Assembly: GCA_021648725.1 (NCBI GenBank)
Contig: JAKISF010000002.1
Location: forward strand, 96,002-160,001
Source: Bacteroidales bacterium
Lineage (GTDB): Bacteria; Bacteroidota; Bacteroidia; Bacteroidales; JAADGE01
Reading direction: 5' to 3'
Length of the DNA stretch: 64,000 nt
The position numbers were made by a program, and so were the translations under genes. Shown here piece by piece: positions 1 to 64,000 of the stretch (within the stretch, counting starts at the first letter, position 1; each line of letters opens with the position of its first letter). The notes under the pieces were generated by a model. The model saw nothing but the letters and a program-made list of their open reading frames with translations, made no database searches and had not been told where the DNA came from.

Positions 1-2
1 TG

Positions 3-104
3 CACCACGGCATAACAGGAAAAAAAGGCGATAAGTGTTCTATTTGCGGTATGGACCTGACAAGTACAGAAACGGCTCCTGAGCATCAAGGACATGAACA
101 TTAA
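3..104 (+). CDS. C-terminal end of a heavy-metal-binding-domain protein (partial)
   Basis: Only the last 33 codons lie in the window; the frame is open to the left edge and stops at TAA 102-104. The peptide holds the pattern H-H-G-x4-K-G-D-K-C-S-I-C-G-M-D-L, the core of the HMBD (heavy-metal-binding) family, where a CxxCGM-D motif binds soft metals. It ends in a His-rich tail (E-H-Q-G-H-E-H) that may add metal ligands. Such domains occur in CusB-like efflux subunits and in small stand-alone metal-binding proteins; which one this is cannot be told from the tail. The next gene downstream also looks metal-related. Confidence 0.6.
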   Translation, partial: HHGITGKKGDKCSICGMDLTSTETAPEHQGHEH

Positions 105-171
105 AATATCTAAACCAAAATTGTCCGGCTCTTAATCAGGGGCGGACAGTTTTTAACTTAAAACAATTATT

Positions 172-498
172 ATGGAAGATTATATAAAATATTTAAAATT
201 TGTAATCCCTGACGCTGCTGATTCAAAAGAGGCATACAGCTCATTTGAGTTAATTCTGTTGAATATGCAAGGCGTTCAAAAAGTTACGAAGTCCGGCAAT
301 ATTGTTTGTGTATATTACAATTCTTATGTATATACAAAAAATCAAATTGTTTCAATAATGAAAGAAAAAGGATATATACAAGCGGTTTCCGCTCAAGACA
401 AAAAAGGACTTTTTAGTAAGTGGATTGATAAACTTGCAAAAACTAATAAGGCAAATTTCGGTAACGGTCGCTTGGAGTGTTGTGATTTAAACGATTAA
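172..498 (+). CDS. Small HMA-like protein with Cys-Cys C-terminus
   Basis: 108 residues. Length and predicted pattern (beta strand, helix, strand with a V-x-K-V segment, then helix and strand ending near G-Y) resemble a heavy-metal-associated ferredoxin-like fold, but the usual CxxC metal site near the N-terminus is absent. The protein ends in L-E-C-C-D-L-N-D, and this vicinal Cys pair could be the metal site. It follows the HMBD protein end by 67 bases on the same strand, which fits the tail of a metal-efflux operon. Function is inferred from context only; no signal peptide is evident. Confidence 0.5.
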   Translation: MEDYIKYLKFVIPDAADSKEAYSSFELILLNMQGVQKVTKSGNIVCVYYNSYVYTKNQIVSIMKEKGYIQAVSAQDKKGLFSKWIDKLAKTNKANFGNGRLECCDLND

Positions 499-578
499 AA
501 CATTTATAGCCCCGACCGACACAAATAGCAAGAGTATAAAAAACGTTGTCTTAACTTTTATAATTGAGGCAATTGTTT

Positions 579-1175
579 TTATTTTCCCAGATATTTTTTC
601 ACAATTCGGGTAATATATTTGCCGATAATGTCAAATTCAATATTTACTACAGTTCCTTCTTTAATAGTGTGAAAATTAGTTATTTCCTGAGTAAAAGGAA
701 TAATTGCTACCTGAAAAGAATTGTCTTTTGAGTTTACGACCGTAAGACTTACTCCGTTAACCGAAACAGAGCCTTTTTCAACAGTTATATCATCATTTTG
801 AGGCTCGTATTCAAAAGTATAATACCAACTTCCGTCGGCTTCTTCTACTTTTGTGCAAATTGCTGTTTGATCAACATGTCCTTGCACAATATGTCCGTCA
901 AGCAAACTGTCCGGTTTCATGCTTCTTTCAAGATTAACTTTATCTCCGACAAGCAGTTTTCCGAGGTTCGACTTAATCAAAGTTTCTTGTATAGCCGTAA
1001 CCGTATAGGTGTTTTTAGTAACATCCACAACCGTTAAACATACACCGTTATGAGAAAGGCTCTGGTCTATTTTAAGTTCATTCACAAAACTGCACGTTAA
1101 AGTGAAATGAACATTTTCCCCTTCTTTTCTTATTTCTTTTACAATCCCGGTTTCTTCTACAATTCCTGAAAACAT
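579..1175 (-). CDS. ribE: Riboflavin synthase, alpha subunit
   Basis: 198 residues, normal length for the family. It converts two 6,7-dimethyl-8-ribityllumazine molecules into riboflavin plus a pyrimidinedione, the last step of riboflavin synthesis in the cytoplasm. The start M-F-S-G-I-V-E-E-T-G is the family hallmark, the N-terminal barrel has H-I-V-Q-G-H-V-D, and the second barrel carries S-V-N-G-V-S-L-T-V-V, showing the internal duplication. It lies 53 bases downstream of the M1 peptidase gene on the same strand, and a TAnnTTTG box at 1202-1209 suggests its own promoter. No other rib genes are in the window. Confidence 0.93.
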   Translation of the reverse strand: MFSGIVEETGIVKEIRKEGENVHFTLTCSFVNELKIDQSLSHNGVCLTVVDVTKNTYTVTAIQETLIKSNLGKLLVGDKVNLERSMKPDSLLDGHIVQGHVDQTAICTKVEEADGSWYYTFEYEPQNDDITVEKGSVSVNGVSLTVVNSKDNSFQVAIIPFTQEITNFHTIKEGTVVNIEFDIIGKYITRIVKKYLGK

Positions 1176-1201
1176 ATTATTTTTTTTCGGTTATTTTTCG
1201 A

Positions 1202-1209
1202 CAAATTTA
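1202..1209 (-). promoter_or_regulatory. Putative -7 box upstream of ribE
   Basis: Reads TAAATTTG on the minus strand, matching the Bacteroidota -7 consensus TAnnTTTG, 27 bases before the ribE start. No clear -33 TTG was seen at the usual distance, so this is a motif call only. Confidence 0.35.
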
Positions 1210-1228
1210 TAAAGTTAAAAATAAGTTG

Positions 1229-3178
1229 TCAGTTTTTTACAAACTTTTTTGTAACTGATTTTTCTTCTTGTTGAAAAGAAATAAAATATAAACCTTTAGG
1301 AAGTTCCGAGATGTTATATTCAAACTTAAAGTGCGAATTTTTTTCCGGAGAAAATGTTTTAACCTGTTTTCCCGAACTATTAAAAATCATAACCTTATCA
1401 GGCATTATTTTTTCGATAAACGTAACAATAATTTTATCACTTGCCGGGTTCGGACTTACAAAAAATTTATTCCCGCTGTCAAAAGTATCAACCTTTAAAA
1501 CGGCAGTTCCTTTGGAAATAACATCTTTATTCGGATCGAAAACCACGGACGTTACATCAAAATCAAGTACAAAAGTAAAAGATTGTTCGTTTACCGTATT
1601 ATCAAATATTATCAACGTGTCTTTTGAAGTTCCTTGAAACAAAACAGGAACACCCATTTCAAAAAAACCGACTGAGTTATGAGATTGGGTTTGGTTTATA
1701 TTAACCGTAACATTACCGTCTTGATTTTGAGAATAGTAAATGTCATAAATCGGGTAACCCTCTCCGTAAAACCAATCATTAATGAACTCCTGTAAAGAAC
1801 TTTCGTAGGTTGCTTCAAAGTGTGCCTGTAAATCAGATGTGCGGGCATAACCGTTTGCAATATCCGGGTCAGATAAATAATTTTGTAAAGCTTGAAAGAA
1901 GTTATTATCACCAATTTTTTTTCTGATCATGTGCAACACCATTGCTCCTTTTGAATATGATAATCTGCTGCTGAAAATTCTCCAAACCGAAGTTGTGTCA
2001 TCAACAAACACCGACCCGAATAATTCTGATGTTATATGATTAATCTTATCTGCTTTCCAATCATTAAAATTTACACCGTCATCATGCAAATTGTTTTCAT
2101 GTGTCATTCCGTCAAGGTATGTTGCAAAACCCTCATTTAACCAAATATCTTCCCATGAGCCGCAAGTAACAAAATCTCCGAACCATTGGTGTGCAAGTTC
2201 GTGTGCCATCAAACCGTGAGAAAACCCTCCCATAAAACTCATTGTTTGGTGCTCCATTCCTCCTCCCCAGCCGAACTGAGCATGACCATATTTTTCATTA
2301 TGATAAGGATACGGAATAAAGAGGTCGCTGTATAGTTGAATAACGTCTAAAACATTCGGAGTACTGATTTGTGCAGAAGTTAAGTCTTCCGGAAAAACAT
2401 AATTTAAAACCTCAACCACCTCCCCTGTTGTTAAAGTAACAAAGTCAGAATATTCAACATAATTTGTTACGGCAATTGCAATAAGATAAGCGGTAATAGG
2501 GTGTAAATGCTTCCAGTGTGCAGTTTTCATTCCCCCTTGTGTTGTTTCAGAAATTAACAAGCCGTTACTTGCAGCTTTAAAAGCATCCGGATTTGTAATA
2601 AAAACATCTATTGAGTCTGCTTTATCATTTAAACTTTGCTTACAAGGCCACCAATCTCTTGCTCCGTATGGTTCTGAAAGAGTCCAAATAATTGAAGTTC
2701 CGGCATGAGTTGTTCGTTCAAACGAACCGAATCCGCCGGCATCAGGAATACCTTGATAGTAAACAGAAATCGAATCTAATGTTCCGGCTGCTATTGTTTC
2801 CGATAAATCAATATTTAATTCGTTATTTGAAATTGAAAAGCTTAATAATTTATTTTGATGAAAAATTACGGAATCAATTGTCATATTATTTGCCAAATCA
2901 AATGATATTTGAGTAAAATTAGAGGATTGCGGCAAAAAATGGGTTGTAATTTCTCCTTGAATATATGTTGTGTTCATATCAGAAAACAACAAGTTTAATC
3001 TATAGTATTTAACATCATAACCGAAACTTGATTTTGTTTGATATTTTGTTTCATCAAAAGTTAACAGTTTTTTATTTAATGCGATTTTACTTTCTGAGCA
3101 CGAATAATGTTTTTTATTTTGGGCTTTTACGGATAAAACAGCAACAATCATTATTATTACAAAATATATCTTTTTCAT
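1229..3178 (-). CDS. Secreted M1-family aminopeptidase with T9SS sorting domain
   Basis: 649 residues. A signal peptide (M-K-K-I then a hydrophobic run to S-V-K-A-Q) is followed by an M1 beta-sandwich and a catalytic domain with the substrate motif G-G-G-M-E-H-Q and the zinc site H-E-L-A-H plus the downstream L-N-E-G-F-A-T-Y glutamate. The last ~80 residues (F-F-V-S-P-N-P-A-S-D-K through L-P-K-G-L-Y-F-I-S) match the type A T9SS C-terminal sorting domain, so the enzyme is expected to be exported by the Sec system and then delivered to the surface or medium by the T9SS whose translocon SprA is encoded at 14.7 kb. It probably trims peptides for nutrition. The exact substrate is not readable. Confidence 0.88.
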   Translation of the reverse strand: MKKIYFVIIMIVAVLSVKAQNKKHYSCSESKIALNKKLLTFDETKYQTKSSFGYDVKYYRLNLLFSDMNTTYIQGEITTHFLPQSSNFTQISFDLANNMTIDSVIFHQNKLLSFSISNNELNIDLSETIAAGTLDSISVYYQGIPDAGGFGSFERTTHAGTSIIWTLSEPYGARDWWPCKQSLNDKADSIDVFITNPDAFKAASNGLLISETTQGGMKTAHWKHLHPITAYLIAIAVTNYVEYSDFVTLTTGEVVEVLNYVFPEDLTSAQISTPNVLDVIQLYSDLFIPYPYHNEKYGHAQFGWGGGMEHQTMSFMGGFSHGLMAHELAHQWFGDFVTCGSWEDIWLNEGFATYLDGMTHENNLHDDGVNFNDWKADKINHITSELFGSVFVDDTTSVWRIFSSRLSYSKGAMVLHMIRKKIGDNNFFQALQNYLSDPDIANGYARTSDLQAHFEATYESSLQEFINDWFYGEGYPIYDIYYSQNQDGNVTVNINQTQSHNSVGFFEMGVPVLFQGTSKDTLIIFDNTVNEQSFTFVLDFDVTSVVFDPNKDVISKGTAVLKVDTFDSGNKFFVSPNPASDKIIVTFIEKIMPDKVMIFNSSGKQVKTFSPEKNSHFKFEYNISELPKGLYFISFQQEEKSVTKKFVKN

Positions 3179-3252
3179 ATTACTTTTTTTGCTTTATTTT
3201 ACAAGATGAAAAGTTATTATTATAGTTGCATTTTTAAATACGCACAAACTTA

Positions 3253-3693
3253 ATGAATATTCCTGATAAAAAAATAGCCGGTTTTATAAAAAAGCACCAT
3301 GTTTTAACTTTAGCAACAGCTGTTAATAATGTTCCTTATTGCTCAAATTGCTTTTATGTTTATCTTGAAAAAGAAAATATGTTTGTTTTTACGTCCGGTA
3401 ACGAAACAAAACATATACAGGATGTATTACAAAATAATTATGTCGGAGGTTCCGTTGTTTTGGAAACTTCAATTGTCGGAAAAATTCAAGGCATTCAATT
3501 TAACGGGACAATGTATTTGCCCGAAGGAGATGTAAAAAAGAAAGCCGATAAAACGTATATGAAAAAATATCCTTTTGCTAAGTTAATGAAAACTCAACTG
3601 TGGGTTTTGGAACTTGAATTTATTAAATTAACAGATAACCGACTTGGCTTTGGAAAAAAGCTGATTTGGAGAAAAAATATTGCAAAAGATTAA
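3253..3693 (+). CDS. YhbP/pyridoxamine-phosphate-oxidase-like protein
   Basis: 146 residues with the split-barrel FMN-binding-like pattern: H-H-V-L-T-L-A-T near the start, N-C-F-Y-V-Y strand, F-V-F-T-S-G-N-E-T-K-H, then a G-x-x-F-N-G-T strand and a conserved W-V-L-E-L-E-F-I-K-L end. It resembles the YhbP (UPF0306) branch of the pyridoxamine 5'-phosphate oxidase superfamily, whose substrate is unknown. It is divergent from the M1 peptidase, with 74 bases between the starts. The assignment is to fold/family, not to a reaction. Confidence 0.65.
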   Translation: MNIPDKKIAGFIKKHHVLTLATAVNNVPYCSNCFYVYLEKENMFVFTSGNETKHIQDVLQNNYVGGSVVLETSIVGKIQGIQFNGTMYLPEGDVKKKADKTYMKKYPFAKLMKTQLWVLELEFIKLTDNRLGFGKKLIWRKNIAKD

Positions 3694-3723
3694 AAAAGGC
3701 TTTTTTATAAAAAATATATGCTT

Positions 3724-3731
3724 TATCTTTG
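3724..3731 (+). promoter_or_regulatory. Putative -7 box of the tRNA-Cys promoter
   Basis: TATCTTTG fits TAnnTTTG and sits 14 bases before the tRNA 5' end, the spacing expected for a short leader. No convincing -33 element was found. Confidence 0.5.
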
Positions 3732-3745
3732 CAAACCCAAAACAC

Positions 3746-3816
3746 GGTCACGTAGCCAAGTGGTTAGGCAGCGGTCTGCAACACCGTCTACAGCGGTTCG
3801 AATCCGCTCGTGACCT
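3746..3816 (+). tRNA. tRNA-Cys (anticodon GCA)
   Basis: 71 bases fold as a full cloverleaf: acceptor stem GGTCACG/CGTGACC, an anticodon stem closing the loop CTGCAAC (anticodon GCA), and a T arm AGCGG-TTCGAAT-CCGCT. The discriminator base is U and CCA is not encoded. Confidence 0.95.
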
Positions 3817-3836
3817 CTGAATGCCAACGAGTTGTG

Positions 3837-3861
3837 AGAGCTTCTTTCATGGCTCTTTTTT
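3837..3861 (+). terminator. Probable intrinsic terminator after tRNA-Cys
   Basis: AGAGC (3837-3841) can pair with GCTCT (3852-3856), followed by a T run (TTTTT). The stem is short (5 bp plus a possible G-U). From here to 3968 (about 110 bases) I see no gene, and the stretch is richer in G and C than its surroundings. Confidence 0.5.
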
Positions 3862-3968
3862 ATGAGTATTGTTAAATTTTGGTTCGTGTGGAGTCAAAAA
3901 CAGAAAAAAGACCCACTTCTACGCCACAAGCCCAGAAACACAAAGCATTGTATCCTGAGAAACTAAAA

Positions 3969-5615
3969 TTATTTATCAAAGATTATTGTTGCTTTCTTTA
4001 AATCTGTATCTATTGCCCTGATTATGGGGAAATAACCTTTGTTGTCAATTATATTTCTTGCAATAAAAGCTTTTAGCCTTGTGTTTATAACAAACCGCGA
4101 TAAAGTATAGTCTTTTTTTGTGCTTATTACATTTTGGTTTATTGCAAAATCAACAAATTTCTTAACGACATTTTGTTTTTCTAAATATTTATTAATCTCG
4201 TCGGCATTTTTCAAACCGCTTAATTTATCTCTGTTTTTGTCGGCATAAGTTAGGGCAAACTTATATATTAAACCTTTTGAGGTTATTTGTCGATAATATT
4301 CTGTATAAAAAGAAGTGTCAACGGGAACAAAAATATCAGGCATTATTCCGCCTCCGCCGTAAACAACCTTTCCTTTCGGAGTAAAGTATTTTAAAGAGTC
4401 GGGAAAATGTGTACTGTCGGCTTCTGCTAATTCTCCGAGAGATGCCCTGTGATATATGTCTGAAAAATAAGATTCGATACCATTCTTATATGATTTTTGA
4501 ATACTTCTTCCGACAGGGGTATAGTACCTTGCCGTAGTAATTCTGATTCCTGACCTGTCGGGGAATTCAAATTCTTCTTGTACCAGCCCTTTTCCGAAAG
4601 AACGCCTTCCTATTATTATTCCTCTGTCATTATCTTGTATTGCTCCCGAAACTATTTCACTTGCCGATGCCGACCATGAGTTTATCAAAATAATGAGCTC
4701 AATATCAACTAATAAATCATTATCCGTAGAAACATATTCCATCCGCTCTCTGAAATTACCTTTGGTATAAACGATCATTTTTCCTTTAGGTAAAAACTCA
4801 TCAATAATATTAACTGCGGCATCTAAATAACCGCCGCCGTTATCTCTTAAATCAAGAATCAACTTCTTCATGCCGGCTTTTTTAAGTTTTACGGCAGCTT
4901 CTATAAATTCACTATATGTTGTTCCGGCAAATCTGCTTATTTTAATGAAGCCGGCTTCATCATTCAACATATAAGAAACATCAATGCTGAATAAAGGAAT
5001 TTTATCTCTTGTGATTTCAAAACTAATTAATTCGGCAATTCCTTTTCGCTTAACCCCTATTTTTACTTTTGTACCTTTAGGCCCTTTAAGGTGCTTTATT
5101 ACATCGTTGTTTGTTATTCCTATGCCTGCAAACAAAGAGTCGTTTATTGTAACGATTCTGTCGCCGGCAAGAACACCAACCTTTTCGGAAGGTCCTCCCG
5201 ATATTGTATTAACAATCATTACTGTATCTTCCTGAATATTAAATTGAACACCTATGCCTTCAAAATTTCCGCTGAGGCTTTCGTGAGCCTCATCATTTAT
5301 TTTCGGAGGTAAGTATGATGTATGCGGGTCAAGTTTTTCAAGAATAAAAGGAATGGCGAGTTCTTCTAAACTGTCTGTTGAGATTTTATCAACATAATTT
5401 TCTTCAATCAGCCTTAATATTGAAGGAATTTTTCCGGTGTTATTTACATTAAACGAAGAGTGAAAACTTGTCGGGTTTGTCGGAATAATTTTATTGCCGA
5501 TAAAAATCCCGATTATAATACTTATTGCCATTATTACCGGAATATATACTTTTGAATTTAAAGTATTTTGCTTGGTTTCTGTGCTGTTTATTTTAGATGT
5601 TTGATTTTCTTGCAT
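3969..5615 (-). CDS. S41-family C-terminal processing protease (CtpA-like)
   Basis: 548 residues. An N-terminal membrane anchor or uncleaved signal (about residues 24-44) is followed by a PDZ domain (G-I-G-V-Q-F-N-I then G-V-L-A-G-D-R-I) and the S41 catalytic domain: L-D-L-R-D-N-G-G-G, the serine region S-W-S-A-S-A-S-E-I-V, and the catalytic lysine in S-F-G-K-G-L-V-Q. These periplasmic proteases trim the C-termini of envelope proteins. The long C-terminal extension after the catalytic core is common in Bacteroidota. It is the last gene of the minus-strand run that includes dCMP deaminase (10 bases between them). Confidence 0.9.
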   Translation of the reverse strand: MQENQTSKINSTETKQNTLNSKVYIPVIMAISIIIGIFIGNKIIPTNPTSFHSSFNVNNTGKIPSILRLIEENYVDKISTDSLEELAIPFILEKLDPHTSYLPPKINDEAHESLSGNFEGIGVQFNIQEDTVMIVNTISGGPSEKVGVLAGDRIVTINDSLFAGIGITNNDVIKHLKGPKGTKVKIGVKRKGIAELISFEITRDKIPLFSIDVSYMLNDEAGFIKISRFAGTTYSEFIEAAVKLKKAGMKKLILDLRDNGGGYLDAAVNIIDEFLPKGKMIVYTKGNFRERMEYVSTDNDLLVDIELIILINSWSASASEIVSGAIQDNDRGIIIGRRSFGKGLVQEEFEFPDRSGIRITTARYYTPVGRSIQKSYKNGIESYFSDIYHRASLGELAEADSTHFPDSLKYFTPKGKVVYGGGGIMPDIFVPVDTSFYTEYYRQITSKGLIYKFALTYADKNRDKLSGLKNADEINKYLEKQNVVKKFVDFAINQNVISTKKDYTLSRFVINTRLKAFIARNIIDNKGYFPIIRAIDTDLKKATIIFDK

Positions 5616-5625
5616 GTGTTTTTTT

Positions 5626-6054
5626 CTATTTTTTTATTTCCAAGTTTATAAGTTCAACTCCTGCTCTTTCTAAAATATCTAACCCGTCAGTTATTCGATA
5701 TTTTTCATCAAATATAACCCGTTTAATTCCTGCCTGGATAATTAACTTTGAACATTCCATACAAGGAGAAGTTGTAACATAAAGTGTAGAACCTTCGCTG
5801 CTGTTATGAGATTTTGCCACTTTTGTTATTGCATTTGCCTCTGCATGAAGAACGTACGGCTTAGTGGTATTGTTTTCTTCTTCACAGATATTTTCAAATC
5901 CGGCAGGAGTTCCGTTGTAACCGTCGGAAATTATCATTTTGTCTTTTACAATGACAGCACCAACTTTTCTTCTTTTGCAATATGAGTTTTCTGCCCAAAT
6001 ATGAGCCATTCTCAAATAACGTTCGTCTAATTTGTGTTGTTTTTCTTTGTTCAT
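5626..6054 (-). CDS. Deoxycytidylate (dCMP) deaminase family protein
   Basis: 142 residues of the zinc-dependent cytidine/deoxycytidylate deaminase fold. The zinc site is visible as H-A-E-A-N-A-I (His and catalytic Glu) and S-P-C-M-E-C (two Cys). The N-terminus W-A-E-N-S-Y-C-K-R-R-K-V-G-A and D-G-Y-N-G-T-P-A-G-F match ComEB-like dCMP deaminases, which make dUMP for thymidylate synthesis. It lies between the TOPRIM gene (4 bases upstream) and the S41 protease. Confidence 0.87.
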   Translation of the reverse strand: MNKEKQHKLDERYLRMAHIWAENSYCKRRKVGAVIVKDKMIISDGYNGTPAGFENICEEENNTTKPYVLHAEANAITKVAKSHNSSEGSTLYVTTSPCMECSKLIIQAGIKRVIFDEKYRITDGLDILERAGVELINLEIKK

Positions 6055-6058
6055 CGGA

Positions 6059-6682
6059 TTATTTCTTTTTAAAGAATTTGTCTAAAAAAGATTTTAGCGG
6101 AACTAAATATTCCGAATTTAAATTCCAATGATTTTTATTAGTATAATCTCTGTTTACTTCTTTTATTTTTTCTTTTTGAGAGTTAGTTTCACCAAGCAAA
6201 GGTTCGAGATAAGCATAAATCTTAGTTTTCTTGGCAGGCAAAGTTAAGTCAGAAGAAATTTTAAGCAAACATTTTTCATAACCATCCCAACAATTAAATA
6301 TTTTGTTGTTATCAGGATTAATAATGTTCATCAGTAAATCTTCCAAATCTCCGGCATCTTTGTTATTCGGAAATAAAAAAAATTCAAAACCAACATTGTA
6401 TTCAGATTTCAAATCTTGAAGTTCTTTTTTTCTTTTTTTAATATCTTCATCAGCATCAAATATTATAATGTTAGTAATACCTTGTAATGAATTTCTTTCA
6501 AAAAAAGCTTTTGTAATTTTTTCTTTATTATCAATGCCGCCTATTTCAATAAGGTTATCAGTTTGACTTACACCTTCTCTATCACTTCCTTTTATAAGAG
6601 AGATGTTATAATAATAATTTATAAAATCGGCAATGAACTTTTGGTCGGCAACACCTTCAACATATATCTTACACTTATTCAT
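6059..6682 (-). CDS. DUF3226-like TOPRIM-fold protein, partner of the ATPase
   Basis: 207 residues from the start at 6682. The start is set by a strong ribosome site (AGAGGAGG) just before this ATG; a longer in-frame start at 6703 would place that site inside the gene. Visible TOPRIM features are the first-strand glutamate in I-Y-V-E-G-V-A-D-Q (E9) and the D-x-D in I-I-I-F-D-A-D-E-D (D76, D78). The later F-P-N-N...D-L-E-D-L-L segment (104-117) is typical of DUF3226. TOPRIM proteins cut or handle nucleic acids with bound metal. It overlaps the stop of the upstream ATPase gene by 8 bases, so the two are translationally coupled and probably act as one complex, like the ATPase-TOPRIM pairs of known antiphage systems. 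The role is inferred. Confidence 0.72.
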   Translation of the reverse strand: MNKCKIYVEGVADQKFIADFINYYYNISLIKGSDREGVSQTDNLIEIGGIDNKEKITKAFFERNSLQGITNIIIFDADEDIKKRKKELQDLKSEYNVGFEFFLFPNNKDAGDLEDLLMNIINPDNNKIFNCWDGYEKCLLKISSDLTLPAKKTKIYAYLEPLLGETNSQKEKIKEVNRDYTNKNHWNLNSEYLVPLKSFLDKFFKKK

Positions 6683-7769
6683 TTTTACCTCCTCTGAATT
6701 CAATTCCTTTTTCGGTTAAATAGCTGAAAGTTTCATAATCATATTTAAATGATTTTATCGATTTATCAGGCAATTCATCAAGAGCAAAAACGCTTGTTTC
6801 TTTTTGAAAAGATTTCATATTTTCATTTTCTAAAGCTCGAACCAAATACTTCAAGCAATCTGGATTATGCGTAGTTGCAAAAATTTGCACATCGTATTCT
6901 TTTGCCGTTTTAAGAATAATTTTCCAAAACTCTTCAAATCGGCTGTAATGAATACCGGTATCTATTTCATCTATCATTAAACGCTGACCGCTATTCACAA
7001 TAATTTCTGATAATATTCTGAATAATTTAACTGCTCCGTCACCATATGTTGATAGTAACTTTAATTCATTTGACGTTGTTTCGGAAATTTCAATAACGGG
7101 ATAATTTACAAATCTTGTTGTAAGTTCAATAGTTTGAATGTCAGGAATAAAAGACTTTATGCTGTTTACAAATTTTTCTTTTCTTTTTTTATTATGTTGA
7201 ATATGGTTAGAATAAAACCCTGTTAAATCGTCATCATATCCCAGTGAGAAAGGAATGTATGCAAAATAATTATTTTTTCGTCCGAATAAATCTTCTTGTG
7301 ATTTAATATCAATAAGGTTATTGTTTTTATATAAAATTATTATACTTCCTTTAGTTTGTCTTCCTTTTTCTCTTAATAAATTTCTATTATCCTCTGATAA
7401 ACTATCAAATGTCTTAATTTCAAATCTAAATATGTTTTTATCAATATTCCCTTTTTCAATTATTTCAAATATATGTTCTTTTTCCTTTTTATCATTAAAA
7501 AATATAGGTAAGATTTGGTTTATTGTCCTGTCATAGTCACGAACTTCATTCGAAAGACCTGTAGAAGATTTATATCTGAAACAATCTAACAAATTAAACA
7601 TTTGTTGATCAATATCTTTCGAGAACAACAATGCTTCCAACAAGCTTGTTTTTCCTACATTATTATCGCCGACAATAATATTAAATTGAGTAATATCTTT
7701 CAGTTCAAATTCTTCAAACCGTTTAAAGTTTTCAACTTTAAAATATATTAAGTGTTCATTTTCTTTCAT
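6675..7769 (-). CDS. AAA/ABC-type (AAA_15/21-like) ATPase, partner of the TOPRIM protein
   Basis: 364 residues of the SMC/RecF-like ABC ATPase class. It starts with the typical F-K-V-E-N-F-K-R-F strand, has Walker A G-D-N-N-V-G-K-T (34-41), a signature-like Y-G-D-G-A-V-K-L (242-249), Walker B R-L-M-I-D-E-I-D (263-270) and the A-T-T-H-N switch (298-302). The middle (about 60-220) is a lineage-specific insertion with no recognised fold. Paired with a TOPRIM protein, it resembles a split OLD nuclease or the PARIS AriA/AriB and RloA/RloB arrangements, in which the ATPase senses or controls an effector. It begins 20 bases after the dxs stop, so it is probably read from the dxs promoter. Confidence 0.75.
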   Translation of the reverse strand: MKENEHLIYFKVENFKRFEEFELKDITQFNIIVGDNNVGKTSLLEALLFSKDIDQQMFNLLDCFRYKSSTGLSNEVRDYDRTINQILPIFFNDKKEKEHIFEIIEKGNIDKNIFRFEIKTFDSLSEDNRNLLREKGRQTKGSIIILYKNNNLIDIKSQEDLFGRKNNYFAYIPFSLGYDDDLTGFYSNHIQHNKKRKEKFVNSIKSFIPDIQTIELTTRFVNYPVIEISETTSNELKLLSTYGDGAVKLFRILSEIIVNSGQRLMIDEIDTGIHYSRFEEFWKIILKTAKEYDVQIFATTHNPDCLKYLVRALENENMKSFQKETSVFALDELPDKSIKSFKYDYETFSYLTEKGIEFRGGKNE

Positions 7770-7789
7770 AAGAACAAATTTTATAAGTT

Positions 7790-9685
7790 TTATTTTATCA
7801 TTTCCTTAACGGTTTTCAAAATACCTTCGGTGTCATATCCGCAAATATGATATAATTCTTGCTGTGTTCCGTGTTCTATAAATTCATCAGGGATTCCGAG
7901 CCGCTTTATTTTTGCGGAATACCCGTTTTCCGACATAAATTCGATAACAGCACTTCCAAAACCTCCCTGAATAATACCGTCTTCAAGAGTGATGATTTTG
8001 TTGAATTTTTTAAAAACATCATGCAATATTTTTTCATCTATGGGTTTTACAAAACGCATATCATAATGTGCGACATTTATACCTTCTGCTTTCAGCTTTT
8101 TATCTGCGTCAAAAACGAGTGTTCCTATTGCTCCGATGCTTAATATTGCAACATCACCCCCGTCTTTAATAATTCTGCCCTCTCCTATCTTAAGTTCTTT
8201 CATTTCTGTTTTCCAGCTGGGTGTTATTCCCCTTCCTCTCGGATACCTTATCGTAAACGGTCCCATATCAGGAAGTTGTGCGGTAAACATTAAATTTCTT
8301 AAATCCGGTTCATCCATAGGTGCTGCAACAATCATGTTCGGTATAATTCGCATATATGCTAAATCAAAAGCCCCGTGATGGGTTGCACCGTCGTCACCGA
8401 CAAGCCCTCCTCTGTCGAGACAAAAAACAACATTTAATTTTTGTAAAGCCACATCATGAATAACCTGATCGAAAGCACGTTGCATAAAAGTTGAATAGAT
8501 ATTACAAAAGGGCATCATTCCGTCAACGGCAAGCCCTGCCGAAAAAGTAACGGCATGTTGCTCTGCAATTCCGACATCAAATGCTCTTTCCGGCATTGCT
8601 TCCATAAGTATTTTCATGGAAGACCCTGAAGGCATTGCAGGTGTAATGCCGACAATTTTTTTGTTTTTTTCAGCCAGTTCAACAAGGGTATGGCCAAAAA
8701 CATCCTGAAATTTCGGTGCCGCAGTACTATCTGTTTTTCCGGTTAATCGTTCCCCCGTTTTTTTATCAAAAAGACCCGGTGCATGCCATGTTGTTTGGTC
8801 TTTTTCAGCTTCTTCAAAGCCCTTTCCTTTTGTTGTTAATACATGTAATAGTTTTGGACCTTTAATGTCTTTTAAATCTTCCAGTATCTTAACCAGTTGA
8901 TTAACATCATGTCCGTTTACGGGTCCGAAATATCTTAAATTCATTGATTCAAACATATTACTTTGGCGCATAATTACAGATTTAATCCCGGTGTCAATTT
9001 TTTGAATCAGTCTTCTTGTATTTGGTCCTATTTTTCTTATTTTACCGAGGATATTCCATATTTCGTCTTTGGCTTTATTGTATGTTTTAGAAGTTGCAAT
9101 GTCAAGTAAATATTGGTTTAATGCTCCAACATTCGGGTCTATGGACATATTATTATCATTCAAAATAATAAGAATGTCCGAATTTTCTACTCCTGCATTA
9201 TTCATGCCTTCAAAAGCCAGCCCTCCGGTCATTGCTCCGTCGCCGATAACTGCAATAACGTGTCTGTCTTTTTCTTTTTTTAGACTTGAAGAAACAGCCA
9301 TTCCAAGAGCTGCGGAAATTGAAGTTGAAGAATGCCCCACACCAAATGCATCATATTTACTTTCAAAAATTGAGGGGAAACCGCAAAGTCCTCCAAGTTG
9401 TCTGTTTGTACAAAAACTCTCGCGTCTGCCGGTTAAAATTTTATGCCCGTATGCTTGATGTCCGACATCCCAAACAATTTTATCGTAAGGTGTGTTATAA
9501 ACATAATGAAGAGCAACAGTAAGCTCAACAACCCCAAGGCTTGAGGCAAAGTGACCCGGGCTTTCTGAAACAATATCAATAATATATTGTCTTAGTTCTT
9601 TCGAAATTGTTATAAGTTCTTCGTCTTTATATTTTTTAAGGTCTTCCGGAGAATTTATATTTAGAAGAAATTTATATTCGCTCAT
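7790..9685 (-). CDS. dxs: 1-deoxy-D-xylulose-5-phosphate synthase
   Basis: 631 residues, full length. A thiamine-diphosphate enzyme that condenses pyruvate and glyceraldehyde 3-phosphate in the first step of the MEP isoprenoid pathway. Visible landmarks are [10 protein letters not shown] at the N-terminus, [10 protein letters not shown], the ThDP motif G-D-G-A-M-T-G-G, and in the second half G-I-A-E-Q-H-A-V-T and [15 protein letters not shown]. The C-terminal transketolase domain is intact. ispG, another MEP enzyme, is encoded nearby on the same strand. A TAnnTTTG box lies 25 bases before the start. Confidence 0.97.
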
Positions 9686-9709
9686 TGCTCAGTTCAATAA
9701 TTTGGCGTG

Positions 9710-9717
9710 CAAAGTTA
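9710..9717 (-). promoter_or_regulatory. Putative -7 box of the dxs promoter
   Basis: Reads TAACTTTG on the minus strand, a match to TAnnTTTG, 25 bases before the dxs ATG. Transcription from here would also cover the ATPase-TOPRIM pair and perhaps the dCMP deaminase. The rest of the 9686-9853 gap shows no gene. Confidence 0.45.
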
Positions 9718-9853
9718 ATGAAAATTTTACATAAACAGGAAACCTTTTTGTTCGTTGTATTTTTTCAATAAAAAAGCAAAGACAACCGAATCAAAAAAAT
9801 ATTCGGTAAATATAATACGGTTTAAAAAGTGTTGCAGGAATTAATCTAAACAG

Positions 9854-10675
9854 CTATTTTTTTATAAATGTTTCAGTTTTATTATCGTAGTTCAAAAAGT
9901 ATGACCCTGATTTTAATGAACTTAATTTTATTTCTTCCGAGTTACCGGTTTTAACAAGTTTTCCGTAATAGTCATATATCTCATAGCGTGTGCTTGCAGA
10001 GAAAAATATTTTTTCAGACACCTTACCTCCGTTCCCGGGGACAAATGATACCTCAGGGATATTGTTAATATATTCTACTGATTTTGAATATCTCGCCTTT
10101 CCGTTGCTGCCAATTTGCTTTACTCGAAATTTGTTTTTTCCGGAATGAAAGTCTATTGCAAAGCTATACTTGTTTAGTTTATTGCTTCCCTTGCCTTTTA
10201 TTGAACCGATTCTTATCCATTTGTTCCACCTGTATTGTTCCACAATAAAAGGCAGTACTCCGTGTTCTCCGGTAGTTGCCCATCTTAACAGCCCATTTTT
10301 ATCTGCAACAATATATTGAGTTTTAAACGTACTGTTTGGCGTAATAACTTCTTTATTTAATATTCGGGGAACACATCCGTCTCTGTGAATAATAGAAATG
10401 TTAATAAGTTCTCCGTATTTAAAACCATATACACTTAGATCTATTTCAAAAAAGGAAGAGTGAATTTCATCTGTAGTTGTGTGACCGTTAACCAGAACTT
10501 CTGCAACACAAAACCCCACACCGGATAACGAGTACGGATTTTCAACGTATAAATTTTCACCTTTATATATTCCGTTCAGTTTTATTTCTCCTTTGGCAAC
10601 ACTTATCAGCGGCAAAGAAAAAAACAAAACAAAACAAATATAACGGTTAACTATGCCCGCTTGATGAATTTTCAT
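9854..10675 (-). CDS. Secreted protein of unknown function with a T9SS-like C-terminus
   Basis: 273 residues. The N-terminus has a positive start followed by a hydrophobic run (about 12-28) ending near V-A-K-G, a likely signal peptide. The body is beta-rich with no family I recognise. The last ~50 residues (R-Y-E-I-Y-D-Y-Y-G-K-L-V-K-T-G ... L-K-S-G-S-Y-F-L) resemble the type A T9SS sorting domain, though the usual P-N-P element before it is missing. It sits between ispG and dxs on the same strand, 72 bases after ispG. A T9SS cargo or a periplasmic protein are both possible. Confidence 0.6.
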   Translation of the reverse strand: MKIHQAGIVNRYICFVLFFSLPLISVAKGEIKLNGIYKGENLYVENPYSLSGVGFCVAEVLVNGHTTTDEIHSSFFEIDLSVYGFKYGELINISIIHRDGCVPRILNKEVITPNSTFKTQYIVADKNGLLRWATTGEHGVLPFIVEQYRWNKWIRIGSIKGKGSNKLNKYSFAIDFHSGKNKFRVKQIGSNGKARYSKSVEYINNIPEVSFVPGNGGKVSEKIFFSASTRYEIYDYYGKLVKTGNSEEIKLSSLKSGSYFLNYDNKTETFIKK

Positions 10676-10708
10676 TTAAATTTTTAAGTCAGTTTTAATA
10701 TTAACTTG

Positions 10709-10716
10709 CAAATATA
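10709..10716 (-). promoter_or_regulatory. Putative -7 box of the secreted-protein gene
   Basis: Reads TATATTTG on the minus strand, matching TAnnTTTG, 34 bases before the start at 10675. It suggests the secreted-protein gene is not only a read-through product of ispG. Confidence 0.4.
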
Positions 10717-10747
10717 ATTACTAAAATTTTAAAACCTTAAAATATGT

Positions 10748-12613
10748 TTAATAATATTGTTCAATGAGCTTTAACAACTCTTCAACAGCATCTTTTTCGG
10801 GAATGCTTCTTTTAATAACCTCTTGCTTTTTATATAAGGTAACTTTTCCGGTTCCCGTACCGACATAACCGAAATCGGCATCTGCCATTTCTCCGGGACC
10901 GTTAACAATACACCCCATTATTCCTATTTTTATTCCTTTTAGGTGTGCTGTCTTTTCTTTTATCTTTGCTGTTATTTCTTCTAAGTCAAAAAGTGTTCTT
11001 CCGCATGAAGGACAAGAAATATAATCCGTTTTTGTAATACGAGTTCTGCATGCTTGTAAAATTCCGAAACTTAATTCATTTATTTCTTTAATTTTACTGT
11101 CCTTTGATTCAATCCAAATTCCGTCTCCGAAACCGTCAATGAATAATGCACCTATTATTGCCGAGCATTCTAATAATGTATATTCATTATAATCAGGTAT
11201 TTTATACTTAATAACTACCGGTGTATTAATATTCTTTTCTTGTAAATAATAAAAAAAACTTCTGGCGGCGTGTACAGGAGATGACACATTTGAAATGTCA
11301 ATTACATAAACCGAATTTTCATTATTTGCAGTTAATTTATATTTGTGCTGCTTAAATTTCTTAACATCAATTTGATAAAACACTATTTTTTTATTTGAAA
11401 CAGCACCGTTATTCATTGAAAAGATAATATCATTGTAATGGTTTTTGTCGCTGATAAATTTAATATCTCCGAAAAACTTACTAATATTTTCTGAGCTCCC
11501 TGAATATAAATAATCGGCGGCCAGTTCAGTTTTTTTATAATTCCCGCTTCCCGGATCTATAGCATAACCGCTTTGTAGAATTGCTGTTTCGGTTGATTTA
11601 TTATTAATGTCAGAAATTACGACAGGAACATTATCTCCTCCTATATTTTCTATTTGTAATGTTTTTCTTTTTGAATAACGGTATAAGTTCTGAATATGGG
11701 CTTTATTTGGGATAAATTCCGGTTTATAACGGCTTAATTTTTTTTGATTAAAAACCTTAACGATGTTCTTGGCTACCGGAATTTCTTTTTCCGGGGCTTC
11801 TGTTAAAGAAACTCTGATTGTATCCCCCATTCCGTCGGATAATAACGTTCCTATTCCTATTGCAGATTTTATTCTGCCTTCTTTGTCATTTCCTGCCTCC
11901 GTAACTCCAGAATGTATCGGAAAGAACATGTCTTCATTTGACATAGTATCAACAAGCAGCCGAACTGCATGAATCATTACAATAGGGTTACTTGCTTTCA
12001 TTGAAATTACAACATCATTAAAGGCTTCTTTTTTACAAATTCTTAAAAACTCCATTGTTGATTCAACCATTCCTTGCGGTGTGTCTCCGTAGCGGCTTAA
12101 AATTCTGTCAGACAAAGATCCGTGATTTGTTCCTATACGAACTGCAGTATTGTGTTCTTTACATGTATTTAATAAAGGGGCAAACTTTTCTTTTATTTTG
12201 CTGACTTCGTTTTGGTATTCTTCGTCTGTATATTCTATGTGTTTAAATTGTTTTAAATCAGCATAATTACCCGGATTAATTCTTACCTTTTCCAGGTACT
12301 TTGCAGAAATTTCAGCAGCTTTCGGACTAAAGTGAATATCAGCAACCAAGGGAACGGAATATCCTTTTTTCTTTAACAGCTCTTTGATATTCTTTATTTT
12401 TTGTGCAACAACAGAGGTCGGCACCGTAATTCTCACCAAATCAGCACCGGCATCTACAATTGTAATGATTTGTGCCGCGGTTGCTTCTGTATCCGAAGTG
12501 TCAGTATTGGTCATTGACTGTATGCGAACAGGATTATCTCCGCCCAAAAATAATGATCCTATTTTAATTTCGTTTGTACGTCTTTTGGAATATTTAAAAT
12601 ATTTATTCTTCAT
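10748..12613 (-). CDS. ispG: (E)-4-hydroxy-3-methylbut-2-enyl-diphosphate synthase, long three-domain form
   Basis: 621 residues against about 370 in E. coli. It performs the penultimate MEP step, reductively opening MEcPP to HMBPP with a [4Fe-4S] cluster. The N-terminal TIM barrel is clear (R-I-Q-S-M-T-N-T-D-T; V-R-I-T-V-P; I-G-T-N-H-G-S-L), then come about 250 extra residues in the middle, then the cluster domain with C-P-S-C-G-R-T-L-F-D-L and G-I-M-G-C-I-V-N-G-P-G-E-M-A-D-A-D. The inserted domain is known in Bacteroidota, plants and apicomplexans. The start at 12613 overlaps the tail of a decayed upstream reading frame. Confidence 0.96.
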   Translation of the reverse strand: MKNKYFKYSKRRTNEIKIGSLFLGGDNPVRIQSMTNTDTSDTEATAAQIITIVDAGADLVRITVPTSVVAQKIKNIKELLKKKGYSVPLVADIHFSPKAAEISAKYLEKVRINPGNYADLKQFKHIEYTDEEYQNEVSKIKEKFAPLLNTCKEHNTAVRIGTNHGSLSDRILSRYGDTPQGMVESTMEFLRICKKEAFNDVVISMKASNPIVMIHAVRLLVDTMSNEDMFFPIHSGVTEAGNDKEGRIKSAIGIGTLLSDGMGDTIRVSLTEAPEKEIPVAKNIVKVFNQKKLSRYKPEFIPNKAHIQNLYRYSKRKTLQIENIGGDNVPVVISDINNKSTETAILQSGYAIDPGSGNYKKTELAADYLYSGSSENISKFFGDIKFISDKNHYNDIIFSMNNGAVSNKKIVFYQIDVKKFKQHKYKLTANNENSVYVIDISNVSSPVHAARSFFYYLQEKNINTPVVIKYKIPDYNEYTLLECSAIIGALFIDGFGDGIWIESKDSKIKEINELSFGILQACRTRITKTDYISCPSCGRTLFDLEEITAKIKEKTAHLKGIKIGIMGCIVNGPGEMADADFGYVGTGTGKVTLYKKQEVIKRSIPEKDAVEELLKLIEQYY

Positions 12614-12789
12614 CTTTTAGTTTTCGGTTCAACTGAACCTGTTTTTCTGCTTTCTTTCTGATTTTCACATTTGTAAATTCAGCAATAAGAGAGAAAAATA
12701 TCGCAAAATAAATATAATGTTGCCAATCTCTAAAATCTTATTATGATAAGCATAATTACAAAACCCATATAGTTTTCGTTTTGTTTCAT
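12603..12789 (-). pseudogene. Relic of a TerC/YgdQ-family membrane protein (C-terminal fragment)
   Basis: No usable ORF exists here, but two frames together give a recognisable tail. One frame holds Y-M-G-F-V-I-M-L-I-I and stops; the next, after an in-frame stop, reads H-Y-I-Y-F-A-I-F-F-S-L-I-A-E-F-T-N then I-R-K-K-A. This parallels the end of E. coli YgdQ (V-G-F-T-L-I-L-E ... G-Y-I-Y-F-A-M-F-F-S-I-A-V-E-S-L-N). The second frame ends in GATGAAGAATAA, overlapping the ispG ATG by 11 bases, an arrangement left over from a coupled gene pair. I infer that a TerC-type gene once preceded ispG and was lost except for its last ~50 codons. Confidence 0.5.
12626..12639. repeat. Short perfect inverted repeat in the ispG leader
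   Basis: GGTTCA-AC-TGAACC, two 6-base arms around 2 bases, 13-26 bases ahead of the ispG start. It could be an operator or a chance palindrome; it also lies inside the decayed coding frame. Confidence 0.3.
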
Positions 12790-12834
12790 TTCTGCACACT
12801 TAATGTTGATTCTGTAAAAAATCATATAAATATA

Positions 12835-12842
12835 TATATTTG
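12835..12842 (+). promoter_or_regulatory. Putative -7 box of the gldA promoter
   Basis: TATATTTG, an exact match to TAnnTTTG, 55 bases before the gldA start. Confidence 0.45.
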
Positions 12843-12897
12843 CAAAGATATAATTTTCATAAAATACAAGCGTTTTTTATAAAATCAATTTATTAAT

Positions 12898-13809
12898 ATG
12901 TCATTAAAAGCAACAAATGTTACAAAAATATTCGACAATCAAAAAGCATTAGATAGTGTGAATTTTGAAATAAAAACTGGGGAAGTTGTCGGGTTTTTGG
13001 GTCCTAACGGTGCCGGAAAATCTACAATGATGAAAATAATAACCGGTTATATCAAACAAAATTCGGGAGAAGTTACCGTTAACGGAATAAATACAAAAGA
13101 TGTTGTAAAAAATATAAAAAAACAAATAGGATATTTACCGGAACACAACCCGATGTACCTCGACATGTACATTAAAGAATATTTAAGTTTTGTTGCTAAA
13201 ATTTATGAAATAGGGGGAAATATTAAAAGCAAAGTTAAAGATATAATAGAGATAACAGGGCTACAGCCGGAAAAAAATAAAAAAATAGGTGCTCTTTCAA
13301 AAGGTTACCGACAGAGAACAGGCTTAGCCGCAGCCTTAATTCATGATCCTAAAGTATTAATTCTGGATGAACCGACAACAGGTCTTGACCCCAACCAAAT
13401 TATTGAAATAAGAGATTTAATAAAAAAAATAGGAACAGAAAAAACGGTTATGCTTTCAACACATATTATGCAAGAAGTTGAGGCAATTTGCAGCAGGGTT
13501 ATAATAATAAATAACGGTAAAATTATTGCAGACAATTCGGTTGCGGGAATTCAAGAGCTGTCAAAGCAAAAGCACGATATTGTAACTATAGAGTTTAATA
13601 AGCCTGTTTCGGAAGAAAGTCTTAAAAAAATTACCGGGGTAAAAAACGTAACACCGATTGACAAGAGAAGCTTCCTTGTAGAGTCAAAACCACAATTTGA
13701 TGTCAGAGAAAACATTTTCAAATATGCCGTTAATAATAACCTTATTTTGTTTTCGATGTTTAAAAAAGAAAAAAGCGTTGAAGATGTTTTCAGAGAACTT
13801 ACAAAATAA
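12898..13809 (+). CDS. gldA: GldA-type ABC transporter ATP-binding protein
   Basis: 303 residues, the length of GldA. A single ABC domain has Walker A G-P-N-G-A-G-K-S-T (residues 39-47), the Q-loop region L-P-E-H-N-P-M-Y, signature L-S-K-G-Y-R-Q-R, Walker B V-L-I-L-D-E-P-T-T-G-L-D-P and switch His in L-S-T-H-I-M-Q-E-V-E. The final ~80 residues form the small C-terminal domain usual for GldA/CcmA-like proteins. In Flavobacterium GldA works with the membrane subunits GldF and GldG in gliding motility and surface protein handling. Neither partner is adjacent here, so the symbol is by sequence resemblance; a different ABC exporter cannot be excluded. Confidence 0.7.
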   Translation: MSLKATNVTKIFDNQKALDSVNFEIKTGEVVGFLGPNGAGKSTMMKIITGYIKQNSGEVTVNGINTKDVVKNIKKQIGYLPEHNPMYLDMYIKEYLSFVAKIYEIGGNIKSKVKDIIEITGLQPEKNKKIGALSKGYRQRTGLAAALIHDPKVLILDEPTTGLDPNQIIEIRDLIKKIGTEKTVMLSTHIMQEVEAICSRVIIINNGKIIADNSVAGIQELSKQKHDIVTIEFNKPVSEESLKKITGVKNVTPIDKRSFLVESKPQFDVRENIFKYAVNNNLILFSMFKKEKSVEDVFRELTK

Positions 13810-13812
13810 AAA

Positions 13813-13844
13813 AACACCTTGTCGTAATAACTAAACAAGGTGTT
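13813..13844 (-). terminator. Intrinsic terminator of tRNA(CAU), possibly shared with gldA
   Basis: A 10 bp perfect stem, AACACCTTGT (13813-13822) pairing with ACAAGGTGTT (13835-13844), has a run of A on its left on the plus strand. On the minus strand this is a stem followed by seven or so T, the classic form, placed just after the minus-strand tRNA. It may also stop gldA transcripts. Confidence 0.8.
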
Positions 13845-13865
13845 GTAATCAATAACCATGAAAAG

Positions 13866-13939
13866 TGGGCCGACAGGGACTCGAACCCCGGACCCTCTGA
13901 TTATGAGTCAGATGCTCTAACCGGCTGAGCTATCGGCCC
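13866..13939 (-). tRNA. tRNA with anticodon CAU (Met elongator or Ile2)
   Basis: 74 bases fold as a cloverleaf with acceptor stem GGGCCGA/TCGGCCC, D arm GCTC...GAGC, anticodon arm CTGA-CTCATAA-TCAG (anticodon CAU) and T arm CCGGG-TTCGAGT-CCCTG (one weak pair). CAU can be elongator Met or, after lysidine modification by TilS, the AUA-reading Ile2. The G-A-C-T-C-A-T-A-A-T-C loop region resembles E. coli Ile2, but I do not decide. Confidence 0.93.
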
Positions 13940-13965
13940 CAAGAAATATTTAAATTTCAGGATTG

Positions 13966-13994
13966 CAAAATTAAACATATTTTTTTCTTTGCAA
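13966..13994 (-). promoter_or_regulatory. Promoter of tRNA(CAU)
   Basis: On the minus strand TTG (13994-13992) is followed after 18 bases by TAATTTTG (13973-13966), a match to the Bacteroidota -33/-7 pattern. The -7 box ends 26 bases before the mature tRNA 5' end. Confidence 0.6.
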
Positions 13995-14044
13995 AACAAT
14001 ATTTCGATATTTTCTGCAAAATATTATTTTATAATTTGTTTTTC

Positions 14045-14052
14045 TATATTTG
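14045..14052 (+). promoter_or_regulatory. Putative -7 box of the ruvA promoter
   Basis: TATATTTG matches TAnnTTTG exactly and lies 19 bases before the ruvA ATG, giving a very short leader. Transcription would continue into sprA. Confidence 0.5.
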
Positions 14053-14071
14053 CACACTAAAATATTAAGAA

Positions 14072-14653
14072 ATGTATGAATATATTTACGGTAAAGTAGC
14101 AGAATTAAATCCTGCATATGTAGTTATTGAATCAAGCAATATCGGCTATATTGTTCATATTTCTTTATATACCTATTCTGTTCTTGAAAGGGAAGAAACA
14201 TATAAATTATATACACATCAAATTGTAAGAGAAGACACAAATATGCTGTTCGGTTTTGCTGACAAATCCGAAAGAGAAATTTTTCGTTTACTGATTTCAG
14301 TTTCCGGCATAGGTGCAAATACAGCAAGAGTAATGCTCTCATCTCTTAAAGCAGGAGAAATAAAAAAAGCAATTCGTACCGATGATGTTAACACCTTAAA
14401 AAGTGTTAAAGGTATTGGGGCAAAAACAGCACAACGTGTAATAATAGACCTAAAAGATAAAATTGACAAAACAGAGGTTGATGGTGAAAACACACCTATT
14501 ATTGACACTTCTGCAAGCAGCGAAGCGTTATCTGCACTAACAATGTTAGGCTTTCCTAAAGCGAAAACCGAAAAAGCTGTAAATTCAATTCTTTCAAAAG
14601 AAAAAGATATAACTGTTGAAGAACTTGTTAAAAAGGCACTAAAAATTTTATAA
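14072..14653 (+). CDS. ruvA: Holliday junction branch migration protein RuvA
   Basis: 193 residues, normal length. RuvA binds four-way junctions as a tetramer and loads RuvB. The N-terminal OB fold (M-Y-E-Y-I-Y-G-K-V-A-E-L-N), the helix-hairpin-helix motifs (L-L-I-S-V-S-G-I-G-A-N-T-A and L-K-S-V-K-G-I-G-A-K-T-A-Q-R) and the C-terminal three-helix domain (A-L-S-A-L-T-M-L-G-F) are all present. It lies 83-89 bases before sprA; to my knowledge the ruvA-sprA-gcvH order seen here is common in the phylum. No ruvB or ruvC is in the window. Confidence 0.96.
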   Translation: MYEYIYGKVAELNPAYVVIESSNIGYIVHISLYTYSVLEREETYKLYTHQIVREDTNMLFGFADKSEREIFRLLISVSGIGANTARVMLSSLKAGEIKKAIRTDDVNTLKSVKGIGAKTAQRVIIDLKDKIDKTEVDGENTPIIDTSASSEALSALTMLGFPKAKTEKAVNSILSKEKDITVEELVKKALKIL

Positions 14654-14742
14654 ATGCGTTTACATAAAATGTATTGTTTTAAAATAATTTGCCTATGCTT
14701 AAAAACCGTACTTAAAAAACCCTTAAAAATTATTAATTGGAC

Positions 14743-17700
14743 GTGAAACTGTTTCTAAACTTAAGCATCAGACTTGCCTTTTTTTCTGTTGGTGTTACAT
14801 TTTTAATGTCTTTTTCCGGTATCGGAAATTATGCTTCAGCTTTTTCTCCCGGATTGCCCGGAGTTAAAGATACGATTAACCCCGACAGCTTAATATTTCC
14901 TTTTGATGACTATAGTAACTCCCCGTCAATATTTTCATACAACTCACCTCTCTTTTTAAAAAACCCGTCTGCAATAAAATCTACGGTTAAATACGATCCG
15001 AAAACAGGAAAGTTTGTTTTCTATGACAAAATCGGAGATTTCAATTACAGAAACCCCTATTATATGTCTTTTGGCGAATATATTAAATACAGCAACAAAA
15101 AAAACACTCATGAATATTGGATGGAGCGTTCAGCCTTAGAAAATGCAAAAGGAGAAACGAGCATGGTTGACCGGTTAGTTAGCCAAAACCTGATAGTTCC
15201 CATACAAGGGTTCGACAAAATATTTGGAAGTAATACTATAAACATTAAGCCCGCCGGAACAGCCGAGCTTATCTTCGGCTTAAAAATAACGGAAATTGAA
15301 AATCCCGCATTACCGAAAGACCTCCAAAAAATGGTAAACTTTGACTTTGATATGAACATTAAAATGGGAGTAAACGGTCAAATTGGGGATAAAATGAAAT
15401 TAGGAATTAATTTTGATACCGATGCAACTTTTGAATTTGAAAACAATGTGAAAATCGGCTATCAAGGCAAAGAAGACGAAATAATTCAAAAAATTGAAGC
15501 AGGAAATGTTACCATGCCCTTATCCGGTTCACTTATTACGGGCAGCCACAACTTATTCGGATTGAAAACAGAGTTAAAATTCGGGAATCTGCTTGTTACA
15601 AGTGTTTTTTCTCAACAAAAAGGAGAAAGTAAAACCATAGAAGTTGCCGGAGGAGCAACAACAACACCATTTGAAATTACAGCCGATAATTACGATGCCG
15701 ACAAACATTTTTTTATTGCCCAATATTTCAGAGACAGATACGACATTGCCCTTTCTGATCTTCCGATTATAAAGTCAAATATTAACATTAAAAAAATTGA
15801 GGTCTGGATAACTAACAGATCAGGGAAATTTGAAAATTCAAGAAATATTGTAGCATTTATGGATCTCGGAGAAAACGAAGAACACTTTTATGCAACAGAC
15901 TCAAGGTTCGGCACAACTTCCGAAACTCTTCCCACAAACGAAACAAACAACTTATATAGTTTAATTACAACCGATTTTGTTTCAATAAGAAACATTTCAA
16001 ATGTTACCAACACGCTTTCTGTTTTAGAAAACTTTAACTCAGGTATCGATTATGAAAAAATTCAAAATGCCCGACTTTTATCTCCTTCTGAATATTCCTT
16101 TAATTCTTCGTTAGGCTACATTTCACTAAATTCGCAACTTAACAATGACGAAGTATTAGCAGTTGCTTTTGAATATGAAAACACAACAAACGGAGAAATA
16201 TACAGAGTCGGAGAGTTTTCAAGCGACGGACCTGCCGCTCCTGATGCATTATTTTTAAAGTTGTTAAAACCTACGACACTGTCAACAGAGTATCCCACAT
16301 GGGATTTAATGATGAAAAATGTTTATTCGTTTAATGCTTACCAAGTTAATAGTCAAGATTTCAAAATGGAAGTAATGTACCGAAATGACAAAACAGGTTC
16401 TTCCGTAAATTATATACCTGCCGGAAACATTGACGGACAAGTTCTTTTAAGGGTATTGGGCCTTGATAATCTTAACAAAAACAACGAACCCGGAATTGAC
16501 GGTTTTTTTGACTTTATTGATAAAGTAACCATTAACGCTTCAAACGGAAAAATATACTTCCCCGTAACGGAACCTTTCGGCTCATATTTGAAAAGTAAAA
16601 TTATTGAAGGAAATGAAAACGACCCTGAAATAAACAGAATTGCCGAACAATATATTTTTCAAGAATTATATGATGAAACCCAAAGTACCGCAAGGCAAAA
16701 AGCAGAAAAAAACAAATTTTTCCTGAAAGGAGAATATCGGTCGGCGGGGGGGTCCGAAATAAACTTAAACGCAATGAATATTCCGGAGGGCTCTGTTACC
16801 GTAACAGCAGGTGCCGAAGTTTTAACAGAAAATGTTGATTATACCGTCGATTATAATTTGGGGCGTGTAACTATTTTAAAACAGAGCTTATTAGAATCCG
16901 GAACCCCCATAAGCATTTCTCTTGAAAGCAATTCGATGTTTGCCGTAGGAACAAAATCTATGATAGGAACTCATCTTGATTACAGAATTTCAGATAATTT
17001 TAACATCGGTGCTACAATTATGCATCTTCACCAAAAACCGCTAACCAATAAAGTCAGCATCGGAAACGAACCAATCTCAAATACAATTTGGGGAACAAAT
17101 ATTAATTTAAATCAAGAAGTGCCTTTTCTTACCAAGCTTGTTGATAAAGTAATACCCTTTATTAAAACAAAAGCACCTTCAAATATTGATTTTTCAGGAG
17201 AATTTGCACATTTGATTCCCGGACACCCCAAAGTTCTGGGAGAAGAGGGCTTTGCTCATATTGATGATTTTGAGGGCTCAAAAGTTACTTTCGATTTAAA
17301 ATCTCCTTCTCGCTGGCGTATTGCAAGTACACCCCAAGGACAACCGGATTTATTTCCCGAAGCTGACTCATCAAATACTCTGTCTTACGGATATAACCGA
17401 GCAAAATTAGCATGGTATAATATAAACAGAGATTTAATAACTGAAGAATATTTAAATAACCATTTAGTAAGACAAATTCCCGAGCAAGAAATATTTCCCG
17501 ACAGGGATTACGAGTATGATATACCGCAATTTTTATATGTTCTGAACCTTGCATATTATCCGAACGAAAAAGGACCCTATAATTATGATGTTGAAGGGTT
17601 GTCCGGAATTTCTGCCGGAATGGATGATAACGGAAAACTAAACCTCCCGGAAACACGGTGGGCAGGTATTGCACAAAGCCTTACAACTAACGATTTTGAA

Positions 17701-20700
17701 GAAGCAAATATAGAATTTGTTGAATTTTGGATGTTAGACCCCTTTATTTATAACCAAAATCATACCGGCGGAGATATTTATTTTAATTTCGGCAATATTT
17801 CAGAAGATATTTTAAGAGACTCCAGGCAAGCATTTGAAAACGGACTGCCTTCTTCCGGAAACGGAATAAATATAGACTCAACCTCATGGGGAAGGGTTCC
17901 GATATTACCGAGAATAACAAGCGACTTTGCCAATGAACCTGCTGATGCCAGACAATATCAAGATGTCGGTCTTGACGGTTTGTCTGACGAAGATGAAAAA
18001 ACATTTTTTGACGATTATATTAACAGAATCGAAAACAAATACAGCGGCAACCCTCTTGTATTAGAAAAAGTAAAAGGCGATCCCTCAAATGATAACTATT
18101 TGTTTTATAACGATCCCGTTTATGATACAGAAAATGCAGACGTTCTTACAAGATACAAAAATTATAATAATCAAGAACACAATTCCACAACAACAGGAAA
18201 TACAGGCATTAACGCAAGCCCTATTCTAACCCCGGATATGGAGGATTTAAATAATGACTATACTCTTTCAGAAAATGAATCTTATTTTCAGTATAAAATC
18301 CACCTTAACCCCAACCAAATGAATGTCGGACAAAACTATATTACCGATATAAAAGAAACAGAAGTTGACCCCGATGGTGATAATATCAAAGAAACAGTAA
18401 AGTGGTATCATTTTAAAATGCCCTTGGAAGATTATCAAAAAACCGTTGGCTCTATTCAAGATTTTAAATCAATTCGTTTTGTCAGACTATTCTTAAAAGA
18501 TTGGGACGAAGAAATTGTATTACGGTTTGCCGAAATGGATTTAGTAAGGGGTGATTGGAGAAAATACAGATTGTCAATGTTAGAGGGAACAGAGGGTTCC
18601 GGAACACCGGAATTAACTGATGCTCAAATCGATATAAATGCCGTCAATATTGAAGAAAACGCCTCCAGAGAACCTGTAAACTATGTTTTACCGCCTGGGG
18701 TTACAAGAGAAATCTCCCCGGGAAATGCCTATTTAACACAACTTAACGAACAAGCAATTTCATTAAGGGTGCTTAATTTAAGCGATGGAGATGCTCGTGC
18801 CGCATATAAAAATGTAAGTCTTGACGTAAGACAATTTAAGCGTTTACAAATGTTCATACATGCTGAAGCAATAGAAGGAAACATTCTTAATGATGATGAT
18901 TTGTGTGCTTTCATAAGGTTAGGTTCTGATTACAAAGAAAATTATTACGAATATGAGATTCCGTTAAAATTAACAGAGCCGGGGTACTACAGTACCGTAA
19001 AAGATAAAAATGAACCGGACAGAGAACTTGTTTGGCGTCCTGAAAACATGTTAGATATTGATTTTGAAGTATTCCAAAAAGTAAAACAAGAAAGAAACCA
19101 AAAAAACAGCAGAAACTTAATTGAATTAACATCTGAATACAGCATTTATGACACAGAAAACTACGGTGATGAAACGGGCAGAAGAATAAGCATAACCGGC
19201 TCACCTAATTTAAGCAATGTCAGAACCATTATGATAGGTATTCGAAACCGAAAAAAAGACAACAACAAACTCTCTGATGATGGTCTGCAAAAATCTATTG
19301 AAGTTTGGATGAACGAATTACGATTAGCGGGATTTGATGAAGCCGGCGGCTGGGCAACTCGGGGGCGACTGCAAGCTAACCTCGCAGACTTTTCAAGTAT
19401 TGCTGTTTCCGGAGATTACAGTACTCCCGGTTTTGGAAGTATTGAAAAGCGTGTTAGCGAAAGACAAAGATCAACCGATAAAAGTTACGACTTTTCAACA
19501 AGCACCGAACTCGGTAAATTCTTCCCGAAAAAGTACGGAGTAAGAGTTCCGGTTTATTTTGGTTATTCTGAGGTGTTCAGCGACCCGGAATACGACCCCT
19601 TAAATCCGGACATAAAAATGACAACTGCACTAAAAGGGCTTTCGCAAGAAGACAGGACGAAACATTTACAAATTACACAAGATTATTTAAAGCGAAAGTC
19701 GTTTAATATAACTAATATCAGAATTAACGGAAATTCTGAAAAAAAGAAAAAAGAAAAAAAAGACAGTAACCCGAAACTTATCGGAAAAAGGGAAGGTAAA
19801 AACAAAGGAAACTCTAAACCTTTGTGGCATATTTCAAACTGGACGGCAAGTTATGGTTTAAATGAAACTTTTATCAGAAACATAAATACCGACCATAATA
19901 TTTTAAAGGTTCATACAGGGGCAATTGCATATAACTATAATATATCCCCTAAAAACATAAAACCTTTCTCAAAAGTTAAGTTGTTTAAATATAAAGCATT
20001 CAAAATAATTAAAGATTTTAACTTTTATTATATGCCTTCAATGATTGCTTTCAGAAGCGACATGAGAAAATCATATAACGAAATACAACTCCGAAACATT
20101 GAGGCTGTTAAGAGCGGAAGCTACGGAGATACACTAATAACAACTTTCGACAAACAATTTATTTGGAACAGAACCTATGATTTCAGGTATAACCTTACCC
20201 GAGATTTTAAAATAACCTACCGAGCAAATAATCAAGCTTGGGTTGACGAACCTGACGGCAGAATAGACAAAGACGATGAATATAAATGGAATGCCTACAA
20301 AGATTCCGTTGTCGGAAACATCAAAGATTGGGGCAGAACAAGAGATTTTCATCAAAATTTTAATGTCATTTGGTCATTACCGATTAATAAATTACCGCTG
20401 TTGGCTTGGACAACTGCAAATGCAAGGTATGATGCCGATTATTATTGGACAAAAGGCTTAGAAAGCAAAGAAATAAAAGCAGAAGATATCGGAAATACAA
20501 TAAGCAATAATCAATCTGTTCAGCTTACTTCTCAATTAAACTTTGAGCGTTTATACCGAAAGGTTAAATACTTAAAAAACATCGACAATAAATTTAAAGG
20601 AAAAAGCAAGAAAAAGAAGAAAAAATACAAAACCGTAACATTTTCTAAAACGGGCTTAAAACTTAAAAAAGACAGAGCAAAAACAATAACTCATAACCTT

Positions 20701-22326
20701 AAAACAGATAATGTAAAACTAACAGTTACCGATAAAAACAAAAAACCGATAAAAGGAAAAACCGAAATTATTGATGCGAATAAAGTAAAGTTTATTCCTG
20801 AGGTTGATGCAAAAGGCGTTACAGTTGAAATATCCGGCAAAAAAGAAATAAAAGACAATATTTTCAGAATTATTACTGACTATACTGTTTACAGCCTGAT
20901 GTCCGTCAGAAATCTTTCACTCAACTATACCGAAAACAACGGAATGATAGTTCCCGGATATTTGCCGAAATCCAAATTCCTCGGAATGGACGAAAGCTTT
21001 AACGCTCCCGGCTGGAAATTCATTACCGGTTTAACAAATACAGAAGGATTACTCGGTTTTGCCGGAACAAACTTTATGCAAGAAGCGGTTCTGCACAATT
21101 GGTTATCAGGAGATTCCTCACTAAATGCTCCCACAGTTACAACCCATGATGTTACTTACACTTTCAGAGCAACCCTAAAACCCCTGCAAGGAATGAGGGT
21201 AGATGTTACAGCAGACAGAAGGACAAATAATCAAAAAAAGCAATATTGGATAAATTTTGACGGAAATATTGATCCTACCGGACTAACAGAAACCGGAAAT
21301 TTCTCAATGTCATTCATATCATTAAAAACAGCGTTTAAACAAAATAAATTAGACACAACATATAACTCTGATGTTTACGACCTTTTTAAAAGCTACCGTA
21401 TATTTGTTGCCGAAAATTTAGCAGAAGACAGAGCAAGCAAAATATCCGGATACAACCCTAACATACCCAATACTTATATTGACTCTTCCGGAGTTGAGCA
21501 AATCAGAGACAACTACCCCCACGGATACAGTGAAGCTTCGCAAGATGTGTTATTGCCTGCCTTTTTAGCGGCATATTCCGGGCAAACACTTAATGGTTTT
21601 ATAAATAACCCTTTCCCGAATATACCATTGCCTAATTGGCGAATAAAGTATGACGGACTTACTTATTACGATGCAATTAAAAAAGTTTTTAAAAGAATTA
21701 CAATAAACCACGCATACAATTCAAAATATCAAATAACGGCTTATAATCTTCATTCTGACTATAACGAATACCTTGAAACAGGATTAACCGACTTCAGAGA
21801 TGAACTCACAAATGATTTTATTTCTGAATATCAAATGGGAGGTGTTTCAATTGACGAAAAATTTGTTCCCCTTATCGGAATAGATATGCGATGGAAAAAT
21901 GAAATGCAATCTAAACTCGAATATAAGCAAACCCGAATGTTAATGCTCAGCTTTGCAAACAACCAAATACTTGAAATGCTTAATAAAGAGTATGTTATAG
22001 GCTTTGGGTATAAAGTTCCGAAACTAAAAATTCCGATGACGGTGCAAGGGCAACAAAAAATATTTGAAAGCGATTTAAACATTCGTGTTGACTTCACATA
22101 CCGAGATATGATAACTATTATCCGAAGAATTAACGAAGAAATAAATGATGTTTCTGCAGGAAATAAAAACATTTCAATAAAAGTAAATGCCGATTATAAT
22201 CTCGATAAAGTTACTCTTCGAATCTTTTACGAAAGGTTAATGAACGAACCTCGTGTTTCGTCCGGTTATAAAACCACAAACACACACATCGGTTTCAGTT
22301 TAAGGTTTAACTTGGCAAATATTTAA
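14743..22326 (+). CDS. sprA: SprA, giant outer-membrane translocon of the type IX secretion system
   Basis: About 2,527 residues. SprA forms the huge outer-membrane barrel through which T9SS cargo passes. Seen here: an N-terminal hydrophobic segment (about 9-36) likely to be a signal peptide; repeated SprA N-terminal motifs (for example M-S-F-G-E-Y-I-K-Y, A-E-L-I-F-G-L-K, F-A-H-L-I-P-G-H-P-K, D-D-F-E-G-S-K); a long aromatic-rich beta region to the end; and a C-terminal strand R-F-N-L-A-N-I. Two Lys-rich insertions (around residues 1666-1690 and 1950-1990) interrupt the barrel part. No ATG fits; GTG 14743 or TTG 14737 are both possible starts, two codons apart. Surface export of the M1 peptidase and other cargo would depend on it. 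Confidence 0.93.
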   Translation: MKLFLNLSIRLAFFSVGVTFLMSFSGIGNYASAFSPGLPGVKDTINPDSLIFPFDDYSNSPSIFSYNSPLFLKNPSAIKSTVKYDPKTGKFVFYDKIGDFNYRNPYYMSFGEYIKYSNKKNTHEYWMERSALENAKGETSMVDRLVSQNLIVPIQGFDKIFGSNTINIKPAGTAELIFGLKITEIENPALPKDLQKMVNFDFDMNIKMGVNGQIGDKMKLGINFDTDATFEFENNVKIGYQGKEDEIIQKIEAGNVTMPLSGSLITGSHNLFGLKTELKFGNLLVTSVFSQQKGESKTIEVAGGATTTPFEITADNYDADKHFFIAQYFRDRYDIALSDLPIIKSNINIKKIEVWITNRSGKFENSRNIVAFMDLGENEEHFYATDSRFGTTSETLPTNETNNLYSLITTDFVSIRNISNVTNTLSVLENFNSGIDYEKIQNARLLSPSEYSFNSSLGYISLNSQLNNDEVLAVAFEYENTTNGEIYRVGEFSSDGPAAPDALFLKLLKPTTLSTEYPTWDLMMKNVYSFNAYQVNSQDFKMEVMYRNDKTGSSVNYIPAGNIDGQVLLRVLGLDNLNKNNEPGIDGFFDFIDKVTINASNGKIYFPVTEPFGSYLKSKIIEGNENDPEINRIAEQYIFQELYDETQSTARQKAEKNKFFLKGEYRSAGGSEINLNAMNIPEGSVTVTAGAEVLTENVDYTVDYNLGRVTILKQSLLESGTPISISLESNSMFAVGTKSMIGTHLDYRISDNFNIGATIMHLHQKPLTNKVSIGNEPISNTIWGTNINLNQEVPFLTKLVDKVIPFIKTKAPSNIDFSGEFAHLIPGHPKVLGEEGFAHIDDFEGSKVTFDLKSPSRWRIASTPQGQPDLFPEADSSNTLSYGYNRAKLAWYNINRDLITEEYLNNHLVRQIPEQEIFPDRDYEYDIPQFLYVLNLAYYPNEKGPYNYDVEGLSGISAGMDDNGKLNLPETRWAGIAQSLTTNDFEEANIEFVEFWMLDPFIYNQNHTGGDIYFNFGNISEDILRDSRQAFENGLPSSGNGINIDSTSWGRVPILPRITSDFANEPADARQYQDVGLDGLSDEDEKTFFDDYINRIENKYSGNPLVLEKVKGDPSNDNYLFYNDPVYDTENADVLTRYKNYNNQEHNSTTTGNTGINASPILTPDMEDLNNDYTLSENESYFQYKIHLNPNQMNVGQNYITDIKETEVDPDGDNIKETVKWYHFKMPLEDYQKTVGSIQDFKSIRFVRLFLKDWDEEIVLRFAEMDLVRGDWRKYRLSMLEGTEGSGTPELTDAQIDINAVNIEENASREPVNYVLPPGVTREISPGNAYLTQLNEQAISLRVLNLSDGDARAAYKNVSLDVRQFKRLQMFIHAEAIEGNILNDDDLCAFIRLGSDYKENYYEYEIPLKLTEPGYYSTVKDKNEPDRELVWRPENMLDIDFEVFQKVKQERNQKNSRNLIELTSEYSIYDTENYGDETGRRISITGSPNLSNVRTIMIGIRNRKKDNNKLSDDGLQKSIEVWMNELRLAGFDEAGGWATRGRLQANLADFSSIAVSGDYSTPGFGSIEKRVSERQRSTDKSYDFSTSTELGKFFPKKYGVRVPVYFGYSEVFSDPEYDPLNPDIKMTTALKGLSQEDRTKHLQITQDYLKRKSFNITNIRINGNSEKKKKEKKDSNPKLIGKREGKNKGNSKPLWHISNWTASYGLNETFIRNINTDHNILKVHTGAIAYNYNISPKNIKPFSKVKLFKYKAFKIIKDFNFYYMPSMIAFRSDMRKSYNEIQLRNIEAVKSGSYGDTLITTFDKQFIWNRTYDFRYNLTRDFKITYRANNQAWVDEPDGRIDKDDEYKWNAYKDSVVGNIKDWGRTRDFHQNFNVIWSLPINKLPLLAWTTANARYDADYYWTKGLESKEIKAEDIGNTISNNQSVQLTSQLNFERLYRKVKYLKNIDNKFKGKSKKKKKKYKTVTFSKTGLKLKKDRAKTITHNLKTDNVKLTVTDKNKKPIKGKTEIIDANKVKFIPEVDAKGVTVEISGKKEIKDNIFRIITDYTVYSLMSVRNLSLNYTENNGMIVPGYLPKSKFLGMDESFNAPGWKFITGLTNTEGLLGFAGTNFMQEAVLHNWLSGDSSLNAPTVTTHDVTYTFRATLKPLQGMRVDVTADRRTNNQKKQYWINFDGNIDPTGLTETGNFSMSFISLKTAFKQNKLDTTYNSDVYDLFKSYRIFVAENLAEDRASKISGYNPNIPNTYIDSSGVEQIRDNYPHGYSEASQDVLLPAFLAAYSGQTLNGFINNPFPNIPLPNWRIKYDGLTYYDAIKKVFKRITINHAYNSKYQITAYNLHSDYNEYLETGLTDFRDELTNDFISEYQMGGVSIDEKFVPLIGIDMRWKNEMQSKLEYKQTRMLMLSFANNQILEMLNKEYVIGFGYKVPKLKIPMTVQGQQKIFESDLNIRVDFTYRDMITIIRRINEEINDVSAGNKNISIKVNADYNLDKVTLRIFYERLMNEPRVSSGYKTTNTHIGFSLRFNLANI

Positions 22327-22374
22327 AAACAAATAAAAAATTATGTGTTTATTTTTTTTATTATTGAAAATATC

Positions 22375-22382
22375 TATTTTTG
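22375..22382 (+). promoter_or_regulatory. Putative -7 box of the gcvH promoter
   Basis: TATTTTTG matches TAnnTTTG, 55 bases before the gcvH start and just after an AT-rich possible weak terminator for sprA. Confidence 0.4.
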
Positions 22383-22436
22383 AAACTTCAAAACAAAAAA
22401 GTAAATTTATTATAATTTAAAGTAAACTGTGGGATT

Positions 22437-22817
22437 ATGAATATACCTGAAAACTTGAAATATACAAAAGACCACGAATGGATTAGGGTAGAAGGTGACG
22501 AAGCATATATCGGAATAACCGATTTTGCACAAGGAGAGTTAGGAGATATTGTTTTTGTTGAAGTTGAAACCGTCGGCGAAACTTTCGATAAAGAAGAAGT
22601 GTTCGGAACAATCGAAGCCGTTAAAACAGTTTCCGATATGTTTATGCCGTTATCGGGAGAGGTTCTTGAGTTTAACGAAAAATTAGAAGACACTCCGGAA
22701 GTAATAAATACTGACCCTTACGGCAACGGCTGGATTATTAAAATTTCAATAAATAATGCTTCGGAAGTTGACTCGTTATTATCAAACACAGATTATGCAA
22801 CTCAGGTAAACGCCTGA
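22437..22817 (+). CDS. gcvH: Glycine cleavage system H protein
   Basis: 126 residues, typical size. The H protein carries the methylamine group of glycine on a lipoyl arm between the P and T enzymes. The lipoylated lysine lies in [11 protein letters not shown], preceded by H-E-W-I-R-V-E-G and followed by [10 protein letters not shown]. No gcvP, gcvT or lipoate genes are nearby, as is common for this phylum. A strong hairpin terminator follows. Confidence 0.96.
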
Positions 22818-22834
22818 TTAACCTATATTTTAAC

Positions 22835-22870
22835 AAAAAAGGATTGTCTGATTACGGCAATCCTTTTTTT
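22835..22870 (+). terminator. Intrinsic terminator after gcvH (bidirectional form)
   Basis: AAAAAAGGATTG and CAATCCTTTTTTT form a 12 bp stem around an 11-base loop, ending in a T run. The A run on the left means it could act in both directions. Confidence 0.85.
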
Positions 22871-22884
22871 ATTGCTAAAAATAA

Positions 22885-22892
22885 TATCTTTG
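22885..22892 (+). promoter_or_regulatory. Putative -7 box of the rmuC promoter
   Basis: TATCTTTG matches TAnnTTTG, 13 bases before the rmuC ATG and immediately after the gcvH terminator, so rmuC appears to have its own near-leaderless promoter. Confidence 0.5.
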
Positions 22893-22905
22893 CAAAAAAG
22901 AAAAA

Positions 22906-24390
22906 ATGGAAACCTTAATACCCGTCATTGTATTTATTATAGGAATTATCGGAACTTTGTTAATTACAAATTTCCTGTTCAAAAAAAACTCCGTCAGCAA
23001 ATCCGATTTCAATAACCTTCTGAAAGAAAAAGAAATCTCCGATTATAAAATAGAAACACTTGAAAACGAAAGAAAAAAAACAGAAGAAGAACTGCAAACC
23101 CAAAAATATGAAATAAAAATCCTCAGAGAAGACTTGTCAAATATTAAATCTTTATTGGCATCAAGCAAAACAATGATTGAAAATAAAGAAAAAGAAATAC
23201 AAGAATTGAAAATTGATATTGCCGATTATCTTAATGAGATTAGTGAAATAAAAGAAAAAGTAACCAAAGCAGAGTCGGAAAAAGTAGCATTAGAACAAAA
23301 AAACATTAACCTTTCGGAAAAGCTGCAAACCCAAAAAGAAGAAATTGAGAACATAGGCAAAAAATTCAGCAACGAATTTAAAGTTTTGGCAAACAGTATA
23401 TTGGAAGAAAAAAGCAGGAAGTTCACGGAACAAAATCAACAAAACTTAAAGATATTATTAGATCCCTTAGGCGAAAACATTAAAGAATTCAGAAAAAAAG
23501 TTGAAGAAACTTACGATAAAGAATCTAAACAGCGTTTTTCATTAGAAGAAAAAATAAAAGATTTAGTTGATCTCAATCATAAAATAAGCGAAGAAGCACA
23601 CAATCTTACCAAAGCTTTGAAAGGCTCTGCAAAAACACAAGGCGATTGGGGCGAAATGATATTAGAGTCAATTCTTGAAAATTCAGGGCTTCAAAAAGGC
23701 AGAGAATTTTTCACACAAGAATTTTTAAGAAATGACGCCGGGCAAACAATTAAAGGAATTGACGGCAAAAAAATGCAACCTGATGTTTTAATCAAATATC
23801 CCGACGGACGAAATATTATCATCGACTCAAAAGTAAGCCTTGTTGCTTATGAAAGATATGTCAATGCAGAAAATGATATTGAACAAGAAAAAGAATTAAA
23901 ATTACACTTGCAATCACTGAAAAATCATATTGACGGGCTCAGTGCAAAAGATTATGACAGCTACACACAAACATTAGATTTTGTAATGCTTTTTATTCCG
24001 ATTGAACCGGCATATTTATCGGCAATAAAACATGATGATAATCTGTGGAACTATGCCTACAAGAAAAAAATATTATTAATAAGCCCAACAAACCTGATAA
24101 CCGCATTAAAACTTGTTAAGGACCTTTGGAAAAGAGAAGATCAAAACAGAAATGCGTTTGAAATAGCCGAACGCGGCGGCAGGCTGTACGATAAATTTGT
24201 CAGTTTCATTGAAAATTTAGAAGACATAGGAAAAAACATTAATAAAGCAAACGACAGTTATGAAAACGCATTAAAACAACTTAAAACCGGAAAAGGAAAT
24301 ATTATAGGTCAGGTTGAGAAACTAAAAGAGCTTGGTGTAAAAACACAAAAATCAATTCCCGGAAACTTTGAACTTCAGGATAAAAATTAA
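22906..24390 (+). CDS. rmuC: DNA recombination protein RmuC
   Basis: 494 residues. An N-terminal membrane helix (about 5-25) is followed by a long charged coiled coil (about 35-230) and the RmuC domain: T-Q-G-D-W-G-E-M-I-L-E-S-I-L-E, P-D-G-R-N-I-I-I-D-S-K-V-S-L and F-I-P-I-E-P-A-Y. RmuC limits inversion at short inverted repeats, and its core has a restriction-nuclease-like fold; the biochemical activity is not settled. Confidence 0.93.
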   Translation: METLIPVIVFIIGIIGTLLITNFLFKKNSVSKSDFNNLLKEKEISDYKIETLENERKKTEEELQTQKYEIKILREDLSNIKSLLASSKTMIENKEKEIQELKIDIADYLNEISEIKEKVTKAESEKVALEQKNINLSEKLQTQKEEIENIGKKFSNEFKVLANSILEEKSRKFTEQNQQNLKILLDPLGENIKEFRKKVEETYDKESKQRFSLEEKIKDLVDLNHKISEEAHNLTKALKGSAKTQGDWGEMILESILENSGLQKGREFFTQEFLRNDAGQTIKGIDGKKMQPDVLIKYPDGRNIIIDSKVSLVAYERYVNAENDIEQEKELKLHLQSLKNHIDGLSAKDYDSYTQTLDFVMLFIPIEPAYLSAIKHDDNLWNYAYKKKILLISPTNLITALKLVKDLWKREDQNRNAFEIAERGGRLYDKFVSFIENLEDIGKNINKANDSYENALKQLKTGKGNIIGQVEKLKELGVKTQKSIPGNFELQDKN

Positions 24391-24416
24391 CCTCAGAAGC
24401 TTATCATACAAAAACA

Positions 24417-24446
24417 TTGCAACTTTCTAATCTTTTTATAAATTTG
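24417..24446 (+). promoter_or_regulatory. Promoter of tRNA-Arg
   Basis: TTG (24417-24419), 19 bases, then TAAATTTG (24439-24446), with the tRNA starting 11 bases further on. This is the best -33/-7 pair in the window. Confidence 0.7.
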
Positions 24447-24456
24447 CAAAAAATTA

Positions 24457-24528
24457 GGTCCCGTAGTTCAACGGATAGAATAGCAGTTTCCTAAACTGTA
24501 GATACAGGTTCGATTCCTGTCGGGACTA
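24457..24528 (+). tRNA. tRNA-Arg (anticodon CCU)
   Basis: 72 bases with acceptor stem GGTCCCG/CGGGACT (terminal G-U pair), D stem GTTC/GAAT, anticodon loop TTCCTAA (anticodon CCU) and T arm ACAGG-TTCGATT-CCTGT. CCA is not encoded. Confidence 0.93.
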
Positions 24529-24532
24529 CTTT

Positions 24533-24760
24533 TTATATCTTTTCAACCCTAATTATATTTACCGGACAAACATCAGCGGCTTCTTTGTTCGGTTCAAAAT
24601 CATCATCAGAAGTAACCGCAATATAAATCCCCTTTTTTTCTTTCGATTCTAAAAGCGTACTTTTTCCGTCAACCTCATCCATTGTCCAGTTTGAGGGTGC
24701 AACCTCAACACAATAATTACAACCGATACATTTTATTCTGTGGTGACTTATTCTGACCAT
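24533..24760 (-). CDS. Small ferredoxin-type [4Fe-4S] protein
   Basis: 75 residues from M-V-R-I-S-H-H. A cluster motif C-I-G-C-N-Y-C lies near the N-terminus and a fourth ligand in A-D-V-C-P-V-N-I-I-R-V near the C-terminus, so it binds one [4Fe-4S] cluster and carries electrons in the cytoplasm. A 16-codon upstream extension to 24808 is possible but is AT-rich and lacks family resemblance. The stop is only 5 bases from the tRNA-Arg gene end, tail to tail. The redox partner is unknown. Confidence 0.82.
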   Translation of the reverse strand: MVRISHHRIKCIGCNYCVEVAPSNWTMDEVDGKSTLLESKEKKGIYIAVTSDDDFEPNKEAADVCPVNIIRVEKI

Positions 24761-24848
24761 AAATTTATTTAAAGACGCAAATTTTATTAATTTTGGTAAA
24801 TATTTCAAAATAAAGTTGATATTTAACTTGTTTTATGCAGAAAACTAT

Positions 24849-27626
24849 ATGAAACAATTGATTTTTTACATTGCGGCATTAATTTTTATCATCTCCGGAT
24901 GTGCTCAAATAGGCTCATTAACCGGAGGGGAAAAAGACACAGAGCCTCCCGTAATGCTAAAAAGCAAACCCGCAGAAAAAGCACTAAACGTTAAAGAAAA
25001 TAAATTAACTTTTACTTTTGATGAATTCTTTGGGTTAAATAATCTTAACGCCGTGTTTTTATCATCTCCGCCTTTAATTGAAAAACCGACCTTTAAAATA
25101 AAGCGTAAAAATTTAGTCGTTATTCTTAATGAAAAATTGAAAGATACAACAACATATATGTTTTGGTTTGCTGATGCAATTGAAGATTATCATGAAAAAA
25201 ACCCCTTAAAAGGTTTCAAATTTATCTTTTCAACCGGTAATGTGTTAGATACAATGGAAATTTCCGGAAGTTTAAAAGATGCTTTCACATTACAGCCTGA
25301 CCCTGATATGCTTGTAATGATTTACAGGGAGTATAACGACTCTACTCCCATTAATGAAATACCGTATTATATTACAAAATCCGATACATCCGGAAACTTT
25401 AAAATTGATTATATCAAACCCGGAAAATATCGAATTTTTGCATTAAAAGATTTAGATGCCAACATGAAGTTCAGCCTCCCGAATGAGAAAATTGCTTATA
25501 CCGATACTTTTATAATTCCCGAAGTTAAAACAGAAACAAAAACCGACACCTTTAAAACCGGCTCAGTTTTACATATAGGTTCGGAAACTTCAGCCGGAGA
25601 CACTTTGCTTAACGATACGGTTATTATTTCAGAAGAATATATTTACTCTCCGCAAAACATTACTCTTTTCACTTTTACGGAAGATAACAACAAACAATAT
25701 ATCTTAAATTCTGAAAGAGAACTAAAAGGAAAGTGTAAATTTGAATTCAATAAACCGGCCGACAACGTAAAAATCTCCTCCTTAAACTTCGATTTAATTG
25801 ACAAAAATTACTTTGCGGAAAAAGCCGACAGCGGAAGATCTTTAATTTATTGGCTTCGAAATAAAGAAATATACAATAAAGATACACTACAATTTTCTGT
25901 TTCATATTTTAATTTAGACTCCGCAGAAAACAAAGTTGCCGAAACAGATACAATTAGCTTTACCTTTAATATTGATGCTGACACAATAGCCCGAGAAATA
26001 AATTTTGAAGAATTTAAAACAGAACAAGATTCGTTTTCTCATTATTCAATAGTTTCAACAACCCCGATAAAAAGTATCGACACCTCAAAAATCAAACTTT
26101 TTGAAGTTCTGGACACATTAGTTGCAGATACAAAAGAACAAAAACTGCTTAAATTTTTCAGACCGGCACCAAACGAGTTAGTTTTTTCATTAAAAAGACC
26201 TTTTGCAAAAAACTTTTTTATTGAAGCCTTAAATTTTGATACAACAGAAAATTGGGTTCAAAATAATTACAGGAAAAATAACACAGTCTTAAATTGTAAA
26301 ATAACCGATAAAAACATTTCTGAAAAAGACACCCTAAAGATTGTATTACATTATGATAATGCTTTTTTTAAAAACCAAATACTTAAATTCAACGACACAC
26401 TTTCCCTTCCGTTACTAAAGCAAGGTCTTATTTCCGTGCAACGTCTGTCCGCTGATACAATTAGGATGAAATTTAAAAAAGCTGTTTCATCTGATACAGA
26501 AATAAAACAATTTGTAACAGAAAACAAAAATTGGTATAAACAGGTAAAATCGGAAGAAAGCAACTTATTAACATTACTAATTAAGGAAAAAGAATTAATT
26601 TATAAAGATACAATCTTATTAACTCTCAGAACAAATGATTTTGACAATACTTCCGGTGAAAAAATTGACTTTGAATATTCAAAAAACGCAATTTTTAAAT
26701 TTAATAAACAAAAAATTAAAAAATTTGTTCGCGAAGAACGTGATAAATTTTATATCGTGTTTAATAAACCTCTGCACTCTGACATTAACATAAATTCTGT
26801 TAACTTTACGATTAACAACGAATGGTATAATCAAGAAAAAACATCTTCCGGAGATACCGTAAAATTTAAAATAACAGATAAATTTGTAAGCAGTCTGGAT
26901 ACGTTAAAAATATCCGTAAACTATAAACTTTTAAACAGGTACGATAAAACAGTAGAAGAAAAAGATACCCTAACCCTTACTTATAAAAGAAAAAGGCGTT
27001 CAAGAAAAAACCGTTCTGCAAATGTTTCAACCGGCACAGAAAACTCAGAAAAATTAAAAACTGTAAGTATTAATATTCCTGTTAAATATAAAATTTTAAA
27101 AGATACACTTTCCGAACGTAAATATAACTTATTATACCCGTGGGAAGGTTCTAAAAACTATTTGCTTAAAATGGATTCATCCTCATTTACTGATATATAT
27201 GGAGGGTTATCAAAAAAAGAAGAAATAAAATTTAAGGTGAGAAAAAACGATGCTTACAGCAAATTAAATATTAAACTTGCAAATATCGGTAAATTAGAGA
27301 ACCCTAATTATATAACTTCTGACGACTCAACATCAACAGACTCTGTTCTTCTTTCTCAACTAAAAAAAGGACAAATAATTTTATATTTATCCAATGAAAA
27401 AAAAGAAATCGTAAAAACTGAATTTGCAAATTCAAATGAAAATATCTCATATAGTAATCTAATCCCCGGAACATATTCGGCAAAAATAATTTACGACATA
27501 AATAATAACAAAAAATGGGATTCGGGCAAATACCTGAAAAACCGACAACCCGAGCGTGTTATTATTTATGAAGAAACCATAACATTAACAGCCGGAGAAG
27601 AAACAGAAATTATCTGGGATTTATAA
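24849..27626 (+). CDS. Large Ig-like-domain lipoprotein
   Basis: 925 residues from M-K-Q-L-I-F-Y. A signal peptide ends in a lipobox I-I-S-G-C, giving a lipid-anchored protein. The first domain (E-P-P-V-M-L-K-S-K-P-A-E ... F-T-F-D-E-F) is the SbsA/Big_5-type Ig-like domain typical of Bacteroidota lipoproteins. The rest is long and beta-rich, with several K-D-T-L/I-x-F/L repeats and a very basic patch near residue 725 (K-R-K-R-R-S-R-K-N-R). It ends with a carboxypeptidase-regulatory-like strand set (P-G-T-Y-S-A-K-I-I-Y-D-I-N-N-N-K-K-W). The upstream 11 codons in frame were excluded because they precede the signal peptide. It is 17 bases from rnr, and the role is unknown. Confidence 0.78.
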   Translation: MKQLIFYIAALIFIISGCAQIGSLTGGEKDTEPPVMLKSKPAEKALNVKENKLTFTFDEFFGLNNLNAVFLSSPPLIEKPTFKIKRKNLVVILNEKLKDTTTYMFWFADAIEDYHEKNPLKGFKFIFSTGNVLDTMEISGSLKDAFTLQPDPDMLVMIYREYNDSTPINEIPYYITKSDTSGNFKIDYIKPGKYRIFALKDLDANMKFSLPNEKIAYTDTFIIPEVKTETKTDTFKTGSVLHIGSETSAGDTLLNDTVIISEEYIYSPQNITLFTFTEDNNKQYILNSERELKGKCKFEFNKPADNVKISSLNFDLIDKNYFAEKADSGRSLIYWLRNKEIYNKDTLQFSVSYFNLDSAENKVAETDTISFTFNIDADTIAREINFEEFKTEQDSFSHYSIVSTTPIKSIDTSKIKLFEVLDTLVADTKEQKLLKFFRPAPNELVFSLKRPFAKNFFIEALNFDTTENWVQNNYRKNNTVLNCKITDKNISEKDTLKIVLHYDNAFFKNQILKFNDTLSLPLLKQGLISVQRLSADTIRMKFKKAVSSDTEIKQFVTENKNWYKQVKSEESNLLTLLIKEKELIYKDTILLTLRTNDFDNTSGEKIDFEYSKNAIFKFNKQKIKKFVREERDKFYIVFNKPLHSDININSVNFTINNEWYNQEKTSSGDTVKFKITDKFVSSLDTLKISVNYKLLNRYDKTVEEKDTLTLTYKRKRRSRKNRSANVSTGTENSEKLKTVSINIPVKYKILKDTLSERKYNLLYPWEGSKNYLLKMDSSSFTDIYGGLSKKEEIKFKVRKNDAYSKLNIKLANIGKLENPNYITSDDSTSTDSVLLSQLKKGQIILYLSNEKKEIVKTEFANSNENISYSNLIPGTYSAKIIYDINNNKKWDSGKYLKNRQPERVIIYEETITLTAGEETEIIWDL

Positions 27627-27643
27627 ATAAAAAAAAAGAAATT

Positions 27644-29794
27644 ATGGCAAAACACAACAATAAAAAAAAGAAATTAAAAAAAATATCAACCTTTAACCGA
27701 AAAACATTGCAAACCTTTGTAATGAATATTTTTCGCGACAGACCTAAACAATACTTCAACTACAAACAGTTAGCAAAAAAGCTGAACATTTCGGATTTGC
27801 GAACAAAACAACTTCTGAACGAAGTTTTAAATCAACTTTGCGACCAAGGAAAAGTTGAAGAAGAAAGAACCGGAAGATACAAATTTGTACCTACAACATC
27901 TACTGTTACAGGCAGAGTCCAATTAATTGCATCCGGCTCAGCCTTTGTAATATCTGATGATACCGAAGAAGACATTTACATTCCTCGCAAATTTATGGGC
28001 GGAGCCTTAAACGGCGACACTGTTGAAGTTCGTATATGGGCAAGACGCAAAAAACGAAGCCCCGAAGGCGAAATCACAAAAATAATTAAACGAAATAAAA
28101 TAAAATTTGCAGGAACAGTAAGCATTACAAATGACAATATAGCATTCTTAATCGTTACCGAAAGAAATATGCCTTATGATATTTTTATTCCCATGAAAAA
28201 CCTTAACGGTGCTGAACACGGTAAAAAAGCAGTTGCCGAAATTACAAGTTGGGCAGATCATCAAAAAAACCCTGTCGGGAAAATAATTGATGTTCTTGGT
28301 AACGAAGGCGATAATGATGCCGAAATGCACGCAATTCTTACAGAGTTTAATTTACCGTACAAATTTCCGGAACACCTAAATAATCTTGCCGAAAAAATTC
28401 CTATTGAAATAACCGAAGAAGAAGTAAGCAAGCGAAAAGATTTCAGAAAAATAACAACCTTCACAATTGACCCGCATGATGCAAAAGATTTTGACGATGC
28501 TCTGTCATTCAGAAAGTTAGCAAACGGAAACATAGAGGTCGGAATTCACATTGCCGATGTAACACATTACGTAAAAGAAGGCAGTAAAATAGACAAAGAA
28601 GCTTACGAAAGGGCAACTTCCGTTTATCTTGTTGACAGAACGGTTCCCATGTTGCCGGAAAAACTTTCCAATAATGTTTGCTCTCTACGCCCCAATGAAG
28701 AAAAACTCACATACTCCGCCGTGTTTGAAATGGATGTCGATGCAAATGTAAAAACTCAGTGGTTCGGACGAACCGTAATTAATTCCGACAGAAGATTCAA
28801 TTATGCCGAAGCACAGGAAGTTATTGAAACAGGAAAAGGAGATTTGTCCGATGAAATTCTTGAACTGAATAAACTGGCAAAAAAATTAAAAGAGAAACGT
28901 TTTAAAAGCGGCTCTATTTCTTTTGAAAGAATCGAAGTAAAGTTTCATTTGGATGATGACGGAAAACCGACCGGAATATATTTTAAAGAAGCAAAAGATT
29001 CTAATCATCTTATTGAAGAATTTATGTTGTTGGCAAACAGAAAGGTTGCAACCTATGTCGGCAAAACACTTCACAAGCCGTTTATTTACAGAATACACGA
29101 TGAGCCGGATATGGAAAAACTTCACGCATTCGGAGATTTTATAAAACAGTTCGGTTACAATTTAACCTTTAAAAATGAAACGGAAGTTGCAGAATCGTTA
29201 AATAAATTGCTGTATGACGTTAAAGGAAAAAGTGAACAAAACATGATTGAACAACTTGCCGTTCGCTCAATGGCAAAGGCGGAATATTCAGCCGATAATG
29301 TCGGACATTACGGTTTGGCTTTCGACTTTTATTCACACTTCACATCTCCCATTAGGCGCTACCCGGATATGATGGTACACAGGCTTTTAACTAACTATTT
29401 AAATAAAGGCAAACCTGCAATGACTAATGTTTTAAACGAAAAAAGCAAACATTCGTCCGATATGGAACGCAGAGCCGTAATGGCTGAACGTGCATCAATA
29501 AAATACAAACAAGCCGAATTTATGCACGACAAACTCGGGTATATTTTTGATGCCGTAATAACGGGTGTAACAGAAAGAGGATTATATGTAGAAATAAATG
29601 AAAATAAAATTGAAGGAATGCTTGCAATGCGAGATTTAGATGATGATTTTTATGTATTCGATGAAAAAAATTATTGCATAACCGGAGAAAGAAGCAAAAA
29701 GAAATTTCAGCTCGGGGACCCGATAAAAATACAGCTGGTAAAAGTTAATATGCAAAGCCGAACAATTGATTTTGTTCCTGCAGAAGATTTTTAG
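27644..29794 (+). CDS. rnr: Ribonuclease R
   Basis: 716 residues. A processive 3'-5' exoribonuclease that degrades structured RNA. It has an N-terminal winged helix (about 15-75), cold-shock RNA-binding domains, the RNB catalytic domain with D-P-H-D-A-K-D-F-D-D-A (metal-binding aspartates) and H-Y-G-L-A-F-D-F-Y-S-H-F-T-S-P-I-R-R-Y-P, and a C-terminal S1 domain. The N-terminus is Lys-rich, as is common in RNase R. It is probably co-transcribed with the lipoprotein gene upstream. Confidence 0.95.
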   Translation: MAKHNNKKKKLKKISTFNRKTLQTFVMNIFRDRPKQYFNYKQLAKKLNISDLRTKQLLNEVLNQLCDQGKVEEERTGRYKFVPTTSTVTGRVQLIASGSAFVISDDTEEDIYIPRKFMGGALNGDTVEVRIWARRKKRSPEGEITKIIKRNKIKFAGTVSITNDNIAFLIVTERNMPYDIFIPMKNLNGAEHGKKAVAEITSWADHQKNPVGKIIDVLGNEGDNDAEMHAILTEFNLPYKFPEHLNNLAEKIPIEITEEEVSKRKDFRKITTFTIDPHDAKDFDDALSFRKLANGNIEVGIHIADVTHYVKEGSKIDKEAYERATSVYLVDRTVPMLPEKLSNNVCSLRPNEEKLTYSAVFEMDVDANVKTQWFGRTVINSDRRFNYAEAQEVIETGKGDLSDEILELNKLAKKLKEKRFKSGSISFERIEVKFHLDDDGKPTGIYFKEAKDSNHLIEEFMLLANRKVATYVGKTLHKPFIYRIHDEPDMEKLHAFGDFIKQFGYNLTFKNETEVAESLNKLLYDVKGKSEQNMIEQLAVRSMAKAEYSADNVGHYGLAFDFYSHFTSPIRRYPDMMVHRLLTNYLNKGKPAMTNVLNEKSKHSSDMERRAVMAERASIKYKQAEFMHDKLGYIFDAVITGVTERGLYVEINENKIEGMLAMRDLDDDFYVFDEKNYCITGERSKKKFQLGDPIKIQLVKVNMQSRTIDFVPAEDF

Positions 29795-29847
29795 TTTTTT
29801 TGTAATTAAAAAACAAAAGTGGCAACATATAAAGTAAATATCAAAAT

Positions 29848-31263
29848 ATGCTTTTCAACACAATTGAATTTGTATTTTTTCTGCCTGCAGTAATTATTAT
29901 TTATTTTTTGGTTCCTTCCAAGTACAGATGGATACTCTTGTTGGTTGCAAGCTATTACTTCTATATGTGTTGGAAAATAGAGTACATTATTCTTATAATA
30001 AGCTCAACCCTAATTGATTACTTTTCGGCAATTCAAATAGAAAACGCAAAAAAAAAGCAAGTAAAGCGGGCTTTTCTGATTTTGAGTTTGGTTACTAACT
30101 TAGGCTTACTGTTCTCATTCAAATATTTTAATTTCTTTTCGGAAAGTGTTAATATTCTGTTTAATAAAATAAATATAGCATACCAAACACCCGAGCTAAA
30201 TGTTCTTTTGCCTGTCGGTATTTCATTTTATACTTTCCAAACATTAAGTTATTCTATTGATGTTTATACCGGAAAACAAAAGGCTGAGCATCATTTAGGA
30301 TATTTTGCCTTGTATGTTTCATTTTTTCCTCAATTAGTTGCCGGACCTATTGAGCGTTTCAGCAGATTAACGCCCCAACTGAAAGCAAAACACACATTCT
30401 CTTATGATAACTTAAAAAACGGACTGAGGTTAATTCTTTACGGCTTATTTATAAAAATGGTTATTGCCGACAATATTTCTGTTTACGTTGACCAAATATA
30501 TAATAATCCGGCAGAATACGGTTCTTTCGATATTTTGAAGGGCATATTTTTTTATTCATTCCAAATATATAGTGATTTTTACGGATATTCAATAATTGCA
30601 ATAGGAAGTGCCCTGATTATGGGAATAAAAATAATGGATAACTTTAAAACACCATATCTTGCTAAAAACATTGCAGAATTTTGGCAAAGGTGGCACATAT
30701 CTCTTTCAACATGGTTCAGAGATTATTTGTATTTTCCTCTCGGAGGCAATAAAGTTAAAAAATACAGGTGGTTTATAAATGTTTTAATCGTGTTTCTTGT
30801 CAGCGGGCTGTGGCACGGTGCAAATTGGACTTTTATATTTTGGGGCGGATTGTTCGGTATAATTTATTTGACAGAAAGCATTGTTAATAAAGCATTAAAA
30901 GTAAAAAGTTCTCATACAAGTTTTTCAATTAAACATATTTTGCTTGCTTTGAAAACATTTATTTTAGTAACTTTCATTTGGGTGTTTTTCAGAAGTCAAA
31001 GTATTAGCGAAGCATTTAATATTTTTGAATTAATAGGAAATAACTTCGGAAAAGGGGTTAAAAGTCTGAGTGTTGATAATATAACATTAATGTTTTTCGT
31101 GTTATTCTTGATAAGTGATGTTTTGCTATACAACAAAAGGTTTGATAAATGGGTTGATAAAGTTCCTTTTGTCTCGAGGTGGAGTATATATTTTATTTTA
31201 ATTTTTTCAATAATTGTTTTCTCCGGTGTTGATGATGCTCCTTTCATCTATTTCCAATTCTAA
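29848..31263 (+). CDS. MBOAT-family O-acyltransferase (AlgI-like)
   Basis: 471 residues with about ten membrane segments. The MBOAT signature is present as F-W-Q-R-W-H-I-S-L-S-T-W-F-R-D-Y-L-Y-F-P-L-G-G and the catalytic histidine in S-G-L-W-H-G-A-N-W-T-F-I-F-W-G. AlgI-type proteins pass acetyl groups across the inner membrane to a periplasmic acceptor. The next gene, 6 bases downstream, encodes a membrane-anchored SGNH-like protein, the usual partner. The acceptor polysaccharide is unknown, since no polymer genes are adjacent. Confidence 0.9.
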   Translation: MLFNTIEFVFFLPAVIIIYFLVPSKYRWILLLVASYYFYMCWKIEYIILIISSTLIDYFSAIQIENAKKKQVKRAFLILSLVTNLGLLFSFKYFNFFSESVNILFNKINIAYQTPELNVLLPVGISFYTFQTLSYSIDVYTGKQKAEHHLGYFALYVSFFPQLVAGPIERFSRLTPQLKAKHTFSYDNLKNGLRLILYGLFIKMVIADNISVYVDQIYNNPAEYGSFDILKGIFFYSFQIYSDFYGYSIIAIGSALIMGIKIMDNFKTPYLAKNIAEFWQRWHISLSTWFRDYLYFPLGGNKVKKYRWFINVLIVFLVSGLWHGANWTFIFWGGLFGIIYLTESIVNKALKVKSSHTSFSIKHILLALKTFILVTFIWVFFRSQSISEAFNIFELIGNNFGKGVKSLSVDNITLMFFVLFLISDVLLYNKRFDKWVDKVPFVSRWSIYFILIFSIIVFSGVDDAPFIYFQF

Positions 31264-31268
31264 AAAAT

Positions 31269-32765
31269 ATGAAGATATTAAAAAAAATATTATTCCGGAT
31301 TTTTATAATAATTATATTTTTGGTTATTTCTAACCTTATTTATTCGTATTTCTTTCTTGAATCTGACATACAAAAGCATTCAAAAATTATACGTGAAATA
31401 CGAGAAGTCCAAGACAGTTGTCAAATAGTATATTTCGGAGAATCTTCAAATGCAACAGTTAGCAGCGGCGATATTAACAAAAGCTCAATCAGTAAGTTTA
31501 TATCAGAATATTTTCCCGATTTAAAGTTCGGAACAGTTGACAGAGGTGCTGTTCACTCAGGAATTTACAAGGTATATCTTCAGCTGTTACCCGAAAAATC
31601 TCAAGTTGAAACAATTATTATTACCTTAAATTTACGCTCTTTCAATGCTCAATGGATTTTTTCGGAATTAGAAACCTCTCTGCAAAAAAGTGTTGTTTTA
31701 TTAAAAAAATATCCGCCGCTGTATAACAGGTTTAGGCTTTCTTTCAAAGATTATGACTTAAAAACAAAAGACGAAAGAAATAAACAATTTAAAAGAAAGT
31801 GGAAAAAAGATAAAATTGACTTTCCCTACGAATTTCCTTATAAAAATGTAATTGAATGGGACAAAGATATGTTTAATAATGGAGTTTTGAACCCTGACGG
31901 GTCTCGCAATCAGGAGCTTACTGAATTAGCCTGCCATTATATCAAAGCTTATGCATTTACAATTGACACCTTAAAAAATCCTAGGATTAAAGATTTTGAT
32001 GAAATTGTTGGATTAGCCAAAAAACGAAATTGGAATATCGTTTTTAATCTTCTGTCAGAAAATACCGAAAAAGCAAACGAATTAGTAGGTAAAGACCTTG
32101 TGTTTTTGATAAGAAAGAACAGAGATATTTTAGTTTCTCGCTACACAAAAAAAGGAGTTATTGTTGTCGATAATCTTGAATTAGTGCCTAATGAGGAATT
32201 TATTGATCAAAACTGGACAACGGAACATTATGCCGAAAAGGGCAGAAGAGCTGTTGCCGGAAATGTTGCAAAAAAAATGAAAGTTCTGTATTCTGATGAA
32301 TTTGTTAATGTCGTAACCGGAGACGAGAAAAAAACAAACTTTTTCATACCGTGTGAAAAAAAAGACTCTTGGGGACAAATGCAAACTATCTCAACCGAAC
32401 AGTTTTTCTCGGGAAAAACATCCTCAAAAACCGGAAACGGAGAAAATTTCAGCTTAACTTTTGAATGGGGCGTAAAAAATATTCCCGATACAATAAAAAC
32501 CGTCAATATAAAATGTAAAATTTTTCAAACCGTAAAAGATGGTAATATCAAATTAGCAATTGAAGTCAGAGGAGACAGTATTAATAATATTTGGCATACA
32601 AAAAGCATAAGTTCTTTTGTACAAAATATTAATTCTTGGGAAAACTTTGAATATGCCTATTCTGTGCCGAAAGAATTTTTTTCGGGCGATTTGATAAAAA
32701 TATACATCTATAACCCGACAAAAAACATTATTTATGTTGATGATTTTGAGATTAATTTCAGATAA
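31269..32765 (+). CDS. Membrane-anchored SGNH-like partner of the MBOAT protein
   Basis: 498 residues. An N-terminal membrane helix (about 8-28) is followed by a domain that opens with I-V-Y-F-G-E-S-S-N, where an SGNH hydrolase would have G-D-S. It continues with D-R-G-A-V-H-S-G and a late N-W-T-T-E-H-Y-A-E-K-G-R block, reminiscent of the Ser...Asp-x-x-His arrangement of AlgX/DltD-like proteins. Residues ~350-498 look like a beta-sandwich, possibly carbohydrate binding. It probably completes O-acylation in the periplasm. The family is recognised only by this pattern and by its position. Confidence 0.55.
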   Translation: MKILKKILFRIFIIIIFLVISNLIYSYFFLESDIQKHSKIIREIREVQDSCQIVYFGESSNATVSSGDINKSSISKFISEYFPDLKFGTVDRGAVHSGIYKVYLQLLPEKSQVETIIITLNLRSFNAQWIFSELETSLQKSVVLLKKYPPLYNRFRLSFKDYDLKTKDERNKQFKRKWKKDKIDFPYEFPYKNVIEWDKDMFNNGVLNPDGSRNQELTELACHYIKAYAFTIDTLKNPRIKDFDEIVGLAKKRNWNIVFNLLSENTEKANELVGKDLVFLIRKNRDILVSRYTKKGVIVVDNLELVPNEEFIDQNWTTEHYAEKGRRAVAGNVAKKMKVLYSDEFVNVVTGDEKKTNFFIPCEKKDSWGQMQTISTEQFFSGKTSSKTGNGENFSLTFEWGVKNIPDTIKTVNIKCKIFQTVKDGNIKLAIEVRGDSINNIWHTKSISSFVQNINSWENFEYAYSVPKEFFSGDLIKIYIYNPTKNIIYVDDFEINFR

Positions 32766-32772
32766 TTGTTAT

Positions 32773-32796
32773 GTTGGGAAAATAATATTTTCCAAC
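32773..32796 (+). terminator. Hairpin after the SGNH-like gene
   Basis: GTTGGGAAAATA and TATTTTCCAAC pair with one bulged G and no loop to spare, so the stem is imperfect and the T tail is absent. It may separate this gene from the TetR operon. The remainder of the gap to 32928 holds the TetR-side promoter region. Confidence 0.4.
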
Positions 32797-32896
32797 CCGC
32801 CGCACACATCTTGCTGGAAATCAAACAAATATACCTTTTGGGGTTTTGGTGCATGAAAAAAACAAAAAAAGATTTGCACAGTAAAAAAAATATCTT

Positions 32897-32927
32897 TTTA
32901 TTTGCGAGTGAATACTAACTAACAAAT
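32897..32927 (+). promoter_or_regulatory. TetR-gene promoter region with first copy of a repeated element
   Basis: A near -7 box TTTATTTG (32897-32904) is followed by AGTGAATACTAACTAACAAA and one more base (32907-32927). The same 21 bases, with one change, occur before the transporter gene at 33557. Placement over the likely transcription start suggests an operator for the TetR protein, an inference. Confidence 0.45.
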
Positions 32928-32928
32928 T

Positions 32929-33507
32929 ATGTTGTCCGAAAGACAATCTCAAATTATTGATGAGTCGATAAAATTAATTGCTGAAAAAGGAATACAAGGT
33001 TTTACAATAAAAAACTTGTCAAAAGCAATCGGCATTTCAGAACCAGCAATTTATCGTCATTTCGACAGTAAAACACATATTTTGTTGGCTATTTTGGATA
33101 ACTTTAAACAAATGGCAAAATTTTTAGCAAAAATGATGTCCGAAATCCAAATAACAGCAGTAGAAAAAATATCTTTTATGTTTGAAAAAATGGTAGATTT
33201 ATTTACCGAAACGCCCTCGCTTGTTTCCGTTCTTTTTTCCGAAGAAATTTTTAAAAACGAAGAAGTTCTTAAACAAAAAATTGTTGAAATATTAAATACA
33301 AACGAATCAACTGTTGAAAACATTTTAATTGCCGGTCAAAAAAAGGGTGAAATAAGAACCGATGTAAGCGAAAAAACTCTTGCATTAATGGTTATGGGAT
33401 CACTGAGACTAATGGTAAAACGATGGAGCTTAGAAAATTACAATTTTAATTTGAAAAAGGAAGGAAAAATACTCATAGAGTCTATTAAAACAATATCATC
33501 TAAATAA
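32929..33507 (+). CDS. TetR/AcrR-family transcriptional regulator
   Basis: 192 residues. The N-terminal helix-turn-helix is clear: S-I-K-L-I-A-E-K-G-I-Q-G-F-T-I-K-N-L-S-K-A-I-G style residues 12-34, then S-E-P-A-I-Y-R-H-F-D-S-K. The C-terminal helical ligand domain is not distinctive. It lies 80 bases before an MMPL transporter gene on the same strand, and both genes are preceded by the same 21-base element. I therefore expect it to control its own gene and the transporter, probably responding to a lipid or hydrophobic ligand; the ligand is not readable. Confidence 0.87.
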   Translation: MLSERQSQIIDESIKLIAEKGIQGFTIKNLSKAIGISEPAIYRHFDSKTHILLAILDNFKQMAKFLAKMMSEIQITAVEKISFMFEKMVDLFTETPSLVSVLFSEEIFKNEEVLKQKIVEILNTNESTVENILIAGQKKGEIRTDVSEKTLALMVMGSLRLMVKRWSLENYNFNLKKEGKILIESIKTISSK

Positions 33508-33518
33508 AAACAAACTTG

Positions 33519-33534
33519 CGCATATTAGTATGCG
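33519..33534. repeat. Perfect palindrome between the TetR and MMPL genes
   Basis: CGCATA-TTAG-TATGCG, 6-base arms and a 4-base centre. It shares the core ATA(C/T)TAA (read on the opposite strand) with the repeated elements at 32907 and 33557. It could be a TetR operator or a short terminator, since a T-rich stretch follows. Confidence 0.4.
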
Positions 33535-33556
33535 TTTTATTTTACAAAACAAACGT

Positions 33557-33577
33557 AGTGAATATTAACTAACAAAT
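33557..33577 (+). promoter_or_regulatory. Second copy of the repeated element, before the MMPL gene
   Basis: Matches the element at 32907-32927 at 20 of 21 positions (C to T inside the ATA(C/T)TAA core). It ends 9 bases before the ATG. Candidate TetR operator. Confidence 0.45.
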
Positions 33578-33586
33578 AAAGATTAA

Positions 33587-35893
33587 ATGGAGAAATTATT
33601 AAATAAATTGTTGAAAGCCCCTTGGCTGATTATTGCATTAACGCTTATTATAAGCGGTGTGTTCTTTTATTATATGAAAGAAAACTCAAAAATGGAAACT
33701 GACCTTGACAAATACATGCCGCAAGATCATCCTGCATTTGTATTCAGCGATCAAGCAGAAGAATGGTTCGGAATTAACGACGGAATTATTGTTGCCATAG
33801 AAAATAAAAACGGAATTTTTAATTCTGAAACGCTTGATACTTTAAAGCAGCTCACAAAAAGGCTGCAAAAAATGGATGAGATTGAAAAAGAAGACGTAAC
33901 ATCCTTATACACCGCAGATAACATTGTCGGCTCAGAAGAAGGTATGGATGTAAGGGCTTTTTTCAAAAGAGTTCCTAAAACAGACAGCACCTTAAATGTT
34001 TTACAAGAAAATGTTAAAAACAATGAAATGGTATTCGGAAGACTTGTTTCAACAGACGAAACGGTTACTGTTATTATTGCCGAAATCAGAGATGATGTTT
34101 TTACACAGGAGTTTTACGGTGATATTTTGAAAACTGCTTCAAGTTTCCAAACAGACGACATAAAAATTCATGTTGCAGGTCGCCCGATTGTCGAAGGTAC
34201 AATGGCATTACTCGGTCCGGCAGATATGAAAAAAATGGTGCCTATTGTATTACTTGTAATTACAATTGTATTGTTTATAATGCTCAGAAGTGTAAAAAGC
34301 ACATTATTGACAATGAGTGTTGTCTTTTTCAGCACATTGTGGGCTTTCGGTTTAATGGCTTTAGTAAATGTTCCGATTTATGCCGTTTCAACAATGATTC
34401 CGGTAATGCTTATTGCAATCGGGGTTGCTGACGGTGTTCATCTATACAGCCACTTACACCTGTTTCAACGAAAAAATCCGGATGCAACGAAAAAAGAAGC
34501 AGTAAAAGACATGATAAAAAATATGTGGAAGCCGGTTGTAATGACATCAGTAACAACTTCCGTAGGGTTTATTTCACTGTTAACATCACAAGTTTACCCG
34601 ATTAAATATTTCGGTATTTTCACGGCATTCGGCGTAATGGCTGCCATGTTATTTTCTCTTTCTTTAATACCTGCCGGAATTATGGTGTTCGGCTTGCCGA
34701 AAATTAAAAAGGCTAAAGAAAATAAGGGGAAACACAATTCTCATATTGCGGACAAATTTGCAACAGCAGTAATAAAAAAAAGAAGTATTTCAATTATAGT
34801 AACAGCACTTATTATAATCGGCTCAATTGTCGGGATGCAAAAAATTTGGATAAATTCAAGTTTCCTTGAAAAATTTGAGAAAGACAGCGACATTGTAATG
34901 ACAGATAAATTTATTAACAGTCATTTCGGAGGAACAACAACACTTAATTTAATTCTTGACGCAGAAGGTAAAAAAGAAACATTTAAAGATCCCGAAGTTT
35001 TGAAACTTGTTGACAAAATGCAAAACAAAGTTGAATCAGAATTACAGGTTGTAGGTAACTCTTTTTCTCTGACTGATTATGTAAACAGAATGAACAAAGT
35101 AATGAATGCCGATAATGAAAAATTTAACGTAATCCCGGACACAAAAAACATGATTGCCCAATACCTTTTGCTTTATGAAATGTCCGGCGACCCTGAAAAC
35201 CTGAACAAAGTTGTTGATTATGATTACGAAAAACTTAATGTAACATTTCAGCTTAAAAGCGACAATTCTAAAGCAATAAATTCAACCCTTAAAGTTGTTA
35301 AAACTTTTGAGGACGATTTCAAAAAACTCGGAATAACTGTAAAATACGCCGGCAGTGGATACAAGGGGCTGGTATTTACAGACTTAATTCTTGAAGGCCA
35401 AATAATGAGTTTGATATTATCATTATTGATTGTTATTGTTTTATTGTCACTGATGTTTAAAAATATAAGATTAGGCTTAATTGGTGCAGTACCTATAGTT
35501 ATCACAGCTTTAATGAGTTTCGGAATAATGGGATTCTTAAATATTCCTTTAAATACAACAACAGCTCTATTATCGAGTATTGCAATAGGAATAGGAATTG
35601 ATTATGCCGTACATTTTATAGAACAATACAGAACAAATGCGAAAAAAACCGGAGACAAAATGTTGACAGCACAAAAAACAATGGCTCACTCAGGAAGAGC
35701 AATTATTTTTAATGCTGTTGTTGTCATAGTCGGGTTTATGGTTCTTACGTTTTCTGTATTCCCGCCGAACAGAGAGCTGGGAGCATTAGTTTCGCTTAAT
35801 ATGTTCACAAGTTTTGTAGGAACTTTGACTGTTATGTTGATTCTTTTATACAGCGGAAACTTATATTTTAAAAAGAAAAAAATTAATAACTAA
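33587..35893 (+). CDS. RND-superfamily (MMPL-type) transporter
   Basis: 768 residues in two similar halves, each with one membrane helix, a large periplasmic domain and five further helices. The first half begins at helix ~12-30 and continues with helices from about 215; the second begins around residue 400. The motif G-V-A-D-G-V-H-L-Y-S-H and its twin G-I-G-I-D-Y-A-V-H-F-I-E mark the proton-relay Asp helices of MMPL/HpnN-like proteins. Members of this group move lipids or hydrophobic molecules out of the inner membrane. The following genes encode a LolA-like protein (17 bases on) and outer-membrane proteins, and the next operon section makes lipids, so a lipid cargo is likely but inferred. 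Confidence 0.88.
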   Translation: MEKLLNKLLKAPWLIIALTLIISGVFFYYMKENSKMETDLDKYMPQDHPAFVFSDQAEEWFGINDGIIVAIENKNGIFNSETLDTLKQLTKRLQKMDEIEKEDVTSLYTADNIVGSEEGMDVRAFFKRVPKTDSTLNVLQENVKNNEMVFGRLVSTDETVTVIIAEIRDDVFTQEFYGDILKTASSFQTDDIKIHVAGRPIVEGTMALLGPADMKKMVPIVLLVITIVLFIMLRSVKSTLLTMSVVFFSTLWAFGLMALVNVPIYAVSTMIPVMLIAIGVADGVHLYSHLHLFQRKNPDATKKEAVKDMIKNMWKPVVMTSVTTSVGFISLLTSQVYPIKYFGIFTAFGVMAAMLFSLSLIPAGIMVFGLPKIKKAKENKGKHNSHIADKFATAVIKKRSISIIVTALIIIGSIVGMQKIWINSSFLEKFEKDSDIVMTDKFINSHFGGTTTLNLILDAEGKKETFKDPEVLKLVDKMQNKVESELQVVGNSFSLTDYVNRMNKVMNADNEKFNVIPDTKNMIAQYLLLYEMSGDPENLNKVVDYDYEKLNVTFQLKSDNSKAINSTLKVVKTFEDDFKKLGITVKYAGSGYKGLVFTDLILEGQIMSLILSLLIVIVLLSLMFKNIRLGLIGAVPIVITALMSFGIMGFLNIPLNTTTALLSSIAIGIGIDYAVHFIEQYRTNAKKTGDKMLTAQKTMAHSGRAIIFNAVVVIVGFMVLTFSVFPPNRELGALVSLNMFTSFVGTLTVMLILLYSGNLYFKKKKINN

Positions 35894-35909
35894 ATTAAAA
35901 TTAAACAAA

Positions 35910-36686
35910 ATGAAAAATTTAAAAATCACATCAATAGCAATTGCTGTATTAATGATAGCAAGCTTAGGTGCAAACGCACAATTAACAGGAAAGCAAATAG
36001 TAGAAAAAGCATATAACTTGCCTGCCGGAAAAGATAAAACGTCTGTTTTAACAATGACATTGACAAATAAACAAGGAAAACAAAGAGTTCGTAAAATAAA
36101 ACAGTTCTCAAAAGATATGGGAACTGTTGAAAAAAGCATTATGTTTTTTCAATCTCCGGCAGACGTAAAAAATACATCTTTTATGAGCTGGACTTATGAC
36201 AGTAACAAAGCTGACGACCAATGGATTTATTTACCGGCATTGAAAAAAACAAAACGTATTTCAAGCGACAGTAAAAGCGACTATTTTATGGGATCCGATT
36301 TTACTTATGACGATTTAGGAGACAGGAAATTAGATGCTGACAATCACAAGTTGCTTAAAACAGAAACAATTAACGGGCAAGCCTGTTATGTTGTTGAAAG
36401 TGTTTCAAAAGACGAAGACTATATGTACTCCAAAACTAAAACCTGGATTAATAAGTCAAATTTTGTCGGTGTTAAAAAAGAATTTTATGATGAAGACGAA
36501 GATCTGCTAAAAATACTGACAATTAAGAAAGTTCAAAAAATTTCAGGATTCTGGGTAATTACAAATTCAGAAATGAAAAATGTGCAAAAAAATCATAAAA
36601 CCTCAATGATATTAAATAATGTACAAATAAATACCGGCGTTTCAGATGCAAAATTTACTGAAAGAATGATGATGCGAGGATTATAA
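35910..36686 (+). CDS. LolA-like outer-membrane lipoprotein-sorting-type protein
   Basis: 258 residues. A signal peptide runs from M-K-N-L-K to about A-N-A-Q. The mature part matches the LolA_like (PF17131-type) family that accompanies MMPL transporters: D-Q-W-I-Y-L-P-A-L-K-K-T-K-R-I-S, D-Y-F-M-G-S-D-F-T-Y-D-D-L, and a late A-C-Y-V-V-E-S. The fold is a half barrel with a hydrophobic cavity that can carry a lipid through the periplasm. Its place directly after the transporter supports a shuttle role. Confidence 0.8.
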   Translation: MKNLKITSIAIAVLMIASLGANAQLTGKQIVEKAYNLPAGKDKTSVLTMTLTNKQGKQRVRKIKQFSKDMGTVEKSIMFFQSPADVKNTSFMSWTYDSNKADDQWIYLPALKKTKRISSDSKSDYFMGSDFTYDDLGDRKLDADNHKLLKTETINGQACYVVESVSKDEDYMYSKTKTWINKSNFVGVKKEFYDEDEDLLKILTIKKVQKISGFWVITNSEMKNVQKNHKTSMILNNVQINTGVSDAKFTERMMMRGL

Positions 36687-36711
36687 AACAATTTTTAGTT
36701 GACAATTAAGT

Positions 36712-36734
36712 GCACTCTCTTATTTTGAGAGTGC
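36712..36734 (+). terminator. Strong hairpin between the LolA-like and OMPLA-like genes
   Basis: GCACTCTC (36712-36719) pairs perfectly with GAGAGTGC (36727-36734) around a 7-base loop. There is no long T tail, so it may act as a partial terminator, an mRNA stabiliser or an attenuator. Its position also argues against the upstream GTG at 36710 as the start of the next gene. Confidence 0.55.
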
Positions 36735-36754
36735 CTTATAAAGATTTTAACACC

Positions 36755-37654
36755 GTGATTAAGAGCAATAAACAATATCAACATCTTATAATAATATATC
36801 TTTTTATCAGTATTATATCTTATCCTGTTAAAGCAGATACAATTCCGGATATTGATTTAATAACGATTGCACAAGTTAATCAGGGAAACAGTTATATTAC
36901 ATTCCCGACTGATATAGGGAATATAGAACCTTTATGGTTTGAAGGAAACTTAATCCCGAATTTTACGATACGTACAAATAAAGATGCCAGACTAGTTGGT
37001 GTATTAACACCTCAAGTAATAATAAGAATGTATCAAGAGGAATCTTTTCCGGTAAAAACACCAAGTTATATACCTCAAATAACGATGTATTACAAAATCT
37101 GTCGTGAAAATAAAAATAGCACTGTATTTGCCAGATTAGCGCATCACTCAAACGGACAAGACGGCGATTTTTACCTGGAAGACGGATTAATAAATTTACA
37201 ATCCGGTGATTTCTCAACACAATATTTTGAACTTGGATTAATAAGGTCATTTTATAATACTGATTTTAATGCAAGTCAATTCTTTCGAACATCTTTTCAA
37301 AAACATTTTTTCGAAATTGAGAACCTTCAAAACGGAATATTCAGTAAATATAGGTGGAATAACAGTTTTTCTGTATTTAAAATACGTCAGGATAAAACGG
37401 AATTTGCAAAGAAAAAAGCAGGCTTCTCAATTAAGCTGAATGCAGATTGGATGTTTGGTGATATTTATACATGGAGCAACAAATCAATCGACCGCTTAAA
37501 CATAGGGTTAACAGCATTTTATGCCCCGAGATTTTTAGAAGATATCGGTTTATTTGTTGAATTATATCACGGTCAGGACTATTACAATATTTATTTTAAC
37601 CAACAACTAAATGTAATTCGCTTTGGTATTATGACAGAGCTGTTACGATTTTAA
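36755..37654 (+). CDS. Outer-membrane phospholipase A-like protein
   Basis: 299 residues from GTG 36755; the alternative GTG 36710 falls in a hairpin. A signal peptide (hydrophobic run ending near V-K-A-D) is followed by a beta-barrel-like sequence. The segment A-R-L-A-H-H-S-N-G-Q-D-G matches the OMPLA active-site pattern H-x-S-N-G, whose His and Ser form the catalytic pair. The later Arg-rich S-R-S-W-N block of classical PldA is not seen, and S-T-Q-Y-F-E-L-G-L takes its place. It may hydrolyse phospholipids in the outer leaflet or be a barrel of the same fold without that activity. Confidence 0.6.
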   Translation: MIKSNKQYQHLIIIYLFISIISYPVKADTIPDIDLITIAQVNQGNSYITFPTDIGNIEPLWFEGNLIPNFTIRTNKDARLVGVLTPQVIIRMYQEESFPVKTPSYIPQITMYYKICRENKNSTVFARLAHHSNGQDGDFYLEDGLINLQSGDFSTQYFELGLIRSFYNTDFNASQFFRTSFQKHFFEIENLQNGIFSKYRWNNSFSVFKIRQDKTEFAKKKAGFSIKLNADWMFGDIYTWSNKSIDRLNIGLTAFYAPRFLEDIGLFVELYHGQDYYNIYFNQQLNVIRFGIMTELLRF

Positions 37655-37674
37655 AATTATTTAAATTAACTATA

Positions 37675-38916
37675 ATGAAAAAATTACAAACTATGCTATT
37701 CCTGTTAACATTAATGCTTGCAGGACAAGCACAAAATACCGAATACTCGGGATATATGAGAAATTATACGGGAGTACTGTTCGACTCCGGAGATTTATCA
37801 ATTTTGCAAAACACATTTAATTTCGATATTTCAAAAACCGGAGATAAAGTAGCGTTTAAGATAAACCCTATGTTATATCATTATTGGTCAGACAGTTTGG
37901 ATTTACGATTAAGAGAAGCATACCTTGACCTATATTTCAAAAACTTTGATATAAGAATAGGAAAACAGCAGGTTGTTTGGGGAAAAGCAGACGGAGTTTT
38001 CATAACCGACATAGTTTCGCCTCTTAACTTAACCGAATTTTTGTTGCCCGACTTTGATGAAATCAGAACAGGAGTAAATGCCGTAAAATTAGATTATTAC
38101 ATTGGCAACAATACACTTGAAGCAATCTGGATTCCTCAATTTACACCAACGGAAATTCCCGCAGAAGGCTCAATTTGGAACATTCAGCCTGAATTTCCCG
38201 CTCCCGCTTATTTCGACTGGTCAAACTCTACCATTAAACCAAGTTTAGAAAATAGTGAAGTATTTTTAAAATTTACGGCACTAACGTCTGCAATTGATTT
38301 TGAAATGATGGGCGGATATACTTGGGATGATAATCCGACTATGCACGTTCAAAAAGAATTCAGCATAAACCCGGAAACATTGCAACCGATGCTGACTCAA
38401 TTAAACATTACTCCGAAACATCACAGGTTGTATCTTGCGGGAGCATCTTTCAGCACCGAAATAAAGGGTGTTATTTTTAGAGGCGAGGGGGCATATTACA
38501 ACGGAAAATATTTTCAAACTGAAGATCCTTTCGCAACAGATGCTTTGGTTGGGAAAGATTATTTGCATTATTTACTCGGAGCAGATTTTAATATCGGAAA
38601 TGTCAAGCTGAGTACGCAGTTTATTCAACAAACGATCTTAGACTATGACGAAAACATATTAAATCCTGAATTTGAAAACACAATGACATTTATGGCGCGT
38701 TATGATATGTTTCGAGAAACTGTTCATTTAGAATTGTTCTCATACATCGGTCTAACTTATGAAGATGCACTCATCAGACCTAAAGTTTCCTATGATTTTG
38801 ATGACAGTTTTAACATACAACTCGGCTCAAACATCTTTGTCGGCGAACGTGACGGCAGGTTTGGGCAATATCAAGACAATTCAATGTTATATTTAAAATT
38901 GAAATATAGCTTTTAA
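37675..38916 (+). CDS. DUF1302-like outer-membrane beta-barrel protein
   Basis: 413 residues. A signal peptide ends at A-G-Q-A-Q. The body is a barrel with alternating strands, the run R-I-G-K-Q-Q-V-V-W-G-K-A-D-G-V-F, then D-I-V-S-P-L-N-L-T-E, as in DUF1302 proteins, and a C-terminal aromatic end (L-K-L-K-Y-S-F). DUF1302 proteins are often encoded with MMPL transporters and are thought to act in export of a hydrophobic substrate. Here it follows the OMPLA-like gene by 20 bases. Confidence 0.68.
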   Translation: MKKLQTMLFLLTLMLAGQAQNTEYSGYMRNYTGVLFDSGDLSILQNTFNFDISKTGDKVAFKINPMLYHYWSDSLDLRLREAYLDLYFKNFDIRIGKQQVVWGKADGVFITDIVSPLNLTEFLLPDFDEIRTGVNAVKLDYYIGNNTLEAIWIPQFTPTEIPAEGSIWNIQPEFPAPAYFDWSNSTIKPSLENSEVFLKFTALTSAIDFEMMGGYTWDDNPTMHVQKEFSINPETLQPMLTQLNITPKHHRLYLAGASFSTEIKGVIFRGEGAYYNGKYFQTEDPFATDALVGKDYLHYLLGADFNIGNVKLSTQFIQQTILDYDENILNPEFENTMTFMARYDMFRETVHLELFSYIGLTYEDALIRPKVSYDFDDSFNIQLGSNIFVGERDGRFGQYQDNSMLYLKLKYSF

Positions 38917-38939
38917 AAACATCAACTAAATTTTTATAT

Positions 38940-39359
38940 ATGTATAAGATAATAATAACAATATCATTAATAATATTCTCTATATCACAAACATTCGCTC
39001 AAAAAGCCGATGCGATTGTAGGCAAATATCACCTTCCTAACAGTTTAGACCTGGAAATATTTGAACACAATAATAAATATTTCGGAAGAATAATAGCATT
39101 AAACGGATATGAAGACGGGCAAACAACAGATTATAAAAACCCTAATAAAACAAAACGTAAAGACCAATTAATCGGAAAAGTGATTATTACTAATTTAGAG
39201 TATGACACAGAAGAAAAAGAATGGGTAAACGGTAAAATGTACGGCCCTGAAAAAGGCATGTATTTCGATATTAAAATAACAGACGTGAGGCCAAAAGAAA
39301 TTGAGATACAAGCCTCAAAATATTTTTTTCGGAAAACGGCAGAATGGGAAAAAATCTAA
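38940..39359 (+). CDS. DUF2147-family secreted protein
   Basis: 139 residues. A signal peptide runs to about T-F-A-Q. The lipocalin-like strand pattern G-K-Y-H-L, G-R-I-I-A-L, L-I-G-K-V-I-I-T-N-L and W-V-N-G-K-M-Y-G-P-E-K-G-M-Y-F fits DUF2147. The function of this family is not established, but a small hydrophobic ligand is plausible. It sits between the DUF1302 barrel and the CDP-alcohol phosphatidyltransferase, 12 bases before the latter. Confidence 0.7.
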   Translation: MYKIIITISLIIFSISQTFAQKADAIVGKYHLPNSLDLEIFEHNNKYFGRIIALNGYEDGQTTDYKNPNKTKRKDQLIGKVIITNLEYDTEEKEWVNGKMYGPEKGMYFDIKITDVRPKEIEIQASKYFFRKTAEWEKI

Positions 39360-39371
39360 AAAATTAAAAAA

Positions 39372-40067
39372 ATGTCTTCAAAAAAAATCTGGGATAAGGT
39401 AAAATCAAATGCTTATAAAGCATTGAAACCTTTTATTAATTTACTAAGTAAGAGTGGAATAACACCCAATATGATTACAACTATCGGCTTGTTGATTACA
39501 GTTTTATCAACAATTGTTTTAATTATGGGGGCTGAAATAGGAGAACGAGGAGACACGAGATATATAACGTGGTTTGGCGGCATATTATTATTTGCCGGGG
39601 TTTTTGATATGTTGGACGGACAATTAGCCAGAATTACCAAAAAAATGTCAACATTCGGTGCCTTTTATGACTCTGTTGTTGACAGATACAGTGAGATGAT
39701 TATGTTTTTCGGAATTGCTTACTATTTGGTATCATTTGATTACTTTTTGAGTTCAATTTTTACATTTATAGCAATGATCGGTTCTATAATGGTTAGCTAT
39801 ACAAGAGCCAGAGCCGAAGCATTAAATACAGAATGTAAAGTCGGACTGATGCAACGCCCGGAAAGAGTCCTTACAATTGGAATTTCTGCAATTTTATACG
39901 GCCTCATATCTTATTTTACCGGTGATTTTAAAATTATCGTTGATTGGCTCCCCTTTCCTTTTATAGAAAACATATCCATTTTTACGATACCGATTTTTAT
40001 AATGGCAATTCTCACAAACTATACAGCATTTCAAAGGTTAAATCATTGTTATAAAAAAATGAAATAA
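39372..40067 (+). CDS. CDP-alcohol phosphatidyltransferase, probable phosphatidylinositol-phosphate synthase
   Basis: 231 residues with about six membrane helices. The family signature is complete: D79-M-L-D82-G83-Q-L-A-R87 then G96-A-F-Y-D100-S-V-V-D104. These enzymes transfer a phosphatidyl group from CDP-diacylglycerol to an alcohol. The adjacent inositol-3-phosphate synthase (20 bases) and PgpA-type phosphatase point to inositol 1-phosphate as acceptor, giving phosphatidylinositol phosphate. The acceptor is inferred from neighbours; phosphatidylglycerophosphate synthase is the alternative. Confidence 0.78.
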   Translation: MSSKKIWDKVKSNAYKALKPFINLLSKSGITPNMITTIGLLITVLSTIVLIMGAEIGERGDTRYITWFGGILLFAGVFDMLDGQLARITKKMSTFGAFYDSVVDRYSEMIMFFGIAYYLVSFDYFLSSIFTFIAMIGSIMVSYTRARAEALNTECKVGLMQRPERVLTIGISAILYGLISYFTGDFKIIVDWLPFPFIENISIFTIPIFIMAILTNYTAFQRLNHCYKKMK

Positions 40068-40086
40068 TAATTTTAAAAATAAATAA

Positions 40087-41403
40087 ATGAATACAAAACA
40101 AAATGTTACAAAACCTGTCGGAAAATTAGGAGTCCTTACACCCGGTTTAGGTGCAGTTTCAACCACATTTATGGCAGGGGTGTTTGCTGCACGAAAAGGT
40201 CTGGGAAAACCAATCGGCTCCATTGCTGAAATGGGAAAAATTCGATTAGGTAAAAGAACAGAGAATAAAAATCCTAATGTAAAAGATTTCGTACCCTTAG
40301 CATCTATGGATGATATGGTTTTCGGCGGATGGGATATATTTTCAGAAAACACATATGATGCAGCTATGAGAGCAGGAGTATTGGATAAGAACTTACTTTA
40401 TAATCTTAAAGATGAGATGTCTGCTGTAAAACCGATGTCTGCTGTTTTTGACCATGATTTTGTAAAAAATATTGATGGTAAGAATATAAAACATGAAAAA
40501 ACAAAAATGGATTCTGCTAATGCTTTAATAGCAGACATCAAACAGTTTAAGACAGAAAATAATTGTGACAGAATGGTTATGATTTGGTGTGCTTCTACCG
40601 AAGTATATACTGAAGAATCAGAAATTCACCAAACCATTGAAAAATTTGAAAAAGCTTTAAAGGAAAATCATCCGGCTATTTCACCAAGTATGATCTATGC
40701 TTATGCATCAATTAAAAGCGGAGTTCCGTTTGCAAACGGAGCACCAAACCTGACGATTGATATTCCTGCAATAATAGAATTATCAAAACAATTAAATGTT
40801 CCGATTGCAGGGAAAGATTTTAAAACGGGTCAAACATTAATGAAAACAATATTAGGTCCCGGGTTAAAAACACGTTTGTTAGGTATTGACGGTTGGTTTT
40901 CTACAAACATACTTGGGAATAGAGATGGTGAAGTTTTAGATGATGCAGGTGCATTTAAAACAAAAGAAGTTTCAAAACTAAGTGTTTTGGATAGCATATT
41001 AGAACCTGAACAATACCCGGAGCTATATAAAAACATGTATCATAAAGTAAGAATTAACTATTATCCGCCGAAAGGAGATGATAAAGAAAGTTGGGATAAT
41101 ATAGATATATTCGGTTGGTTGGGATACAAAATGCAGATTAAAGTTAATTTTCTATGTAAAGACTCTATTCTTGCAGCTCCTGTTGTTCTTGATTTAGCAT
41201 TATTTATGGATTTGGCTCAAAGGTCTGAAATGAGCGGAATACAAGAATGGTTGTCATTTTATTTTAAATCACCTCAAACAGTTAAAGGTTTAGAGCCGAT
41301 TCATGATATTTTCTTACAAAAAATAAAATTTGAAAATACATTACGTCATATAATGGGGGAAACATTAATTACACATTTAGGATTAGATTATTACGAAGAA
41401 TAA
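40087..41403 (+). CDS. ino1: Inositol-3-phosphate synthase
   Basis: 438 residues. It isomerises glucose 6-phosphate to inositol 3-phosphate with bound NAD. The Rossmann start L-G-V-L-T-P-G-L-G-A-V-S-T-T and the later D-F-K-T-G-Q-T with I-L-G-N-R-D-G mark the family. It supplies the polar head for inositol lipids and abuts the PgpA gene (stop TAA 41401-41403, start ATG 41404), so they are co-transcribed. Many bacteria lack this enzyme, so its presence is informative. Confidence 0.93.
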   Translation: MNTKQNVTKPVGKLGVLTPGLGAVSTTFMAGVFAARKGLGKPIGSIAEMGKIRLGKRTENKNPNVKDFVPLASMDDMVFGGWDIFSENTYDAAMRAGVLDKNLLYNLKDEMSAVKPMSAVFDHDFVKNIDGKNIKHEKTKMDSANALIADIKQFKTENNCDRMVMIWCASTEVYTEESEIHQTIEKFEKALKENHPAISPSMIYAYASIKSGVPFANGAPNLTIDIPAIIELSKQLNVPIAGKDFKTGQTLMKTILGPGLKTRLLGIDGWFSTNILGNRDGEVLDDAGAFKTKEVSKLSVLDSILEPEQYPELYKNMYHKVRINYYPPKGDDKESWDNIDIFGWLGYKMQIKVNFLCKDSILAAPVVLDLALFMDLAQRSEMSGIQEWLSFYFKSPQTVKGLEPIHDIFLQKIKFENTLRHIMGETLITHLGLDYYEE

Positions 41404-41880
41404 ATGAAAACATACAAACTAATAGCATCAGGGTTAGGAACAGGATACTCTCCAGTTGCCCCGGGAACAGCAGGTTCTATTCTCGGAATATTAATTTTAT
41501 ATTTATTCAACTATGGATTGAATTATTATAATATTCATGAAATTACGGTTGTTGTTCTTAATCTTGTTGTTTTAGTTTTAGTTCTTTTAATTGGTGTTTA
41601 TTCTATAAAAAGAGTGCATGAAGTTTGGGAACATGATGCCGGTAAAATTGTAATTGATGAAATTGTCGGTGTATGGATTGCAGTTTTAATTGTACCGTTT
41701 CATTGGCAATATTATCTTATCGGTTTAATCTTATTTCGATTTTTTGATATCTTAAAACCATTTTATATAAGAAAATTAGACCGCCTTAAAAGCGACTGGA
41801 GCGTAATGCTTGATGATGTCTTAGCCGGAGTATATGCAAATATTGTTTTACAAATAATTGTTTATTTCTATGTTTTATAA
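41404..41880 (+). CDS. pgpA: PgpA-type phosphatase, probable phosphatidylinositol-phosphate phosphatase
   Basis: 158 residues. PgpA landmarks are present: S-G-L-G-T-G-Y-S-P-V-A-P-G-T-A-G-S near the start, D-E-I-V-G-V-W-I-A, R-F-F-D-I-L-K-P-F and D-D-V-L-A-G-V-Y-A-N. There are four membrane segments. Classical PgpA removes phosphate from phosphatidylglycerophosphate. Between the inositol-lipid genes it more probably dephosphorylates phosphatidylinositol phosphate to phosphatidylinositol, a substitution described for Bacteroides. It overlaps the GtrA gene. Confidence 0.83.
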   Translation: MKTYKLIASGLGTGYSPVAPGTAGSILGILILYLFNYGLNYYNIHEITVVVLNLVVLVLVLLIGVYSIKRVHEVWEHDAGKIVIDEIVGVWIAVLIVPFHWQYYLIGLILFRFFDILKPFYIRKLDRLKSDWSVMLDDVLAGVYANIVLQIIVYFYVL

Positions 41881-42274
41881 GTCGGATAAAAAACCAAACA
41901 TACTTATTTCTTTTTTTCGCTACAATATTTCAGCAATTATAGCAACGGCTGTTGACTTTACAATTTTAATAGGCCTGACAGAGATATTTCAACTTTGGTA
42001 TTTCCTTTCTGCCGTAATCGGGGCAATTGCCGGAGGAATTGTTGCTTTTCTGTTTTCAAGAAATTGGGTTTTTAAAAAACGTGACGGTAAGATAGCAACA
42101 CAAGCTTTAAAGTATATATTGGTGTGGGGAACAAGTATTTTTTTAAATACATATGGACTTTATCTTTTTGTTGAATACCTCAATTTTCATTATATCATTT
42201 CAAAAGTTATTGTGGCAGTAATCATCGGCATAGGATTTAATTTTTTTATGAACAAATATTTTATTTTTAAATAG
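41870..42274 (+). CDS. GtrA-family membrane protein
   Basis: 134 residues with four membrane helices (about 15-35, 43-62, 77-97, 104-124). The motif G-I-V-A-F-L-F-S-R-N-W-V-F and the end N-K-Y-F-I-F match GtrA, small proteins thought to flip polyprenyl-linked sugars or lipids. I chose ATG 41870, which overlaps the pgpA stop by 11 bases; a TTG at 41858 is less likely. In this operon it may help move an inositol- or glycosyl-lipid between leaflets, an inference. Confidence 0.8.
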   Translation: MFYKSDKKPNILISFFRYNISAIIATAVDFTILIGLTEIFQLWYFLSAVIGAIAGGIVAFLFSRNWVFKKRDGKIATQALKYILVWGTSIFLNTYGLYLFVEYLNFHYIISKVIVAVIIGIGFNFFMNKYFIFK

Positions 42275-42283
42275 TTAGTCTGA

Positions 42284-44833
42284 ATGAGAACAAATTGGAT
42301 TACATATATTGCCATTTTAAGTATAAGCCTGTTGTTGGTTTCAAGGTCAACAGTCTATTCACAAAAAATGACTCATATCAAAGGAAAAGTTATCGATGCA
42401 AAAACCAAAGAACCGATACCTTTTGCTAATGTTATTTTTGTCGGTAAAAATATCGGCACAATCACAGACTATAAGGGAGAATATTCGTTAGAAACTCAAT
42501 GGCCTTCAAATAAAATTCAGGCATTATACATGGGGTACTATAGTAAGTATAGTGATATTATACCTGAAAAAAATCAAATTGTTAATTTTGAGTTAGACCC
42601 TGAAAATTATATACTGGATGAGGTCGTGGTGTCTTCAAAAAGAAAAAGATACCGAAACAAGGATAATCCTGCTGTTACTCTGATCAGAAAAGTTATTGAA
42701 CATAAAAATGTAAACAGAAAAGAAAGTTTGGATTTTTATGAGTATGACCAATATGAAAAAATAGAATTTGACATTAATAATATTACTGAGGGGTTTAGAA
42801 ATAAACGAGTTTTTAAAAATTTTCAATTTGTCTTTGATTATGTGGATACCTCGTCAATAAACGGGAAACCATATTTGCCGATATTTTTGCAAGAGAATTT
42901 ATCAAAAGTATATTATCAAAAATCACCAAAGTCTGAAAAAGAATACATAACAGGAACAAATATTGTCGGTTCAAGAGAATATGTTGATAATGACGGAATC
43001 AGTATGATGACCGATTATTTATATGAAGACATTGATATATATGACAACAACATTCCTTTATTGACAAATGAATTTGTAAGTCCCTTATCAAATATTTCTC
43101 CGGCTATCTATAAATTCCGTATAATGGATACTGTAGATATTAACGGTTACGATTGTATTAAGCTTGCATTTCAACCAAGAAATAAATTAGATTTTGCTTT
43201 TAAAGGGACTTTGTATATTAAAAATGACAGTAGTTATGCCGTGATTAAAGCAAAACTACAATTAACTGACGGTATAAACTTAAATTTCGTGAATGACCTT
43301 CAAATTGTTCAAGAGTTTAGTTTTGAAAACAATCAATGCTGGGTACTAACAAAAGATGAGTTGGTTATCGATTTCAATGTAAGAAAAAAAGGAGCCGGGA
43401 TGTTCGGGAAAAAGACGGTTCATTTCGACAACTATTTATTTAATAAAGAAAGGGCGGAAGAACTATATTCAGGAATTGATAATGTTATTAAAGAAGACGG
43501 TTTTGATCAAAGAAAGAAAGAATTTTGGGAAAAAGAAAGGCTGACAAAATTATCAGAACAAGAAGAGAATATTTTTAAAATGGTTGACAGTGTTCAAAGT
43601 TTACCTGCTTTTAAAAAAACCATGGATATATTAATGTTGTTAGTTGCCGGTTATTGGGAGTTCGGAAAAGTAAATGTCGGACCGGTAAATACATTTTATA
43701 GCTTTAATGATGTTGAAGGTTTTCGTTTTAGATTAGGAGGCAGAACAGGTGATAAATTTAGTGAACATTTAAGACTAGACGGTTATCTGTTATATGGCTT
43801 TAATGATGAACGCTTTAAATATTCAGGAAGTGCAAAATGGTCGCTTAATAAAAAGCCGTTAAAGGAATACCCGGTACACTCTATAATGGCAATGTATCAA
43901 GTAGAAACAAATTTTCCGGGTATGGAAATGCAGTTTATTAATGAAGATAACTTTTTACTGTCATTCAAACGAGGGGTCGCCGATAAACTGTTATATTATA
44001 AAATGTTTAAAATTGAGCCTTTCAAAGATTGGGGAAACGGTTTTTCAACAACGGTAAACTTAAAACACATTATTCAAGAACCGGGAGGAACATTGCATTT
44101 TGACTATGATGATTTTTCTTTAAATGAAATAACCTCAAGTGAAATTTCAGCAATATTACGATTTGCCCCGAATGAAAAATTTTACCAAGGAATTAACTAT
44201 AGAACCCAAATTATTTCTAAATACCCGGTATTTCAATTATCCTACACTCAAGGAATAAAAGATGTTTTCAATTCTGATTTTAATTATGGTAAATTATCGT
44301 TTAATGTATTTAAACGTTTTCACCTTTCACCAATCGGATTTACTAATTTTGAATTTGAAGCAGGAAAAGCGTTCGGAGAGGAAATTCCTTATCCTTTACT
44401 ATTTATTCATCGTGCGAATCAGACCTATTCCTACCAACTGCATTCATATAACATGATGAATTTTCTTGAATTCATAAGTGATCAATACATTGCTGTTTAT
44501 GCTGAACATAATTTCTATGGCTTTTTCTTTAATAAAATACCTTTGATAAAACGGCTTAAACTGCGAGAAACAATATCATTTAAAGCAATAAAAGGGAATG
44601 TAACTGATAAAAATAATCCATTAATAACAGACGGATTAATGAACTTCCCGACAGACATTGACGGAAACACTTCTACATTTACTTTAACAAGTGAACCCTA
44701 TGTTGAAGTAAGTGTAGGTGTCGGGAATATATTCAAATTTTTCAGGGTTGATTTAATTAAAAGAGTTACTTATCTGGATAACCCGAATGTTTCAGAATAC
44801 GGTATCCGAGCAAGATTTAAATTTGATTTTTAA
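42284..44833 (+). CDS. DUF5686 outer-membrane protein with carboxypeptidase-regulatory-like domain
   Basis: 849 residues. A signal peptide (hydrophobic run from about 6 to 24) is followed by a carboxypeptidase D regulatory-like domain (I-K-G-K-V-I-D-A-K-T-K-E-P-I-P-F-A-N-V-I-F-V) and a long region with D-E-V-V-V-S-S-K-R-K-R-Y-R-N-K-D-N-P-A-V, typical of DUF5686. The C-terminal half alternates barrel strands and ends in F-K-F-D-F. These are outer-membrane proteins of unknown function. It is 3 bases from the serine palmitoyltransferase start, so it belongs to this lipid operon. Confidence 0.8.
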   Translation: MRTNWITYIAILSISLLLVSRSTVYSQKMTHIKGKVIDAKTKEPIPFANVIFVGKNIGTITDYKGEYSLETQWPSNKIQALYMGYYSKYSDIIPEKNQIVNFELDPENYILDEVVVSSKRKRYRNKDNPAVTLIRKVIEHKNVNRKESLDFYEYDQYEKIEFDINNITEGFRNKRVFKNFQFVFDYVDTSSINGKPYLPIFLQENLSKVYYQKSPKSEKEYITGTNIVGSREYVDNDGISMMTDYLYEDIDIYDNNIPLLTNEFVSPLSNISPAIYKFRIMDTVDINGYDCIKLAFQPRNKLDFAFKGTLYIKNDSSYAVIKAKLQLTDGINLNFVNDLQIVQEFSFENNQCWVLTKDELVIDFNVRKKGAGMFGKKTVHFDNYLFNKERAEELYSGIDNVIKEDGFDQRKKEFWEKERLTKLSEQEENIFKMVDSVQSLPAFKKTMDILMLLVAGYWEFGKVNVGPVNTFYSFNDVEGFRFRLGGRTGDKFSEHLRLDGYLLYGFNDERFKYSGSAKWSLNKKPLKEYPVHSIMAMYQVETNFPGMEMQFINEDNFLLSFKRGVADKLLYYKMFKIEPFKDWGNGFSTTVNLKHIIQEPGGTLHFDYDDFSLNEITSSEISAILRFAPNEKFYQGINYRTQIISKYPVFQLSYTQGIKDVFNSDFNYGKLSFNVFKRFHLSPIGFTNFEFEAGKAFGEEIPYPLLFIHRANQTYSYQLHSYNMMNFLEFISDQYIAVYAEHNFYGFFFNKIPLIKRLKLRETISFKAIKGNVTDKNNPLITDGLMNFPTDIDGNTSTFTLTSEPYVEVSVGVGNIFKFFRVDLIKRVTYLDNPNVSEYGIRARFKFDF

Positions 44834-44835
44834 AT

Positions 44836-46047
44836 ATGAAAAATATGAGACAACTTCAACAAAAATATTCAAAGTTTAACATCCCTCAGCTTGCAAAGAA
44901 AAAAGGGATTTATCCTTTTTATCACCCGATTGAATCAGGGCAAGATGCAGTAGTAAAGCTTAAAGGGAAAGATGTATTAATGTTTGGTTCAAACAGTTAC
45001 CTTAGCTTAACCAATCATCCGGAACTAAAAAAAGCTGCAAAAACTGCTATAGATAAGTACGGTACCGGAGCTTCAGGTTCAAGGTTAATGAATGGAAACC
45101 TTGATTTGCATGAAGAACTCGAAATTAAATTAGCAGATTTTGTTAAAAAGCCTGCAGCAACTGTATTCAGTACAGGTTTTCAAACCAATATCGGCACAAT
45201 TTCTACAGTTGTAGGACGAAATGATTATATTATTTCTGATGAAAAAAATCATGCATCCATTATAGAGGGAACCAGATTAACCTACGGAAAAACGCTGAAA
45301 TATCGCCATAACGATATGGGCTCTCTGGAAAAGGTTCTTCAAAAAACAGATAAAAATCAAATAACATTGATTGTCACAGACGGGATATTCAGCATGGAAG
45401 GCGATATTGCTCAGATGGATAAAATTTGTGATTTAGCCGATAAATATTCAGCATCCGTTATGGTTGATGATGCCCATGCTCTTGGAGTGTTGGGTGCTAA
45501 GGGTGAAGGAACAGCTGCGGAATTTAATGTGACCGATAAAACAGATCTTATTATGGGAACATTCAGTAAAACACTTGCCTCTCTCGGTGGTTTTGTTGCA
45601 GGAGATTTTGAAACGATTAATTACATTAAGCATCATGCTCGGTCTTTGATTTTTAGTGCGAGTATTCCGCCGGCTTCAGCGGCAACAGTTTTAAAAGCCT
45701 TAGAAATAATAAAAGCTGAACCTGAAAGAATCAGTCGTTTATGGGATAATACGAATTATGCGAAAAAATGCCTTCAACAAGAAAACTTTGACATCGGGAA
45801 TAGTGAATCGCCCATTATACCCATTTTTATAGGAAATGATATTAATACCTTTGTCTATTCATCAATGTTATTGGAAAATGGGGTATATGTAAATCCGGTT
45901 GTTCATCCGGCAGTTGCAAAAGATCAGGGGATTCTCAGATTTTCTTTAATGACGAATCACACAAAAGAACAAATCGAAATAGCTGTTGAAAAACTTGTGA
46001 AAAGCAGAGCTCAAATTGAAAAAATTAAAATCCCACAATTTAGTTAA
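44836..46047 (+). CDS. spt: Serine palmitoyltransferase (PLP-dependent)
   Basis: 403 residues of the alpha-oxoamine synthase family. It condenses serine with an acyl thioester to 3-ketosphinganine, the first step of sphingolipid synthesis. Visible sites are N-S-Y-L-S-L, the stacking histidine H139 in K-N-H-A-S, D211-D-A-H214-A-L-G and the PLP lysine K245 in G-T-F-S-K. The N-terminus Y-P-F-Y-H-P-I-E-S-G-Q matches Bacteroidota SPT rather than KBL or BioF. The neighbouring GNAT and reductase genes complete a ceramide pathway. Confidence 0.87.
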   Translation: MKNMRQLQQKYSKFNIPQLAKKKGIYPFYHPIESGQDAVVKLKGKDVLMFGSNSYLSLTNHPELKKAAKTAIDKYGTGASGSRLMNGNLDLHEELEIKLADFVKKPAATVFSTGFQTNIGTISTVVGRNDYIISDEKNHASIIEGTRLTYGKTLKYRHNDMGSLEKVLQKTDKNQITLIVTDGIFSMEGDIAQMDKICDLADKYSASVMVDDAHALGVLGAKGEGTAAEFNVTDKTDLIMGTFSKTLASLGGFVAGDFETINYIKHHARSLIFSASIPPASAATVLKALEIIKAEPERISRLWDNTNYAKKCLQQENFDIGNSESPIIPIFIGNDINTFVYSSMLLENGVYVNPVVHPAVAKDQGILRFSLMTNHTKEQIEIAVEKLVKSRAQIEKIKIPQFS

Positions 46048-46048
46048 T

Positions 46049-47176
46049 ATGAAAAATGTTAAAATAACAGAGGTAAAGTCCAAATCAGACCTCAAAAAAT
46101 TTATTAGTTTTCCCGATAAGTTGTATAAAGGTAATAAATATAGAGTGCCGCAGTTGCATTCTTTTGAAAGATCTACATTATCGAAAAAAAAGAATCCTGC
46201 TTTTGATTTTTGCGAATCAAAATATTGGTTAGCCTATAAAGATGATAAACTTGCAGGGAGAATTGCCGGAATTATCAATCATAAATCAAATGAGATTTGG
46301 AAAGAGAAAAATATGCGTTTCGGATGGATTGATTTTATAGATGATATCGAAGTTTCATCTGCTTTGATTAAAACAGTAGAAAGCTGGGCAAAAGAAAATG
46401 AACTGACGGCAGTGCACGGCCCTTTAGGCTTCTCAGATATGGATCTAGAAGGAATGTTGGTAGAAGGTTTTGATGAAATCGGAACTCAGGCGACACTGTA
46501 TAATTACTCCTATTATCCGGTTCATATAGAGAAACTCGGCTATGTAAAAGATGTTGATTGGGTTCAGTCCGAAATTAAAGTGCCGAAAAAAGTACCTGAA
46601 AGGGTCAAGCGTATCAGTAATATCGTTTTAAAAAAATATGATTTAAGAATATTAAAGGCAAAAAAAGCAAAAGATGTTTTACCCTATGCTAAGAGTATGT
46701 TCGAAACTCAGAATAAATCCTTTGCTCACCTTTACGGTTATGTTCCGCTTACAGAGAAACAAATAGATTATTATGCGAAAGAATATTTTTCACTGATAAA
46801 TACTAAATATGTATGTTTTGTATTAGATAAGAATGACGAAGTTGTTGGTTTCGGTATAACAATTTTATCATTGTCAAAAGCCTTACAAAAAGCCAAAGGA
46901 AAGTTATTCCCTTTCGGATTTATCAAAATATTGAAGGCTTTAAAGAAGAATGATACTGTAGATATGTTTTTACAGGGTGTAAGGCCTGATTATATTAAAA
47001 AAGGAGTGGCTGCTGTTTTCTTCAATGAGTTAATGCAAGCTTATATTGATAACGGTATTAAAACAGCAATTACAAGCCATGCCTTAGAAAATAATAGTGC
47101 TGCTACTCAGATATTTAGTGTTTATAATAGCCGCCAACATATACGGAGACGAGCATATATAAAAAAAGATATTTAA
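46049..47176 (+). CDS. GNAT-like acyltransferase, probable bacterial ceramide synthase
   Basis: 375 residues from M-K-N-V-K-I-T-E-V. The start 46049 is one base past the SPT stop; an earlier in-frame start would overlap SPT. It has the pattern of the large GNAT-like proteins next to bacterial SPT: L-Y-K-G-N-K-Y-R-V-P, Y-W-L-A-Y-K-D-D-K-L-A-G-R-I, G-P-L-G-F-S-D-M-D and an end N-S-A-A-T-Q-I-F...R-Q-H-I-R-R-R-A-Y. In Caulobacter a protein of this type and size N-acylates the sphingoid base. The same role is inferred here from family resemblance and position. Confidence 0.68.
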   Translation: MKNVKITEVKSKSDLKKFISFPDKLYKGNKYRVPQLHSFERSTLSKKKNPAFDFCESKYWLAYKDDKLAGRIAGIINHKSNEIWKEKNMRFGWIDFIDDIEVSSALIKTVESWAKENELTAVHGPLGFSDMDLEGMLVEGFDEIGTQATLYNYSYYPVHIEKLGYVKDVDWVQSEIKVPKKVPERVKRISNIVLKKYDLRILKAKKAKDVLPYAKSMFETQNKSFAHLYGYVPLTEKQIDYYAKEYFSLINTKYVCFVLDKNDEVVGFGITILSLSKALQKAKGKLFPFGFIKILKALKKNDTVDMFLQGVRPDYIKKGVAAVFFNELMQAYIDNGIKTAITSHALENNSAATQIFSVYNSRQHIRRRAYIKKDI

Positions 47177-47188
47177 TAAGAAATAACA

Positions 47189-48181
47189 GTGAAAAAAATT
47201 TTAATTACCGGTGCTGGGGGTTTTATCGGAGGTTTTCTTGTTGAGGAAGCTTTGAAAAGGAACTATGAAGTATATGCAGGCATCAGAAGTACAAGTTCGA
47301 AAACTTATCTGACACACCCGGATATTAAGTTTCTTAATGTGGACTTATCAGATAAAAATGTACTGTGTGAGAAATTAAGAACCTTTGATAAGTTCGATTA
47401 TGTGATTCACAATGCCGGAATTACTAAAGCACTAAAAAAGGAAGATTTTGACAAGGTTAATTTTAAAAGCACACAAAACCTTATAGAGGCTTTAAACGAA
47501 ACGGTCGGTTTTCCTGATAAATTTATTTACATCAGCAGTCTTGAAGCTTTTGGCCCCGGAAATGAAGATACTCTTCAACCGATAAAAGATTCAGACGACC
47601 CAAAACCGATTTCAAAATATGGAGAAAGTAAATTGAAAGCAGAGCGGTATATTAAATCTATTGAAACTCTTCCACATTTAATTTTCAGACCGACAGGTGT
47701 ATACGGCCCTCGAGAAAAAGATTACTTCCTTTTATATAAAGGAGTTAAAATGGGAATTGAAACATATGTCGGCACATCTGAACAATACATTACTTTTATA
47801 TATGTAAAAGATTTAGCTCGTTTGATTTTTGATGCAGTTGAATCAACGGTTTCAGGCAAATCCTATTTTGCAACAGATTTGAAACAATACACAGCCAAAG
47901 AATTTAATAATGTTGTAAAAGAACAATTAAACAAAAAAACCATTCGAATTATTTTCCCTAAACTTTTTGTTAAGACCTTAGCTTTTATAAACGAAAAAAT
48001 ATATTCTGTTTTTAGGAAAGTTCCGACTTTAAACACTGAAAAATATAAAATAATTTCCTGTAAAAACTGGCTTTGTGACAGTAGTGCGATTAGAAATGAT
48101 TTTGGGTTTATTCCCAAATATGATTTAAAAAAAGGCATTAAAGAAGCAATTACTTGGTACAAAAAAGAAAAATTACTCTAA
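47189..48181 (+). CDS. NAD-dependent epimerase/dehydratase-family protein, probable ketosphinganine/ceramide reductase
   Basis: 330 residues of the extended SDR family, starting at GTG. It has the dinucleotide motif I-T-G-A-G-G-F-I-G-G and the active-site Y-G-E-S-K with upstream S-S-L-E-A-F-G. In Caulobacter the CerR reductase of ceramide synthesis is of this family, and its gene lies near spt. Here the place between the GNAT-like gene and the PAP2 gene supports reduction of the keto group of the sphinganine or ceramide. A sugar-nucleotide epimerase is the alternative. Confidence 0.7.
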   Translation: MKKILITGAGGFIGGFLVEEALKRNYEVYAGIRSTSSKTYLTHPDIKFLNVDLSDKNVLCEKLRTFDKFDYVIHNAGITKALKKEDFDKVNFKSTQNLIEALNETVGFPDKFIYISSLEAFGPGNEDTLQPIKDSDDPKPISKYGESKLKAERYIKSIETLPHLIFRPTGVYGPREKDYFLLYKGVKMGIETYVGTSEQYITFIYVKDLARLIFDAVESTVSGKSYFATDLKQYTAKEFNNVVKEQLNKKTIRIIFPKLFVKTLAFINEKIYSVFRKVPTLNTEKYKIISCKNWLCDSSAIRNDFGFIPKYDLKKGIKEAITWYKKEKLL

Positions 48182-48186
48182 TACGA

Positions 48187-48723
48187 ATGAAAATAATTAT
48201 TTCAATATTAATTATATGCTTCGGATTGTTAACATTACAACTTCCGGCTCAAAACGATTATCCTATTCCTGAAAAAAACAAGGAATTACTGTTTTATATT
48301 CAACGAAATCATAATAAGAATACAATAATCTACGATGCAAATTTTGACAGAGACGGAAATCTTATTGATAATAAACCGATAAATGTATACTGGGTCAGAT
48401 ATGAAGAGCAAGGGCAAAAAATGGAATTGCGTGCAATTGAAAAGAAATTTGCATATGGTTTAGAATTTAAAAAAATAAAATCACATAAGCATTATTATCA
48501 AATTGAACTTGTTGCATACGATAAGCGAAAACTTTGGTTAAAACAAGAAGCACCCTACAAGGCAGCGGTTTATATGATGATTAACGGTAAATTAGCTCTT
48601 TTGGAGCGTCAATATATTTTTGCAGATAACTCCGGGCTATGGCCGGATGTTAAATACATAGAGCTATTCGGGAAAGATATTGTAACAAATGAGAATAGAT
48701 ATGAAAAAATAATAAACAATTAG
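48187..48723 (+). CDS. DUF4833-family secreted protein
   Basis: 178 residues from M-K-I-I-I-S-I. A signal peptide ends near L-P-A-Q-N. The core contains Y-I-Q-R-N-H-N-K-N-T-I-I-Y-D-A-N, P-I-N-V-Y-W-V-R-Y and A-V-Y-M-M-I-N-G, a beta-rich domain that I recognise as DUF4833. Its function is unknown. The longer in-frame start at 48154 lies inside the upstream gene and was rejected. It is 5 bases past the reductase stop and 17 before the PAP2 gene, so a role with lipid head-group transfer or transport is likely. Confidence 0.65.
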   Translation: MKIIISILIICFGLLTLQLPAQNDYPIPEKNKELLFYIQRNHNKNTIIYDANFDRDGNLIDNKPINVYWVRYEEQGQKMELRAIEKKFAYGLEFKKIKSHKHYYQIELVAYDKRKLWLKQEAPYKAAVYMMINGKLALLERQYIFADNSGLWPDVKYIELFGKDIVTNENRYEKIINN

Positions 48724-48740
48724 TCAGACATTAATAAAAA

Positions 48741-49658
48741 ATGAACTTTCAAAGATTTACCAAAAAAAACATTGCCATAAATAGTTTGCTTGTTATTGCA
48801 TACTTAATTTGGAATATGATTATCGGAGGAATAAGAGAAGAACATTATTTCCTTGTTTTTCTTTGGCTCACTTTGTTTTATGCTCACGAAAATACACGAA
48901 AATTCATTACTGGTTTTTCATTATTTATAGTTTATTGGATTATTTACGATTCCATGAGAATTATCCCTAATTATGAAGTTTCACAAGTACATATTCGTGA
49001 ACCCTATGAATTTGAAAAAGCATTATTCGGTATAAATATTAATAATGTATTACTTACTCCTAATGAATACTTCAACCTTAACCACAGTAAGTTTTTAGAC
49101 ATTCTTTCCGGCTTATTTTATATTAACTGGGTTCCGATCCCACTTGCTTTTGCCGTTTACCTTTTTTTTAAAGACAAACTATTGTTTGTGAAATTTTCAT
49201 TAGTCTTCTTATTTGTAAACATAGTCGGTTTTATAATCTATTATATTTATCCGGCTGCTCCGCCTTGGTATGTTGATATTTATGGATTCGACTTACATAT
49301 GGGAGTACAAGGAAACAGTGCCGGTCTTGCTCGTTTTGACGAAATCACAGGAATTCCGGTATTTGAAGGTATTTATAATAAAAATGCAAATGTTTTAGCT
49401 GCAATTCCATCACTCCATGCATCTTACCCTGTTGTTGTTTTGTTCTACGGAATAAAAAAGCGACTATTTAAAATCAATTGGTTGTTTGGAATATTTATGA
49501 TTGGCATATGGTTCTCTGCAGTATATTCAGGACATCATTATATCATTGATATTATTCTTGGTGTTTTTGTAGCGTTATCGGTACTAATTCTATTTGAAAA
49601 ATTTTCACAAAAATTAGTTCTGAAAAATTGGATTCAAAAATTCATTCAAAAAATCTAA
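48741..49658 (+). CDS. PAP2/Aur1-like enzyme, probable inositol phosphorylceramide synthase
   Basis: 305 residues with about eight membrane helices. Motifs are P-A-A-P-P-W-Y (171-177), P-S-L-H (223-226) and S-G-H-H266-Y-I-I-D270, the PAP2 pattern in the form used by fungal Aur1, where His and His-x3-Asp form the active site. Such enzymes move phosphoinositol from phosphatidylinositol to ceramide. Given that both substrates can be made by the genes just upstream, inositol phosphorylceramide synthase is the best reading. A lipid phosphatase is the alternative. It ends the operon. Confidence 0.78.
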   Translation: MNFQRFTKKNIAINSLLVIAYLIWNMIIGGIREEHYFLVFLWLTLFYAHENTRKFITGFSLFIVYWIIYDSMRIIPNYEVSQVHIREPYEFEKALFGININNVLLTPNEYFNLNHSKFLDILSGLFYINWVPIPLAFAVYLFFKDKLLFVKFSLVFLFVNIVGFIIYYIYPAAPPWYVDIYGFDLHMGVQGNSAGLARFDEITGIPVFEGIYNKNANVLAAIPSLHASYPVVVLFYGIKKRLFKINWLFGIFMIGIWFSAVYSGHHYIIDIILGVFVALSVLILFEKFSQKLVLKNWIQKFIQKI

Positions 49659-49740
49659 AAAGTCGCAATAATGATGTATAGGTATATTTTTACCGTCAGA
49701 CCAAAAATTCCCGGCGATTTTAATGACAGCACTTTTAAAT

Positions 49741-52680
49741 TCATTTCAAAACCGCTTCCGATAAAATATCAATCGGATGAACAGCATCTCTGCCTGTTCC
49801 GTCTTTTATTTGGCACCTGCAACTTGTTCCCGGAGCAACAATAACTGTTTCTTTTTTGCTTTTTCTAATTTCCGGAAACAAAGTTAACTCTCCTATCTTC
49901 ATCGAAAGCTCATAATGTTCTTTTTCGAATCCAAAACTTCCTGCCATCCCGCAACAGCCCGACGGAATTTCCTCAACCGTATAATTCTTCGGAAATGACA
50001 AAATAAGTTTTGTAGCATCGGTTGAAGCAACAGCTTTCTGCTGGCAATGTCCGTGAAGTTTTATCTGTTTCGGCTCTTTTGTAAATTGCTCTTTTACAAT
50101 GTTTCCGGACTTCATTTCTTTTGCCAGAAATTCATCTGTCATCAAACAGTTTTTCCCCAACTGTAAAGCAATATCTTTTTGTTTTGCATCTTTAAAAAAA
50201 TCCGGATATTCATCTCTGAAAGTTAAAATTGTCGAAGGTTCAATTCCTAAAAGCGGTGTTTTCTCCGAAATTATATCTTTTAAAACAGCAATGTTTTTTT
50301 CAGCAATTTGCTTTGCTTTTCTTACCAATCCTTTTGACAAATATGTCCTTCCGCTTTCCGAAATATCGGGAATAGCAACCACATAACCCAATTTTTCCAA
50401 AAGGCGGACTGCTTTAATTCCTATATCGGCATCATTGTAATTCGTAAACTCGTCGGCAAATAAATAAACCTTTCTTTTATGCTTTGATTTCGGCATTTTT
50501 TTAAATGCTTTTTTCAAAGTTTTCGGCGATAAAGTCGGCATTTTTCTTTTTGTTGAAAACCCAATTAATCGCATTGCCGGTTTATAAAAAATTTTGCTTT
50601 TAAGAAAAAAGTTTGAAACAGCCGGTACAACCGAAAGCAAACGATTTATTTTTGTGATATTTGCAACAATGCGACTTCTGAAAGGAATACCGTTTTTGTC
50701 GTAATATTGCTGTAAAAATTCGGCTTTTAACTTCGTTACGTCAACATTTGAAGGACATTCGCTTTTGCATGCTTTACACGACAGGCAAAGGTCAAGTATG
50801 TTGTATAAGTCTTTGTTGTTGAATGGGTTATCGCTGTTTGTAATCACCTCACGCAGCATATTTGCCCTTGCTCGTGTGCTGTTTTTTTCGTCTTTACTTG
50901 CCCTGTAAGAAGGGCACATTGTTCCGCCTGCGGCATTGGTTTTTATGCAATCGCCGGAGCCGTTGCATTTTTCTGCTGCACGCAAATATCCTCCCGTTGA
51001 CGAAAAATCAAAAGTTGTTTCAATTTTTTTTGTTTCATTACCGGGAATATATCGTAAATGTTCATTCATTGGCAAAGTATCGGTAATTTTTCCGGGATTA
51101 AAGATGTTTTTGGGGTCAAAAACTTTTTTAACTTCTTTAAAAAGATTATAAATTCTTTCTCCGTACATAAGCGGAATAAACTCTCCTCTCAGTCTGCCGT
51201 CGCCGTGTTCTCCGCTTAATGAACCGCCGTATTTTTTAACGAGTTTTGCCGTTTCGTATCCTATCGTTTTGAACAGTTCAACATCTTTTTTATCCTTCAA
51301 ATTTAAAATCGGTCGCAAATGCAACTCTCCTGTTGCAATATGTGCATGATAAACACAATCTAAATTATATTTTGACAGAAGTTTTTGAAAATCGAAAATA
51401 TATGCAGGCAGTTTGTCAACTCTCACTGCAGTATCTTCAACCAAACTTACAGGGCGAGCATCGCCCGGCATATTCGACAAAACTCCCAAACCGGCTCTTC
51501 GCAAATCCCAAACTTTTTTAATCTCATCGCCCCGTATAATCGGAAAGTGATAGCCGTAACCGGCATTTCGCATATCATTTTTCATGTTTTCGGCAATTTG
51601 AATAATTTCCTCAATGCTTTCTCTTGTAAATTCTATTATCAGAATTGCCTCAGGTTCGCCTTTCAAAAAGAAACGATTTTTTTCTAACCCTTTTGATTTT
51701 TTTGTTAAATCAAGAATTTTTTTGTCCGTTAACTCAACCGCACCGGGTTTAAATTTCAGAGCAATTAAATTTGCATAAAAAGCATCTTCCAATTTGCTGA
51801 AATGCGGAACAATTAATGCCTTTTCTTTCGGCGGAAGTTCAACTAATTTTAAAGTTATTTCTGTTGTGAAAGCCAAAGTTCCTTCCGAACCTGCAAGAAG
51901 TTTGCAAAAATTAAATTTCTTTTTGCTTTTGCTGAAAATTTCATTGTCAGATAATAAATCGAGAGCATAGCCGGTATTTCTTCGCATAATTTCCTTGTCG
52001 GGAAATTGTTTTTCAATTTCTTTTTGAATTCCCTTATCGGAAAGAATTTTATAAATTTTTTGGTATATTTTTCCTTCAAGATTTTGAAGTTTTAATTTTT
52101 CGAAAAATTCATTTTTTGAAAGCTCCCCGAAAACAACTTCCTCCCCGTTACTGAGGATTGCTTTTATAGAATGCGTGTAGTCTCTTGTGCTGCCGTAAAT
52201 TACGGAATGTAGTCCGCAAGCATTGTTTCCTGCCATTCCGCCGATGGTGCAACGGTTTGCCGTAGAGGTTTCCGGTCCGAAAAATAAGCCGTGACGTTTC
52301 AAATAGTTATTCAAGTCTGTTAAAATCACACCCGGTTGAACGGTAACAAGTTTATTTTCAACATCAAGATGCAAAATTTTATTCATATATTTTGAAACAT
52401 CAACCACAATCCCGTTTCCGGTAACTTGTCCCGCAAGGGAAGTTCCTGCTCCGCGAGGAATGATACTTATATTGTCGGCACAACTTTGGGCTATCCCGGC
52501 AATATAGGAGTTAACAAAAGAAATAATTTGCTTAATATCCTCAATATCCTTCGGAAAAGTAACTGCCGAAGGTTTTTCTTTATATGCGGAAGCATCAGTT
52601 GAATATATTATTCGGTGGGTTTGGTCGAAGTGTACTTCTCCTTTGAGCCCGGAATGTAATATTTTTAATTTTTGCTCCAT
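49741..52680 (-). CDS. Fused FAD/Fe-S D-2-hydroxyacid (D-lactate-type) dehydrogenase
   Basis: 979 residues, like E. coli YdiJ. The N-terminal FAD domain (P-R-G-A-G-T-S-L-A-G and G-G-M-A-G-N-N-A-C-G) is followed by the FAD-oxidase C domain ending in G-K-I-T-D-T-L, a ferredoxin-type pair of clusters (C-N-G-S-G-D-C, M-C-P-S-Y, C-L-S-C-K-A-C-K-S-E-C-P) and C-terminal cysteine-rich CCG domains (H-G-H-C-Q-Q-K, S-G-C-C-G-M-A-G-S-F-G). It probably oxidises D-lactate or D-2-hydroxyglutarate, passing electrons to the quinone pool. The substrate is not decided by sequence alone. Confidence 0.85.
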   Translation of the reverse strand: MEQKLKILHSGLKGEVHFDQTHRIIYSTDASAYKEKPSAVTFPKDIEDIKQIISFVNSYIAGIAQSCADNISIIPRGAGTSLAGQVTGNGIVVDVSKYMNKILHLDVENKLVTVQPGVILTDLNNYLKRHGLFFGPETSTANRCTIGGMAGNNACGLHSVIYGSTRDYTHSIKAILSNGEEVVFGELSKNEFFEKLKLQNLEGKIYQKIYKILSDKGIQKEIEKQFPDKEIMRRNTGYALDLLSDNEIFSKSKKKFNFCKLLAGSEGTLAFTTEITLKLVELPPKEKALIVPHFSKLEDAFYANLIALKFKPGAVELTDKKILDLTKKSKGLEKNRFFLKGEPEAILIIEFTRESIEEIIQIAENMKNDMRNAGYGYHFPIIRGDEIKKVWDLRRAGLGVLSNMPGDARPVSLVEDTAVRVDKLPAYIFDFQKLLSKYNLDCVYHAHIATGELHLRPILNLKDKKDVELFKTIGYETAKLVKKYGGSLSGEHGDGRLRGEFIPLMYGERIYNLFKEVKKVFDPKNIFNPGKITDTLPMNEHLRYIPGNETKKIETTFDFSSTGGYLRAAEKCNGSGDCIKTNAAGGTMCPSYRASKDEKNSTRARANMLREVITNSDNPFNNKDLYNILDLCLSCKACKSECPSNVDVTKLKAEFLQQYYDKNGIPFRSRIVANITKINRLLSVVPAVSNFFLKSKIFYKPAMRLIGFSTKRKMPTLSPKTLKKAFKKMPKSKHKRKVYLFADEFTNYNDADIGIKAVRLLEKLGYVVAIPDISESGRTYLSKGLVRKAKQIAEKNIAVLKDIISEKTPLLGIEPSTILTFRDEYPDFFKDAKQKDIALQLGKNCLMTDEFLAKEMKSGNIVKEQFTKEPKQIKLHGHCQQKAVASTDATKLILSFPKNYTVEEIPSGCCGMAGSFGFEKEHYELSMKIGELTLFPEIRKSKKETVIVAPGTSCRCQIKDGTGRDAVHPIDILSEAVLK

Positions 52681-52694
52681 TTCTTTTTAAAACC

Positions 52695-52729
52695 AAGACC
52701 TGCCAAGCTTTCATTTTCTGACAGGTCTT
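52695..52729. repeat. Inverted repeat between the dehydrogenase and the small lipoprotein
   Basis: AAGACCTG and CAGGTCTT form an 8 bp perfect stem, extendable to 11 with one mismatch, around a loop of about 13-19 bases. It lies after the minus-strand lipoprotein gene and 15 bases before the dehydrogenase start, so it may be a terminator or a mobile-type palindromic repeat. Confidence 0.5.
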
Positions 52730-52747
52730 ATAATTCTTATATGTGTA

Positions 52748-52909
52748 CTATACTTTCTCCGTAGGAACGGCATCAATATTTTCAATATTTCCGTTATTAA
52801 ACCCGTGCGGACAAGGAACAATCCCATTTTTTTTTGTATAGCAACTGTTTACAGATAATATTCCGAAAATAAACAATAAAACAAAGAGGTACGATACTTT
52901 TTTTTTCAT
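52748..52909 (-). CDS. Small lipoprotein, 53 residues
   Basis: ATG at 52909, stop TAG at 52748. Residues 1-22 are a typical lipoprotein signal: M-K-K-K, a hydrophobic run, then the lipobox S-V-N-S-C with Cys 23. The mature part is about 30 residues with a C-P-H-G-F-N-N-G-N-I-E-N-I motif. The reading frame, signal and lipobox are all present, so I consider it real even though it is short. It is divergent from sufB and its function is unknown. Confidence 0.6.
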   Translation of the reverse strand: MKKKVSYLFVLLFIFGILSVNSCYTKKNGIVPCPHGFNNGNIENIDAVPTEKV

Positions 52910-52985
52910 AATTATATTATGTTTAAGTTGTTAAAATTGTAAAGATAGTAATTGTAAAAAAAATAACTCAATTTAATTTGAAAAT

Positions 52986-53018
52986 TTGTTTCCCGAATGA
53001 AAAAAATATTTATATTTG
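52986..53018 (+). promoter_or_regulatory. Promoter of the suf operon
   Basis: TTG (52986-52988), 22 bases, then TATATTTG (53011-53018), an exact -7 match. The sufB start I chose (53056) lies 38 bases further. Because the box falls inside the longest possible sufB reading frame, it excludes the start at 52978. Confidence 0.6.
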
Positions 53019-53055
53019 CACACAATTTAGAATGGTTCTAAATAACTTAAGTTTT

Positions 53056-54501
53056 ATGGGAAAAGACGATAAAATAATAAATGAACTGAAAGAAAAAGAA
53101 TACAAAGCCGGCTTTGTTACTGATATAGAAATGGATGTCTTTCCTGTCGGGTTAGATGAAGATGTAATAAGAGCCATTTCAAAAAAGAAAGAAGAACCGG
53201 AATTTATGCTTGCGTTCAGATTAAAGGCGTTTGAATATTGGAAAAAACAAAAAGAACCCGATTGGGCTTTACTAAACTATACTAAGCCAGATTTTCAAGG
53301 CATTAGTTATTTTGCAACACCAAAAAATACGCCGAAATATAACAGTTTAGACGAAGTTGACCCGGAAATAATTGAAACTTTTAATAAACTCGGTGTTCCG
53401 CTTGAAGAGCAAAAGATACTTTCAGGTGTTGCTGTTGATGTTGTTATGGACAGCGTTTCAGTTCACACAACTTTCCAAAAAACCTTAGGAGAACTCGGCA
53501 TTATATTTTGCTCAATAAGTGAAGCAATTCGAGAGCATCCGGATTTAATAAAAAAATATTTAGCTACGGTTGTCCCCGCAAGAGATAATTTTTATGCAGC
53601 TCTAAATTCCGCAGTTTTTACTGACGGTTCTTTTGCATACATCCCGAAAGGTGTAAGATGTCCCGTTGAGCTTTCGACATATTTTCGTATAAACCAGGCA
53701 AATACAGGGCAGTTTGAAAGAACATTGGTAATTGCCGATGAAGGAAGCTATGTAAGTTACCTTGAAGGGTGCACGGCTCCTCAAAGAGATGAAAACCAAC
53801 TTCATGCCGCTGTTGTTGAACTTATTGCCATGAAAGATGCCGAAATAAAATATTCGACCGTCCAAAATTGGTATCCCGGAAATAAAGAAGGAAAAGGAGG
53901 AATTTATAATTTCGTAACCAAAAGAGGAATTTGCAAAGGAGATAACTCAAAAATATCATGGACACAGGTTGAAACCGGCTCTGCAGTTACATGGAAATAT
54001 CCGAGTACGATTCTTAAAGGAAATCATTCCGTAAGTGAATTTTATTCCGTTGCCGTTACAAACAATCATCAACAGGCTGATACCGGCACAAAAATGATTC
54101 ATGTAGGCAGAAATACAAAAAGTACAATTATCTCAAAAGGAATATCTTTGGGGAAAAGCAATAATACATACAGAGGCTTGGTTGATATTAAAAAAACGGC
54201 AAGTAATGCCAGAAACTATTCGCAGTGTGATTCTTTGTTGATAGGAGATAAATGCGGAGCACATACATTTCCGTATATAAATGTTGATAATTCAACCGCA
54301 ATTGTTGAGCATGAAGCAACAACATCAAAAATTGCGGAAGACCAAATTTTTTACTGTAATCAAAGGGGCTTAGATACAGAGAGTTCTATAAGTTTAATCG
54401 TAAACGGGTTTGCAAAAGAAGTCTTAAATAAGCTGCCGATGGAGTTTGCAACAGAAGCAAAAAAGTTGTTATCATTAACTCTTGAAGGAAGTGTAGGGTG
54501 A
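53056..54501 (+). CDS. sufB: Fe-S cluster assembly scaffold SufB
   Basis: 481 residues from M-G-K-D-D-K-I-I-N. SufB with SufC and SufD forms the scaffold that builds Fe-S clusters. Conserved blocks include [45 protein letters not shown] and the C-terminal R-G-L-D-T-E-S-S-I. Longer starts at 52978 and 53032 exist, but the first is upstream of the promoter and the second would overlap the leader region. The following barrel gene starts 5 bases later. Confidence 0.95.
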
Positions 54502-54506
54502 AAATT

Positions 54507-55184
54507 ATGAAAAAATTTACATACATATTATTTTTAAACTTGCTTTTACAAACACTCTCTTTTTCGCAAGAAGAAAAATGGGAAACTCAAAATTATATCG
54601 GTTTTCATGTAAGCGGTATTACAAGTACTGTTTTCATAATCTACAACGACCCAAGTATACAAGTAAACGTAGGGAACCCTTATCTGAATTCTTTTTCAGG
54701 CGGCCTTTCTTTTAAAAACTTTTCAGAAAAGCTTGTAGGCTTATCTGTTGACTTAAAGTATATTTCAAAAGGGGGTTACGCAGAACTGTCATATAACGCA
54801 GAGAGTGTCGCTATTACTCCGGTTTTGTTCAGGTATATTCCGAAATATCTCGAATTGTCGCCCTTAATGAATATCAGAACAGGAAAAAAGAAAAGCCACA
54901 TAAACTTTTATGCAGGCCCTCACATTTCTTGGTTATTGAGTGACAATATTGAATTCGCCACCGGAACAGAAACATATAAAAACACAGCAGATACAAAATT
55001 TGAATTCGGTTTGGATGCCGGAGTCGGTTACAGTTTTGATTTAAAAAAGAGTTTTGTTGAGTTACGGTTTTTGTACAGTCACGGGTTGTCAAACATTTTT
55101 GACCCCGAAACAACAAACAGCAATTATTGGTTTGTCCAAAATCAAGTATTTTCCGCAAACCTTGCTTATTATTACAAATTATAA
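54507..55184 (+). CDS. Outer-membrane beta-barrel protein inside the suf operon
   Basis: 225 residues from M-K-K-F-T-Y. A signal peptide ends near L-S-F-S-Q. The mature part has alternating strands (G-F-H-V-S-G-I, F-Y-A-G-P-H-I-S-W-L-L, G-V-G-Y-S-F-D-L-K-K-S-F-V-E-L-R-F-L-Y) and an aromatic C-terminus (L-A-Y-Y-Y-K-L), as in porin-family outer-membrane proteins. It lies between sufB and sufC, 17 bases before the latter, and has no evident link to cluster assembly. It is probably a hitch-hiker in the operon; function unknown. Confidence 0.65.
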   Translation: MKKFTYILFLNLLLQTLSFSQEEKWETQNYIGFHVSGITSTVFIIYNDPSIQVNVGNPYLNSFSGGLSFKNFSEKLVGLSVDLKYISKGGYAELSYNAESVAITPVLFRYIPKYLELSPLMNIRTGKKKSHINFYAGPHISWLLSDNIEFATGTETYKNTADTKFEFGLDAGVGYSFDLKKSFVELRFLYSHGLSNIFDPETTNSNYWFVQNQVFSANLAYYYKL

Positions 55185-55201
55185 CCTAGTGAATTATTAT
55201 T

Positions 55202-55957
55202 ATGCTTAAAATAACAAATTTAAAAGCCGAAATAAACGGCAAAGAAATATTAAAGGGAATTAATTTAGAAATAAAAGCCGGCGAAGTTCATGCAATTATG
55301 GGGCCTAACGGTTCCGGAAAAAGCACACTTGCTTCTGTCCTTGCAGGAAGAGATATTTTTAAAGTTACCGGAGGTAAGCTTGTGTTTAAAGGAAAAAACT
55401 TATTGGACTTATTACCCGAAGAACGCTCAAGGGAGGGAATATTTTTAGCTTTTCAATATCCGGTTGAAATACCGGGCGTAAGCATCACAAATTTTATGCG
55501 AGCCGCTCTTGACGAACAAAGAATACATAAAGGATTAAAACCTATGCCGGCATCAGAATTTCTAACTTATATGAAAGAAAAAAAAGCATTAGTCGAAATG
55601 GATGCAAAACTTGACGGAAGGGCTGTTAATGAAGGTTTTTCCGGCGGAGAAAAGAAAAAAAATGAAGTTTTTCAAATGGCAATGCTCAAACCTGATTTGT
55701 CTATTTTGGATGAAACTGATTCGGGTTTAGATATTGATGCATTACGAATTGTCGCAAACGGGGTAAACAAACTCAAAACAAAAGATAATGCAAGCATTGT
55801 AATTACACATTATCAAAGGTTATTAGATTTTATTGTTCCGGATTTTGTTCATGTTTTATACGACGGCAAAATTGTAAAATCCGGAGGTAAAGAACTTGCA
55901 TTAGAGTTGGAAGAAATCGGTTATGATAAAATAAAAAGTGATGCTGATAATAAATAA
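55202..55957 (+). CDS. sufC: Fe-S cluster assembly ATPase SufC
   Basis: 251 residues. An ABC-type ATPase that works in the SufBCD scaffold. It has Walker A G-P-N-G-S-G-K-S-T, the SufC-type signature F-S-G-G-E-K-K-K-N-E and Walker B L-S-I-L-D-E-T-D-S-G-L-D-I-D-A, followed by I-V-I-T-H-Y-Q-R-L-L. The D-E-T-D-S-G-L-D form is diagnostic for SufC among ABC proteins. Confidence 0.97.
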   Translation: MLKITNLKAEINGKEILKGINLEIKAGEVHAIMGPNGSGKSTLASVLAGRDIFKVTGGKLVFKGKNLLDLLPEERSREGIFLAFQYPVEIPGVSITNFMRAALDEQRIHKGLKPMPASEFLTYMKEKKALVEMDAKLDGRAVNEGFSGGEKKKNEVFQMAMLKPDLSILDETDSGLDIDALRIVANGVNKLKTKDNASIVITHYQRLLDFIVPDFVHVLYDGKIVKSGGKELALELEEIGYDKIKSDADNK

Positions 55958-55968
55958 AACAAGCACGG

Positions 55969-57306
55969 ATGATTAACTTGGAAGAAAAAAAGAAAGAACT
56001 ATTAAATCTGTTAAAAACCGAAAATGCGTTTTTGTCTTCTGAAAAACTGTCGGATTGTATTAATGAAATTAACCAAACAAAAATACCTGACAGCAAGACG
56101 GAGGAATGGAAGAGTACAGACCTAAAACGCATTTTTAAGCACGGTTTTGTTCTCGGGAAAAAGAAACCGGTACCGGATGAATTTGTTGAAACATTTTCAT
56201 TCTACGGCTTAAATGCAGACAGACTTGTTTTTGTAAACGGATATTTTATTCAGGAAAAATCTAAAATTTCACAATCAACGAATGATATATTTATTGGTTC
56301 GTTAAAAGATGCAAAAGGAAAATATAAAAAGCTGATTCAAGATAAATATTGCTCAACAAACTTACAAAAAAACAACTTTTTTGCAGCAATTAACTCGGTT
56401 TATGCACAAGACGGGGCTTTTATTTACATTCCTGATAATGTTGTAATAGAGAATCCTATACATCTTGTAAACTTTATTCACGGTGATAATCAAAAAGTTT
56501 TTTCTCAAACAAGAAATTTAATTATTACAGGAACACATACAAAAGTTAAAATAATAAGTTCATACCATTCATTTTCAGAAGATTTCACACTAAACAATGT
56601 TGTAACCGAAATTATTTGCGGAGAAAACTCATCGACAGAATTTTATATGTTTGAGGGAGAAGGAAACTTTGCAAGTCATATAAACAACACATTTATTAAT
56701 CAAAACACAAACAGCATTTTTAAATCTAATACCGCAAGTTTATGCGGAACATTAGTCAGAAACGAAATACATGTTGATTTTCTCGGAGAAAATTGCGAAA
56801 CAGATTTAAAAGGTGTTTACTTTCCCGACAAAGAACAACACTTTGACAATTATATAAACATCAAACATTCAAAACCTAATTGTAAAAGCAATCAACTTTA
56901 CAAAGGGATTATTGACAATAAAGCAAAGTCTGTTTTTACAGGAAAAGTTTTTGTTGCTCCCGATGCTCAAAAAACGGATGCAACACAGTCAAATAAAAAC
57001 TTGCTTTTAACGGATAATGCAACAGCACACAGCCGTCCGCAACTTGAAATATATGCCGATGACGTAAGTTGTGCTCACGGCTCCACAATAGGACAACTTG
57101 ACAAAGAAGCCCTTTTTTATATGCAAACGAGAGGAATTCCTGAAAAAAAAGCTAAAATATTGCTAATGTCTGCATTTACGGCAGATGTTCTTGATGATAT
57201 TTCCGTTAAACCATACCAAGATTTTGTAAGCTATCTGGTAAACAAGAGATTAAAAGGTCAAAAAACCGAAGGTCTCTGCTCTTTGAAAATTTGCCCGATT
57301 TGTTAA
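55969..57306 (+). CDS. sufD: Fe-S cluster assembly protein SufD
   Basis: 445 residues. The scaffold partner of SufB and SufC. The N-terminal helical part leads to a beta-helix core with T-E-E-W-K-S-T-D-L near residue 44, K-G-V-Y-F-P-D-K-E-Q-H-F-D-N-Y, and the C-terminal D-D-V-S-C-A-H-G-S-T-I-G-Q-L-D-K-E-A-L-F-Y-M-Q-T-R-G-I. The end is Cys-containing (C-S-L-K-I-C-P-I-C), which is slightly unusual and could be chance. Confidence 0.95.
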   Translation: MINLEEKKKELLNLLKTENAFLSSEKLSDCINEINQTKIPDSKTEEWKSTDLKRIFKHGFVLGKKKPVPDEFVETFSFYGLNADRLVFVNGYFIQEKSKISQSTNDIFIGSLKDAKGKYKKLIQDKYCSTNLQKNNFFAAINSVYAQDGAFIYIPDNVVIENPIHLVNFIHGDNQKVFSQTRNLIITGTHTKVKIISSYHSFSEDFTLNNVVTEIICGENSSTEFYMFEGEGNFASHINNTFINQNTNSIFKSNTASLCGTLVRNEIHVDFLGENCETDLKGVYFPDKEQHFDNYINIKHSKPNCKSNQLYKGIIDNKAKSVFTGKVFVAPDAQKTDATQSNKNLLLTDNATAHSRPQLEIYADDVSCAHGSTIGQLDKEALFYMQTRGIPEKKAKILLMSAFTADVLDDISVKPYQDFVSYLVNKRLKGQKTEGLCSLKICPIC

Positions 57307-57322
57307 ACTCTAAAACCTTACA

Positions 57323-58540
57323 ATGATAAACATTGCTAAAATAAAATCTGACTTTCCGATATTACAACAAAAAATATACGGCAAAGATTTGGTGTACCTT
57401 GACAGCGGAGCAACAACACAAAAACCGGTTCAAGTTATTGAAAAAATCAAACAGGTTTATTCCGAGATAAACTCAAATATTCATCGAGGTGTGCATCTTC
57501 TGAGCAATAAATCTACCGAAGAATACGAAAATGCAAGGAAAACAGTTAAAGAATTCATTAATGCAAAAAGCACGAAGGAGGTTATATTTACGAAAGGGAC
57601 AACAGAAGCAATAAATCTTGTTGCTTTTTCATTCGGAGAACTGTTTGTAAATGAGGCTGATGAAATTCTAATTGCAGAAACAGAGCATCATTCAAACATT
57701 GTTCCTTGGCAAATGATGTGCAAAAGAAAAAAAGGAAAACTTAAAGTTATTCCGGCAAAAGAAAACGGAGAGTTCGATATTGAAAAATTTAAAGCATTAT
57801 TAAATCCCAAAACAAAACTTGTAGCAGTTGCTCACGTTTCCAACTCTTTGGGAATAATAAATCCGATAGAAGAAATTATTGACGAAGCACATAAGTTCGG
57901 AGCAAAAGTTTTAATTGACGGAGCACAAGCCGTACAACATTTAAAAGTTAATGTTCAAAAATTAAATTGTGATTTTTATGCTTTTTCCGGTCATAAAATT
58001 TATGCCGAAACCGGAATAGGTGTTTTATACGGAAAAGAAGATATATTAGAAAAACTTCCGCCCTATCAAGGTGGCGGAGATATGATAAAAACCGTTTCTT
58101 TTGAAAAAACAGAGTATGCAGATTTACCCTTAAAGTTTGAAGCCGGAACAGCAAACTATGTAGGAGCAATCAGCATGAGTGAAGCAATAAAATATATAAA
58201 TAACATCGGATTAAGCGAAATTCAAAAGCATGAAACCGATTTGCTTAACTATGCAACAGAAAAACTTTCAGAAATTGACGGTTTAAAAATAATAGGAAAA
58301 TCAAAACATAAAACATCTGCGATTTCATTTACATTGAAAAACATTCACCATTATGATGCCGGATTAATCCTTGACAAACTCGGCATTGCTGTAAGAACCG
58401 GCACACATTGTGCAGAACCTGCAATGAAACATTTCGGAATTACGGGAACAATAAGGGCAAGTTTTGCAATGTATAATACCAAAGAAGATGTTGACAAATT
58501 AATTGCCGGAATTAATAAAGTAAAAATAATGTTATCTTAA
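57323..58540 (+). CDS. sufS: Cysteine desulfurase SufS
   Basis: 405 residues. A PLP enzyme that takes sulfur from cysteine for cluster assembly. It shows D-S-G-A-T-T-Q-K-P at the start, the PLP lysine in F-S-G-H-K-I-Y, the aspartate in I-D-G-A-Q-A and the catalytic cysteine in R-T-G-T-H-C-A-E-P. It is followed by its activator SufE after 4 bases. Confidence 0.97.
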   Translation: MINIAKIKSDFPILQQKIYGKDLVYLDSGATTQKPVQVIEKIKQVYSEINSNIHRGVHLLSNKSTEEYENARKTVKEFINAKSTKEVIFTKGTTEAINLVAFSFGELFVNEADEILIAETEHHSNIVPWQMMCKRKKGKLKVIPAKENGEFDIEKFKALLNPKTKLVAVAHVSNSLGIINPIEEIIDEAHKFGAKVLIDGAQAVQHLKVNVQKLNCDFYAFSGHKIYAETGIGVLYGKEDILEKLPPYQGGGDMIKTVSFEKTEYADLPLKFEAGTANYVGAISMSEAIKYINNIGLSEIQKHETDLLNYATEKLSEIDGLKIIGKSKHKTSAISFTLKNIHHYDAGLILDKLGIAVRTGTHCAEPAMKHFGITGTIRASFAMYNTKEDVDKLIAGINKVKIMLS

Positions 58541-58544
58541 AAAA

Positions 58545-58967
58545 ATGACGATACAAGAAGCACAAAACCAAATAATCGAAGAGTTTGCAATGTTTGACGA
58601 ATGGATGGACAAATACGAATACATCATAGAACTCGGAAACAATTTAGAAGAATTTGGCGAAAAAAACAAAACACCGTCAAATTTAATTCAGGGGTGCCAA
58701 TCAAGAGTCTGGTTAAACGGAGAAATGGAAAACGGAAAAATTATCTTTACGGCAGACAGTGATGCAATAATAACAAAAGGAATTATTGCTTTATTAGTCA
58801 AAATTTTAAGTAACAGAACACCCGAAGAAGTTATGAATGCAAATTTGTTTTTTATAGAAAAAATCGGACTTAGAGAAAATCTTTCCCCGACAAGGGCAAA
58901 CGGCTTAGTTTCAATGATTAAAAACATGAAAGCATACGGTTTGGCATTTAATTCAATGATAAAATAA
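58545..58967 (+). CDS. sufE: SufE sulfur-acceptor protein
   Basis: 140 residues. It takes the persulfide sulfur from SufS and hands it to SufB. The acceptor cysteine is in L-I-Q-G-C-Q-S-R-V-W-L, preceded by the W-M-D-K-Y-E-Y-I-I-E-L-G helix that contacts SufS. It is the last clear gene of the suf operon before a new promoter. Confidence 0.95.
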   Translation: MTIQEAQNQIIEEFAMFDEWMDKYEYIIELGNNLEEFGEKNKTPSNLIQGCQSRVWLNGEMENGKIIFTADSDAIITKGIIALLVKILSNRTPEEVMNANLFFIEKIGLRENLSPTRANGLVSMIKNMKAYGLAFNSMIK

Positions 58968-58975
58968 AAAATTAA

Positions 58976-58983
58976 TATATTTG
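58976..58983 (+). promoter_or_regulatory. Putative -7 box for the lipoprotein-SufT-queG genes
   Basis: TATATTTG, exact to TAnnTTTG, 45 bases before the lipoprotein start. It suggests these genes can be read separately from the suf operon. Confidence 0.5.
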
Positions 58984-59027
58984 CACGTTAAGTATATTTA
59001 TTAAAACAACATAAAACAGAATCTGAT

Positions 59028-59528
59028 ATGAAAAAAACAGCAATTTTATTAAGCCTTTTAATAACCCTTTCTTTCTCTTGTGATAAACGGTATAAGTTTT
59101 ATGCATTTTACATCGAAAAAACCGTTGATGTTGAATTTGCAGCAGGAACAGTTGGTGATTTTGATTTAACACAAAGCGTAGAGATTTATATTGACAACTT
59201 ACTGACCAAAGAAGGAACAGAAGCAGAACTTATTGAAGAGGTAACAATTGAAGAGGCAAGCTTATCGGAAAATAATTTTAATCGGTTTAATTCATTGGAA
59301 CTATTTATATCTGCTGACGGCTTAACCGAAATTCCGTTAGCCAAAAGCGATACAACAAATTTATATGAAAGTAAAGTTTTACTAAATGGATCAAAAGAAA
59401 AAATGGATGAATACATTAAAGCTTCTACATTTAGTATAAAAACGACAGGTCAGTTGTCAAGCAGCGAAGCTCAAACTTTTAAAATTCCTGTTTACCTGAG
59501 ATTTTTAGTTAAAACATATGTAAAATAA
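59028..59528 (+). CDS. Small lipoprotein of unknown function
   Basis: 166 residues. A lipoprotein signal ends with the lipobox T-L-S-F-S-C at Cys 18. The mature part is acidic and beta-rich, with T-V-G-D-F-D-L-T-Q-S-V-E-I-Y and K-I-P-V-Y-L-R-F-L-V-K-T-Y-V. I recognise no family. It lies between sufE and the SufT-type gene (11 bases before its chosen start), perhaps only by operon chance. Confidence 0.6.
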   Translation: MKKTAILLSLLITLSFSCDKRYKFYAFYIEKTVDVEFAAGTVGDFDLTQSVEIYIDNLLTKEGTEAELIEEVTIEEASLSENNFNRFNSLELFISADGLTEIPLAKSDTTNLYESKVLLNGSKEKMDEYIKASTFSIKTTGQLSSSEAQTFKIPVYLRFLVKTYVK

Positions 59529-59539
59529 AATAATTGAAG

Positions 59540-59857
59540 ATGGAGAAAGATATATTGCAGACAGAGAAAGAAATATTTAATGTATTAAAAACAATTTTCG
59601 ACCCTGAAATTCCTGTTAATATCTATGATTTAGGATTAATATATGATGTTGAAGTTGATGAATACGATAATGTTGATGTTACAATGACTTTAACGGCTCC
59701 GAATTGTCCGGTAGCCGATAATATTTTAAAAGAGGTAAGAGATAAGGTGTCCGATATCGAAGGGACTAACAAAGTTCATGTCGAACTAACATTTGATCCG
59801 CCTTGGGATAAAACAATGATGTCTGAACAAGCAAAATTAGAACTCGGGTTTTTGTAA
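59540..59857 (+). CDS. sufT: SufT-type MIP18/DUF59 Fe-S maturation protein
   Basis: 105 residues from ATG 59540; a TTG two codons upstream is less likely. The conserved core is [15 protein letters not shown], then [11 protein letters not shown] and [11 protein letters not shown]59 proteins of this kind help mature Fe-S proteins, and the one near suf genes is named SufT. Its place just after the suf operon supports that. queG, which needs two [4Fe-4S] clusters, follows after one base. Confidence 0.83.
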
Positions 59858-59858
59858 T

Positions 59859-60782
59859 TTGAATAGTACAAAAAAAAATACAGAACTAATTAAAGCTGAG
59901 GCAAAACGTCTCGGCTTTTTTGCATGCGGAATTTCAAAATCCCGTTTTCTCGAAGAAGAAGCAAAACATCTGGAAAATTGGTTGAAATCCGGAATGAACG
60001 GAACAATGTCCTATATGGAAAATTATTTTGACAAAAGGCTTGATCCGACAAAGTTAGTTCCGGGCTCAAAATCAGTAATCTCATTATTACTTCCGTATTA
60101 TCCGAAGAAGCTTCAAAAACACAAAGGTGCACCGGTAATTTCAAAATATGCATACGGAGAAGATTATCATTTTGTTTTAAAAGATAAGATGAAAGATTTA
60201 ATGATTTTTATCCGTCAAAAAATTGGTAAAATTTCCGGAAGAGCATTTACCGACAGTGCTCCGGTTATGGATAAAAAGTGGGCAGAATTATCCGGAATTG
60301 CATGGCGAGGGAAACATTCAAATATGCTTACAAAACACGGTTCTTTTTTCTTTATCGGAGAACTAATTATTGATGTTGAATTAGAATATGACAAACCAAT
60401 GAACTCATACTGCGGAACTTGCACCCTTTGTATTGATGCATGCCCCACAAATGCAATCGAAGAGCCTTATGTAGTAAATGCAAACAAGTGTATTTCATAT
60501 TTAACAATAGAATTTAAAGAAAATTTACCCGAAGAGCTGAAAAATAAATTTAATAACAGAGTTTTCGGCTGTGATATTTGCCAAGATGTTTGTCCTCATA
60601 ACCGAAAGCCGTTGTTTCATAATGAAGAACGATTTATTCCTCATCCGAATTTACTTGAAATGACAAAAACCGAATGGCATGAAATAACAGAAGATGTTTT
60701 CAGGAAGATATTTAAAAAATCAGCAGTTAAACGAACAAAATTTAAAGGATTTAAAAGAAACTTAGATTTCGTTAAGCAATAA
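59859..60782 (+). CDS. queG: Epoxyqueuosine reductase QueG
   Basis: 307 residues, probably from TTG 59859, since no ATG precedes the conserved [12 protein letters not shown]. It reduces epoxyqueuosine to queuosine in tRNA, using a cobalamin cofactor and two [4Fe-4S] clusters. Cluster ligands are [12 protein letters not shown] and [11 protein letters not shown]. Other signs are L-L-P-Y-Y and K-Y-A-Y-G-E-D-Y-H near residue 90-106 and [12 protein letters not shown]. No other queuosine genes are in the window. Confidence 0.93.
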
Positions 60783-60790
60783 ACTTATGT

Positions 60791-60798
60791 TATTTTTG
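60791..60798 (+). promoter_or_regulatory. Putative -7 box of the SDR gene
   Basis: TATTTTTG matches TAnnTTTG, 26 bases before the start at 60824. Confidence 0.4.
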
Positions 60799-60823
60799 TT
60801 AAATATTTTAAACAGAATTAAAA

Positions 60824-61519
60824 ATGAAACGAAAAATATTAATAACAGGAGCAAGCAAAGGAATAGGTCGAGCCGAAGCCGTAAGGTTAGCAAAAAACAA
60901 TGAACTGTATTTACATGCTTCAAAATTATCCTCTTTTAAAAAAGGTATAAGCAATGCTCATTATTTCGGGTATGATTTTTCTAAAACAGAATCGGTAAAT
61001 CCTTTTATTGATGAGTTAAAACAAAAAACAGACTCTCTTGATGTTTTTGTAAGTAACGCAGGAGTAATGGTTCTTGAAAGTTTTTCAAAGTTTAAAGACG
61101 AAGAAATAAGTCGTTTGATTACCTTAAACCTTCATTCTCACCTTTTGTTAACGAAAAAACTGATTCCTCTTTTACTTAAAAGCGACAACCCGCACATTGT
61201 GTTTATGTCATCAATGTCTGCCAAAAGCAAAATAGAAGGAGAGTCGGTATATGCGGCAACAAAAGCAGGTATTATGCAATTTGCTCACGTTTTAAGAAAC
61301 GAACTTGCCGGAAAAATAAGGGTGTCAACAATACACTCTTGGGGTGTAAATACTTGGGGAGACCCGGAAGGCTCACCGATTTTAGTTCCTGAAAATGTTG
61401 CTGAAACTCTTGAGTTTATCATATCTCGCGAAAGACCTTTTGTAATAGAATCAATAGATTTAAGCCACGAAATGCAATGGAAGGGCTCTTCTGCTCCGTG
61501 GTCACCAAAAAAAAATTAA
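60824..61519 (+). CDS. Short-chain dehydrogenase/reductase
   Basis: 231 residues of the classical SDR fold: T-G-A-S-K-G-I-G-R (cofactor site), V-S-N-A-G-V-M, M-S-S-M-S and the active-site pair in Y-A-A-T-K. It is an NAD(P)-linked oxidoreductase of unknown substrate. The sequence does not show the extra features of FabG or of a ketosphinganine reductase, although a lipid substrate cannot be ruled out. It is followed by gldB after 7 bases. Confidence 0.85.
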   Translation: MKRKILITGASKGIGRAEAVRLAKNNELYLHASKLSSFKKGISNAHYFGYDFSKTESVNPFIDELKQKTDSLDVFVSNAGVMVLESFSKFKDEEISRLITLNLHSHLLLTKKLIPLLLKSDNPHIVFMSSMSAKSKIEGESVYAATKAGIMQFAHVLRNELAGKIRVSTIHSWGVNTWGDPEGSPILVPENVAETLEFIISRERPFVIESIDLSHEMQWKGSSAPWSPKKN

Positions 61520-61526
61520 CTTTTGT

Positions 61527-62543
61527 ATGAAACAGATTTCATTTATTTTTCTCTTATCGGCAATTTTAATTTCTTCTTGCAAAAACAACAGCAAATATAA
61601 TGTTGATATTTCAGACATTAATGTCGAAATAAAAGTAATGCGATTTGAAAAAGATTTGTTTAAATTTAATCTTGACAGTGCTGATTTTTATGTTAACGAA
61701 TATGAGCAAAAATACGGAGAGTTCTTTAAGCTGTATAATAGTCAGGTAATTGGAACGGGAGATTCCGAAGATGAATATTATGCACAAAACTTAAATGAAT
61801 TTCTCAGATATTGGAAGCCGAAAGAAATTAATATTATTATTGAAAATGAATTTTCGGATTTTGAAAAAGATCAACTTCCTGTAATTGAAGAAACGTTTAA
61901 ATATTATAAATACTATTTTCCCGAAAATCATGTTCCGGAACTGATTACATATTTTTCTTCATTCGGATATTCGGTTGTAATGCTTGACAGCACTGTCGGT
62001 TTGGGTTTAGATAAATATTTGGGGTTGCACAATTCAGATGTGTATGATAAAGTCGGTTACAGCAGGTACCAAAAGAGGCGAATGATAAAAGAAATGATTC
62101 CCGTTGATATAATGCGTTTAATGGCTGAGTCAGATTATCCTTACGACCCGGAAGAATCCGACAACTTTTTAGATAACATCATCTATGAAGGAAAGATGCA
62201 ATATTATTTAAATTGTATGCTCCCAAAAACTGCCGATACGTTAAAGTGGCGTTATACCAAAAAACAACTTGCATGGGCAACAAAACACGAACAAAAAATT
62301 TGGAATTATATTGCAGAACGAAAGTTGCTTTTTTCAACCGATAAGTTGGAAATTCGCAAATTTACGGGAGAAGGACCGTACACCTCTGTTTTTACTGACA
62401 TTTCGGCTCCGAGGGCAGGAGCATTTATTGGCTATAAAATAGTTGAAAGTTATATGAAACACAATTTCCAAACCGGCTTAAAAGAACTTTTAGAGGAAAA
62501 AGATGCTCGAAAAATTTTATCGGGAGCGAAATACAGTCCGTAA
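61527..62543 (+). CDS. gldB: Gliding motility lipoprotein GldB
   Basis: 338 residues. A lipoprotein signal ends in L-I-S-S-C (Cys 18). The mature protein matches GldB: M-R-F-E-K-D-L-F near residue 38, L-I-T-Y-F-S-S-F-G-Y-S-V-V, L-G-L-D-K-Y-L-G and the late G-P-Y-T-S-V-F-T-D-I-S-A-P-R-A-G. GldB is required for gliding in Flavobacterium and is present in non-gliding members too. Its molecular role is not settled. With gldA and sprA it supports a gliding-type T9SS. Confidence 0.88.
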   Translation: MKQISFIFLLSAILISSCKNNSKYNVDISDINVEIKVMRFEKDLFKFNLDSADFYVNEYEQKYGEFFKLYNSQVIGTGDSEDEYYAQNLNEFLRYWKPKEINIIIENEFSDFEKDQLPVIEETFKYYKYYFPENHVPELITYFSSFGYSVVMLDSTVGLGLDKYLGLHNSDVYDKVGYSRYQKRRMIKEMIPVDIMRLMAESDYPYDPEESDNFLDNIIYEGKMQYYLNCMLPKTADTLKWRYTKKQLAWATKHEQKIWNYIAERKLLFSTDKLEIRKFTGEGPYTSVFTDISAPRAGAFIGYKIVESYMKHNFQTGLKELLEEKDARKILSGAKYSP

Positions 62544-62605
62544 AACAAACAGATATAACGACTTTAATTGTTTCTGTGTATTTATTAAATTAACTGAACA
62601 ACACA

Positions 62606-63733
62606 ATGTTTGTAAAACAGCTATTCGACAATTACGAACTTTATAAAGAAAAAAGTTTAGCCCACAGAAGGATTAAACATAAAGATATTTTACCCTTGGT
62701 TTTAAAAAGAAGCTCTGTTTTTAAAGTTCAAGAAGTCGGAAAATCATTCGAGGGCAGAGAAATTTTTGTTTTGAAAACAGGAACGGGTAAGACAAAGGTT
62801 ATGTTGTGGTCGCAAATGCACGGCAACGAACCTACCGCAACTCAAACTCTTTTTGATATCTTTAACCTTTTTGAAAAACCGAAAAGTTTACAAACAGAGA
62901 TAAATGAAATATTAAAAGCCTGTACATTGTATTTTATTCCGATGCTTAACCCCGACGGGGCAGAACAATTTAAAAGAAGGAATGCTCAAGATATTGATAT
63001 TAACCGAGATGCGTTACGACTTGCAGCACCGGAAAGTAATATATTAATGAACTTAAGAGATAAGCTTAATGCTGATTTCGGTTTTAATTTGCATGACCAA
63101 GATATTTGGTATTCTGCCGGAAATACAAAAAACCCGGCAACACTGTCTTTTTTGGCACCAACTTTCAATACAGCAAAAGATATTGATGAGAAAAGAAAAA
63201 AATCAATGCAATTAATTGTGTCAATAAATAATATGTTGCAAGAATTTATACCCGGTCAAACAGCAAAATATGATGACACATTTATGCCGACCGCTTTCGG
63301 AGACAATATTCAAAAAAGAGGTACGAGTACAATCCTGATAGAGTCCGGCGGTTATAAAAATGACGTTGAAAAGCAATTTGTGCGGAAGTTAAATTTTATA
63401 AGTATTTTGCATGCACTAAAACAAATTGCAAATAAATCATTTCATAAAGAGAGGGTTTCTTTATATGATAAAATCCCGTTCAATAAAAAAAACAAACTCT
63501 TCGATTTTATATTACGAAACACAACGATTTCCGGAAAATTCGGAGAATATAATGCCGACATAGGAATAAGGAGCCGAAGTTTAATTGAGAAAGATATTTT
63601 TACCGTTGATGACATAGGAGATTTATCTCAAAACAATGCTTTTTATGAGGTTGATTTAAAGAAAAAGAAAATACAACAAATAAAAATCGGGGCAAATGCA
63701 CAAAAATTAATTGGTGCCTTTTTTACGAAGTAG
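62606..63733 (+). CDS. M14-family zinc carboxypeptidase
   Basis: 375 residues without a clear signal peptide. The zinc ligands are visible in S-Q-M-H-G-N-E-P-T (His, Glu) and F-N-L-H-D-Q-D (second His). The substrate-binding region is P-M-L-N-P-D-G-A-E-Q-F with D-I-N-R-D-A, and the catalytic glutamate is probably in I-L-I-E-S-G-G-Y. It removes C-terminal residues from peptides, perhaps from cell-wall peptides. It overlaps the next, opposite gene by 11 bases tail to tail. Confidence 0.85.
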   Translation: MFVKQLFDNYELYKEKSLAHRRIKHKDILPLVLKRSSVFKVQEVGKSFEGREIFVLKTGTGKTKVMLWSQMHGNEPTATQTLFDIFNLFEKPKSLQTEINEILKACTLYFIPMLNPDGAEQFKRRNAQDIDINRDALRLAAPESNILMNLRDKLNADFGFNLHDQDIWYSAGNTKNPATLSFLAPTFNTAKDIDEKRKKSMQLIVSINNMLQEFIPGQTAKYDDTFMPTAFGDNIQKRGTSTILIESGGYKNDVEKQFVRKLNFISILHALKQIANKSFHKERVSLYDKIPFNKKNKLFDFILRNTTISGKFGEYNADIGIRSRSLIEKDIFTVDDIGDLSQNNAFYEVDLKKKKIQQIKIGANAQKLIGAFFTK

Positions 63734-64000
63734 GGCTTTTTTCTTCTGTACCCTTATTCATTTCTTCTAAATTATCTTTATATTTTTTTCCGTATTGATC
63801 CCAAATCAGTATAAACAAACCCGTAAGTAAAGGTCCGGCAAGAAAACCGATAACACCCAGCCATAACAAACCGCCCAAACTTGCAATAAGAGCAATAGCT
63901 GTGTGCATTCCGCTTCTGTTTGCATCAAGCCTGGGGCGAACAAGATTCTGATTAATTAAAATAACACCGGTTCCGGCACCGAGCAAAATAAATGCCGTTG
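63723..64000 (-). CDS. AI-2E-family membrane protein, C-terminal end (partial)
   Basis: The frame is open to the right edge, so only the last ~92 residues are seen. They hold N-L-V-R-P-R-L, G-M-H-T-A-I-A-L-I-A-S-L-G-G-L-L-W-L-G-V-I-G-F-L as a helix and a final helix with G-P-L-L-T-G-L-F-I-L-I, matching the C-terminus of the AI-2E transporter (PerM) family. The role of these proteins is debated (export, sodium transport). The N-terminal part lies beyond the window. Confidence 0.75.
   Translation of the reverse strand, partial: TAFILLGAGTGVILINQNLVRPRLDANRSGMHTAIALIASLGGLLWLGVIGFLAGPLLTGLFILIWDQYGKKYKDNLEEMNKGTEEKSPTS

Follow-up and report, generated by a model that had tools for sequence, protein, structure and literature searches.

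A FadR-like TetR regulon probably joins an AmeABCD-like module for amphiphile transport to the synthesis of inositol sphingolipids, as judged from gene content and operator-like sites. Recent papers state that it is unknown how bacterial sphingolipids cross the cell envelope (PMC11324152, PMC11087976), and a repressor site common to an inositol-sphingolipid operon and a module for lipid transport across the envelope would be a direct way into this question. The regulon is open to testing by DNA binding, with genomes that naturally lack the pump as controls.

In the window, the whole 64,000-nucleotide stretch analysed here, six module genes precede genes that, by their family matches, are an inositol-sphingolipid operon. 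The first-pass annotation had placed TetR, MMPL/RND pump, LolA-like, OMPLA-like, DUF1302 and DUF2147 genes in this order at 32929-39359. Order and every coordinate were confirmed, as was the gap of exactly 12 bases between the DUF2147 end (39359) and the phosphatidyltransferase start (39372). The features are:

32904..32923, + strand: operator-like site 1, GCGAGTGAATACTAACTAAC, 5 bp upstream of the TetR start codon (matrix score 31.8)
32929..33507, + strand: TetR-family repressor, 192 aa, FadR/YsiA-like C-terminal domain (PF00440 2e-13, PF08359 4.8e-10)
33554..33573, + strand: operator-like site 2, CGTAGTGAATATTAACTAAC, 13 bp upstream of the MMPL start codon (matrix score 24.6)
33587..35893, + strand: MMPL/RND inner-membrane pump, HAE3-like, 768 aa (PF03176 1.5e-44, two stretches)
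35910..36686, + strand: LolA-like periplasmic carrier, soluble, 258 aa, with a signal peptide (PF17131 4.8e-65, DUF1329 1.1e-9)
36710..37654, + strand: OMPLA-like barrel of the outer membrane, 314 aa, with an HHSNG motif (predicted fold; weak PF02253 in relatives)
37675..38916, + strand: DUF1302 outer-membrane barrel, 413 aa (PF06980 8.6e-19, above cut-off)
38940..39359, + strand: DUF2147 protein, 139 aa, signal peptide (PF09917 2e-16)
39372..40067, + strand: PIP synthase (PIPS, BT1523-like), opening the lipid operon (NF052561 312 bits, cut-off 350)
40087..41403, + strand: myo-inositol-1-phosphate synthase (MIPS; PF07994 8.5e-104)
41404-41880, + strand: PgpA-like phosphatase (Pfam PF04608)
41858-42274, + strand: GtrA-like protein (Pfam PF04138)
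42284..44833, + strand: CarboxypepD-reg and DUF5686 outer-membrane protein, 849 aa (PF18939 7.3e-59)
44836..46047, + strand: serine palmitoyltransferase (SPT; NF047600 604 bits, cut-off 640)
46016-47176, + strand: GNAT acyltransferase-like protein (Pfam)
47189-48181, + strand: epimerase/ceramide-reductase-like protein (Pfam)
48154-48723, + strand: DUF4833 protein (Pfam)
48741..49658, + strand: PAP2 phosphoinositol-dihydroceramide synthase, closing the operon (NF052609 331 bits, cut-off 480)

The best NCBIfam match of the TetR protein is the Bacillus-type FadR (70 bits versus a cut-off of 200). Judged solely by C-terminal domain similarity, its ligand may be acyl-CoA. The pump passes the MMPL cut-off of Pfam in two repeats (PF03176, 152.8 versus 20.5 bits), and its top subfamily match over the full length is TIGR00921 of the HAE3 subfamily (248.7 bits, under the 351.9 cut-off). 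By sequence its nearest solved structure is HpnN, which is distant (2.9e-13). In the Pfam search the LolA-like protein matched PF17131 (219 bits) and DUF1329 (38.5 bits versus a cut-off of 23.1) alone, with no match to the canonical LolA family; it also matches a solved relative, PDB 9tp6, at 6.8e-61. The DUF1302 protein is modelled as a barrel (pLDDT 86.5) whose nearest folds are porin, AlgE and Occ-type barrels. These PDB fold matches are generic porins. Within the lipid operon, PIPS, MIPS, PgpA and the PAP2 synthase are all present by Pfam and NCBIfam, the best NCBIfam matches being PIPSynBT1523, SerpalmtaseCFB and phosphoinositol dihydroceramide synthase, all three under their curated cut-offs.

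The evidence that connects the module to the lipid operon is a 20-bp palindrome, GTTAGTgaATAyTaACTAAC, which precedes both the TetR and the pump genes in stand-alone modules and which, we infer, is bound by TetR. Its consensus and matrix were built from 48 distinct sites of stand-alone modules only, and lipid operons were then scanned as a test. Sites scoring 19.3-22.2 lie 36-46 bp before PIPS in five genomes (G002, G012, G443, G070 and G302), and a site scoring 21.8 lies 141 bp before PIPS in G458. Weaker sites in G005, G006 and G007 (10.0-14.1, 53-61 bp before PIPS) would not stand alone. Ten control operons contained no site, with all scores below 3, and the background was zero sites at a score of at least 15 in 377 kb. 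All operator-bearing genomes that were searched have a TetR ortholog, and all ten controls lack one. In G070 and G458 the lipid operon and the module are on separate contigs with operators at each, and G443 has two TetR copies, one with operators immediately ahead of PIPS and the other ahead of the module. Operator-like sites precede the lipid operon even on separate contigs, and the link between module and lipids is very probably not chance. The operator-type lipid operons form one clade (support 100/99), and the sites before them therefore do not count as independent. TetR repressors of the same kind precede other pumps too, and thus a common operator need not imply a common function.

The window's own genome was covered by a pattern search, and operator 1 proved to be one of just two perfect TGAATANTAACTAAC copies in its 3.24 Mb. 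The lipid operon of the window is without a separate operator of its own. Scanning the window for sigma-70 and Bacteroidota promoters yielded counts at chance level, which were set aside.

The function of the module is read from two systems, AmeABCD (PMC6394551) and the DUF1302/DUF1329 pair of P. putida (PMC10866462). AmeABCD of Castellaniella defragrans comprises the HAE3 pump AmeD, the LolA-superfamily AmeB and the DUF1302 protein AmeA (PMC6394551). The three core parts common to both systems are an HAE3-type pump, a periplasmic protein of the LolA/DUF1329 superfamily and a DUF1302 barrel, and by analogy the module may export hydrophobic compounds. Among the six module genes there is none for AmeC (COG4447), the second periplasmic protein; DUF2147 or the OMPLA-like protein is there instead. 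Unlike AmeABCD, which is linked to terpene genes, the window module is linked to sphingolipid genes; its carrier is a LolA_like PF17131 protein, not a full DUF1329 protein; and it adds the OMPLA-like protein, DUF2147 and a TetR whose operators are palindromic. In P. putida, the fitness of the DUF1302/DUF1329 pair correlates with that of an efflux pump and a periplasmic protein (PP_0765/PP_0766 and PP_2018/PP_2019), but these genes are split over two loci, and the phenotype is on Tween 20 and without a sphingolipid context (PMC10866462). HpnN, the hopanoid transporter, is likewise an HAE3/MMPL pump but functions with no periplasmic or outer-membrane partner encoded beside it (PMC6394551). The second Lpt set of Caulobacter, LptC2/F2/G2, proposed for sphingolipid transport, is also a candidate route from inner to outer membrane beside biosynthetic genes; it is ABC/Lpt bridge machinery, whereas the window module has an RND pump and a soluble carrier and contains no Lpt-like gene (PMC11324152). 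The lipid operon itself resembles B. thetaiotaomicron BT_1522-BT_1526 in its PIPS, MIPS, PgpA, GtrA and PAP2 homologs (PMC9246714) and differs by its additional SPT, GNAT, epimerase, DUF5686 and DUF4833 genes. In the BT-like inositol-lipid clusters that we checked, both the TetR operator and the module were absent.

We propose that the HAE3 pump, LolA-like carrier and DUF1302 barrel form a self-contained transporter of amphiphiles or lipids across the envelope, to which the OMPLA-like barrel and DUF2147 are often added. The local FadR-like TetR would repress the module through the palindromic operators before tetR and the pump gene. In one Bacteroidales clade, the inositol-sphingolipid operon would have been brought under this repressor, in some genomes through an operator copy of its own, and in the window and others by its position directly behind the module, with predicted read-through from the module promoter. 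A membrane-active hydrophobic signal would most likely release the repressor, upon which amphiphiles would be moved across the envelope and inositol sphingolipids made, remodelling the outer membrane. The sequence data establish the genes, the operator-like sites, how these are distributed, and that site and TetR occur together; the nature of the TetR inducer, the direction of transport and the compound transported are inferred.

The unit TetR-MMPL-LolA-(OMPLA)-DUF1302-(DUF2147) recurs across many families of the order, and loci that carry the labels Ignavibacteriales, Melioribacteraceae, KSB1 and Calditrichota contain it as well. The module stands as a unit by itself in Bacteroidota and neighbouring phyla, and since its order and composition are repeated in dozens of genomes, the arrangement is not chance. 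The first-pass annotation had proposed the module as a candidate lipid-export route linked to sphingolipid genes, a reading that would fall if the two were mostly apart, and most pump carriers among 295 genomes of the order lack SPT. Pump orthologs are present in 44 of the 295, and 37 of these 44 are without SPT by the cut-off used. SPT orthologs were found in 7/44 pump-bearing versus 93/251 other genomes (odds ratio 0.32, p = 0.006), and PIP synthase orthologs in three pump-bearing genomes. The predominance of pump genomes without SPT argues that the general substrate of the module is not a sphingolipid. A dedicated pairing was thus not borne out, as module and sphingolipid genes are mostly apart, and what survives is a putative regulatory tie, not noticed in the first-pass annotation, through the TetR operator-like site before lipid operons. 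The simple reading that a gene must carry the product of its neighbour is corrected here. That the module was plainly unrelated to sphingolipids, as the co-occurrence counts had suggested, was dropped after operators were found before PIPS.

Adjacency of module and lipid operon is confined to the window's genus and few other genomes, including G437 and, in reversed order, G443. Pump orthologs are absent from G011 and G302 despite a lipid operon in both. In one other locus, L145, SPT lies 7 kb from the module on the opposite strand and without inositol genes; it was left out of the linkage count. In the trees, pump and carrier were swapped between lineages: those of the window are nearer to genomes without sphingolipid genes than to their own linked genus (AU p = 0.018), and pumps linked to the lipid operon do not form one clade (AU p = 6e-5). 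We limit our claim to this non-monophyly and do not claim three separate origins of linkage; G437 and G443 were rejected as independent linkages, since both group with G002 in the tree of lipid operons.

These data bear on a dedicated exporter, in which the pump would take inositol sphingolipids out of the inner membrane, the LolA-like protein carry them and the DUF1302 or OMPLA-like barrel place them in the outer membrane. The adjacencies and the operator-like site common by sequence to module and lipid operon are consistent with it, HpnN is reported to move hopanoids (PMC6394551), and the sphingolipid transporter is not yet identified according to PMC11087976. Still, the many pump-bearing genomes without SPT, the lipid operons without a pump, the affinity of the window pump and carrier to sphingolipid-free genomes and the BT-like clusters without such a module make it unlikely. 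The pump may move the sphingolipid itself, and a dedicated RND route switched by TetR jointly with synthesis in this clade, doubtful as we consider it, would have no RND-based precedent for sphingolipid export in the cited literature.

In G008, the module and the same right flank are present without OMPLA-like, DUF2147 or lipid genes between them, so the lipid operon at this site is an insertion or deletion. This arrangement and the wide spread of the module in genomes without sphingolipids would fit a pump for the efflux of detergents, fatty acids or solvents, behind which the lipid operon was inserted by chance, in one lineage and with no functional tie, but operators before PIPS where module and operon are unlinked, a TetR that accompanies operator-type operons and is absent from controls, and adjacency in more than one arrangement render this very improbable.

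No Pfam family matches the OMPLA-like protein of the window; PF02253 matches weakly in 4 of 13 relatives (best 5.3e-5). The GTG start of the window gene is uncertain. The top eight PDB fold matches of the AlphaFold model of this protein (pLDDT 75.6) are all OMPLA (E-value of 7.6e-6, TM-score 0.52-0.53 by query length), and a PDB sequence search with its profile gave nothing useful. It carries an H-x-S-N-G motif, with H145-H146-S147-N148-G149 invariant across relatives, and at position 171 has Gln where Asn is nearly invariant in relatives. The motif and position 171 may be the counterparts of E. coli His142, Ser144 and Asn156. This fold, the FadR/YsiA-like TetR and the need for DUF1302/DUF1329 genes in growth of P. 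putida on Tween 20 (PMC10866462) would suit an inward module for fatty acid or lipid uptake, in which the OMPLA-like protein frees acyl chains, TetR senses acyl-CoA and the products feed sphingolipid synthesis, but we regard this as highly unlikely, given that HAE3 pumps of known function (AmeD, HpnN) export (PMC6394551), that the window copy departs from the conserved Asn and that many modules in other genomes are without the OMPLA-like gene. In G011, this gene is part of a locus that reads TetR-OMPLA-DUF2147-lipid operon.

In the window, the gene order and coordinates that the first-pass annotation gave for the module were confirmed, with 12 bases between the end of the DUF2147 gene and the phosphatidyltransferase gene:

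32929-39359, module: TetR, MMPL/RND (HAE3-like) pump, LolA-like carrier, OMPLA-like 314-aa protein, DUF1302 barrel, DUF2147
from 39372, lipid operon, in gene order: PIP synthase (PIPS), myo-inositol-1-phosphate synthase (MIPS), PgpA, GtrA, DUF5686, serine palmitoyltransferase (SPT), GNAT, epimerase, DUF4833, PAP2

Pfam and NCBIfam confirmed TetR, the MMPL pump, LolA_like, DUF1302 and DUF2147. The 314-aa protein is OMPLA-like by its predicted fold (the best eight PDB matches are OMPLA structures), by an HHSNG motif invariant in it and its relatives and, weakly, by PF02253 matches in 4 of 13 relatives. Its residue 171 (37220-37222) is Gln, where nearly all relatives conserve the Asn of an FSTN motif; the window copy may have reduced or absent lipase activity. 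Expected NCBIfam models were the best matches for PIPS, SPT and the PAP2 protein, every score being below the curated cut-off.

The module had been proposed as a sphingolipid export route, and its expected association with spt did not hold. Among 99 relatives, 26 genomes have a pump ortholog (identity at least 51%), 34 have an SPT ortholog and seven have both. SPT was called at E ≤ 1e-105, which separates it from same-family enzymes at ~40% identity. Across 295 genomes of the order, we found the pump in 44, SPT in 100 and PIPS in 18; only seven of the 44 pump genomes had SPT (odds ratio 0.32, p = 0.006) and three had PIPS. The module thus occurs mostly without sphingolipid genes. Among 80 GTDB module loci, an inositol-lipid operon lies no more than 10 kb away in four: those of genomes G002 and G012, which belong to the same genus as the window, of G437 and, with the order reversed, of G443. 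Window-type MIPS was present in three of 50 genomes searched from GTDB module loci (G437, G443 and G458), in G458 on a separate contig from the module.

The recurring layout is TetR-(cupin)-MMPL-LolA-(metallophosphoesterase, 206-aa protein)-(OMPLA)-DUF1302-(DUF2147), in neighbourhoods that vary between genomes. All seven genomes of the window's genus with the lipid operon have an adjoining OMPLA-like gene. One of these layouts, TetR-OMPLA-DUF2147-lipid operon in G011, lacks pump, carrier and DUF1302, and the best pump match in that whole genome reached only 7.7e-10. G008 shares the module and the right-hand flank with the window but has no OMPLA-like gene, DUF2147 or lipid operon there. In trees, the window pump clusters with stand-alone modules of other families, apart from linked genomes within the genus, with which the window DUF1302 and OMPLA-like proteins do cluster. 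AU tests rejected a single group for all linked pumps (p = 6e-5) and mildly rejected one for the genus's linked pumps (p = 0.018). Together, these results show pump and carrier to be exchangeable parts.

The metallophosphoesterase and the 206-aa protein (family unassigned) occur together within the pump module in L056, L059, L098, L135, L145 and L151, and distant (32%) homologs of both follow PAP2 in an inositol-lipid cluster resembling that of B. thetaiotaomicron (L236 10001-12498). The OMPLA-like gene is also present where the HAE3 pump is not, in L088, L090 and L277, adjoining the metallophosphoesterase pair in the first two and an apparent AcrB-type RND pump in the last two. A three-gene set with a Fer4_5 membrane ferredoxin lies beside or within the module in L059 (287-4205, with an LpxR-like gene), L130, L154, L164 and L166. 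In G002 and G005 (L046 4642-12021, L049 6244-12263), a distant pump-carrier paralog (~30%) adjoins a GNAT gene whose product has ~48% identity to the lipid-operon GNAT.

Directly 5' of both tetR and the pump gene, the window carries the near-identical sequence GTGAATAyTAACTAACAAAT, whose perfect core occurs only at these two positions in the 3.24-Mb genome. Stand-alone module sites yielded the palindrome GTTAGT-N8-ACTAAC (centre nTAn), a putative TetR operator. It resembles the Bacillus FadR operator, in agreement with the FadR-like domain of the TetR. A matrix was built from 48 sites of stand-alone modules, with no lipid-operon site among them; in 377 kb of background it gave no site scoring at least 15. 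When lipid operons were scanned with it, strong sites appeared 36-46 bp 5' of PIPS in G002, G012, G443, G070 and G302 and 141 bp 5' in G458, with weak matches before PIPS in G006, G005 and G007; none of ten control operons had one. The three operator-type operons that lack such a site (window, G011, G437) each follow immediately after the module or its TetR. All 11 searched genomes with the module or the operator gave a TetR match, and the ten controls gave none; G443 has two copies, one 5' of PIPS and the other 5' of the pump gene.

Lipid operon and module are on separate contigs in G070 and G458. In G302, the TetR is accompanied by its operator and a neighbouring DUF2147, and a search of this genome for a pump ortholog found none. 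Upstream of the G302 lipid operon, on the same strand, is an MlaE-MlaF-MlaD-like set (L097 2849-6562) that could be an alternative lipid transporter. The operator-type operons form one clade in which G070 and G302 branch first, and co-regulation of module and lipid operon may therefore predate their adjacency.

We rate the transport cassette as already known and its regulatory setting as new. By homology, the module would link a proton-driven pump to a soluble carrier that binds lipid and a barrel in the outer membrane. Comparable parts make up AmeABCD (PMC6394551) and the DUF1302/DUF1329 set of P. putida (PMC10866462). No paper was found that connects sphingolipid genes with this TetR or with an RND/DUF1302 module, which is weak evidence as preprints and most subscription journals fell outside the search. 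Two papers on B. thetaiotaomicron inositol lipids never use the word "transport", and recent papers call sphingolipid transporters unidentified (PMC11324152, PMC11087976). In the reading we favour, the TetR would sense a hydrophobic cue and induce amphiphile transport and, in this clade, the same cue would induce inositol-sphingolipid synthesis, making both a single envelope-remodelling response; we infer TetR binding, inducer, transport direction and substrate.

A hairpin that resembles a terminator, of a kind near chance level regionally, lies at 33518-33535 in the gap that separates tetR from the pump gene and would make the two genes separate transcripts with an operator each. Similar palindromes adjoin other same-subfamily TetR genes in L277, L278, L280 and L282, some of them 5' of other exporter-like genes.
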